IMG/VR virus record: IMGVR_UViG_3300025828_003292
Span: 1-36,838 of that record
DNA length: 36,838 bases
Strand: one strand, 5' to 3'
Source: a virus
Positions within the stretch are counted from its first letter, which is position 1. Each line of letters opens with the position of its first letter. The position numbers were made by a program, and so were the translations under genes. Below are positions 1 through 36,838 of this stretch, in pieces. A model generated the notes under the pieces. The model saw only the letters and a list, made by a program, of their open reading frames with translations, did not search any database and had not been told where the DNA came from.

Positions 1-1
1 C

Positions 2-1147
2 TGTGGTAACAGAACCTACACGGAAGAACAGGGAAAGAATGTTACCGTGGAAAGATTGATGCCAACTCCTTACAAGATGACGTGTAAGTTGGATATCTGG
101 ACTTCCAACACGGATCAAAAATTACAACTGCTAGAACAGATAATGGTATTATTCAATCCAGCATTTGAAATACAAACCAACGACAACTATGTTGACTGGA
201 CTAGCCTAAGTGTTGTAAGGCTTACGGGAATGAATTTTAGTTCTCGAAGCATACCAGCAGGAACCGATTCGGATATTGATATCTGTTCCGTAGATTTTGA
301 AATTCCGGTTTGGATATCTCCACCGGCAAAGGTTAAGAAACTAGGTGTAATTAGGAGCATCATAGCAAACATATTCACTGAAGAAGGGGACGTTAAGAAT
401 TTATCCAGCCTAGTTTACAATCAGTCGATTTCAAATGTTGCTTTTGTTAATCCAAGATATCCCGTGTTGCTGTTCAAGGCAAACAACGGTAACCCTAATG
501 ATTATGAACTAACAATAGTGGATCAGAATGCTGCCATACAGAGCCTTGGACTTGACAAGAAAGAATTTACTGATGATAGGAAACTGGACTGGAATGCGGT
601 ACTTGCCGCTCTTGGCAGTTTTACGGAAGGACTCAGCACCATACACTTCCAGCAACCAAATGGTGAAGAAATTACGGGCACGTTTGCAATCAATCCTGTT
701 GACAACTTCATACTGTTGGTTAGTATTGACAAGGATTCACCCGGATGGACGGAAAACACTCTTGTTATAAGTCCACAGTATCCTACGGGCAAGGGAACAT
801 TTGATGCAATTATTGATCCAACAACATACAATCCCATCGCCAGACTAAATGGTATTAACAACATTCCAACAGGACATCGATTCCTCATACTTGAAGACGT
901 AGCGGATAACGCTGCTGGATGGAAGAACAAGGATGGAACAAACACACAGGTTAAGGCAAATAGCGTGATTGAATGGAATGGAAGCAGTTGGGCAGTCATA
1001 TTTGATCCTGCTACCGTTGAGGATTTTACCTATCTATCAAACATTACCACTGGAATACAGTACAAGTGGGACGGCATACAGTGGCTCAAATCATTTGAGG
1101 GAGAATACGCACCAGGTTACTGGAGACTTGATCCGGAAGGTGCATAA
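2..1147 (+). CDS. 15: T4 gp15-like tail sheath stabiliser / tail completion protein (5' end cut by window)
   Basis: In T4, gp15 forms the hexameric ring that caps the contracted tail tube and sheath and joins the tail to the head. The segment beginning MPTPYKM and running through DIWTSNTDQKLQLLEQI and FNPAFEIQ matches the conserved block of T4 gp15 (PSPIKM, ELSIFTRYEDDMFQIVEQI) and is closer still to cyanophage gp15. The frame is open from base 2, so the GTG at 47 is probably internal and the true start lies left of the window. The visible part is already over 380 residues, against 272 for all of T4 gp15. The extra length is a C-terminal region of roughly 200 residues containing short aromatic beta-type stretches (SVIEWNGSSWAV, YKWDGIQW) like those in fibre proteins. 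The next gene follows after 8 bases on the same strand. Confidence 0.85.
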   Translation, partial: CGNRTYTEEQGKNVTVERLMPTPYKMTCKLDIWTSNTDQKLQLLEQIMVLFNPAFEIQTNDNYVDWTSLSVVRLTGMNFSSRSIPAGTDSDIDICSVDFEIPVWISPPAKVKKLGVIRSIIANIFTEEGDVKNLSSLVYNQSISNVAFVNPRYPVLLFKANNGNPNDYELTIVDQNAAIQSLGLDKKEFTDDRKLDWNAVLAALGSFTEGLSTIHFQQPNGEEITGTFAINPVDNFILLVSIDKDSPGWTENTLVISPQYPTGKGTFDAIIDPTTYNPIARLNGINNIPTGHRFLILEDVADNAAGWKNKDGTNTQVKANSVIEWNGSSWAVIFDPATVEDFTYLSNITTGIQYKWDGIQWLKSFEGEYAPGYWRLDPEGA

Positions 1148-1155
1148 GTATTCGT

Positions 1156-1542
1156 ATGCAAAAACGAGTAGGACTATTATATCTATCACTTGATTCACGA
1201 AGAATTTTACTAATTCTTGAAAACGAAAAATGGACCGTTCCTACATTTGCGTTACAGAAGTCGGTAATTGAGGATAGTGTTGATTTACAACAAAAATTCG
1301 CCAAGGGTAAAATACTTCCGATTGAACTGTATCTATCAAAAGATAAAGGATTTGAATATGGCACCTATATCTGTTTGGTAAACAATGAATTTATTACAAA
1401 GACTGTTCCAACATTTTGTTGGTGCGATTTGAACTATCTACCCAAGAATGTTCATACTGGATTAAGAAGCACATTAAATAATAGTCTTATTAGAACAAAA
1501 ATAGAAACTGTATTGGAGTTAGAAGATGCTATCACTATATAA
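1156..1542 (+). CDS. Nudix-fold-like protein lacking the Nudix box
   Basis: A 128-residue protein that reads like the short Nudix (MutT-type) proteins of marine T4-like phages. It has an N-terminal strand pair (VGLLYLSLDSRRILLILEN, then WTVPTF where the family normally has WxLPGG), a middle strand with YICLVNNEF, and a C-terminal tail resembling the family pattern (LPKNVHTGLRSTLNNSLIRTKIE). Functional Nudix hydrolases cleave nucleoside diphosphates linked to another moiety, using metal ions held by the box GX5EX7REUXEEXGU. Here no REUXEE segment exists between the WTVPTF strand and the YICLVNNEF strand, so catalysis is unlikely. It may be a structural or binding relative. It follows gp15 by 8 bases and overlaps the next gene by 17 bases, so it is probably cotranscribed. 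The family assignment comes from pattern memory and is moderate. Confidence 0.5.
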   Translation: MQKRVGLLYLSLDSRRILLILENEKWTVPTFALQKSVIEDSVDLQQKFAKGKILPIELYLSKDKGFEYGTYICLVNNEFITKTVPTFCWCDLNYLPKNVHTGLRSTLNNSLIRTKIETVLELEDAITI

Positions 1543-1816
1543 ATCAGAACAATTTCAAAATGATCTTGCTAGATACAAGAATGAAATTGAAAAAATTGAT
1601 GATTCGGATATCAAAAATAATTGCAATAATTTTCTAAATAAATTAATTCTACTCGTTAAGACTTTCGATAAGGATCATGAACAAATGGTTTTTTCAAGAG
1701 AAATACGTGACAATCAATCCGGTAGACAGGATATTCTAGATGTTAGAAAAGCTCTTGAAAGAAAGATTGAAGAATACAAAAAGATACAAAAAATTAAATC
1801 GAAACAAAATTCTTAA
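1526..1816 (+). CDS. small charged helical protein of unknown function
   Basis: I do not recognise this 96-residue protein. It is rich in Lys, Glu, Asp and Asn, and it looks largely alpha-helical. A C-terminal segment from about residue 70 (VRKALERKIEEYKKIQKIK) could form a coiled coil. There is no signal peptide, membrane segment or cysteine pattern beyond one Cys. It begins 17 bases inside the preceding Nudix-like gene, in a different frame, which suggests translational coupling. Its 3' end overlaps the 3' end of the convergent minus-strand fibre gene by 23 bases, so it closes the plus-strand gp15 group. It is kept as real because of the ATG, the tight operon position and the ordinary composition. 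Confidence 0.6.
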   Translation: MLSLYKSEQFQNDLARYKNEIEKIDDSDIKNNCNNFLNKLILLVKTFDKDHEQMVFSREIRDNQSGRQDILDVRKALERKIEEYKKIQKIKSKQNS

Positions 1817-2675
1817 CGGTGATATTTCCGACCATCGAACCATGCAGTGAACACTGATATCTAAATGAACCTGATTGGTTTGAAGGTATCTTCCAATATA
1901 AAACACCTTCAGATTTTCCTTGGGCACTTGCACCAGTGGACACTATTCCACTATTTGATACATGCACCAATCCATCATTAAAGTTCTGTGCAGCAAAATC
2001 CTGTATTAGGAATGGATGCGTAGCAGTCAGAGTACCTAGGTTAAACGCAATTGTAGTTCCGTTAATTGCATATATTGTAGGATTATCTGTGTTACCATAT
2101 TGATCAAATCTATAAGAAGAGCTACCGTTATTGGTTACATCTAACATGGTAATTGCTGGTAGGTATACTTTATCAACGGTAAGTGCTGCTGTATTTACAT
2201 CAGTCAATCCACTAAAATTAGTAGTTTCGCCCGGTCCAGTAAATGTAATAGTGTCAGTGGAATCATTAGTAGTAATGGTAATGCCGTTTGAACCAACTAG
2301 CGTAACTGTGTCAGTGGTAGTATCTGCTGCAACAGTGTTTTGGCCACCCACTGCAATATTGCTAAAAGCATTCTGGTTGGCTTCACCGCTGCCGCCTGCT
2401 GCTGTGGCATTAATTGTTAATGAATCAGTACTGGAATCTGTTGTTATTGTAATATTAGTACCGGCAACAACATTTAGAGTGTCTGTTGTTGATTCAGCAA
2501 CAATGTTGTCCTGTCCTGACACCGCTACAGTGCTAAATCCGTTAGGAATGGTAGGAATAACTACACTGGAAGATGCAGTAACTATGTTCCAAGAAGTGCC
2601 ATCATACTGCCAGGTAGTGCTGCCTTCTGTAAAAGTATCGTCTGTGTTTGGACTGTCCGGAAAGTTTATTGCCAT
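1794..2675 (-). CDS. virion/tail-fibre protein with C-terminal cupredoxin-like domain
   Basis: The 293-residue protein opens with a motif common at the start of marine phage fibre proteins (MAINFPDSPNTDDTF, then TTWQYDGTSWNIV). Two similar beta-rich repeats of about 48 residues follow (GFSTVAVSGQDNIVAESTTD and AFSNIAVGGQNTVAADTTTD). The C-terminal ~75 residues resemble a type-1 copper (plastocyanin-like) fold: a His near residue 222 (THPFLI), then near residue 277 a Tyr-x-Cys-x-x-His-x-x-Met-x-Gly segment (YQCSLHGSMVG). These correspond in order to the His, Cys, His and Met ligands of blue copper proteins. Whether copper is bound is not shown. Similar domains occur in marine phage structural proteins. 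A T4-late-type octamer lies 19 bases upstream of the ATG. It is probably the last gene of the minus-strand structural group. Confidence 0.7.
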   Translation of the reverse strand: MAINFPDSPNTDDTFTEGSTTWQYDGTSWNIVTASSSVVIPTIPNGFSTVAVSGQDNIVAESTTDTLNVVAGTNITITTDSSTDSLTINATAAGGSGEANQNAFSNIAVGGQNTVAADTTTDTVTLVGSNGITITTNDSTDTITFTGPGETTNFSGLTDVNTAALTVDKVYLPAITMLDVTNNGSSSYRFDQYGNTDNPTIYAINGTTIAFNLGTLTATHPFLIQDFAAQNFNDGLVHVSNSGIVSTGASAQGKSEGVLYWKIPSNQSGSFRYQCSLHGSMVGNITVKNFVSI

Positions 2676-2694
2676 AATTTTATCCTATCAACTG

Positions 2695-2702
2695 TATTTA
2701 GT
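2695..2702 (-). promoter_or_regulatory. T4-type late promoter octamer (ACTAAATA)
   Basis: On the minus strand this reads ACTAAATA, two mismatches from the T4 late consensus TATAAATA. It ends 19 bases before the ATG of the cupredoxin-domain fibre gene at 2675. It overlaps the 3' end of the upstream protease gene, so the fibre gene may have its own late transcript. Position and sequence resemble the GATAAATA sites elsewhere in the window. Confidence 0.5.
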
Positions 2703-5661
2703 ATTTTTTGATCCTTATATTTGCTGCATTTTTAATGCTTAATCTTGAAACAATTTTTCTTTTACCTGTCTTAAATCTAGCATCAAAAACTCCTTGGTAC
2801 AAGACTCTAGCGGCACTTCCTTCTAGGCTTCTATAATCAGTCCAGTTCGCATCATTTGGTGTTGTAGATTCCACACCGTAATAAAAATCTGTTGGGTCTT
2901 GTTCAGACAGTGCAATTACCCAATCTTTTAGATCTTTCCAAGTCCAATCTCTATTGTGTTCCAAAACGGTTGTTAAGAATCCTGCTGCAACAGGACACGC
3001 TGCACTTGTTCCGCTAAAAGTACAATCATTTGCCACACCGCCATTGTACGTAAATCCGTCGTATGTATCGGGCCTATTTCCAACGCTGGTATAACTTTTA
3101 TTTGCTGCCAACGTTCCGTCTGCCGCCGCATAGACATCTATTTGATTTCCTCTATCGCTATAACCTACCTTAGTTTCAAGAGATCCATTAAAGTTATCAT
3201 CCAATGCACCTATATTAATTGTTTTATAATCTATGCTACCGTCATCCTTGGTATACATTCCTCCCTGTTGTGGGAATCCTGTCCTATTTGTGGTTCCAGA
3301 AACGGCAACACCAAATTCAAAAAGTTCTGAATCTTCCAAAGTTCCGCCATTGGTTATTGTAATATAATTATCAAAGTCAGGGTGTCCGGATTTTACAACC
3401 TTTTGATTACTATTACCAGCAGCAACAACAAATATAACACCTTCATCAATCATTTCGTCAAGTGCCGTTGTTAGTGAATTGGTTTTCATCTCACTTTTCC
3501 AACGTCCACCGTCACCTTGTGTGCCCATATGGCTTAACCATGCAATACCAGTTTCAGTTGTATATGATACATTGGTAGTTGCACGATGATTATAATATAA
3601 GGTTGATGCATTATTAACATTAGCATTAAATGCGCTAGGTGACTTGTCTGAACGATACCCCCAACTGTTAGAACTCAGTGTTGGATCTTTTGCACCATAT
3701 TCTGGATTGATAGGTTTCATTCTATGGAATAATTTTTGCAGGTCAAATCCTGGTTCGATACCAATGCCCAAAGATCCATATAGATCAATGGTCCATTTAT
3801 TAGCATTATAGGCCCATCCTTGTGTTCTACCAAACGATAGCGCACCGCACGGCGTACCGTGTTGTCCCTGTGTGCTGGCTGGTTGAACGGTATTATCTCC
3901 GTTGCAGTTTGATCTCGTGTAGTTTGAAGTTACTGTTACTGTTCCTTCATTGGCAAATTTAGCACTACGTTGTGAAGCATTGCCCCACCAATCACGTGCT
4001 ACACTTTCTACAGGAACTATTGTGCCGTCCCAACGTGTTGTAAGCCTATCGGTAACGGTGACATTATATCCTGATGCACCTGCAACTGTTGGATCACCTG
4101 TGTCTCCGTCTTGGAATATATTTCTAATAGTAGCAAGTGTTGGTTTACTAATTACCGGAGCAATATACGAATTGTGTAGTGCATAACCTAGAGGGTTATT
4201 AGATTGTATGCCTGCTGGTGTACGCATACTATCGCTCCATTCAGGACTAAGGCTTCCGCCTTCCCATAGACTTGAATAATCAAACATACAAAAGTTTAGT
4301 AGATACAAATATTCTTTTGCAGCCACTTCGAATGCATCTCCATCAGTTTTAAAAGCATTTCCACCATATCCTGATGGATCCCAGAATCCGCCGTCGTATG
4401 CTTCTACCATTGCATTATACAATGGACCAGTGTTCCAATCTGAACTTAAAAAAGGATACAACTTTAATGTTTGTGCATCTAAGCCATGCATATGTATTGT
4501 GTGAAATACGTGTTCAATAACTTCTTGTGCATCTTGATCGCCATCGCCTGGTGCTCCACCTGTTGAGTTTAGATACCACACCATATCGTTTTGAACAGTA
4601 GCGTCAAACAAGTCTGTTAGGTTCCAAAATATAATGCCAGCATCTGTTAAAAAGTTTGTGCTATAGTCTGCACCAGCACCTCTTGCTACTCTTTGTATTG
4701 TTGGTTTGCCTGCATGATATGTTCCTGTGTCACCGCTTAAATTTTGTATTAATGCTCGTTGTGCTGTTTCGTTTATACCTGTGCCTGTTGGATCTGTAAA
4801 CAGTTCAAACATACGTGCTACTTTTTCAACAAATGCGTCTGGTACTGCTGTTTGTCCTCCAACTCCACCTGCAGCCATAATTCTTACACCATTAACAGTA
4901 ACTTCACGTTTGAAAAAATCACTGCCATCGCCGACTACATCGATAATTGCGCCATTGTTGTATTCTGGATCAGTACTAGCGTTGAACCATTCTGGATCTA
5001 TATAGTACGGACTGTCTAGCACTAAATCAAGCACATCACAAGTTCCGTTACCTGGTAATTTATTACCGCCCACGTATCCTCTAGGATGTTCAACAGGTGT
5101 TGTTCCGTCACTCACTTGTACACAATTATTCTGGAATTCGGGATGTCCTATCCACATTCCTTCGTCTGCTACAATTAGATCAACATTTCTTCCAGTACCG
5201 TATTGAGAGATATTTTGTTCAGGAACGGCAGTATCTGCAAGTGCTCCGTCTACCCAAGGATCTAAATACTGTTGATGTCTGTACAACTGATACCCTGTTC
5301 TATTAACATCATTAGTGCTTAAACCACTCACTATTCTATAATTTTTTACCGTTCCAGTATAACGCTGTACTAGATCGGGTCTAACTGCCTGTAATTCATC
5401 TTGGGGTGGTTTGTATTCTTCGTATTTAGAATAATCGATATTAATAAATTTTACTCTAGGATCATTCTTTAATTCTAATGCTTCATCATCAGTTAATAAA
5501 TAGGATCCTCTTGTGGGACTGTGTAATTTGTCGTCATTAACTGAAACCGATCTTGTAGGCACTGCTTCATAGATATTGCCGTCGGCAATTAATTCTGCAT
5601 GTAGTTCTTGCCATTGCTGTTCTGTATGTGTACCTAATTGGTAATATTTTTCTTCAGCCAT
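2698..5661 (-). CDS. subtilisin-like (S8) serine protease with a ~400-residue insertion, probable virion protein
   Basis: The 987-residue protein carries all parts of a subtilase active site: Asp166 (DLIVADEGMWIGHPEF), His601 (GQHGTPCGALSFG), the oxyanion Asn750 (VIFVVAAGNS) and Ser886 (SGTSAACPVAAG). Peptidases of this class cleave peptide bonds through an Asp-His-Ser triad. Asp and His are usually a few tens of residues apart; here they are about 435 apart. The insertion (about 190-590) includes an Asp/Gly-rich part, an aromatic helical part (EHVFHTIHMHG near 383) and a segment rich in Trp and Tyr. There is no signal peptide. The N-terminal ~150 residues may be a propeptide or docking region. 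It lies between two fibre genes with 8 bases to the upstream one, so it is probably made late and carried on the virion, perhaps maturing fibres or degrading host surface protein. AAGGTG precedes the ATG. Confidence 0.85.
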   Translation of the reverse strand: MAEEKYYQLGTHTEQQWQELHAELIADGNIYEAVPTRSVSVNDDKLHSPTRGSYLLTDDEALELKNDPRVKFINIDYSKYEEYKPPQDELQAVRPDLVQRYTGTVKNYRIVSGLSTNDVNRTGYQLYRHQQYLDPWVDGALADTAVPEQNISQYGTGRNVDLIVADEGMWIGHPEFQNNCVQVSDGTTPVEHPRGYVGGNKLPGNGTCDVLDLVLDSPYYIDPEWFNASTDPEYNNGAIIDVVGDGSDFFKREVTVNGVRIMAAGGVGGQTAVPDAFVEKVARMFELFTDPTGTGINETAQRALIQNLSGDTGTYHAGKPTIQRVARGAGADYSTNFLTDAGIIFWNLTDLFDATVQNDMVWYLNSTGGAPGDGDQDAQEVIEHVFHTIHMHGLDAQTLKLYPFLSSDWNTGPLYNAMVEAYDGGFWDPSGYGGNAFKTDGDAFEVAAKEYLYLLNFCMFDYSSLWEGGSLSPEWSDSMRTPAGIQSNNPLGYALHNSYIAPVISKPTLATIRNIFQDGDTGDPTVAGASGYNVTVTDRLTTRWDGTIVPVESVARDWWGNASQRSAKFANEGTVTVTSNYTRSNCNGDNTVQPASTQGQHGTPCGALSFGRTQGWAYNANKWTIDLYGSLGIGIEPGFDLQKLFHRMKPINPEYGAKDPTLSSNSWGYRSDKSPSAFNANVNNASTLYYNHRATTNVSYTTETGIAWLSHMGTQGDGGRWKSEMKTNSLTTALDEMIDEGVIFVVAAGNSNQKVVKSGHPDFDNYITITNGGTLEDSELFEFGVAVSGTTNRTGFPQQGGMYTKDDGSIDYKTINIGALDDNFNGSLETKVGYSDRGNQIDVYAAADGTLAANKSYTSVGNRPDTYDGFTYNGGVANDCTFSGTSAACPVAAGFLTTVLEHNRDWTWKDLKDWVIALSEQDPTDFYYGVESTTPNDANWTDYRSLEGSAARVLYQGVFDARFKTGKRKIVSRLSIKNAANIRIKKY

Positions 5662-5669
5662 GTGTCACC

Positions 5670-7157
5670 TTAAATTAAGTTAGCCCAAGCACCGTTTTCA
5701 TAACCTTGAAACTTGTTATCTGTAGTATTATATATTACATCACCATTTTGTGCAGAAAGGAGATCTCTTTCGGTTGTTGTAAATGATGCCATTTTTATTG
5801 GGCTTTGAGTAACTATTACTCTAGTTCCTGCTGTCAAATAAATTTCATTATCAGAAAATACTTCAGGTATACCTGAACCTTCACTTTGTATTGCTCCGGA
5901 AATAACCAAATCATTATTAACAAACAGTCCATTTTCCACTGTCAAATCACTGCTCATTGTAACAGCAGGAGTGAATACAATACCACTACTATCTGCAGAG
6001 TCAATAGTTGTTCCTGAAAACTCGATACTACCGGTTGAACCACTACCCGAAATTGTAATATTGCCTGATCCTAGTATATCAGTGCCGTTAATAGTTTTAA
6101 TATTTGTGCCACTTACTAGTAATGCTTGTGCATCTGTTATTCCATATCCTGCAAGTGTAGTCGGTGTTACTCCCAAATCAGCAAAATCCACTACTGCATC
6201 TGTAATTCCAAATCCTGCAATAGTTGTAGGTTTATCTAAAAGATCATTCCATGATGCAGCTCCGCTTGCATCTTCAAATGTAAATCCGCCTGCACCATCT
6301 GTAGTAAGCACTTGTCCTACTGTGCCATCGCTTATTCCTAAATCTGTTAGTGTAGCTGGTACAGGATAAGCTGGTTGTACCCACTGATTGCTGTCTTCAT
6401 CTTCTACATAAATGTATAATTTTCCTGTGTCTATATTAAACCATATAGCACCGTTTGTAGGACTGGCTGGCGCTGTATCTGATACGCTTACACTAGCCCC
6501 ACCGCCTGATCCACTGCCTGTTCCTGGAGATGCTGTTGTAATACTGTTACCCATATTAGTGTGTTGACTACACCAATAATATAGTGTGCTTGCTGTTGCA
6601 CTAGTGACTGTAATTTGTACACTTCTTTGGGCAGATCTAGTAAATCTGTCATAGTATGTTTGTCTATCAACTGCGTCACCATCTAATTTGTAAACTACTC
6701 CTAGTGAATATAATGTTCCACCACCTAATAAACCATTAAGATTATCTGCACTAAAATTTAGAGGATGAATATTTGCATCTCCGCCTTCTGGGTTAGGGAA
6801 ATATTCATTAGTTTGATCGTTTTGATTAAAAATATAAGTGTAACCAATTACAAAATTCAGTTGTGGTTTGTATTCACCGTTAATAAAATACTTATTTCCT
6901 GCCTCAATGCCGTCTGGATCTGTTCCAACAGTTACAGTATATTCTACTATAGCCACACCGCTGTCTATAAGATTGTTTTGTAGGTTTTGATTTGTTAGAA
7001 CGGTATAACCACCCTGAAAGTCTCCGTCATAAAGTCTCAGCGAATTGCTGTCTCTATCAAAAAAGACCTCTCCGCTGTTACCAAAATTTCTATCCAAGAA
7101 ATCATCTGTTCTTGGTATAATTCTAATTCTATCTACTATAGGTGCTGATGATGACAT
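5670..7157 (-). CDS. tail-fibre protein with internal cupredoxin-like domain
   Basis: A 495-residue fibre protein. The start (RIRIIPRTDDFLDRNFGNSGEVFFD, then NSLRLYDG) matches a leader of cyanophage-type tail proteins. Residues about 70-205 form a cupredoxin-like domain: FVIGYTYIFNQND, then His about 132 (NIHPLNFS), and near 194 a Cys-x-x-His-x-x-Met segment (YYWCSQHTNMGN). The remainder is fibre-type beta repeats (LGISDGTVGQVL, IAGFGITDA, LAGYGITDA) and a C-terminal cap ending in a common fibre tip pattern (NGDVIYNTTDNKFQGYENG). It is the first gene of the minus-strand group that includes the subtilase. A late promoter octamer stands 18 bases before its ATG, with GAGGAT as ribosome binding site. 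Receptor binding by the tip is inferred from position and architecture. Confidence 0.8.
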   Translation of the reverse strand: MSSSAPIVDRIRIIPRTDDFLDRNFGNSGEVFFDRDSNSLRLYDGDFQGGYTVLTNQNLQNNLIDSGVAIVEYTVTVGTDPDGIEAGNKYFINGEYKPQLNFVIGYTYIFNQNDQTNEYFPNPEGGDANIHPLNFSADNLNGLLGGGTLYSLGVVYKLDGDAVDRQTYYDRFTRSAQRSVQITVTSATASTLYYWCSQHTNMGNSITTASPGTGSGSGGGASVSVSDTAPASPTNGAIWFNIDTGKLYIYVEDEDSNQWVQPAYPVPATLTDLGISDGTVGQVLTTDGAGGFTFEDASGAASWNDLLDKPTTIAGFGITDAVVDFADLGVTPTTLAGYGITDAQALLVSGTNIKTINGTDILGSGNITISGSGSTGSIEFSGTTIDSADSSGIVFTPAVTMSSDLTVENGLFVNNDLVISGAIQSEGSGIPEVFSDNEIYLTAGTRVIVTQSPIKMASFTTTERDLLSAQNGDVIYNTTDNKFQGYENGAWANLI

Positions 7158-7175
7158 TTTTTATCCTCTACAACA

Positions 7176-7183
7176 TATTTATC
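7176..7183 (-). promoter_or_regulatory. T4-type late promoter octamer (GATAAATA)
   Basis: The minus strand reads GATAAATA, one base from the T4 late consensus. Exactly 18 bases separate it from the ATG at 7157. The same octamer with the same 18-base spacing precedes the genes starting at 20510 and 32347, which supports a shared late-transcription signal. The implied leader is very short. Confidence 0.7.
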
Positions 7184-7208
7184 GTTTAAGTAACATGATA
7201 ATAATCAG

Positions 7209-7242
7209 TTGACAAAACGTCCGTACTGTAGTATCATAAATA
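7209..7242 (+). promoter_or_regulatory. sigma70-like promoter overlapping a late-type octamer
   Basis: TTGACA at 7209-7214 is followed after exactly 17 bases by TATCAT at 7232-7237 (5 of 6 to TATAAT). A CATAAATA octamer at 7235-7242, one mismatch from the T4 late consensus, overlaps the -10 box. This points towards the heptose operon starting at 7273 and suggests it can be read by unmodified host polymerase as well as by the late machinery. The divergent fibre gene has its own late octamer 50 bases away. Confidence 0.6.
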
Positions 7243-7272
7243 TATAACTACGCATATAATGAATGGTATAGA

Positions 7273-7641
7273 ATGACAAGATTAGACGGTAAAGTTAATA
7301 AGGGATGGGGATACGAACTGATCTGGGCAACCAACGACAAATACTGTGGCAAAATTATGGTTTTTGAAAAAGCAGGTGCTAAATTTAGCATGCATTTTCA
7401 CAGAGAAAAAGACGAGACTTGGTATGTAAATTCAGGACAGTTTCTTCTGCGTTGGATAGATACTAAAACTGCAACAGTGCATGAACAAATCTTAAACAAA
7501 GGTGATTCGTGGCACAATCCTCCCCTACAACCTCACCAATTAGAAGCTCTAGAATCAATGAGTGAAATATTTGAAGTAAGTACAGCTGATAGTGTCGAAG
7601 ACAATTATAGAATACTTCCTGGAAACAGTCAGGAAAAATAA
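7273..7641 (+). CDS. cupin-domain protein of a heptose/nucleotide-sugar operon
   Basis: A single-domain cupin of 122 residues. The first cupin motif is visible as His41-x-His43 followed by Glu48 and Gly55 (MHFHREKDETWYVNSG). The second motif has GDSWHNPP at 77-84 and a further His88, giving a probable His-His-Glu-His metal site. The opening KGWGYELIWA and the closing VEDNYRI are typical of small sugar-phosphate-type cupins related to the mannose-6-phosphate isomerase C-terminal domain. I infer a role in sugar-phosphate isomerisation or binding, because it heads an operon of heptose genes and its stop overlaps the start of the nucleotidyltransferase gene by one base. The reaction itself cannot be read from the sequence. 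It starts with ATG 31 bases after a promoter. Confidence 0.75.
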   Translation: MTRLDGKVNKGWGYELIWATNDKYCGKIMVFEKAGAKFSMHFHREKDETWYVNSGQFLLRWIDTKTATVHEQILNKGDSWHNPPLQPHQLEALESMSEIFEVSTADSVEDNYRILPGNSQEK

Positions 7642-8042
7642 TGAAAAAAATTGTAGTAAACGGTGCTTTTGATATCCTACATAGAGGTCATTTAGAACTT
7701 TTAAATTATGCAAAAAGTTTAGGTGATTATTTGCTGGTTTGTACCGATACCGACTCTAGAATTTCTCAACTTAAAGGTCCAACTCGACCTATTAATTCTC
7801 AAAACGATAGAAAATTTTTACTTGAAAGCCTCAAATCAGTAGACGAAGTTGTACTTTTTGATTCAGCAGATGAATTAGAAAATATATTAATTAAATATCA
7901 ACCAGATGTAATGGTAAAAGGCAGCGAGTACAAAGACAAAAGTATAGTAGGAAGTCAATTTTGCAAACTAATAAAGTTTTATGAGACAGTAAATGGATAT
8001 TCAACAACACAAAAAATACAAGATATTATTAATAGGAGATAG
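7641..8042 (+). CDS. hldC: D-glycero-D-manno-heptose 1-phosphate nucleotidyltransferase-like (HldE C-terminal domain as a separate protein)
   Basis: A 133-residue cytidylyltransferase-fold enzyme matching the C-terminal half of HldE/RfaE. That domain transfers AMP from ATP to heptose 1-phosphate. The nucleotide-binding motif is present (NGAFDILHRGHLELL, with His14 and His17), as are KGPTRPIN (45-52), the RKFLLESL helix and VKGSEY (92-97). It ends in YSTTQKIQDII, like the usual C-terminus of the domain. In Escherichia coli this domain is fused behind the kinase; here it is a separate gene in front of the kinase, and the two overlap by 50 bases in different frames. Adenylyl and cytidylyl donors cannot be told apart by eye, but the neighbours (HldA-like, HldD, GmhB-like) favour ADP-heptose. 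Cytoplasmic. Confidence 0.85.
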   Translation: MKKIVVNGAFDILHRGHLELLNYAKSLGDYLLVCTDTDSRISQLKGPTRPINSQNDRKFLLESLKSVDEVVLFDSADELENILIKYQPDVMVKGSEYKDKSIVGSQFCKLIKFYETVNGYSTTQKIQDIINRR

Positions 8043-8748
8043 TTGTATAGATGAATACCATTATGGTAGTTCTGATAGACTAAGTCCTGAAGCACCTGTG
8101 CCGGTTTTAAATTATAAACACACAGTTACTAAACCAGGCATGGCGGCTAATGTCAAAGAAAATCTTCTAGCATTCAACTGTGATATAAATTTTATTACTA
8201 ATCAAGAGAAGATTGTTAAATCTAGATATATTGATTATAGATCTGGTCAACACCTATTACGAGTAGACAAGGAAGATAAAGTTAATCCTTTTGATGTTGC
8301 AAGTTTACATAATTTAGATTATGATGCTGTAGTTATAAGTGATTATGACAAGGGATTTGTTACTGAAGAGTTAATTGTAGAAATTAGGAAAAAATATATT
8401 GGTCCTATTTTTGTTGATACAAAAAAAATATACCTTGATAAATTTGAAGGATGTTTTGTTAAAATCAATACTTTAGAGTTTAATAGAGCAAAAACATACT
8501 GTAATGATTTGATAGTTACTAGAGGAAAAAATGGAGCTGTGTATAAGCAAAAAGAATTTCCTGCACCAATAGTAGAAGTACATGACGTATGTGGTGCCGG
8601 CGATACATTTTTATCTGTTTTAGCTTATGCTTATCTACACTATAATGATATAGAACAAGCAATTTATACAGCCAATAATGCTGCTGCGATATCTGTTCAA
8701 CATAGTGGAGTTTATGTTCTTGATAAAAAGGATATAGATCAAATATGA
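7993..8748 (+). CDS. hldA: PfkB-family heptose 7-phosphate kinase-like (HldE N-terminal domain as a separate protein)
   Basis: A 251-residue ribokinase-family protein. The start (LLIGDSCIDEYHYGSSDRLSPEAPVPVL) matches the HldE kinase domain, and the anion-hole motif with the catalytic Asp is present (CGAGDTF, Asp204), so phosphorylation of D,D-heptose 7-phosphate at C1 is likely. It is shorter than the usual ~310-330 residues. The loss is mainly between AANVKENLLAFNCDINFI and SRYIDYRSGQHLLRVD, where the family normally has the GDD/lid stretch. The first Gly of the usual GGAANV is replaced (PGMAANV). The ATG at 7993 lies 50 bases inside the nucleotidyltransferase gene; no better start exists downstream because the kinase motif begins at codon 15. 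The stop overlaps the hldD start by 4 bases. Confidence 0.8.
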   Translation: MDIQQHKKYKILLIGDSCIDEYHYGSSDRLSPEAPVPVLNYKHTVTKPGMAANVKENLLAFNCDINFITNQEKIVKSRYIDYRSGQHLLRVDKEDKVNPFDVASLHNLDYDAVVISDYDKGFVTEELIVEIRKKYIGPIFVDTKKIYLDKFEGCFVKINTLEFNRAKTYCNDLIVTRGKNGAVYKQKEFPAPIVEVHDVCGAGDTFLSVLAYAYLHYNDIEQAIYTANNAAAISVQHSGVYVLDKKDIDQI

Positions 8749-9560
8749 AAATTTTAATTACAGGTTTTAAAGGATTTATAGGACAAAATTTAGCGTTTTA
8801 TCTACAAAAAGATCATGAAGTATTAGGTTATGAATGGGATGAAGAAAATTTACCAAATGTAGAAGGTTTTGATTGGGTTATTCATCTCGGTGCTATTTCT
8901 AGTACCACTGAAAATGATGTGGATAAAATTATTTTACAGAACTATGAGTTCTCAAAATGGCTTTTTAATCAATGTAATGCTAAAAATGTTAATTTTCAGT
9001 ATGCATCAAGTGCAAGTGTGTATGGTCCTTATGAAAATTTTAAAGAAGATGATCCCAAACAGCCACAGAGTCCGTATGCGTGGAGCAAATATCTCTTTGA
9101 TAGATGGATTTGGCGGTTACCTAATCGCAACATAACGGTGCAAGGTTTAAGATATTTTAATGTATATGGTCCTTTAGAAGATCACAAAGGCGACCAAGCA
9201 AGTCCTATAACAAAATTTACTAAACAGGCCAGAGAAAGTGGAAAAATTTCCATATTTGATGGTAGTGATCAGTATCTTAGAGATTTTGTCTATGTAGGTG
9301 ATGTTTGTGAAGTACACAAGCAGTTGTTGTCCAGTGACATTTCAAACTTATACAATGTTGGTACAGGCACAGCTATAAGTTTTCAAGAAGTAGCTGAAAT
9401 TATTGCAGAAAAAGAAAACGCATCTATTGAATATATAAAAATGCCCGAAAATTTGCAAAACCAATACCAAGAATACACTTGTGCAAATATTGATAGATTA
9501 AATTCAGTTGTTAAGGTTAAATTTCATACAGTGTCGGACTATGTAAATGGAAAAATTTAA
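8745..9560 (+). CDS. hldD: ADP-L-glycero-D-manno-heptose 6-epimerase
   Basis: A 271-residue short-chain dehydrogenase-type epimerase that follows Escherichia coli HldD closely: nucleotide-binding Gly7-x-x-Gly10-x-x-Gly13, the substrate segment GAISSTTE (E. coli GACSSTTE), ASSASVYG, the catalytic Tyr111-x-x-x-Lys115 (YAWSK), and the HldD-specific block YFNVYGPLEDHKGDQAS. Later landmarks are LRDFVYVGDV, YNVGTG and ENLQNQYQEYT. HldD converts ADP-D-glycero- to ADP-L-glycero-D-manno-heptose using bound NADP, producing the donor for LPS core heptose. At 271 residues it is somewhat shorter than the ~310 of E. coli, with the difference mostly in loops. It overlaps the kinase by 4 bases and the next gene by 14 bases. 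This is the most confident assignment in the operon. Confidence 0.9.
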   Translation: MKILITGFKGFIGQNLAFYLQKDHEVLGYEWDEENLPNVEGFDWVIHLGAISSTTENDVDKIILQNYEFSKWLFNQCNAKNVNFQYASSASVYGPYENFKEDDPKQPQSPYAWSKYLFDRWIWRLPNRNITVQGLRYFNVYGPLEDHKGDQASPITKFTKQARESGKISIFDGSDQYLRDFVYVGDVCEVHKQLLSSDISNLYNVGTGTAISFQEVAEIIAEKENASIEYIKMPENLQNQYQEYTCANIDRLNSVVKVKFHTVSDYVNGKI

Positions 9561-10224
9561 AAAATTACAATTTGATCCACATTACATATGGCGTGTAAAT
9601 GATTTAGATGTTTATTACACCAACGAAACCAACGGTGGTGGTGATTTCTTTGCCAAAGAGTATGTTGACATTGTAAATGACTGGTATGGACCAGTAGAAA
9701 ATGCTTTAGAATGGTGTAGTGGACCGGGATTCATTGGGTTTGCGTTGCTGGCTAGTAAATTATGTTCTAATATATCATTCAATGACATGTACCAACCTGC
9801 AATAGATATGTTAGAAACAACCAAAGTAAATAGTGTGTATAAAAAACACATAAACATATTCCATGGTAATACACTAAACAGTTTATCGTCAGACAATTTA
9901 TTTGATTTAGTGGTTGGAAATCCGCCACACTGGTGTGACAATGAAAGCGCAAGCAAAAGTTTAGGATTTAATGTTACACAATTTCCTCATGTAATGGATA
10001 TTCTTGTAGACAACGATTGGAACGCTCATAATAATTTTTTTAGATGCATAAAAAAACATCTTACTACTAATGGTAAAATTTTATTGCAAGAAAATCTTAA
10101 TGGTTCTACTGCTAAAACATTCGAACCTATGGTGGTTGAAGCTGGATTATGCATAAATTCTTATGCACATTCGGAATTGTACAAAGACAAAGGCATATAT
10201 TATATTGAAATAGGACATCAGTAA
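9547..10224 (+). CDS. class I SAM-dependent methyltransferase with an NPPHW motif
   Basis: A 225-residue Rossmann-fold methyltransferase. Motif I appears as ALEWCSGPGFIGFALLA (53-69, with the Gly-rich loop at 59-64). The acidic end of the next strand is NDMYQ (79-83). The catalytic motif is NPPHW (125-129), preceded by LVVG. The Asn-Pro-Pro-aromatic motif is typical of enzymes that methylate an amide or an exocyclic amine (HemK/PrmC, RsmC and N6-adenine types); here the position after Pro is His followed by Trp. The substrate is not evident. Lying between hldD and two oxygenase-like genes, it may act on a sugar or on a modified protein side chain, which is an inference. It starts 14 bases inside hldD and ends with a one-base overlap with the next start. 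Confidence 0.75.
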   Translation: MEKFKKLQFDPHYIWRVNDLDVYYTNETNGGGDFFAKEYVDIVNDWYGPVENALEWCSGPGFIGFALLASKLCSNISFNDMYQPAIDMLETTKVNSVYKKHINIFHGNTLNSLSSDNLFDLVVGNPPHWCDNESASKSLGFNVTQFPHVMDILVDNDWNAHNNFFRCIKKHLTTNGKILLQENLNGSTAKTFEPMVVEAGLCINSYAHSELYKDKGIYYIEIGHQ

Positions 10225-10778
10225 TGAATATAGAAATAATAGATAATTGTATTCCTGAATTTTACCAAGATTTATTTGAAGGATTATGTTTAGGTAAAAC
10301 TAAAGGTTGCGAAGTTGAAAATGGATTACCTTGGACCGCAAAATACGAAAGTACAGCGCGGCGAGATGGCATAAGTCCGTTAAGTTTTAAACATGTTTTA
10401 AAAAGCAGTGCAGAATTGTCACCGCATTTTGTAAATTTTAGCACAATTCCTGTAAATGTAATTAATCGATTAGGCATGGCATTGCAAGATATTATTTTTG
10501 CTAGATTATTTTTAACTATGCCTTATAAAACAGACTTAAAGCATCATGATCCTCACACTGATTTAAATTTTCCGCACCTTAGTTTAATATATTATGTTAA
10601 CGACGCTGATGGTGACACAGTTTTTTTCCAAGAAGATTACAAAACAGTTTTTGAAAGTGTAACGCCAAAAAAAGGAAGATGCGTAGTATTTGATGGATTA
10701 ATTCCTCACGGTGCTGGAATACCTGAATCAGGTCCTAGGTGTATAGTAAATTATAATTTACAGGTGGCTAACAGATGA
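10224..10778 (+). CDS. 2OG-Fe(II) dioxygenase-like protein (HxD type)
   Basis: A 184-residue jelly-roll oxygenase candidate. The facial triad is visible as His111-Thr-Asp113 (DPHTDLNFPHLSLIYYVN) and His162 (GLIPHGAG), with Arg172 (GPRCIVNY) placed to bind 2-oxoglutarate. The core strands LIYYVN and CVVFDG are typical. Such enzymes use Fe(II), O2 and 2-oxoglutarate to hydroxylate proteins or small molecules. The substrate cannot be named. The ATG overlaps the stop of the methyltransferase by one base, and its own stop overlaps the next ATG by 4 bases, so the three are translationally coupled. It is one of eight oxygenase-like proteins within 6.6 kb. Confidence 0.75.
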   Translation: MNIEIIDNCIPEFYQDLFEGLCLGKTKGCEVENGLPWTAKYESTARRDGISPLSFKHVLKSSAELSPHFVNFSTIPVNVINRLGMALQDIIFARLFLTMPYKTDLKHHDPHTDLNFPHLSLIYYVNDADGDTVFFQEDYKTVFESVTPKKGRCVVFDGLIPHGAGIPESGPRCIVNYNLQVANR

Positions 10779-11416
10779 GTTTTGAAGATAATGTTATGGA
10801 AGTTCAGTTCTTTAATGAACAAGAATGTGAAGAAATTAAAAATTGGGCATTTGAATTTGAACAAAAACTAATTGAGTCTGGATTTGGAGACTATAAACCT
10901 TCACCGGATCATTTTGATAATGTTACAACTTCTAATTATCACCATTATAATTTCTTTCATTATTTTCCACAACACGCAGATAGACTTGGAAACTGTCTCT
11001 ATCATATAAACAAAGATTTAGAATGGCCCATTATTTGTCAAGCATGGGTCAACATTTATAGAAAAGGCCAAGGCATTAATTGGCATAATCATATGGGACG
11101 AATGGGGAAAAGTTTTAGTTGCAATGTGTTTATTTCAGGAGAGGCAAGTCCTGGTATAATGTATAAACCTTTTAATGAAAAAACCATTGTGCGTGAAAAT
11201 AAAATAGGCTACATGCATGTTTTTCCGTGTGAATTATTTCATTCAGTATCTCCTATCGATACTGACGTTCCCAGAGTCTCTTTAGGAATGACAGTGCATA
11301 GTAATTCTGATATAAATATTAATCTAATAAACCAACTGGCATTTAATAGTAGAATGTATCAAGACTCTATTATATTATCAAAGGAACATTATGAGCAACC
11401 GCAACCTACTACCTAA
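10775..11416 (+). CDS. 2OG-Fe(II) oxygenase-like protein (HxH variant)
   Basis: A 213-residue protein with the strand order of the double-stranded beta-helix oxygenases. After WVNIYRKGQGINW come His104-Asn-His106, then the distal His156 (CELFHSVSP) and Arg167 (VPRVSLGM) at the 2-oxoglutarate position. The usual acidic ligand of the HxD pair is His here, as seen in the putative 2OG-FeII_Oxy_5 group of marine bacteria and phages, so iron chemistry is plausible but unproven. It overlaps its upstream neighbour by 4 bases and the parvulin gene by 26 bases. It is clearly not a close paralogue of the preceding oxygenase, since the two share only the fold landmarks. Confidence 0.6.
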   Translation: MSFEDNVMEVQFFNEQECEEIKNWAFEFEQKLIESGFGDYKPSPDHFDNVTTSNYHHYNFFHYFPQHADRLGNCLYHINKDLEWPIICQAWVNIYRKGQGINWHNHMGRMGKSFSCNVFISGEASPGIMYKPFNEKTIVRENKIGYMHVFPCELFHSVSPIDTDVPRVSLGMTVHSNSDININLINQLAFNSRMYQDSIILSKEHYEQPQPTT

Positions 11417-11738
11417 AGTAAGGTGTAGTCATATATTATTAAGTTATGATGACGCAATAGAATCTTCACACTCTCGTGAGATTTATTTTGCAGTATTTGA
11501 CGCAAAACAGATTATTGCAGAACTCAAAAGAGGTGGACTAACATGGGCTACTGCTGTAAAAGAACACAGTGCATGTCCACATAGTTGGTATAGAGATGGA
11601 GACTTAGGCTGGTTTGACATCAATGATGGTGTTTGTCCAGAACTTTATTATTCTACTTTAGCCGCACCAAAAGACGAGTTGCTAGAAGAACCCGTACAAA
11701 CTCCTTACGGAATTCATATTATTACTAGAACAGGTTAA
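11391..11738 (+). CDS. parvulin-type peptidyl-prolyl cis-trans isomerase
   Basis: A 115-residue single-domain parvulin (PpiC-like rotamase), which catalyses cis-trans isomerisation of Xaa-Pro bonds to speed folding. Family landmarks occur in order: VRCSHILLSYDDA (His early in the first strand), LKRGGLTWATAVKEHSACP, the GDLGWFD loop, and PVQTPYGIHIITRTG at the C-terminus. There is no signal peptide or membrane anchor, so it acts in the cytoplasm. It is the last gene of the plus-strand operon and its stop overlaps the convergent gene by 4 bases. In this setting it may assist folding of fibre proteins or act on proteins that the neighbouring hydroxylases modify; this is inferred. The ATG at 11391 lies 26 bases inside the preceding gene and follows AAAGGAA. 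Confidence 0.85.
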   Translation: MSNRNLLPKVRCSHILLSYDDAIESSHSREIYFAVFDAKQIIAELKRGGLTWATAVKEHSACPHSWYRDGDLGWFDINDGVCPELYYSTLAAPKDELLEEPVQTPYGIHIITRTG

Positions 11739-12067
11739 TCAAGTTCGCCGTTTATTGTAAAACTAGTTAGTGGCCCTGCAATAGATTCATCATCTCTGTT
11801 TGTAAGGTTACGCATTCCATCCGGTGTTTCAGGATTCATAGATAAGTTATACTTGTTTTGAATTATTTCATCGTCTTGACCGATTTCATAACCTATTTCT
11901 ACAACTTCACAACCTTTATCGGGATGGTAGTTTGATACCCACTGTTCTGCTAGGGCAGATGTAGGGAACTTTCTTACTTCTTCATATCCGTCACCGTCGG
12001 GGTCCCATGTGTGCCAGACTTTTACATTAGCATGTGTCGGATGTGGTTTTTTAATTGCGTATGGCAT
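11735..12067 (-). CDS. small protein of unknown function
   Basis: I do not recognise this 110-residue acidic protein. It contains an Asp-rich loop (WDPDGDGYEEV, residues 21-31) whose D-x-D-x-D spacing resembles a calcium-binding loop, but there is no second copy and no EF-hand helix pattern. A middle segment (FPTSALAEQWVSNYHPDKG) looks like a helix with a following turn. It is the last gene of the minus-strand oxygenase operon, 8 bases after the GmhB-like gene, with a ribosome binding site (AGGAGATA). Its 3' end overlaps the parvulin gene's 3' end by 4 bases, where the two operons converge. Confidence 0.6.
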   Translation of the reverse strand: MPYAIKKPHPTHANVKVWHTWDPDGDGYEEVRKFPTSALAEQWVSNYHPDKGCEVVEIGYEIGQDDEIIQNKYNLSMNPETPDGMRNLTNRDDESIAGPLTSFTINGELD

Positions 12068-12075
12068 ATTATCTC

Positions 12076-12636
12076 CTATAATTCTTCTGCAAAATCTTGC
12101 AACGAGTTAAAAACATAAGTTGCTTTTTTTATGTTTTTATAACTGTATTTATTCAATTCATGTTCTGTTTCGGCCCCGTATCCTGTCCTAACAAGCACAG
12201 GCCTAGCACCAATTTTCATGGCTGCTTTAAGATCAGCTAGTTTATCGCCTACATAAAAGCCATTTTTCCAATTTAAATCAGGTATTTCTTTTTGACTTAA
12301 TTTAAACATTCCTGTGTTAGGTTTGGCATATAGGTCTTTTTTACTACTTGTTTCACTATAATATATACCATCTATATCTGTGCAACCCGCTTGTCCTAGC
12401 AACCATAACATATGTTCGTGTACAGCATTGACATCTTCAACTGTCATTAGTCCTTTTTGTATGCCGCCTTGATTGGTTATAATAACAATACCATACCCTT
12501 TGCTTTTTAAATTAGCAATAGATTCTAAACTACCAGGAATTGGTTCAAAATCTTGGGGTTTTGTACAATAGGTTCCAAGATCTGTGTTAATTACACCATC
12601 ACGGTCTAGTCCAACAAAAATTCTTTTATTCGTCAT
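12076..12636 (-). CDS. gmhB: HAD-family phosphatase, GmhB-like (heptose 1,7-bisphosphate 7-phosphatase)
   Basis: A 186-residue HAD phosphatase of the HisB-N/GmhB type. Motif I is LDRDGVIN with Asp11 (nucleophile) and Asp13 (acid/base). Motif II is IITNQGG (52-58), a Lys occurs in AKPNTGM (104-110), and motif III is YVGDKLADLKAA (Asp131 and Asp135). GmhB removes the 7-phosphate of heptose 1,7-bisphosphate before nucleotide transfer, which complements the HldA, HldC and HldD genes in the facing operon. Escherichia coli GmhB has a zinc loop with three Cys and one His before the CRKP segment. Here that stretch reads YYSETSSKKDLYAKPNTGM, so the zinc ligands are absent, as in some relatives. HisB-type activity is possible but the context argues against it. 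It overlaps the upstream gene by 11 bases. Confidence 0.75.
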   Translation of the reverse strand: MTNKRIFVGLDRDGVINTDLGTYCTKPQDFEPIPGSLESIANLKSKGYGIVIITNQGGIQKGLMTVEDVNAVHEHMLWLLGQAGCTDIDGIYYSETSSKKDLYAKPNTGMFKLSQKEIPDLNWKNGFYVGDKLADLKAAMKIGARPVLVRTGYGAETEHELNKYSYKNIKKATYVFNSLQDFAEEL

Positions 12637-13207
12637 AGGTATACCAACCAGTAATGATATACTTTACACCCTTATAAATTGGATTTCCTCTATGGGGATG
12701 AGTAAATGCTGTAGGAAAAATAACAAGTTTGCCTTCTTCTGGTGCTAGTTTTTTTCCTTGATATAAGAATTCTGTTTCTCCACCTTCTTCTACATCGTTT
12801 AAATAAACCATATAATTTACAACTCTAGATGCACTACTTTTACAAGCCGCTTCAGCATGCCAAGCATGGTATCCTTGATGAGGTCCTGTGCGTTGGACAT
12901 TCATACCTTTTGCACTGTGTTGTTTACTGTGTTGCAAGATACTATACTTTTGCATATATTCGCCTGTATAAATTTCTTTTAAACGCTCATAAAAATAATT
13001 ACAAAGTTTAAAATCATAATGATAAACACCCTGAGTGTGTGCCCAATCAAAAACAATTCTATCATCTGTAACAAATCCATGACCTTGTCTATTTGGATTG
13101 ATAATTCTATTATCATCCATTGTTTCAAAATGTCTAATTACTTCTTGACAAAATTCTGAATCAAAGGCTTTTGGATATTCTTCTATACCCGAGTATTCTT
13201 CAGTCAT
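12626..13207 (-). CDS. prolyl-4-hydroxylase-like 2OG-Fe(II) oxygenase (HxE variant)
   Basis: A 193-residue protein with the C-terminal pattern of prolyl 4-hydroxylases: WHAEAACKSSASRVVNYMVYL, EGGETEF, GKLVIFPTAFTH and GVKYIITGWY. The first iron pair is His117-Ala-Glu119, where the family usually has HxD. The distal ligand is His170, and Lys182 takes the place of the residue that holds the 2-oxoglutarate C5 carboxylate. The Asp-to-Glu change keeps an acidic ligand. This is the one oxygenase in the window whose family points to protein proline hydroxylation, although marine phage members have no known substrate. The ATG overlaps the stop of the SGNH-like gene by 4 bases. Confidence 0.75.
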   Translation of the reverse strand: MTEEYSGIEEYPKAFDSEFCQEVIRHFETMDDNRIINPNRQGHGFVTDDRIVFDWAHTQGVYHYDFKLCNYFYERLKEIYTGEYMQKYSILQHSKQHSAKGMNVQRTGPHQGYHAWHAEAACKSSASRVVNYMVYLNDVEEGGETEFLYQGKKLAPEEGKLVIFPTAFTHPHRGNPIYKGVKYIITGWYTYDE

Positions 13208-14007
13208 TGTTGCTCCTTTATATATGGTATATATCTTTCTGCTATAGCCCTATGAACATTAGTTGAATAGTGTTCGCCATCTACAGTATCTATACTATAA
13301 TTTTTTTTAAGATAATCAATTGCATTTATATTAGCAATTTTGGTTGACTTTAGTTTTGTGTAATAAGAAAGCGTTTCTTTTGGCAGGTAACACCTATCAT
13401 TTATATTCCAAACATATAAAGGAATATTATTATATGTACAAAGCATATCACACATTGCAATGCTTGTAAAGTAATCTTCCTGTTCTAAATGTGTATTGCT
13501 ATGATGCCACATTCGCATGTACATATGACTAACTCTACGAACATCTGGTTCTGCTTTCCAAACCTCTGTATCAGGATGATAAGGAAATATGTCATAATCA
13601 CTAGGTTCAGGTTTTAAAAAAGTTTCTAAATATTTGTTTTCTACACTTAGACTTATGCTATATCGGTGTATTTTTTCTGATTTAAAATTTTCGTCTAAAA
13701 AGAAATCTTTAGGAAATATATTTTTGTCATCTAGATAAGGATTTATAGCAACAGGAAATCTGCCCCAGTATGTTGATTGTATAAAAACTGAATCAATATC
13801 ATTATATAGCTCTAGCGCATTTGCTAGAAATCTGGGATAGGTCCTGTTACCTGCTCCTGCACTTGCCATTATTACAACTTCTTTGTCGTAAATTTGACTG
13901 TAAATTTCTGCATAGTTATTTTCTTGCCACACATTAGGACCTTCTAGTTTTATATTTCCATCATAGCCCATACTATGACTACAACCGATAAAAAGAGTCT
14001 TACTCAT
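13204..14007 (-). CDS. SGNH/GDSL-hydrolase-like protein
   Basis: A 267-residue protein with the ordered blocks of SGNH hydrolases. Block I is FIGCSHSMGYD (Ser10 at the nucleophile position). An Asn block is ASAGAGNRTYPR (Asn54). Near the C-terminus Asp243-x-x-His246 (VDGEHY) fits the Asp-x-x-His pair of block V. Members remove or transfer acyl groups, often acetyl, on sugars and lipids. The usual second residue of GDS is Cys here and a Gly residue around the oxyanion hole is uncertain, so activity is likely but not proved. There is no signal peptide. It sits among oxygenases and the carbamoyltransferase, with 4-base and 8-base overlaps on its two sides, which suggests a role in tailoring the same glycan or protein. 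Confidence 0.6.
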   Translation of the reverse strand: MSKTLFIGCSHSMGYDGNIKLEGPNVWQENNYAEIYSQIYDKEVVIMASAGAGNRTYPRFLANALELYNDIDSVFIQSTYWGRFPVAINPYLDDKNIFPKDFFLDENFKSEKIHRYSISLSVENKYLETFLKPEPSDYDIFPYHPDTEVWKAEPDVRRVSHMYMRMWHHSNTHLEQEDYFTSIAMCDMLCTYNNIPLYVWNINDRCYLPKETLSYYTKLKSTKIANINAIDYLKKNYSIDTVDGEHYSTNVHRAIAERYIPYIKEQQ

Positions 14008-14548
14008 GCCATGTTACCTCAAAATCAAACACCATAACTCTGCGTTCATCTAATGTAGGATATGCACCATGCCATATTCTTGCATCCATTATAAGTAGTT
14101 TTCCTGGTTGCGGCTGCCACCAATTAACATAAGTTTCACCTTGTGCATCCTGTAATACAGCATAAAATGCTCCTTCGTCATTGGGTTGATCTTTAATATC
14201 ATCGAAATATAAAACAGCAGTGCATCCTGTTTTACCTTTACTGTGATTATGCATTCCTTTCCACCCACCAGGATAATATTTAATACTCCACGATTGTATA
14301 TGGGTGTGTATATTGCAAGGCACATTACCATCTTGTAAAACTTTATTTGTTTTTTCAACTATAAAATCTGCTATGGGTTTTGTTTCTTCAAGTGTTTGAG
14401 GAATTTGATATCCGTTTACTGTGGTACTTTTTCCGGGTTCAACTAAGTTAGGATGGTCTTTATCAAAAAGTTTTTCATAATCCTGCCACATAGGAGCATG
14501 TGTTTCCACTATCCATCTGTTATTGGCTATATAGAGTATATCATCCAT
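14000..14548 (-). CDS. 2OG-Fe(II) oxygenase-like protein (HxH variant)
   Basis: A 182-residue jelly-roll oxygenase candidate. SWSIKYYPGGWKGMHNHSKG gives His100-Asn-His102. A strand AVLYFDD follows, then PGKLLIMDARIWHGAYP supplies His160, and Arg169 or Arg170 (DERRVMVFDF) sits at the 2-oxoglutarate position. The arrangement resembles the putative 2OG-FeII_Oxy_5 group in which the second ligand is His. It overlaps the upstream oxygenase gene by 8 bases and the SGNH-like gene by 8 bases. No substrate can be named. Divergence from its neighbours outside the ligand motifs argues against recent tandem duplication. Confidence 0.65.
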   Translation of the reverse strand: MDDILYIANNRWIVETHAPMWQDYEKLFDKDHPNLVEPGKSTTVNGYQIPQTLEETKPIADFIVEKTNKVLQDGNVPCNIHTHIQSWSIKYYPGGWKGMHNHSKGKTGCTAVLYFDDIKDQPNDEGAFYAVLQDAQGETYVNWWQPQPGKLLIMDARIWHGAYPTLDERRVMVFDFEVTWHE

Positions 14549-15158
14549 TTTTTTCTGCGTCTGCTCTTACTACAAAATTTGCTGCTATAGATGCCCTAAC
14601 ACTGTCTGTTTTACTAGGTAGTACATAATGAGATATCCAACTTGGGAACAATATAAGTGTGCCTTTTTGTAATTCTGGACACACATGCTGATAATTATAG
14701 GCATTGAAAATTCTATCCATACCAGAACTTCGTATTGTCTGAAAATTAGGACATTCAAAAATCAAATTGCCGCCTGGATCTTTTTCATCTGGATATTCTA
14801 GCAAATAGATAGCACTTATACATCGTCCGGGGAAAGCATGATCGTGTGGTTCTTGATAATGACCTTTACTATAAACATTTAACCAGTGCTCGTCGCAAAA
14901 AATACCATAAGAAACTTGCGGATCTAAATTTTCTAAAAAATTATTTAAATGAGGTTCTACAGATTTAAAAAATATCTCCCAAGGTAGCTCTTTATTTTTT
15001 TCACTTCTAATTGTACTTTTTGTTTCAGCTAGTGTCCAATCACTGTCTGTAAAAAATGTTTTGTCTTGCAAATAAGGTGACCATGTTTTACTAATTTCAT
15101 CTTTATTTTTTAGAACAGCAGAATAAAAGTATGTTCCCCATAAATTTAAAAAACTCAT
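14541..15158 (-). CDS. 2OG-Fe(II) oxygenase-like protein (HxH variant)
   Basis: An oxygenase-like protein of about 205 residues from the ATG at 15158. The longer frame starts with TTG at 15173, but the ATG makes the stop/start overlap of 4 bases used repeatedly in this operon, so I prefer it. Numbered from the TTG, the iron-site candidates are His110-Asp-His112 (HYQEPHDHAFPGR), His182 (PSWISHYVLPS) and Arg193 (DSVRASIAANF). The context HWLNVYSKG before the first pair and GTLILFPSWISH before the distal His are typical of the TIGR02466/2OG-FeII_Oxy_5 family. Substrate unknown. It lies between the DUF6445-like gene and another HxH oxygenase. Confidence 0.7.
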   Translation of the reverse strand: MSFLNLWGTYFYSAVLKNKDEISKTWSPYLQDKTFFTDSDWTLAETKSTIRSEKNKELPWEIFFKSVEPHLNNFLENLDPQVSYGIFCDEHWLNVYSKGHYQEPHDHAFPGRCISAIYLLEYPDEKDPGGNLIFECPNFQTIRSSGMDRIFNAYNYQHVCPELQKGTLILFPSWISHYVLPSKTDSVRASIAANFVVRADAEKNG

Positions 15159-15661
15159 TTCATATCGTCCCAACCTAATTTAGATTTTGCATTAAAGAAG
15201 AATACTTGTGTTAATCTTCCTGTCTCTGGTGAATTGCCAAATCCGGCTATCATGCTGCTATGATTTAAATTTCCTTTGTATAGTATTAGTCTATTATACA
15301 CATTTCCTAATGCAGTTACAAGTTCATCTTTGTCGTTATATAGTGCAGTTCCGGACTCAAGAGGAGCGTCGGGTGAAAGGTATAATACACCTGCCCAATC
15401 ACATCCATCTTTATGTATCCAAGTTTTTGCGTCAGCATAGCACAATTGAAAGCAAAAACTATCCATAACAAATTCATCAATTGTTACATTTAAAATTTCT
15501 GATATTCTCATTTGAAAATATTGTTGATAGTCATCATCGGCGGCGTTACTTCTCACTCCAGGAAATTGTCCTGTGTAAGGGTATTCAAGATTGATAGCTT
15601 GTTCACGCACTAGGTCTGGTTTAGGTAAAAAGTTATCAATTACTAAACTTGTTATTTCCAT
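15155..15661 (-). CDS. DUF6445-like 2OG-Fe(II) oxygenase-fold protein (HxD type)
   Basis: A 168-residue protein whose beginning (VIDNFLPKPDLVREQAIN, then TGQFPGVRS) and end (NRLILYKGNLNHSS, GRLTQVFFFNA) match the pattern I associate with DUF6445, a family related to the 2OG-Fe(II) oxygenases. The metal-site candidates are His138-region distal (LNHSS), the pair His-Lys-Asp in TWIHKDGCDWAGVLYL near residue 102, and Arg in GRLTQVFFF near residue 150. These are in the canonical HxD...H...R order. Function is not established for the family; hydroxylation is inferred. The ATG overlaps the stop of its upstream neighbour by one base and its stop overlaps the next ATG by 4 bases. Confidence 0.65.
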   Translation of the reverse strand: MEITSLVIDNFLPKPDLVREQAINLEYPYTGQFPGVRSNAADDDYQQYFQMRISEILNVTIDEFVMDSFCFQLCYADAKTWIHKDGCDWAGVLYLSPDAPLESGTALYNDKDELVTALGNVYNRLILYKGNLNHSSMIAGFGNSPETGRLTQVFFFNAKSKLGWDDMK

Positions 15662-16179
15662 TATTCAAAATCCATATAAACATTTCCACTAATTGTAGTT
15701 CCTATATTTCCTGGTCGAACAAAATGTTCAATAAAACTGGGGAATATAATAATATCACCCTTTTCACATTCTGGTCTAAAGTCTAGAGGAAATTCTTTTA
15801 CATTTGTGCCAAACTGATTTTGTATGTCTTTAAAAAGCGGATTCATAAACACAGTGTTTGATTTTTCTACAGTTTCATATATTACAAAACTCCAGCTAGA
15901 TCTAGGATGGATATGTATATCTTGCCAATCGTGTTCTTCATATTTGTTACGCCATATTTGGCCAAATCTTGGATTGTTTCCAATTAGGTCTGCGCCAAGA
16001 TTTTTTGTAAAAATTTCTATCAAATATTCAAATGTACTTTTAGGAATTTCATGATTTTTTCCTATAGTTGACGGTGTTTCACTTAACCAAACCTTTTCAT
16101 AAGGTGCATCTCCTATATCAATCTTTGAAAGATCTATTTTGTCAATAAAAAATGGAATATGAAACATGTTATATTTCAT
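15661..16179 (-). CDS. 2OG-Fe(II) oxygenase-like protein, 2OG-binding Arg not evident
   Basis: A 172-residue member of the same fold group. DIHIHPRSSWSFVIYE supplies a His-x-His pair near residues 92-94, and GDIIIFPSFIEHFVRPG supplies the distal His near residue 154. After that His the expected Arg or Lys on the final core strand is not evident (GTTISGNVYM); the only nearby Arg belongs to the HFVRPG turn. It may therefore bind the cosubstrate differently or be inactive. It overlaps the upstream oxygenase gene by 4 bases and the DUF6445-like gene by one base. Substrate unknown. Confidence 0.6.
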   Translation of the reverse strand: MKYNMFHIPFFIDKIDLSKIDIGDAPYEKVWLSETPSTIGKNHEIPKSTFEYLIEIFTKNLGADLIGNNPRFGQIWRNKYEEHDWQDIHIHPRSSWSFVIYETVEKSNTVFMNPLFKDIQNQFGTNVKEFPLDFRPECEKGDIIIFPSFIEHFVRPGNIGTTISGNVYMDFE

Positions 16180-16814
16180 TTAAATCTCCGTGCCGGTAAG
16201 GGAACTTTACGCATCATTTTATATACTAGAGTTGCTCTTAATCCTTTATATACTTCGTTTGGTGGTAGTCCGTGGTGTGGGATTTTTCCTTTAAACACTG
16301 CTACTCTACCAGGCTTAGGTATAATAGGAGTCCAATTGCCTTTTTCTAGTTCTACAACAGTTGCGCCTCCCCATTCTTCTTTCCAGTTTCTATTGACATA
16401 GTAAATAAATGTAATACCATTGTCACAAGTACAATCTTCATGAGGTATAGTGTTGTGAATATATTGCTGTCCGTTAACTAATACTTCTCCTAGTTCTAAT
16501 TCAAAAGGAACAAATTGTGCTACTGCATTATAAATCATTTGCCAACAACTATCTCCAGAATTAGGACTACTAGGAGGATTTATATGCTGTTTGAATGCTG
16601 GAACTTCAGGCCAATTGGGATCAGAACCTGCATCATGATTAGGATCTTCATGGAAGTTACTAGTATGACCGTAAAACCAACTGTATGTATTAAAAACTTG
16701 ATTGTGTACATGGTCTATTAGCCATTGCGGGAATAAATCATCAATAACTATAATCTGGTCTTCTGCTAGATCATACTTACTCAAATCTTTTTCTGGTTTA
16801 CCATTAACCAACAT
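16176..16814 (-). CDS. 2OG-Fe(II) oxygenase-like protein (HxD type)
   Basis: A 212-residue protein with a canonical-looking facial triad: His-Glu-Asp in NTIPHEDCTCDNGITFIYYVN (near 126-128), the distal His in GKIPHHGLPPNEV, and Arg in LRATLVYK at the 2-oxoglutarate position. The strand WGGATVVEL and the turn PGRVAVFKG between them are standard. The N-terminal half (IVIDDLFPQWLIDHV) resembles the first helix-strand unit of P4H-like proteins. It is the first oxygenase gene after the carbamoyltransferase, overlapping it by 11 bases. Substrate unknown. The Cys-x-Cys after the HxD pair is unusual but may be incidental. Confidence 0.75.
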   Translation of the reverse strand: MLVNGKPEKDLSKYDLAEDQIIVIDDLFPQWLIDHVHNQVFNTYSWFYGHTSNFHEDPNHDAGSDPNWPEVPAFKQHINPPSSPNSGDSCWQMIYNAVAQFVPFELELGEVLVNGQQYIHNTIPHEDCTCDNGITFIYYVNRNWKEEWGGATVVELEKGNWTPIIPKPGRVAVFKGKIPHHGLPPNEVYKGLRATLVYKMMRKVPLPARRFK

Positions 16815-18627
16815 TGTTTGCTACCTTTGCTAATACCTTATACTCTGGCAAATATAGATATTCAATTTCACTATTAGCAAGTGTGCGAAATGCATCATCT
16901 AGAGTTTCAACTAGTGGCTCTCCGCCTAGGTTAAAACTAGTATTAAAGATAATCGGAACACCTGTTTGATTATAAAATTCTTTAATATAATCATAGTATA
17001 ATGGATTCTGTTCTCGTGTAACTGTTTGAATACGACAAGAACCATCAACATGAATAATACTAGGTATTTTTTCTTCTATACCCGGTTGACAATTCATTGC
17101 ATACATCATGTGTGGTGATTCTTTTAGACCTCTCATATCAAACCATTCTTGGGCATGTTCAGCTAGTATTGTGCCAGCAAACGGACGGAAATATTCTCTA
17201 CGCTTAACTTTATTAACATGATCCTTACCATTAGGATCTGTTGGGTCGTACATTAAACTTCTATTACCAAGTGCTCTAGGTCCTGATTCAGATCTTCCTT
17301 GAAACATAGCAACGATATTTTTATTTCTCATAAGCTCTACTACAGAACTCATTTCAGTTTGTTCCAATTTTGCGTTATATTTTTCAGCAACTTCTGTTAT
17401 ATAACTATTGGTTAACTCATATTTAGGACCAAGATAAAGACTTTGTGCAAAAGGTTTTACAGTTGTATCGTTAGTTAGTTGATGGTAAGCAAACAATGCA
17501 GCACCAATTGCTGTACCTGCATCAGAACTTATTGGTTCTACATAAAGATTTATATCATGCTTGTTTAATTCTTCTAGATAAAAATAATTTGCTACACAGT
17601 TTAGTCCGTATCCGCCACTAACTACTACATTTTTATTTCCTGTTTTTAACACAGCATTTAAAATTAATTTTAATACCTGTTCCTGACTTTCTTTTTGTAC
17701 AGCATATGCTAAATCTCTGCGATTTTCTAAATCAACTAGTTCTTTCATCCGTTCTGGCCACATTCCTTGAGGTGTTTCTAAATACTCGTAGAACATTTCA
17801 TTGATTACACTACTGTTCGGATATGTAGGTATTACCAAGTGTCTATTTGCTACAGTCCAGTTACCGCTTGCACTATGATACAATGATGGAATTTTATTGT
17901 TGGGTTTACCGTATGGTGATAATCCCATAGTTTTTCCTGCTTCAATTGCTTGAAATCCGCAATAGTTTGTAACTGCTTCATAAACTTTAACTATACCAGC
18001 GCCGTCATCTATTATACATTCGTGTGTTCCTTGCTCATCGAACTTTTCACTGGGCATGTCTTTCACATAAGCAGATCTAAAAGGACCATTTCCTCCTAGA
18101 TGTTTCCAAACAGTTTTAATATTATATGGATACTCGCAACTAAAAATACTTTCAAGTTCGTACAACATTTCAGTTGGACTACCGTTTTGCATATCTGTTG
18201 GCATAAATGTTCCAGCACCATCTACTATAACTGCTGTAGCATTTTCAAATCCGCTACGATAAAATGCACATGCCGCATGTAGCTTATGATGTATATGAGA
18301 AAGATCAACAACTTGAGGATGATTCATTATGTCTATACTTGTGTTTTGATCAATTAATCCCAGCTTCCTAGCAAGTCCAGTATAAACATCATCTCCTGTA
18401 AAATCAATTCTGCCAGCTGTTTGTGCAAGAGGTTGAGTATGAGCAATTACTAAATAATCTATTTTGTCAGTATATTCTAATATTTTTACCATAGAAGCAA
18501 AAGGACCGCCATCGTATTTTTGACGACTTAGTCTTTCTTCTTCTATTGCAAACACAATTTCACCATCTTTAAGCAAACACACTCCTCCGTTATGGCCTCG
18601 TGTTATTGCAGCGATCCATTTAGACAT
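16804..18627 (-). CDS. O-carbamoyltransferase of the NodU/TobZ family
   Basis: A 607-residue full-length carbamoyltransferase. Family members transfer a carbamoyl group from carbamoyl phosphate, through a carbamoyl-adenylate, onto a sugar hydroxyl (NodU on Nod factors, TobZ on tobramycin). The N-terminal Kae1-like domain begins with TRGHNGGVCLLKDGEIVFAI and EEERLSRQKYD. The metal-binding His cluster is HIHHKLHAACAFY (111-123), followed by VIVDGAG (Asp136). The C-terminal domain has the diagnostic RSESGPRALGNRS (about 443-455) and YFRPFAGTIL. It starts 2 bases after the GT9 gene and precedes the oxygenase run, so a carbamoylated sugar is a reasonable product. Such genes are known in marine T4-like phages. 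Cytoplasmic; no signal peptide. Confidence 0.9.
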   Translation of the reverse strand: MSKWIAAITRGHNGGVCLLKDGEIVFAIEEERLSRQKYDGGPFASMVKILEYTDKIDYLVIAHTQPLAQTAGRIDFTGDDVYTGLARKLGLIDQNTSIDIMNHPQVVDLSHIHHKLHAACAFYRSGFENATAVIVDGAGTFMPTDMQNGSPTEMLYELESIFSCEYPYNIKTVWKHLGGNGPFRSAYVKDMPSEKFDEQGTHECIIDDGAGIVKVYEAVTNYCGFQAIEAGKTMGLSPYGKPNNKIPSLYHSASGNWTVANRHLVIPTYPNSSVINEMFYEYLETPQGMWPERMKELVDLENRRDLAYAVQKESQEQVLKLILNAVLKTGNKNVVVSGGYGLNCVANYFYLEELNKHDINLYVEPISSDAGTAIGAALFAYHQLTNDTTVKPFAQSLYLGPKYELTNSYITEVAEKYNAKLEQTEMSSVVELMRNKNIVAMFQGRSESGPRALGNRSLMYDPTDPNGKDHVNKVKRREYFRPFAGTILAEHAQEWFDMRGLKESPHMMYAMNCQPGIEEKIPSIIHVDGSCRIQTVTREQNPLYYDYIKEFYNQTGVPIIFNTSFNLGGEPLVETLDDAFRTLANSEIEYLYLPEYKVLAKVANNVG

Positions 18628-18629
18628 AC

Positions 18630-19679
18630 TTATTTTTCTCCAAATCTTTTAATAACTGTATTTCCAGGAATTAATTTTGGTCCTGTTGCAGGTCCTGCTG
18701 CAGGTGCTTGTTTAAATTCAGTTTGTGTTTTTTTGTTAGATGATGGACCTAATCTATCTCGTACACTTTTTAAAATTTTATCTATTTGTTTTTTATCAAG
18801 TTCCATAACTTCATCGTTGTGTCTATCTTGTTCTTCCTCCATTGTTAATCTTATAGGAGCATAAATTCTTTTACCTTCGCCTACATCTATAATATCAAAA
18901 TTCTTATCATCCGGATAAGAAATATTAATTGGATATGTTGAACCTGTAACTATAGTTGCTGTTTTACCAAGAGCTCTAACAATGTGTTGACCCAAACTGT
19001 CACAACCTAAAAAGTGATCAGCAACTTCAATTATTCCTGCCCACACACGCATGTCAGGAATTTCTGGTTGTGCTACAGGATACTTTGGATTAGGCACTGT
19101 GTCTATTGCTACAGGATGCTCACTCATAATTATTACACCATATTCTTTTCTAAGCGTATCTATTATTTCTATTATATTATTCAGTTGAAAACTTCTAGAA
19201 GTTGCGTCGACCAAAAAACTTCCTATATTTTCTACAGTCCTGCCAAAAGGTTGTACTACTAGTACCTTATCAAATCCTGTTACTTGTTTAATTTCTTCGA
19301 CAACATTTGCTGCACTTACAACTTCTGTTTTGCTTAAAACCAGTTTAGGTTTGTCTAAATCTCGGATACCTTTATTGTTAATTTCAATATCAAATGCTTG
19401 TGATAGACTGCATTTTTGATTGTAATATTCCCAAACTCTATAAGGTTCTGGACTAACACAGTTTCTATCTTTTATGTAAGTTTCAAAAAGGCCCTTATGC
19501 CAATGATCAAACACTCGCTTATGCAGTGTAGGATGACCCTTATAAAAGTCAGTGCCTCCTTCGCATACAATAATAAAATCATCTTTGGGATTTTCTTTTT
19601 CGTATAATTCAAATGCTGGAATGCTTGCTATAACACGGCCTGCGCCACCGTTAATAAAAAATGCTGTAGATCTTGTCAA
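18630..19679 (-). CDS. GT9 (heptosyltransferase-like) glycosyltransferase, TTG start
   Basis: A 349-residue GT-B-type protein. The N-terminus (FFINGGAGRVIASIPAFELYEKENP) and the C-terminal donor-domain segment (DHFLGCDSLGQHIVRALGKTATIVTG, about 225-250) correspond to the GT9 pattern of ADP-heptose:LPS heptosyltransferases (HFxGxDSGxxHxAxALGK and the following GxTxP). GT9 enzymes transfer heptose or related sugars from nucleotide donors. The start codon is TTG at 19679, chosen because AAGGAG lies 7 bases upstream and no ATG fits. The last ~40 residues are a low-complexity tail (PAAGPATGP). It is the first gene of the operon that also holds the GmhB-like phosphatase, so use of the ADP-heptose made by HldD is the simplest reading, though not proven. 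Confidence 0.75.
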   Translation of the reverse strand: MTRSTAFFINGGAGRVIASIPAFELYEKENPKDDFIIVCEGGTDFYKGHPTLHKRVFDHWHKGLFETYIKDRNCVSPEPYRVWEYYNQKCSLSQAFDIEINNKGIRDLDKPKLVLSKTEVVSAANVVEEIKQVTGFDKVLVVQPFGRTVENIGSFLVDATSRSFQLNNIIEIIDTLRKEYGVIIMSEHPVAIDTVPNPKYPVAQPEIPDMRVWAGIIEVADHFLGCDSLGQHIVRALGKTATIVTGSTYPINISYPDDKNFDIIDVGEGKRIYAPIRLTMEEEQDRHNDEVMELDKKQIDKILKSVRDRLGPSSNKKTQTEFKQAPAAGPATGPKLIPGNTVIKRFGEK

Positions 19680-19701
19680 AATTAAACTCCTTATAGTGTT
19701 T

Positions 19702-19740
19702 ATTATAACACCATATTAGTGATAGTGCAAGTTATTTATA
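19702..19740 (-). promoter_or_regulatory. compound promoter: perfect late octamer plus sigma70-like boxes
   Basis: The minus strand reads TATAAATA at 19733-19740, identical to the T4 late consensus. It is followed by TTGCAC (19725-19730), 17 bases, and a perfect TATAAT (19702-19707). AAGGAG (19687-19692) then precedes the TTG start of the GT9 gene. The -35 match is only 3 of 6, so the sigma70-type part depends on the -10 box. Both elements point into the GT9-carbamoyltransferase-oxygenase operon. Confidence 0.6.
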
Positions 19741-19754
19741 GGGGGGTATAAAAG

Positions 19755-19783
19755 AAAATGCGCCTTTCTGGCAGGCGCATTTT
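19755..19783. terminator. rho-independent terminator hairpin (11-bp perfect stem)
   Basis: Arms AAAATGCGCCT (19755-19765) and AGGCGCATTTT (19773-19783) pair perfectly around a 7-base loop. On the minus strand the stem is followed by a T-rich run (TTTTCTTTT including the stem end), so it ends the transcript of the chaperone-like gene stopping at 19797. On the plus strand a run of seven T follows after 7 bases, so it may work weakly both ways. It separates the fibre region from the late promoter of the modification operon. Confidence 0.85.
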
Positions 19784-19796
19784 ATTGGAAATTTTT

Positions 19797-20510
19797 TTAG
19801 AATACTATTTTATCACCAGAATCTGGTTCTACTTCGCTTGCAGGATCAATAGGCTGCATGTTATAAGCTGCCCAGGCAGGAATTCCTGCATTTTGCATAG
19901 TTGCTGGCCAATCTCTAAGAGCTTGTCTATATGCTCTCCATTTTGTTTTTAGTGCTTCTGGCATATCGTCAACTAGTTCGCTGTCACTGTTTTTAAGTAA
20001 CTGATCTCTTTTAGCTCTTACATCGTCCCAATCTGGTAGTCTATCTCCGCTTCCCATTACAGCCCACGGAATGCTTCTAGCATCTATTGAAATATTATCA
20101 TTTTCATCTACAGTAATGCTGTCGGGTTCGTACACATCTATAGGTCTTAGAGGTGTTTGGTAATAAAATCTTGTGTGACCTGGTACTTCAGTAACGCCTG
20201 TTGGATTTTGATCTCCAGTGTAATCTTCTTCCATTTCGTCTATTACAGGTGCTCTTAATTGACAAATTAAAGGATTTGTCACACAGTCAACTTCAACATA
20301 TCTGCAATTAGCTGGTACTGGACGACCGTCAGATTTTTCAAGTGCAGTGATTGGACCCATTTCTTCTTTACCAGTTTCGTTGTTTACGATAAGATAAATC
20401 TTATCAGGACCATCATAGACACAGGTTCTAGTATTACCATCAGTGAAAGTATGATCAATCATATAATCATTTGGTAAATTCATAGTCCATTCAAATTCAA
20501 TCATTGCCAT
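19797..20510 (-). CDS. tail-fibre assembly chaperone-like protein
   Basis: A 237-residue protein. Its C-terminal part resembles phage tail-assembly chaperone proteins: VRAKRDQLLKNSDSELVDDMP followed by KTKWRAYRQALRDWPA, matching the common pattern of a W/R-x-RD-LL-xxSD helix, an acidic loop and W-xx-YRQALRD. The N-terminal ~150 residues contain a segment with two close Cys (CRYVEVDCVTNPLICQLRAP) and look beta-rich. Such proteins help trimeric fibres fold and usually lie next to the fibre gene they serve; here the neighbours upstream are the three Cys-rich proteins. A late octamer stands 18 bases before the ATG, and the terminator follows the stop. ATG at 20510 is preferred over the second Met. 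Confidence 0.65.
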   Translation of the reverse strand: MAMIEFEWTMNLPNDYMIDHTFTDGNTRTCVYDGPDKIYLIVNNETGKEEMGPITALEKSDGRPVPANCRYVEVDCVTNPLICQLRAPVIDEMEEDYTGDQNPTGVTEVPGHTRFYYQTPLRPIDVYEPDSITVDENDNISIDARSIPWAVMGSGDRLPDWDDVRAKRDQLLKNSDSELVDDMPEALKTKWRAYRQALRDWPATMQNAGIPAWAAYNMQPIDPASEVEPDSGDKIVF

Positions 20511-20528
20511 TTTTATTATCTCCGTAGT

Positions 20529-20536
20529 TATTTATC
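20529..20536 (-). promoter_or_regulatory. T4-type late promoter octamer (GATAAATA)
   Basis: GATAAATA on the minus strand with exactly 18 bases before the ATG at 20510, the same octamer and spacing as at 7176 and 32366. The upstream gene stops at 20539, so the octamer fills the only gap between the two genes. Confidence 0.7.
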
Positions 20537-20538
20537 AT

Positions 20539-21348
20539 TTAGAAAAAAGTCACCTTTACAACTCCGCCGCCACCTGTTCCGCCTTGACCGCAACATCTAC
20601 CGCAGTAGTTTGATGTTGCACTTTGACCACCTGCTCCATAAGGAACAATCCAACAACCGCATCGAATCCAGCAATAGTTGGAGTTTTGTTCGTAGTAATT
20701 ATCACTTAAATTTACAGCACCAGTTGAATGTCCGTGGTGCTTCCAGCAGTGACAAGCACTACCCGGATACATATACGGTGATTGACCTTGGAAGTTACCA
20801 CCGTGTGTGTATGCTGTCCAGTCTTGGCTTGAACTAGTTCCGTGACACCCTGGTCTTACACAGTAAGGCATAGTTGAATAACAGTGATCAGTCCAAGCAC
20901 TGTTCGTACAGCCTCGTTGTCCACCACATGCACAGGTGTTTATGTTATATCCACAAACATAACTACTGCATCCATTACAACCGTTACATTCACGACTTAG
21001 ACATCTGTATACACCTGCAGCACATACTCTGTATGTACAATTAGGTGCAGTTGTTATGCTTTTAGAAGTATATGCACCTCCTCCTGGAGGTCCTGTGTGC
21101 TGACATCTATTACATGAACATGCACCTGCGCCATTACCTCCAGCACCCCATATCTCCCAGTTTGCTGTTCTAACACATGCTGGTACTGTCCATAAACAAC
21201 AGCATCCTGCAGAACATCTGCAGCTTATTCCATAAAACCATTTTACGCAGAACCGCTCTCTTACACCACCTGTAAGATTTTCGTAATCAACAACATTGTC
21301 AGTTAACTGATCAGCAACAATTTTCTTATAACTTGTATATGATGCCAT
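20539..21348 (-). CDS. Cys/Gly-rich probable virion protein, paralogue 1 of 3
   Basis: A 269-residue protein with about 31 Cys (roughly 11%). All three paralogues share: a start MASY..YKK, a block CRCSAGCCCLWTVP near 45-58, a WEIWGAGGNG turn, GACSCNRC, a strictly kept VCAAGVYRCLSREC segment followed by GC..GC, a variable middle, CWIRCGCW, and a C-terminus CCGQGGTGGGGVVKVTF. The Gly-rich surface-type turns and end resemble glycine-rich phage adhesins (polyglycine-helix sandwiches), but the dense Cys pattern is unlike those. Paired Cys could bind metal or form disulphides on the virion. The variable middle would be the candidate receptor-contact part. I cannot assign a family. Preceded by AAGGAG and followed by the chaperone-like gene. 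Confidence 0.7.
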   Translation of the reverse strand: MASYTSYKKIVADQLTDNVVDYENLTGGVRERFCVKWFYGISCRCSAGCCCLWTVPACVRTANWEIWGAGGNGAGACSCNRCQHTGPPGGGAYTSKSITTAPNCTYRVCAAGVYRCLSRECNGCNGCSSYVCGYNINTCACGGQRGCTNSAWTDHCYSTMPYCVRPGCHGTSSSQDWTAYTHGGNFQGQSPYMYPGSACHCWKHHGHSTGAVNLSDNYYEQNSNYCWIRCGCWIVPYGAGGQSATSNYCGRCCGQGGTGGGGVVKVTFF

Positions 21349-21357
21349 TTCTGCTCC

Positions 21358-22140
21358 TTAAATATAGGTCACTCTTACGAGGCCTCCTCCGCCAGTACCA
21401 CCTTGTCCGCAGCAACTACTACCGCAGAATGTATTCATTGCACTCTGGCCGCCTGTTCCGTAAGGAACACTCCAGCAACCACAGCGTATCCAACACTGTC
21501 TAATACCTTGATGACTGTTGCCGCCAATTTTTGGCGCCTGACCTTGATGTATTTCTTGTGGATGACAATGACAATATCCCGATGCTGTTGAAAACGCTTG
21601 TGTATGCCCTCCTAGTGCAAAATCGCCACCAGTGGTTGTTGGTGCTAAACAGTAGTAGTTTGTAGCAAAACAACCTGTTGACCAAGATGTGTTTGCTTCT
21701 GCTCTGTGGCCTCCACAAGCACAAAAATCACTTAGATTATAACCATTTACATAACTAGAACATCCATAGCATCCGGTGCATTCACGACTTAAACATCTAT
21801 ATACACCTGCTGCACACACTCTATATTGACAGCCTGGATTTGTTTGTACAGTTTTTTGAGCAAAGGCACCTCCTGCAGCTGCTCTAAAATGATGACACCT
21901 ATTACATGAACATGCACCAGATCCATTACCTCCTGCACCCCACAGTTCCCATGTTAATCTTTTTACCTGACTAGGAACCGTCCATAAACAACAGCATCCT
22001 GCAGAACATCTACAAGGAATACCATAAAACCATTTAACACCAAAATTGTTTAGTGTGTTAGGATTAACCATGTTGTCAGTTAATCCACCATCTGGAAATG
22101 ATGATCCGTCTACTTTTTTATAACTTGCATAACTTGCCAT
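21358..22140 (-). CDS. Cys/Gly-rich probable virion protein, paralogue 2 of 3
   Basis: A 260-residue paralogue with about 26 Cys. It keeps the shared blocks (CRCSAGCCCLWTVP, GACSCNRC, VCAAGVYRCLSREC, CWIRCGCW, CCGQGGTGGGG). It differs in the N-terminal spacer (a longer VDGSSFPDGGLTDN segment) and in the middle (GYCHCHPQEIHQGQ, with two Cys and two His close together). It has lost a few Cys that the other two copies carry, for example before the WELWGAGGNG turn. The gene lies 9 bases after copy 3 and 9 bases before copy 1, so the three are cotranscribed. Function unknown; virion surface role inferred from location. Confidence 0.7.
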   Translation of the reverse strand: MASYASYKKVDGSSFPDGGLTDNMVNPNTLNNFGVKWFYGIPCRCSAGCCCLWTVPSQVKRLTWELWGAGGNGSGACSCNRCHHFRAAAGGAFAQKTVQTNPGCQYRVCAAGVYRCLSRECTGCYGCSSYVNGYNLSDFCACGGHRAEANTSWSTGCFATNYYCLAPTTTGGDFALGGHTQAFSTASGYCHCHPQEIHQGQAPKIGGNSHQGIRQCWIRCGCWSVPYGTGGQSAMNTFCGSSCCGQGGTGGGGLVRVTYI

Positions 22141-22151
22141 TCATTTTTTCC

Positions 22152-22928
22152 CTATGTAAAAGTAATTTTTACAACGCCAGGACCTCCTGTACCACCTTGT
22201 CCGCAACATCTGCCACAGTATGAAGTCATACCATTTTGTCCACCGTGTGCGGGTGGTGCTATCCAACATCCGCATCTGATCCAACAGACGTTTATTGCTT
22301 GCGAAACTGCTCCTCCTAAAAACGGAGCGCCTGTGGGTCTTACATATTGTGAATGACAGTGGCAGTTAAATATTCCTGAGAACATACCGCTGTGACTGTT
22401 CATTCCAAAATCACCATTATTATCATTAGGTCCTAAACAACAGGTCCAACAACTCATACAATAATGTGTCCAGTCAGTGTTTGCTCTACCACAACCGCCG
22501 CCAGGGGCGCAAAAATCGCTAAGGTTATATCCATTTACATATGTTGTACAACCTGTACAGCCAATACACTCTCTACTCAAACAACGGTATACACCTGCTG
22601 CACACATTCTATATTGACAACCAGGGTTGGTGCTGATCATTTTAGAGTTATATGATCCTCCGCCGGCACCTGAATAGTGATGACATCTATTACAGCTACA
22701 TGCTCCACTTCCGTTTCCGCCAGCACCCCATATTTCAAAAAATACTCTGCGTGTGCATCCAGGAACGGTCCATAAACAACAGCATCCTGCTGAACAACGG
22801 CATGCATTGCCTATAAGCCACTTTGTACACAAGCGGTGTCTAGTTTCAGTACCAAACTTATTTTCGGTAACTGTACCGTCAATAACTTGCTCGTTTACAA
22901 TTTTTTTATAACTTGAATAAGTGGCCAT
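22152..22928 (-). CDS. Cys/Gly-rich probable virion protein, paralogue 3 of 3
   Basis: A 258-residue paralogue with about 30 Cys and the same conserved blocks. The variable middle is CMSCWTCCLGPNDNNGDFG followed by FNCHCHSQYVRP, different from both other copies. The C-terminus is RCCGQGGTGGPGVVKITF. It is transcribed first of the three, after a small beta-rich fibre gene. There is no signal peptide, as expected for a phage virion protein assembled in the cytoplasm, where disulphides would not normally form; metal binding or oxidation after release are two ways to explain the Cys content. Family unknown. Confidence 0.7.
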   Translation of the reverse strand: MATYSSYKKIVNEQVIDGTVTENKFGTETRHRLCTKWLIGNACRCSAGCCCLWTVPGCTRRVFFEIWGAGGNGSGACSCNRCHHYSGAGGGSYNSKMISTNPGCQYRMCAAGVYRCLSRECIGCTGCTTYVNGYNLSDFCAPGGGCGRANTDWTHYCMSCWTCCLGPNDNNGDFGMNSHSGMFSGIFNCHCHSQYVRPTGAPFLGGAVSQAINVCWIRCGCWIAPPAHGGQNGMTSYCGRCCGQGGTGGPGVVKITFT

Positions 22929-22944
22929 GTAACAGTTTCCTCTA

Positions 22945-23676
22945 TTAAATTGTAAATATACGCCAACCGTATGTGTTGTTGTAGAATACTAGTTCAAAAG
23001 CTGCACCTTCTGTGTTTACAGTTAAGTTAGCAGCATCACCTTGAATTAATTTTCCATTTCTTGCAACAGTAAGGTTACTTGTATCAAAAACCTTTGCACA
23101 GTCAAAGAATCTTATTCTGTCTCCTTTAGCTGGCGAAGCTGGCAATGTTATTGTAAATCCTCCAGCTGTACACCAATTAGTTTCCCATGATGACGTTGTT
23201 CTACCACTACTTACATCTACGTCTCTGAATCCCATAACTACCCAACTTGATCCATTGTAAACTTCAGGTAGTCCATAAGAAGTATTAAAACGCATATAAC
23301 CTGCGGATGGAGATCCAGGTCTCTGTGCTGTAGTACCTCTTGGTAGTTGAATATATCCTGATGTTGAACCAGTTGTTGAAAATCCATTTGAAACAGTTGT
23401 AATGTCGCCGCCTGCAGCTGTTAAGTCACCACCAAAATATCCGTTGTTTGCAACTCCTATTCCACCTGCAAAAACTGCGCCGCCAGTGGCTGTGCTTGTA
23501 CTGTTAGTAGTATCGTTAACTTTAAATTGTGCTGTGCTGTCAATTATAACATCACCTGTACCATCAGGATTTAGAGTAATATCCGCGTTAGGGACTAGAG
23601 ACCTAATAGTATCATCAATACTCACTAATCTAGCAAGTAGTGGTCTACCAGTTACTCCCGTGTTTATTCTTCTCAT
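22945..23676 (-). CDS. small tail-fibre-type virion protein
   Basis: A 243-residue beta-rich protein of fibre type. It starts MRRINTGVTGRPLLARLVSIDDTIRS, has GGAVFAGGIGVANNGYFGG-type repeats common in phage fibres, then GYIQLPRGTTAQRPGSPSAGYMRFNT and EVYNGSSWVVMG, a pattern of fibre shaft-to-tip junctions. The C-terminal domain (KGDRIRFFDCAKVFDTSNLT, then AAFELVFYNNTYGWRI) resembles the end domains of marine phage fibres. No transmembrane or signal segment. It lies between the 106-residue virion protein (11-base gap) and the first Cys-rich protein (16-base gap). Role inferred as a short fibre or an adaptor for the Cys-rich proteins. Confidence 0.7.
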   Translation of the reverse strand: MRRINTGVTGRPLLARLVSIDDTIRSLVPNADITLNPDGTGDVIIDSTAQFKVNDTTNSTSTATGGAVFAGGIGVANNGYFGGDLTAAGGDITTVSNGFSTTGSTSGYIQLPRGTTAQRPGSPSAGYMRFNTSYGLPEVYNGSSWVVMGFRDVDVSSGRTTSSWETNWCTAGGFTITLPASPAKGDRIRFFDCAKVFDTSNLTVARNGKLIQGDAANLTVNTEGAAFELVFYNNTYGWRIFTI

Positions 23677-23687
23677 ATCATTTTCCC

Positions 23688-24008
23688 TTATGCTGTCGCT
23701 GTTTCTATACCATAAACAACGGCTGTTACATCGGTGCTGTTTGCGTAAACAACAACTCTTTTAGTTGCATCTAAAACTATGCCTCCTCTTTCAATACTAC
23801 CGTTACCTAGTAATTCAGTATCATATTCTATGTATTCATCATTACCTGGTGTGCCTGTTGCAGCTAGAGCTATTCTAATATCTCTAGAACTTGCATTCCT
23901 ATTAGTAACATTAACTGTTACAATAGCGAATGTATCTGCTGGCACAGTGTAAATGGTAGTATTTGCAGCGGCAGCCAATGCAGCTTTACCTAGTATTCCA
24001 TTTGCCAT
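23688..24008 (-). CDS. small virion protein, single beta-sandwich type
   Basis: A 106-residue protein (LGKAALAAAANTTIYTVPADTF, VNVTNRNASSRDIRIALAATGTP, EYIEYDTELLGNGSIERGGIVL, KRVVVYANSTDVTAVVYGIE) with alternating hydrophobic strands. This matches a recurrent small structural protein found beside fibre genes in marine T4-like phages, perhaps a head or fibre decoration protein. No enzyme motif is present. It is 15 bases downstream of the giant fibre gene, with GATGGAG as ribosome binding site. A GATAAATA octamer lies 86 bases upstream within the giant gene's coding sequence and might act as an internal late promoter. Confidence 0.65.
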   Translation of the reverse strand: MANGILGKAALAAAANTTIYTVPADTFAIVTVNVTNRNASSRDIRIALAATGTPGNDEYIEYDTELLGNGSIERGGIVLDATKRVVVYANSTDVTAVVYGIETATA

Positions 24009-24023
24009 TTTGTTTTCTCCATC

Positions 24024-27000
24024 CTATCTTAAAAAGTAGTTATATGCTAAAGGTAATCCTAATACAGTTTTTGTAAAGTTTACATTAGCTTTAATATTTA
24101 TCGTCGAGCCTGTCAGTGTTGTAATTTGTGTGCCGCCTATGAAAATATCACCTGATGTTACACTGTTAACAACTAGAGATGCACCGCCGCCACCAATCTG
24201 TGCTTCAATGTAGCTCTTAATTGCTCTCTGTGTTGGAACAATAGTGTCACTGTTTGCAGTAAAGAACGGATCTGTTGAGAATTCAGTAATACTTGCTGAG
24301 TTACCACCTAGTGTAACTTCACCAAGTGATAGTTCTTGTAGACCTGCAATGTTAAATGCTTCAGCGTTCAATGTTGCAACACCAGTTGCCTGTTCAATTT
24401 GGAACAAATCACCAACTCTAAAGTTACCGTCTTGGTCAGTACTTGTAAAGAATACTCGTCCACCGTTAAAATCACTTGTTTCTTTGGTTTGGTCTGGTTC
24501 GTTTACAGGATCACCATAAACAGCATTTGGATAATTTGTATCATCAAAGTTACCTGTACCGATATCTAAGAAATCATGTCCTGTTAGACGTACCTGACTA
24601 AATCTAATACGCATAGTAACACCGTCGCCGTCTACAGGTGCATCTTCAATTTCCATCGCAGGTGATATTTGTAGGAAACCTACCTTAGATCCGTCAATTG
24701 ATCCAACAAGCGATACTGTGTTTACAAGTTTAAACACCTGTCCAGGTAAACTATCAAACACAACATTTGACCCGTTAACTGGAGTTTGGCTTAACTGTCT
24801 AACAGCAACAAATGCTCCATTCTGGAAGAAGTCTGCTCTACCATTACTGTTATCATCATCTATTTCTGCACTTGCACTAATAAATCCTGAACCTCTTGCA
24901 GCAAATGTAGGTTGGGCTAGTACTCCGTCACCTGTTCTTACTGTAAACAATGCATCGTTAATGTTGTTAGGATCTGCAACACTCATTTCTGGAGCACTAG
25001 AATATCCTGATCCAGGTTGAGTAATTCTAACTTCAAATAGTTGTTCGTTGGCAACTCCTGCTCTACCTCTAGTAATACTACCAATTTGAGCATTACACAC
25101 TGCTGTAGTAGTGCTATTTTGTATTGCAACAAATTTTGGTGTTTTATCTGGGTTACCAAATGCTACTGCATTTAGGCCATTTGTATATGTGGTTGCAGTT
25201 AGTGCATAATGTGGTGGCCAATAAACACCATCATAAGAGTAATATAATTTACCAGTGTCGTTTGTTGTTACAACAAATACACCTTGTCCATATGCTACCT
25301 GTCTAGGTAAATCACTTGCAGAATTTATAGCAACAGTTGTCCAAGTAATACCGTCTTGACTGTATGCAGCATTTGTAGTATCTGTTGCTACTGCAACAAA
25401 CATGTTATTACCAAACACAATATCACTCCATGCACTTGTTGCAGGCAATGCTAATAGCTCTTGGGTCCATGTTACGCCACCATTTTCAGTATATGCTATT
25501 TCTCTGCTTCCTGATTTGTATGCAATAAATCTACCTTTACCGTAAACTATGCCTGTAAATCCTGTACTTGGTAACACACCAACTTGTTGTGTCCAACTTA
25601 CGCCGCCATCAGTTGACCATTGAACATCTGTATCATTGTCTGCTACAATAATAAATCTATTGTCAGCTGTTCCTACATTACCATAAGCAATACCTGCTGT
25701 GCTACTTGCTGTTAAGTTAGGTTGAGACGCTGGAGCAGCCCAGGTTGAGCCGTTCAACGAATAGTTAACAACAGTTTGTCCGCCAGTTGTACCTAATGCT
25801 ACAGCATAACTTGGTTTAAATGTACTTGAGCCGTCATCTAGTAAGCCATTTGCTTGATCTTGCCATGTGTAGTTGTTATTGAGTGTACTTGTTGTCCAAG
25901 TTTGTCCGTCTATACTTGTTTTAGCAGTGGTATTTGTATCTGGTAGCGCAACAAAAACACCTTTCTGACCATAACCGCTAAAGTCAAAATCAGTTACTGC
26001 ACCGGTTACAGAATTTATTGCTGTAATAGTAATTACTATATCATTAGTTGATGTTGCGCCGCCAACATCGCTTCCGTCAATAGTAACAGTATCAAGTCTT
26101 ACATATTGTTCGCCACCGTTATTTAAACTTAAATAATACTTACTACCATTTCTTGTTACATCAAATGTTGCTCCGTTACCGTCACTTTGTGTAGTTGTTG
26201 CTACATTTGTGTACTGAGCTGATGTAGTAAAGTATTCTACACTTGGCCAAATATCACTTGTAATTGTGTGATTAGTATCTGACTGTGTTGGAGGTGTAAA
26301 TCCAATTGAAGGTTCAATCAAATAGATTGATGTAGAATTTGGAGAAACCACAGTTGTTCCTGCCACTACATGATCCCAACCGTCAACTAACAGTGTAGCA
26401 ATACCAGTACCGCTTCCTGCTCCACTAGCAGTAAATATTGTTCCTAAATTATTGTTTGCAGCACCAATAGTTGTAAAGTCTGTATTACCTTCACTGTCAA
26501 TTCTATACTTCTGTCCTATAACAAAATTTCCACCTGTTACAGGATGTCTTTCTTTTAAAACAGTTGCAATTTTTGATCCACTGTTGTAAGTTTCAATAAT
26601 ACCAAATTGACCTGTTCCTGCACCACCTGTTATGTAAATTCTCATACTAGGGTAAGCAGTTGACAAGTTACCATCAGTGTTTGCTAGTGTTATACTTGCT
26701 GGTCCACTCAGTGTACCTGTCTGTGCAGTGTTGGTAACAACAAGATAGCCTGTACCACCTGCAACTGCATCTGGATTACCTGAAGAATCGTCAATTTCTG
26801 TTATACGAACTTGGAATACACCGTTATCTCTAAATTCGTCTGCTACTACTTCTTCGCTGTCTCCCGGACCAAAGAAATTGATAGCTGCTTCTGTATAATC
26901 ATTACCAGCATGTGAATATTCTATTTGTAAAAGTTCGTCTGCGCCGTCTGTAATCACTCTGCTTATTGTTGCATTATACTGTTGACTGTTATCAACAATA

Positions 27001-30000
27001 GCAGTAATTGGAGTTTCGTCCGGATCAACACCATCAGCTACAGATCCAAAAGTACCATATGAGTTGTTACCATTTGTTGCTCTAGCTCTACCACCTGTTT
27101 GACACAAGTAACCAATGTGAGAATAATAAGTAAACACTGAAACCATCTCAGCTCTACCGTTATTCAATAGCCATGCACCAATACCGTCTGATATAACTTG
27201 TGTAAAGTCGTTTGAAACAATAGAATCATTACCACCGTTGTGTAATGCTCCATCGATCTTTTGTCCAATTGCTGCAAATCCAAATGTTGTACAGTTCTGT
27301 ACATACGGTGATCTTGCTGTGATCCAGGCTCTTGTATCGTCTGGTCCCCAACCTGGATCAAGTGATGCATATGCACCTGCTGTTGGTAAACTATATCCTG
27401 CAGCATTAGGAGCATTAAGATCTCCTTGTAATCCTTCAAGTGTTTGTAAACGAAGTCCAGTACCGTTTCTTAGATAGTACATATCTTCTTCTTGTGATCC
27501 TATAACAGCATTTACATAATATCTTGCAGCTAAATGTGACTTATAAAATGCTGGCAAATACAAGAACACATCAAAACCATACTTATTGTATGTTCTAAAT
27601 TGTTGTTGTGGCCATGTTAAATCCCATTTAATAGCATCTATATATTCTCTTACATCTCTTGCACACAAGGTTCTGTTATACTCGTATCCTTTTTCTACAA
27701 TAATATTTTCACTACTACCTAAAATATCAAATTCAGCACCATACACTGTTGCAGAAACTGTGAAAGTATTATCATCTTTAATTTCTCTTACATAGTAATC
27801 AATATCAGCAGTTAAACCAGTATCGCTAACACCCAATGTGCTGTCGTCTTGATCTCTAAATTTAACTGGCATTCCAACAAACATCCAATTTGTAGCAGCT
27901 TTTATTTCATTTGTTGCCGGTACTGTGTTTGAGATTGTGGATTTAAAGTAATTGTCAACATATGCCAATACCTCGTCTACAATAAATTCTTTGTTTAGTT
28001 CAAGTTGTCTTGTAGCATTGTAAACATCCATGTCTGGAGATTGTGTTACGCCGCCTTCTGTCGCTCCACTAAATATTGCATCTTGTACATATTCCCAAGT
28101 GCTATTAATACCAGCAATAGCTGTGGCGTTACTGTTTACATTTAGTAGTGCCTGCTGTTTAACATATTCATTTGCTGCAAGAGTAGCTGCTTTTTGGTCT
28201 CCTATAACTTTTTCACTAGGAGCTCTTAAATAAGACAGTCCTGCTTGTAAACTTGCAAAGTTTGAACCTAATGCCCAATCATATACTGCAGCGTCTACAA
28301 TATAACCTATGTCTCTAGTACACTTGGTGTGATTGTATACAAATCCACTGTAAGTGTTTGTTATGTACTGAACAGTTGATCTGATAACATCGTTTTTATC
28401 ACTGTTTATGCTGCTGTACGCAGTCTGATATTCAGCATCTGCCCAGGTAATATCAGGATATGTAATTGTTCCTTGATATGTTGAAAGTGGAGTTGTTTCT
28501 GCAATAACATCTGCAATAGCTTCTACATTGGTTTTAATTTCCGTACCTTCTGTAGCACTTGCAGGTGTGCCTAGTGTAGTTTGTAGTTCAGTATTTCCTG
28601 ATTGAGCTGTAACACTAACTTCTCTTACAATTTGATCCATTATGCTTGCTAAGTGATCATATGCTGCTGCTGTTTCAGTTTTTTGATCTGGATCACCTAC
28701 TTGATTCTCTCCATCAACAAAATAACTTTCTGCTAGTTGTACAGAAGCACTATTACCACCATAAAGAACATCATAGCACTGTGCATTGATTATATGTTTA
28801 ACATCTCTTCTGCATTTTGATTCAACATAATTTAAACCTGGATAATTGATAGCAATATATCTAATTACATCTTGCACCATAAAATCTATATTAGCAAGAA
28901 GATTGTCTTTTGCATCTACTCTATTTTGATCTACACCTACAGGTGATGGAAAACTAAGTGCATTTACTACACCATCTCCGGGTATAGCAGATCCTAATGA
29001 ACCGTTTTGAATTATATCAACAATTTCATTAAATGCTGTAGAAATTCTTGTAGAAGCATTACTTGAACTGTCTAGTGATGATGATCCATCAGTAGTTACT
29101 GAAACTTTTAATTCATCTCTTGCATTTCTAATTGCACCAACTGTTTGTACACGCTGATTATTTAGATTGTATGCATTATTTGGTCTTTGATAAGCAAGAC
29201 CTTGGAATACAGCATTATAGTTAGTTCCAAGAGCAACATCATATGCAGTGTTAGAAATAATCTTGTCTAAATCTCTTCTGCACTTAGCAGAATTATATTG
29301 GAATGTACCAAAATGACCATTAATAAAATCAATTGTGTTTTGCTGTATTGTAGGTAAAGCTGTTCTAAGTGCCGTTTCTGCTCCTTTAAGGGCATCACTT
29401 ACACCTGAAATGTCAGGATATGTAATAGCAACTGATCCAGAACCATTGGTGATAATATTAACTATTGCCGTCATGAGCGTGCCAATGCGAGCCTGCGTTC
29501 CTGCATCTCCATTAGTCGCTGTTACAATTTGTGTTATACTATTAGTGTTAAGCACTGGAGCAACTGTTGTATTGGTAGCGATAGTTTGCATTAAATTTTT
29601 CATAAAATTGTATGCAGCAATAGTTGCAGTTTTTTCGCTACTTGCAATATTTAGATTAGTTCCTTCGTAATATGCTTCTCCAGTTTTAACAGATTGCCAG
29701 TTACCGCCATAAGTTAAATCATATCCTAAACTATCTATTATAAAGCCAACATCCTGTCTACATTTTGTTCTGCTATATTTTAGATTAGGATAGTTAGTTT
29801 TAATGTAAGCAATAACTTCTTCTTGAATGAATTTTTTGTTAATGAATAAATTTTCTCTTCCCCAACCTTCGGCAGGATCAGCCATATCCCAAGGTTTAGG
29901 CCAATTTACTTCATACTTGTCACCAAGTCCTGTATCAATTCTTTTTCTAATATTTCTTGAAATTCTTTTCACAGCTCCTGCTGTGTTTGGTCCTTCAACA

Positions 30001-30368
30001 TATGGCCAACTTTGAATTTGTGTTTCTGTATTTCCAGTCGTAGGTGTAACAGTTTGTCCTTTAACAATGTCTTCAATGATGCTATCCATTCTAGATAACC
30101 CTTGGAAACTGTAAGCAAAATCTTTTGCAGGAGTAAGCACAGCATTGCTTGCTTTTCTAGGTTGAACATTTGTTGAGCGAAGTTCGTCTCCTATAATACA
30201 ACATTCTGCTGGAACAATAATTGGAAGAACCTCATAATATTTTCCTGTTGAAACTTTGATAAGAGTATTTCTAATCAGTCTATTAGGAATATTAGAGTCG
30301 TTACCGGCTGTAATAGCATCTGTTACTATTCCGCTTAATTCTGTAATTGTTTCAAATATAGTTGCCAT
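24024..30368 (-). CDS. giant modular tail-fibre/baseplate-associated protein
   Basis: A 2114-residue virion protein. Modules in order: a start (IIGDELRSTNVQPRK, 56-70) that continues a beta-helix entry motif; five copies of a helical module beginning KC-x-RD-(I/V)-x-x-I-(I/V)-D and containing YD-L-x-x-G-x-N, near residues 200, 360, 518, 681 and 901; a beta-helix-type region (LDPGWGPDDTRAW, GQKIDGALHNGGNDSIVSND, about 1000-1150); Asp-box repeats (SIDGQTW, STDGGVSW, TENGGVTW, SQDGITW, SYDGVYW, about 1480-1725) suggesting a beta-propeller; and a C-terminal part (TDQDGNFRVGDLFQIEQATG, about 1975) ending in a fibre tip. It is paralogous to the gene at the right edge of the window. Receptor or polysaccharide contact is inferred. 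Its ATG overlaps the stop of the repeat-containing fibre gene by one base. Confidence 0.85.
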   Translation of the reverse strand: MATIFETITELSGIVTDAITAGNDSNIPNRLIRNTLIKVSTGKYYEVLPIIVPAECCIIGDELRSTNVQPRKASNAVLTPAKDFAYSFQGLSRMDSIIEDIVKGQTVTPTTGNTETQIQSWPYVEGPNTAGAVKRISRNIRKRIDTGLGDKYEVNWPKPWDMADPAEGWGRENLFINKKFIQEEVIAYIKTNYPNLKYSRTKCRQDVGFIIDSLGYDLTYGGNWQSVKTGEAYYEGTNLNIASSEKTATIAAYNFMKNLMQTIATNTTVAPVLNTNSITQIVTATNGDAGTQARIGTLMTAIVNIITNGSGSVAITYPDISGVSDALKGAETALRTALPTIQQNTIDFINGHFGTFQYNSAKCRRDLDKIISNTAYDVALGTNYNAVFQGLAYQRPNNAYNLNNQRVQTVGAIRNARDELKVSVTTDGSSSLDSSSNASTRISTAFNEIVDIIQNGSLGSAIPGDGVVNALSFPSPVGVDQNRVDAKDNLLANIDFMVQDVIRYIAINYPGLNYVESKCRRDVKHIINAQCYDVLYGGNSASVQLAESYFVDGENQVGDPDQKTETAAAYDHLASIMDQIVREVSVTAQSGNTELQTTLGTPASATEGTEIKTNVEAIADVIAETTPLSTYQGTITYPDITWADAEYQTAYSSINSDKNDVIRSTVQYITNTYSGFVYNHTKCTRDIGYIVDAAVYDWALGSNFASLQAGLSYLRAPSEKVIGDQKAATLAANEYVKQQALLNVNSNATAIAGINSTWEYVQDAIFSGATEGGVTQSPDMDVYNATRQLELNKEFIVDEVLAYVDNYFKSTISNTVPATNEIKAATNWMFVGMPVKFRDQDDSTLGVSDTGLTADIDYYVREIKDDNTFTVSATVYGAEFDILGSSENIIVEKGYEYNRTLCARDVREYIDAIKWDLTWPQQQFRTYNKYGFDVFLYLPAFYKSHLAARYYVNAVIGSQEEDMYYLRNGTGLRLQTLEGLQGDLNAPNAAGYSLPTAGAYASLDPGWGPDDTRAWITARSPYVQNCTTFGFAAIGQKIDGALHNGGNDSIVSNDFTQVISDGIGAWLLNNGRAEMVSVFTYYSHIGYLCQTGGRARATNGNNSYGTFGSVADGVDPDETPITAIVDNSQQYNATISRVITDGADELLQIEYSHAGNDYTEAAINFFGPGDSEEVVADEFRDNGVFQVRITEIDDSSGNPDAVAGGTGYLVVTNTAQTGTLSGPASITLANTDGNLSTAYPSMRIYITGGAGTGQFGIIETYNSGSKIATVLKERHPVTGGNFVIGQKYRIDSEGNTDFTTIGAANNNLGTIFTASGAGSGTGIATLLVDGWDHVVAGTTVVSPNSTSIYLIEPSIGFTPPTQSDTNHTITSDIWPSVEYFTTSAQYTNVATTTQSDGNGATFDVTRNGSKYYLSLNNGGEQYVRLDTVTIDGSDVGGATSTNDIVITITAINSVTGAVTDFDFSGYGQKGVFVALPDTNTTAKTSIDGQTWTTSTLNNNYTWQDQANGLLDDGSSTFKPSYAVALGTTGGQTVVNYSLNGSTWAAPASQPNLTASSTAGIAYGNVGTADNRFIIVADNDTDVQWSTDGGVSWTQQVGVLPSTGFTGIVYGKGRFIAYKSGSREIAYTENGGVTWTQELLALPATSAWSDIVFGNNMFVAVATDTTNAAYSQDGITWTTVAINSASDLPRQVAYGQGVFVVTTNDTGKLYYSYDGVYWPPHYALTATTYTNGLNAVAFGNPDKTPKFVAIQNSTTTAVCNAQIGSITRGRAGVANEQLFEVRITQPGSGYSSAPEMSVADPNNINDALFTVRTGDGVLAQPTFAARGSGFISASAEIDDDNSNGRADFFQNGAFVAVRQLSQTPVNGSNVVFDSLPGQVFKLVNTVSLVGSIDGSKVGFLQISPAMEIEDAPVDGDGVTMRIRFSQVRLTGHDFLDIGTGNFDDTNYPNAVYGDPVNEPDQTKETSDFNGGRVFFTSTDQDGNFRVGDLFQIEQATGVATLNAEAFNIAGLQELSLGEVTLGGNSASITEFSTDPFFTANSDTIVPTQRAIKSYIEAQIGGGGASLVVNSVTSGDIFIGGTQITTLTGSTINIKANVNFTKTVLGLPLAYNYFLR

Positions 30369-32347
30369 TAGTAGCCTCCTCCGCCACCACCGCTTGATAT
30401 TGATGTTCCGCCGTATGATGCTGTTACTGTACTTTCATATTCAACCACTGCTTGATCTCCTAAAGCTGTTTCAAAATACTGCTCAACGATTGCTGTAGAA
30501 TTATCTCCATTAGTAGATTGATAATTTACAGCCGGTGCTTGTTGTTTTAAAACTTTTTCAATTAATGTAAGCCCATAAGCAATACTTGCTTTTGTTTGTT
30601 CTTTTTGTCCTAGGTAAGCAGATCCTACTGTGTCATTTACATATGCAAGAGCAGCCTCTCTACTTTTTACATTGCCGCCGTGACCTAAATCCCATATAAA
30701 TGCGTCTATTAATAGTCCCATATCTCTTTCACACTTATAACTGTCATAGGAAAATTCATACCATATGCTGAGAGGATCCGGAACAGTTGTTGTGTTGTAT
30801 GTTATTTGATAGTCTGTCCATTCAGTAATTTCTCTTTGTATAAATCTTCTATTTAATTCTAATAATCTTCTAGCTTTTGGCGCTTTTGTTCCTAGCTCTA
30901 CTTGTTGAGCAGCATATCTAATAGATCTAAAAGGTCTATCTATTGATTTACCGTATCCTGGTGCTGGAGCATCTACTCCATTTTCTGCTACAAAATAAAC
31001 ATCATCAGCAGAACTTAATGTTACCCATTCAGGTAAACTATCTGCACTTACCTGTAGAATTTGCCCGTCATCACCAATTGGTAGTCTTGTTGGACCGCCG
31101 TCACTGTAGTAAACTAAATCACCTTTTGTTGTTAGTACACTTGTTTCACTACCTATTGCAATTAAATTCCAATAAGTGCCAGACGTATCTTGGTCAGGTC
31201 GAGAATTTTGTGCTCCGCCGCCTGGATCGGTTGGTGTTTCGGTTGAGTAGTCATCACCTTCAGAAATGTGGTTTCGTACACAAACATATGAGTTATCACC
31301 GTAGCGTACTACGTCACCTTTATAATATTCTTGATCGTCTAACCATTCTCCACGCCAGTCGACACCTCTCGAAAATTCTGACCAATAAGTTGCGTTTGGT
31401 GGTTTTTGTCCACTATGTCCTAATATACATCTATATGCATATCCTCCTAGTGTAACTAGATCGCCAACTTCGTATTCAAAGTTTGTAGAATCTTCTCCCC
31501 AAGCACCTTGAAATCTTAAACCTTCTGAAAATAAATCCCAATCATCTATATATGATGGTGGAACTTTTCCTGTGTTTGAAGTTTTTGCTACATATTGATT
31601 ACCACCGTATGAAACAACATCACCTGGTTGATATGAAGACAAACCTCCCCATCTATTTTCGTATTGGAAACCGTCAACAAATTTTTCCCAATTTCCTACA
31701 TCACTAGCAAAAGTGCTTGACGTATGGTATGCAGTTGCTATCCAAAGGTTAGCACCAAATCTTATTACATCGTTTACTTTATATCTAGAAGAAGTTGCCC
31801 AATCACCTTTGTAATCAAAACCTCTATTAAATATTTGCCATTTAGCTTGATCTGCTTCTAAACCAAGAGTATCTGTTGCTGCACTTATATGATTTGTTAT
31901 ACAAATATAAGTTGTTGCGCCATATTTTACAAGATCATTTGCTTTGTAGTCAAAACTTGTTGCCCAATCACCCTTCCATTCAATACCTTCAGCAAATACT
32001 TGCCAATATACAAGATCTGCTTCCAAACCTATTGTACTATCAGCTGCTGATGTATGATATGTAGTTGCTATATAAAGACGACCACCGTATCTTACAATGT
32101 CGTCTGGATTGTAAATTTCTTGAGGTTGCCAGTCACCTTTCCAGGTTTGGCCTTCACTAACAATATTCCATTTAGCTGGGCTGATATTGAAATCTACGAA
32201 AAAGTTGTCAGCATTACTTGTATGACCAATCACACAAATATAGATTTTGCCGCCGTATGCTACTACATCATCTTGATAGTAAACTGTACTTGCAGCCCAA
32301 TCATTTTTCCATACAAATCTAATTCTACCTAGTTTAAACTCAGCCAT
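30368..32347 (-). CDS. fibre protein with seven carbohydrate-binding-type (CBM5/12-like) repeats
   Basis: A 659-residue virion protein. Residues about 10-400 contain seven tandem units of 50-70 residues with the pattern W-x-(4-6)-Y-x-x-(N/G)D-(V/L/I)-(V/I)-x-(Y/F)G-x-x-(Y/W), each closing in W-x-x-F/I-x-x-G. This is the CBM5/12 (chitin-binding type 3-like) signature found in chitinases and phage fibres, so glycan binding is likely. Then come a fibre linker (LTTKGDLVYYSDGGPTRLPIGDDGQIL), a beta-helix entry motif (VYFVAENGVDAPAPGYG, about 452-468), one copy of the helical KC-x-RD module (YKCERDMGLLIDAFIWDLGHGGN), and a Gly-rich C-terminus. Its end and the start of the next gene together reproduce a module order that is continuous in the neighbouring paralogue. 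A late octamer stands 18 bases before the ATG. Confidence 0.85.
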   Translation of the reverse strand: MAEFKLGRIRFVWKNDWAASTVYYQDDVVAYGGKIYICVIGHTSNADNFFVDFNISPAKWNIVSEGQTWKGDWQPQEIYNPDDIVRYGGRLYIATTYHTSAADSTIGLEADLVYWQVFAEGIEWKGDWATSFDYKANDLVKYGATTYICITNHISAATDTLGLEADQAKWQIFNRGFDYKGDWATSSRYKVNDVIRFGANLWIATAYHTSSTFASDVGNWEKFVDGFQYENRWGGLSSYQPGDVVSYGGNQYVAKTSNTGKVPPSYIDDWDLFSEGLRFQGAWGEDSTNFEYEVGDLVTLGGYAYRCILGHSGQKPPNATYWSEFSRGVDWRGEWLDDQEYYKGDVVRYGDNSYVCVRNHISEGDDYSTETPTDPGGGAQNSRPDQDTSGTYWNLIAIGSETSVLTTKGDLVYYSDGGPTRLPIGDDGQILQVSADSLPEWVTLSSADDVYFVAENGVDAPAPGYGKSIDRPFRSIRYAAQQVELGTKAPKARRLLELNRRFIQREITEWTDYQITYNTTTVPDPLSIWYEFSYDSYKCERDMGLLIDAFIWDLGHGGNVKSREAALAYVNDTVGSAYLGQKEQTKASIAYGLTLIEKVLKQQAPAVNYQSTNGDNSTAIVEQYFETALGDQAVVEYESTVTASYGGTSISSGGGGGGY

Positions 32348-32365
32348 TTAATTGCTCCATATACA

Positions 32366-32373
32366 TATTTATC
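32366..32373 (-). promoter_or_regulatory. T4-type late promoter octamer (GATAAATA)
   Basis: GATAAATA on the minus strand, again with exactly 18 bases before the ATG (32347), and immediately after the stop of the giant gene at 32374. It marks the start of a late transcript covering the giant fibre genes and probably those downstream. Confidence 0.7.
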
Positions 32374-35300
32374 TTATTGTAAGTTTTCTACTGCATCCCT
32401 GAGAAACAGCATTTGACCTACTATTGTTCCTTGTATTCCTGTTGGATTATTTAGGGCATCCTTGCCATCAAAATTTACCGGTGCCCTTACATTTAAGTAA
32501 AATCCAGTTGTCATATCTATAATATTATCTACTGTACCAAAAGTTACCTGACCAGCTATAATGTTGTTTGCTTCAAGGTCTGAACCACCAACTGATAACT
32601 GTGCAGCTAAGAATGTTGCAATGGCTTTTTGTGTAGGAATAATATTATTACTATCAGCACTAAATGTTGGATCTGTTGAAAATTCATTTACAACTGTGCC
32701 TGAACCACCTAATCTAACACCACCCAATGATAATTCGCTAAGACCATCTAGATCAAAGAATTCTGCACTAATTGTAACAACACCTGTAGCCTGTTGCACA
32801 GAAAATAGTTCTCCAGCTCTAAAGTTACCATCTTGGTCAGTACTTACATAAAATACTCTACCACCATTTAATTCTTCAACTTCGTTTTCAGGAGCACTTG
32901 TAAAATATCTACCGCCTGCATATAGATCAGGATAGTTTGTTTCTAGAAAATTACCCGTTCCTATATCTAGGAAGTCATGTCCGGTTATTCTACATTGACT
33001 GTATCTTTCATTTAATGTTACAACTGTTCCATGAGCAAGATTGTATTCATTTTTCAAAGAAGGACTAATTTGAAATCTTACTATTCTTGTACCATTACCA
33101 GTTCCGTCATCACCTAAATCTGTAAATCCTACTCCTGTAAACAGTTTTAAATCTTCTGGATCAGCTGTTGTTTCTTCCTCAATAGAAGCAAATCTAACCT
33201 GAACACCTGGTCCTGGCAAACTAGGATCAACACCTGTAAGTACAACTGTATTACTTTCTGGAATAATGTCTGCAAAACCGTCACCAAAAATAGTTATACT
33301 ACTTGTACTTGTTCTATAACCAGCACCTCTATTGATAAAGTCAGGTTGTGCTATAACTCCGTTTCCAATTCTTTCATCTATTTCAACAACAGAAGTAATA
33401 GAACCAGGATCAGTAACTGTGATAACAGGAAGATTTGATGCAGAATAACCACTGCCCGGATCAATAATTTTTATTTCTTGGAATGATCCAGAAAGAATAT
33501 TTGCTCTTACAAAGGCTCGTTTTCCTGTTGATATTTTTGCTATACCGTTTTCGCTTTTATTATCTGCAAACAGTACCCAATTTCCTACATTGTCTGGATG
33601 GCCAAATGTTACAGTTTTCCAGTATGCTGATTCATCAAGTTCTCTTTCAGTCCAGACTATGCCGTCTTCTGTAGTTGCAAGGAAAGTTGTAGGACCATCT
33701 GTAGGACCAATGTCACCAAATGTTGCACCGCCAGTATCACAGACTGCCATAAACACACCTTGACCATATTTTATATCTTTCCAAGCCATTGCTGTTGATC
33801 CGTCTAGAGAAGGAGCAGTAGTTCCTAAACTCCAACTTGCACCTTGGTCTAGACTGAAAGCAACTGTTCCATCGTCAGCAAATGCTAAAAATCTTCCATT
33901 TCCATATTCTAAATTAATCCAGTTATACGCCCAAGGAAGCACTTGATTATATCTACTCCAATTAATACCGTCTGTTGAATATGCTACATCTCTAGTTAAA
34001 GATCCTGTAATAGCAACAAAGTATCCTGCTCCAAATGCAATGCTTCTCCATTGGTCTCCGGTGCTATCATCACCTACAGGTAAACTAGTTGAACTCCAAG
34101 TTAGTCCTGTCGAACTGTACGCTGCTGTCTGAGAATTTTCTGCAATAGCAACAAATACATTATTTCCATATGCTATGTCTATCCATCTTGCTGTAGCTGG
34201 TAAAGCCCTGGTATTCCAAGTTATACCATCATAACTAAAACCGCAGGTGTTTGTATCTTGAGCAATAGCAACAAATCTATTTGCACCGTTTATAACTCTT
34301 GTGTAATCACCAACAAAACTTAGGTTGCTTTCTAACCATGTGTCTCCACCATCTTCGCTGTATTGAACAAAATTAGGTTCTGCTAAAGCCACATATGTTC
34401 CGTCTTTTGCTGTTCCTGAAAATTTATAATCTATAATACTGTTTGTACTATCGTTTGAAACTTCTGTTACAGTAATAGTTAAATCGTTAGCAGGTGTTGC
34501 TCCTCCTAATGAAGTGCCTAGAATTTTTCTTACATCTCCTACAGCATAACCTGCACCGCTGGCCAATGTACCTACTGAATATCTATCTCCTATTTTTGTA
34601 ACATTAAATCTTGCAGGAGTAGGATCTACTTCGATTGTGGTTCCTGTTCCAACAGTGATTGCTAAATTAGTAAAAAATTTAGTAGTGCTTCCGAATGTGC
34701 TATCTAACCACACTCTAGAAGTTGCTGGAGCTACATAAGAATCTACAAAGCCTGGATGATTTACTGTTAATCTAGGTTCAATTCTGTATGTCGTTGTACT
34801 ATCTAAATCAACTGCTATTGTGCTTCCTGGAACTACATGATCCCAACCTACAGTATTATCGCTTTCTCTTCTAATAATTGTAGACTTAGTACTAGGATTG
34901 CAGGACGAAATATAACCATATTGTCCTACTCCTGTACCAGAAATAATAATCAATCTTAGTCCTAAAACATCAGCTTCTTCGTCAATTGTTTCGTTGGTAT
35001 TGAGTATAATTTCACCACTTACATCTGAACCTAGTGTAGTTTGTCCTGTACTACCTTTGAGCGTGTATCCACTGCCACCTTCTTGACCTGATCCCGATGT
35101 GTTAATTAACCTTGCGTTGTTTAGCGCACCATCTCTAAAATCTTCAAATCGTACTGTTGCTTCTTCACCAGCACCTACGATATCAGCGCCGGCCTCTGTG
35201 TAATTTTCTCCGCAATGACTGTATTCAAACACTAAAATTTGATCAGATGCACCTCCAGCAATAGCTTGACTAACTTGTGCTTCGTTTTGTCTATTGTCTA

Positions 35301-36838
35301 CTGCTACAGTTTGTGGGGTCTCATTTACATCTCTTCCGTCTGAAATAGATCCGTACTTTCCGTAGGAATTATTTCCGTTAGTAGCACGAATAACACCACC
35401 ATTTTCAGCAAGGTATCCAATTGCACAATAGTAAGTAAACACTGATACAAGTTCTGCTCTAGCATTGTTTACTACCCAAGCACCTATACCATCGCTTAAA
35501 ACCTGTGTAAAGTCATTTGATACCATTGATCTGTTACCACCATTGTGTAAAGATCCATCAATTTTTTGTCCTACACAAGCTGTTCCAATATTTGTCACAC
35601 CTTGTATATATGGAGATCTGTTGTTAATCCAAGTTCTTGAATCATTTGGTCCCCAACCTGGATCAAGAGCAACAAGTGATCCGCCTGTTGGTTTTTGATA
35701 AACTGTAAACACATTAGGAGGATTCAATGTTCCTGTTAATCCATCTGTTGTGCAGTTTCTAAGTCCAGTTGTATCTCTCATCCAAAATAAATCTGTATTT
35801 TGTGAGCCAGAAATGCTGTTTGCATAGTATTTGGCTTGATTTATTGTTAGATAATTTCCATCATATTTCAAATCTCTAACAAATCCTCTAATAGCGTTTA
35901 GTACATCATTTCTTACTTTTGCTTTATCAAAAGTTACATCTGGATAAACACTCTTAATGTACCAATAGCAATCTTCAGCAATAAAATCTTTGTTACCATT
36001 CAAAATTATAGATGCATTTATTCTACCTTCAGACGAATTTAATGTATTTGTTCCAGTCATTGTTGGATTTACACTGCCATCTATTGCGTTAAATTCTATA
36101 TAATTATTATAGTCTGTAACTAACCCTACTAGATAATTTGTTGATGATAGATCCGAAATTCCAAAACTAAAATTAGGCAATTTGTCATTACCATCTCGAG
36201 GAATAATATCTGTTCCTGCAAAAAGATTTGCAACTAGAGCCTCTAAGTGATCAAGTGCTGCAGAATGATAAAGATAGTCATCAACATAATCTGCTTTAGG
36301 TCCGCTTGCAACAATCGAAGTTGCTCTTAATTCGTCACCCATAACAACACACCCTGCTGGAACACTAATAGGTCCAACTTCTTCAAACCTTCCTGTTCCA
36401 ACAAAAACTTTTGTCGGTGTTAATGGAGCAAAATTGTCTTCTACATATTCACATGCATATCTAACACTTCTAAATGGACTTTCTTTAGTCCCATATCCTA
36501 TGTCATCTACACCGTTGGTTGCAACATAAACAGTATCGCTATCGTTTACTCTGTTACGCCAAAACAGTGCTAGTTCTTCTGCTTCGCTTTCTTGATCAGG
36601 GCCTATACTTAATGCCTGACCTGTTGTTCCTATAGGAACTCTATCAGGTCCTAGTGTAGATCCATCACCAAATACTGTTCTAGTTAAACCATAGGTAAGC
36701 ATATCTCCAGGATACTGCATACCGCCAGGTACACCTGCTTGTATTAATAAATCCCAATATTGATAAACATTTCCGTTGTCACCTGGAGCATTATCCCATT
36801 CACTTAGATGTTCAATATTTGCCGAATAAGCTGATCCG
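32374..36838 (-). CDS. giant modular tail-fibre protein, paralogue (N-terminus beyond window)
   Basis: The frame is open to the window's right edge, adding 39 residues before the Met at 36720 (ending in QYWDLLIQAGVPGGMQYPGDM), so the protein exceeds 1487 residues and the start lies outside. It has a fibre linker (PGDMLTYG, DRVPIGTTGQAL), the beta-helix entry VYVATNGVDDIGYGTKESPF (about 36530), GCVVMGDELRATS, a degenerate helical module (AKVRNDVLNAIRGFVRDLKYDGN), the shared beta-helix (LDPGWGPNDSRTW, GQKIDGSLHNGGNRSMVSND), six Asp-box-type repeats at about 34380-33640 (SEDGGDTW, SYDGITW, STDGINW, TEDGIVW), and a C-terminal region like its paralogue (TDQDGNFRAGELFSVQQATG, FSTDPTFSADSNNIIPTQKAI). 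A polysaccharide-binding or depolymerising fibre role is inferred. Confidence 0.85.
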   Translation of the reverse strand, partial: GSAYSANIEHLSEWDNAPGDNGNVYQYWDLLIQAGVPGGMQYPGDMLTYGLTRTVFGDGSTLGPDRVPIGTTGQALSIGPDQESEAEELALFWRNRVNDSDTVYVATNGVDDIGYGTKESPFRSVRYACEYVEDNFAPLTPTKVFVGTGRFEEVGPISVPAGCVVMGDELRATSIVASGPKADYVDDYLYHSAALDHLEALVANLFAGTDIIPRDGNDKLPNFSFGISDLSSTNYLVGLVTDYNNYIEFNAIDGSVNPTMTGTNTLNSSEGRINASIILNGNKDFIAEDCYWYIKSVYPDVTFDKAKVRNDVLNAIRGFVRDLKYDGNYLTINQAKYYANSISGSQNTDLFWMRDTTGLRNCTTDGLTGTLNPPNVFTVYQKPTGGSLVALDPGWGPNDSRTWINNRSPYIQGVTNIGTACVGQKIDGSLHNGGNRSMVSNDFTQVLSDGIGAWVVNNARAELVSVFTYYCAIGYLAENGGVIRATNGNNSYGKYGSISDGRDVNETPQTVAVDNRQNEAQVSQAIAGGASDQILVFEYSHCGENYTEAGADIVGAGEEATVRFEDFRDGALNNARLINTSGSGQEGGSGYTLKGSTGQTTLGSDVSGEIILNTNETIDEEADVLGLRLIIISGTGVGQYGYISSCNPSTKSTIIRRESDNTVGWDHVVPGSTIAVDLDSTTTYRIEPRLTVNHPGFVDSYVAPATSRVWLDSTFGSTTKFFTNLAITVGTGTTIEVDPTPARFNVTKIGDRYSVGTLASGAGYAVGDVRKILGTSLGGATPANDLTITVTEVSNDSTNSIIDYKFSGTAKDGTYVALAEPNFVQYSEDGGDTWLESNLSFVGDYTRVINGANRFVAIAQDTNTCGFSYDGITWNTRALPATARWIDIAYGNNVFVAIAENSQTAAYSSTGLTWSSTSLPVGDDSTGDQWRSIAFGAGYFVAITGSLTRDVAYSTDGINWSRYNQVLPWAYNWINLEYGNGRFLAFADDGTVAFSLDQGASWSLGTTAPSLDGSTAMAWKDIKYGQGVFMAVCDTGGATFGDIGPTDGPTTFLATTEDGIVWTERELDESAYWKTVTFGHPDNVGNWVLFADNKSENGIAKISTGKRAFVRANILSGSFQEIKIIDPGSGYSASNLPVITVTDPGSITSVVEIDERIGNGVIAQPDFINRGAGYRTSTSSITIFGDGFADIIPESNTVVLTGVDPSLPGPGVQVRFASIEEETTADPEDLKLFTGVGFTDLGDDGTGNGTRIVRFQISPSLKNEYNLAHGTVVTLNERYSQCRITGHDFLDIGTGNFLETNYPDLYAGGRYFTSAPENEVEELNGGRVFYVSTDQDGNFRAGELFSVQQATGVVTISAEFFDLDGLSELSLGGVRLGGSGTVVNEFSTDPTFSADSNNIIPTQKAIATFLAAQLSVGGSDLEANNIIAGQVTFGTVDNIIDMTTGFYLNVRAPVNFDGKDALNNPTGIQGTIVGQMLFLRDAVENLQ

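Follow-up and report, generated by a model that had tools for sequence, protein, structure and literature searches.

A probable tail-tip glycosylation module linked to cysteine-rich fibre proteins in a phage genome

A GT9-fold glycosyltransferase gene is tightly linked to genes for cysteine-rich (Cys-rich) fibre-tip proteins in phage genomes, and this linkage is new here. It bears on a block of modification genes at positions 7273-19679 of a 36,838-nucleotide stretch of viral DNA of marine, cyanophage-like type (the window; IMG/VR record IMGVR_UViG_3300025828_003292). The block is probably a virion-protein glycosylation module that places heptose on the phage's own tail tips, probably with carbamoylation. 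The 'LPS' genes of cyanomyoviruses, a group of viruses abundant in the sea, are without a tested function. The near-absolute pairing of GT9 and Cys-rich tip provides a concrete substrate that can be tested by mass spectrometry on phages already in culture.

The block, set between fibre genes, holds 19 intact genes, all open and tightly packed, that form two convergent runs (Table 1). The eight genes of the plus-strand run (7273-11738) encode a cupin, HldC, HldA, HldD, a methyltransferase, two 2OG oxygenases and a PPIC rotamase. The 11 genes of the minus-strand run (19679-11735) encode the GT9-like protein, a carbamoyltransferase, six oxygenases, an SGNH-like protein, GmhB and a protein of unknown function. 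The runs overlap by four bases (11735-11738). Subtilase/fibre genes form one flank (2698-7157). The other (19797-36837) begins with a tail-fibre assembly chaperone, which stands between GT9 and the Cys-rich genes, and continues with three Cys-rich proteins and large fibres. The initial annotation had described the heptose-pathway, GT9, carbamoyltransferase and oxygenase genes, their place, the convergent overlapped operons and the fibre flanks, and all are present there. The likely acceptors sit just beyond its limits (20539-22928). A search for hydrophobic membrane segments found none in any module protein, and there is only one glycosyltransferase among them. At the nucleotide level (megablast) the block had no match among phage records, and comparisons were therefore made with proteins.

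Table 1. Genes of the module and of the adjoining tail-tip region
Feature	Coordinates	Strand	Evidence
Cupin, T4-GC 307 type ('cysteine dioxygenase' in cyanophage annotations)	7273..7641	+	Cupin_2 3.6e-8; phrog_7851 1e-38
HldC-type ADP-heptose adenylyltransferase domain	7641..8042	+	TIGR02199 1.1e-34, below its cut-off
HldA-type heptose-7-phosphate kinase (PfkB)	7993..8748	+	TIGR02198 5.6e-44 (below cut-off); phrog_8133 3e-98
HldD-type ADP-heptose 6-epimerase	8745..9560	+	TIGR02197 1.7e-73; 38% identity to E. coli RfaD
Small-domain (HemK/PrmC-like) methyltransferase	9547..10224	+	PF05175 6e-6
2OG-Fe(II) oxygenase	10224..10778	+	PF13640 1.3e-6; phrog_274, shared with cyanophage 'DNA endonuclease V'
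2OG-Fe(II) oxygenase, PF13759 type	10775..11416	+	5.1e-6
PPIC-type peptidyl-prolyl isomerase	11391..11738	+	PF00639 5.7e-10
Conserved unknown protein of module	11735..12067	-	
GmhB-type heptose-1,7-bisphosphate phosphatase (HAD)	12076..12636	-	NF006506 1.9e-41
2OG-Fe(II) oxygenase, PF13640	12626..13207	-	3.1e-14
SGNH-like hydrolase or acyltransferase	13204..14007	-	GCSHS start, DGEH near end, read from sequence
2OG-Fe(II) oxygenase, PF13759 type	14000..14548	-	3.8e-4, below cut-off
2OG-Fe(II) oxygenase, PF13759	14541..15173	-	4.1e-14; PF13640 also matched
DUF6445 oxygenase-like protein	15155..15661	-	7e-13; HxD + later His
2OG-Fe(II) oxygenase, PF13759	15661..16179	-	4.7e-8
2OG-Fe(II) oxygenase, PF13640	16176..16814	-	2.7e-8
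NodU/TobZ-family O-carbamoyltransferase	16804..18627	-	PF16861 2.9e-59, PF02543 4e-28
GT9-fold glycosyltransferase, candidate protein heptosyltransferase	18630..19679	-	Foldseek, VIA; phrog_8954 3e-144
Tail-fibre assembly chaperone	19797..20510	-	PF16778 1.5e-11; phrog_4912 tail fiber assembly
Cys-rich, Gly-rich tail-tip protein, candidate acceptor	20539..21348	-	11.5% Cys, 14.9% Gly; phrog_4205
Cys-rich, Gly-rich tail-tip protein, candidate acceptor	21358..22140	-	10.0% Cys, 16.2% Gly
Cys-rich, Gly-rich tail-tip protein, candidate acceptor	22152..22928	-	11.6% Cys, 16.3% Gly

What might the module act on? A Cys-rich tail protein is in the locus at 134 of 135 distinct GT9 loci, the remaining one being a truncated contig. 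Its gene is upstream on the same strand in 129, a Cys triplet occupies the converging strand in four, and in one Vibrio phage the Cys-rich gene is immediately downstream of GT9. Automated scoring gave 131 positive loci, but two of these were spurious 109-aa ORFs, whose loci are counted as converging-strand. Individual inspection of five loci that lack a genuine Cys-rich gene upstream gave these four converging-strand cases and the truncated contig. A first set had the Cys-rich protein upstream at 65/65 GT9 loci. Loci found via the Cys-rich protein have GT9 (54/54) and the carbamoyltransferase (50/50), whereas none of 1404 other module and structural ORFs is Cys-rich. In a search of 50,697 phage records, only GT9-carrying phages had members of the Cys-rich families. 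At least three unrelated families of Cys-rich fibre protein take the position beside GT9 (AG-345-O18, Aeromonas HJ05 and Vibrio K479/D505), and in the Vibrio and Aeromonas phages the GT9 homologue stands alone beside them. Searching IMG/VR with the HJ05 and K479 homologues as seeds retrieved no further relatives, which leaves the deposited Aeromonas and Vibrio phages as the basis for the non-cyanophage cases. The linkage could partly reflect common ancestry of the fibre region. Of the two outcomes the initial annotation had offered, a modified virion or remodelled host LPS, it is the former that this linkage now makes better supported.

The Cys-rich proteins themselves resemble tail tips. The predicted model of the second (21358..22140) has a cyanophage fibre as its best Foldseek match, and it aligns with the cyanophage Pam3 fibre (Z 16.4, 223 aligned, rmsd 8.0) and the Bxb1 tail tip (Z 12.2, 182 aligned, rmsd 3.5). 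An S-CAM1 homologue passes the Pfam cut-off for Gly_rich_2 (PF21722, 4e-10), the window proteins have no Pfam match, and a PDB profile search with a Cys-rich protein found none. The fold appears to be shared with Gly_rich_2 tip domains, the Pam3 fibre and the Bxb1 tail tip. However, about 8-15% cysteine, with many of the cysteines at variable positions, sets the window's proteins and their homologues apart from these. No description of Cys-rich cyanophage tail tips was found in the literature searched.

The GT9 enzyme is undetectable by Pfam search and PDB sequence searches gave no true match, so structure prediction was required. The best Foldseek match of the model is TibC (4rap, 6.8e-9), an enzyme that heptosylates adhesins (PMC4358343). 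In VIA the model scores Z 22.1 to 3tov (281 aligned, 3.7 A), 20.4 to WaaF (272 aligned, 3.8 A), 18.5 to WaaC and 18.4 to TibC. A predicted GT-B fold of the WaaC/WaaF type spans the whole protein. As modelled, this fold does not tell protein from LPS heptosyltransferases, and it fits WaaC and WaaF equally. The C-terminal nucleotide-binding D-[ST]-x-x-x-H motif of those enzymes is present as D-S-x-x-x-H (GCDSLGQH, aligned with WaaF TNDSGLMH), and D227, S228 and H232 are invariant. One aspect that differs is the catalytic residue. WaaC Asp13 (TibC Asp110) corresponds to an invariant Arg15, in a WaaC alignment that is short and weak (E 0.007), and the P-SSM2, HJ05, K479 and O18 homologues also have Arg at this position. 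The setting differs too, being tail fibre rather than LPS. With TibC/AAH (BAHT) the enzyme shares the GT-B heptosyltransferase fold and a host-recognition adhesin as likely acceptor. Unlike them, it has neither the N-terminal beta-barrel (TibC residues 1-97; the model opens with the first lobe, aligned from TibC residue 92) nor the conserved four-Cys iron finger. C39 and C90 are invariant and C226 nearly so, but they are not finger-arranged.

Where would the heptose come from? The HldA, GmhB, HldC and HldD steps are all present in the window, every match scoring under the strict equivalog cut-off. GmhA, the sedoheptulose-7-phosphate isomerase, is matched by no window protein, is absent from 14/14 related phage records searched and was not found in most host relatives searched. 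The initial annotation overlooked both this absence and the Arg at the GT9 catalytic position. The cupin may be a sugar-phosphate isomerase in place of GmhA; it has weak MannoseP_isomer and Lyx_isomer matches, an intact HxHx4Ex6G motif and the second His. The T4-GC 306 'phosphoheptose isomerase' was rejected as the absent GmhA, its sequence being that of a small HAD protein (DIDGT start).

HldA is found in 12/13 GT9-bearing cyanophage-type records searched whole, as is strong HldD, and the independent occurrence of the two operons that would have told against a joint system was not seen. Neither gene is found in the three GT9-bearing Vibrio/Aeromonas phages. Hosts of the Vibrio/Aeromonas type normally synthesise ADP-heptose themselves. 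A convincing HldA occurs in only 2/37 small cyanobacterial genomes, and most picocyanobacteria checked are without ADP-heptose genes. The phage would make its own ADP-heptose from heptose phosphate, via HldA, GmhB, HldC and HldD and perhaps with the cupin as first isomerase, as its cyanobacterial host is probably unable to do so. Heptose genes do not in turn imply GT9: some cyanophages have them but lack GT9, and there they occupy an island at a distance from the fibre genes. In P-TIM68, S-T4 and S-SM2 they lie among several glycosyltransferases in such a different island.

The cluster itself is not new, having been published as 'LPS' or secondary-metabolite genes. P-SSM2, S-SSM7, S-CAM1/3 and Sf-FS3 already provide examples of its core (GT9, carbamoyltransferase, HldC, HldA, cupin, HldD); together with S-SSM6a these phages carry the T4-GC 302-308 cluster, which also has a HAD phosphatase or GmhB and lies beside fibre genes, mostly adjoining gp13-gp16. 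The window differs in that the module is split into two convergent runs, GmhB is full-length in place of the small HAD protein, and eight oxygenases and SGNH-like and PPIC proteins are added.

Could the heptose be added to the host envelope instead, remodelling LPS or surface polysaccharide and blocking superinfection? The heptose genes of P-SSM2, S-SM2 and S-SSM7 were filed as 'LPS genes' (Sullivan 2010, PMC3037559), and cyanomyovirus 'LPS' genes were even termed possible stuffer DNA (PMC3037559). The GT9 fold suits WaaC and WaaF just as well, and such remodelling is plausible for the separate island of P-TIM68, S-T4 and S-SM2. For the present module it is unlikely. An LPS biosynthesis cluster would be expected to differ from it, since the module has a single glycosyltransferase, no flippase, ligase or polymerase and no membrane protein. 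GT9 is linked almost perfectly to fibre-tip genes and chaperone, and the Vibrio and Aeromonas homologues keep company with Cys-rich tail proteins alone. Marine Synechococcus LPS contains no heptose (PMC4515613) and so offers no heptose core to extend.

If tail tips are the target, heptose would be transferred onto the tip proteins by the GT9-fold enzyme, whose gene lies in one run with those for fibres, chaperone and tips, either while the tail is being assembled or earlier. The sugar would probably be carbamoylated by the NodU-type enzyme. This enzyme has both the N-terminal Kae1-like (PF02543) and C-terminal YrdC-like (PF16861) domains of NodU/TobZ enzymes, and its solved relatives in the PDB include TobZ, GdmN and the novobiocin enzyme. 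However, its substrate is probably a protein-bound heptose and not a free metabolite or a Nod factor. The eight oxygenases (PF13640 x3, PF13759 x4, DUF6445 x1) all have an HxD/HxE/HxH motif and a later His. The initial annotation had them make the hydroxyls that accept the sugar, but the S-CAM1 core module contains no oxygenase, and its reaction can therefore do without hydroxylation. Together with the methyltransferase, the SGNH-like protein and the halogenases seen in relatives, the oxygenases would provide variable tailoring of the tips or their sugars. The SGNH-like protein has no family match and no match in phage records, but it is syntenic in IMG/VR relatives.

A different product, that of a secondary-metabolite pathway, was proposed for the homologous S-SSM6a cluster by Iyer 2021 (PMC7824862), in passages that do not consider the linked Cys-rich fibres. 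A halogenated, carbamoylated amino-acid or sugar compound, or a capsule decoration, would suit the likeness to TobZ, GdmN and the novobiocin enzyme and the halogenase homologues in many relatives. It is nonetheless improbable, as scaffold synthase and exporter are absent and what stays constant is the set of fibre tip, chaperone, GT9 and carbamoyltransferase, with halogenase optional. Even less probable is that an accessory island has merely been inherited with a hypervariable fibre region and is functionally independent of the Cys-rich proteins. In cyanophages such regions are indeed hypervariable and gather accessory genes (PMC7029224), but the linkage persists when GT9 moves to the opposite strand, when unrelated families replace the Cys-rich protein, and in unrelated phages, whereas the other genes of the module are gained and lost.

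In principle, modified bases could be substrates for oxygenases, a glycosyltransferase and a carbamoyltransferase. All three kinds of enzyme are in the module, but DNA hypermodification (a hydroxylated, glycosylated and carbamoylated base) is very hard to credit given that no DNA-base oxygenase family is among the matches and that fibre genes, not nucleotide or replication genes, are what the module is linked to.

Glycosylation of the tail tips might alter host recognition, stability or virion protection, and the pairing suggests glycosylated receptor-binding tips as a recognition or protection device. A bolder version, which is doubtful but specific, is that GGxGR-branch GT9 enzymes put heptose on Cys thiols of the tips. 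In other words, this would be a dedicated S-glycosylation system in which acceptors became extremely Cys-rich in the course of evolution, with loss from the enzyme of the Asp base needed for hydroxyl acceptors. The genomic signature, a GGxGR GT9 beside a Cys-rich fibre, also marks the Vibrio and Aeromonas phages.

The block of modification genes lies in an IMG/VR virus fragment of 36,838 bases (the window) and comprises 19 intact, closely spaced genes in two convergent runs. Family searches assign to the plus-strand run a cupin, HldC, HldA, HldD, a small-domain methyltransferase, two oxygenases and a PPIC rotamase, and to the minus-strand run a GT9-like glycosyltransferase (GT9), a carbamoyltransferase, six oxygenases, an SGNH-like protein, GmhB and one unknown protein. 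All eight oxygenases carry an HxD/HxE/HxH motif and a later His, the HxH form being that of the four PF13759 members. On the left the block is flanked by gp15, a subtilase-like fibre and another fibre-like protein, and on the right by a tail-fibre assembly chaperone, three Cys-rich proteins and large fibres. The initial annotation, which saw two convergent modification-enzyme operons within the fibre region, was correct. A 987-residue fibre-region protein contains a subtilase (S8) domain and is possibly a fibre-processing or virion-borne protease. Two cyanophage labels, "DNA endonuclease V" for phrog_274 and "minor coat protein" for phrog_1644, have apparently been placed on 2OG-type oxygenases.

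Coordinates of the features discussed
Feature	Record	Position	Strand
Modification block	window	7273-19679	
Cupin ("cysteine dioxygenase" in annotations)	window	7273-7641	+
GT9	window	18630-19679	-
Three Cys-rich proteins	window	20539-22928	-
Subtilase-domain protein	window	2698-5661	
Doubtfully labelled gene	window	10224-10778	
Doubtfully labelled genes	S-SSM7 (L002)	20613-21167, 15311-15970, 26803-27501	
T4-GC 306	S-SSM7 (L002)	24708-25043	
T4-GC 306	P-SSM2 (L003)	16021-16365	
T4-GC 306	S-CAM1 (L004)	15922-16245	
SGNH-like pair between GT9 and carbamoyltransferase	L305	8998-10799	
SGNH-like pair, same arrangement	L319	4385-6228	
SGNH-like pair, same arrangement	L329	8998-10799	
Repeat-containing tail protein	Vibrio phage K479 (L169)	9747-14678	

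In relatives, one to three proteins, mostly ~260-355 residues long, are encoded directly upstream of GT9; cysteine makes up ~8-15% and glycine 14-21% of their residues, as against ~0.5% cysteine in the region's other fibre proteins. Gene order in the IMG/VR loci (80 GT9-seeded and 79 Cys-seeded, with contigs partly shared between seeds) is nearly invariant: fibre, one to three Cys-rich genes, chaperone, GT9, carbamoyltransferase, then variable oxygenases, halogenases and heptose genes. Counting only loci whose contig is sufficiently long, a Cys-rich protein lies upstream in 65/65 GT9 loci, and the Cys-seeded loci contain GT9 in 54/54 cases and the carbamoyltransferase in 50/50. Of the other ORFs annotated as module or structural genes (1404), none is Cys-rich. 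Addition of a divergent set gave 135 distinct GT9 loci, 131 of which were scored by script as having a Cys-rich ORF upstream. Two positives (L305 and L329) are spurious, their upstream ORFs being 109-residue and zinc-ribbon-like, and were dropped, so that 129 are true. Individual inspection showed the three Cys-rich genes of L272, L306, L305 and L329 to lie on the converging strand, identified L319 as a truncated contig, and found the Cys-rich protein of Vibrio phage K479 to be the next tail protein downstream of GT9. In a branch represented by L305, L319 and L329, two SGNH-like genes separate GT9 from the carbamoyltransferase and GT9 is relocated to adjoin gp15.

GT9 is ~39% identical in AG-345-O18 and AG-345-P14, where the similarity of its Cys-rich neighbours to the main Cys-rich family is not detectable. 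In Aeromonas phage HJ05 a GT9 homologue immediately follows a fibre with a Cys-rich C-terminal half, and in Vibrio phages K479 and D505 the homologue directly precedes the region's most Cys-rich protein, a long repeat-containing tail protein. In K479 this tail protein contains units of the AYADGIVTAEE type in repeated copies, is Cys-rich in its N-terminal region, and adjoins a lone GT9 homologue. Among phage records, divergent Cys-rich queries match only GT9-bearing phages; one extra contig match comes from the single cell AG-345-E02, which has GT9 on its other contig. Since unrelated Cys-rich proteins stand beside GT9 across phages, it is cysteine-richness that tracks GT9, not one protein family. 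The Cys-rich protein model (pLDDT 80) has structural matches in the fibre of cyanophage Pam3 and the tail tip of Bxb1, and an S-CAM1 homologue belongs to Pfam Gly_rich_2. About half of the cysteines (mean 15.6 of 29) are at conserved columns and the remainder are scattered across variable ones.

The top Foldseek match of the GT9 model (pLDDT 83) is TibC, an E. coli protein heptosyltransferase, followed by the GT9 structure 3tov, WaaC and WaaF. By VIA Z, 3tov (22.1) and WaaF (20.4) outscore WaaC (18.5) and TibC (18.4); therefore the model says that the fold is heptosyltransferase-like, with the acceptor not fixed by fold. TibC transfers heptose onto surface adhesins using Asp110 as base (PMC4358343). 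Unlike WaaC, the phage GT9 family has an invariant Arg at the Asp13 position; the nucleotide-site motif is retained. The GT9 proteins of L038, L044, L049 and others end in a variable low-complexity tail, partly Cys/His-bearing (e.g., CPTHGVVH, CCGHHGH), which the window GT9 lacks.

We propose that GT9 would heptosylate the Cys-rich tail tips and a NodU-type enzyme would add carbamoyl, with oxygenases, halogenase, methyltransferase and SGNH-like protein as optional tailoring. Confidence in the parts was judged, not computed. The acceptors are probably fibre-tip proteins and, given that, the sugar is very likely heptose. We lean towards placing the carbamoyl on the sugar. Action of the oxygenases on the same fibre-tip proteins is a tentative suggestion. 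A speculative version, prompted by the lost Asp base and thiol-rich acceptors, has S-linked heptose on the tip cysteines and is unlikely.

Among cyanophage-type GT9 records searched whole, HldA and strong HldD each occur in 12/13; neither occurs in the Vibrio/Aeromonas GT9 phages (0/3). This absence is expected if Vibrio and Aeromonas hosts make their own ADP-heptose, as they normally do. A convincing HldA occurs in only 2/37 small-genome relatives of Synechococcus WH7803, WH7803 itself lacks GmhA, and marine Synechococcus LPS is without heptose (PMC4515613). In P-TIM68, S-T4 and S-SM2, heptose genes occur without GT9 in another island with several glycosyltransferases, and for this island an LPS reading may hold. 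GmhA is absent from the related phage records searched (0/14) and from most host relatives. In both settings HldA, HldC and HldD are accompanied by the cupin, which has an intact metal site and whose closest PDB sequences are oxalate decarboxylases. We infer that it may be a candidate isomerase in place of GmhA.

Phage-encoded glycosyltransferase modification of virion proteins is known in kind. Searches with protein sequences across 50,697 phage records found the GT9-like gene, accompanied by the same carbamoyltransferase and heptose genes, in S-SSM7, S-SSM6a, Sf-FS3, S-CAM1, S-CAM3, P-SSM2/P-SSM5 and some single-cell marine viruses. In annotated genomes this core has fibre genes on one side and gp13/gp14/gp15 or another fibre gene on the other. 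Because annotated cyanophage genomes share it, the gene cluster itself is published, not new. Several of these genes appear in Sullivan et al. as LPS genes that occur together and whose use is unknown (PMC3037559), and Iyer et al. treat the S-SSM6a version as a capsule decoration or secondary-metabolite system (PMC7824862). In the literature searched, no description was found of the linkage to Cys-rich tips or of its occurrence beyond cyanophages, nor of the absence of the catalytic Asp and of GmhA. The cyanophage cluster T4-GC 306 is annotated as "phosphoheptose isomerase". Its identity as a GmhA/SIS isomerase was rejected: the sequence, with its DIDGT start, looks like that of a small HAD protein, likely the phosphatase step.
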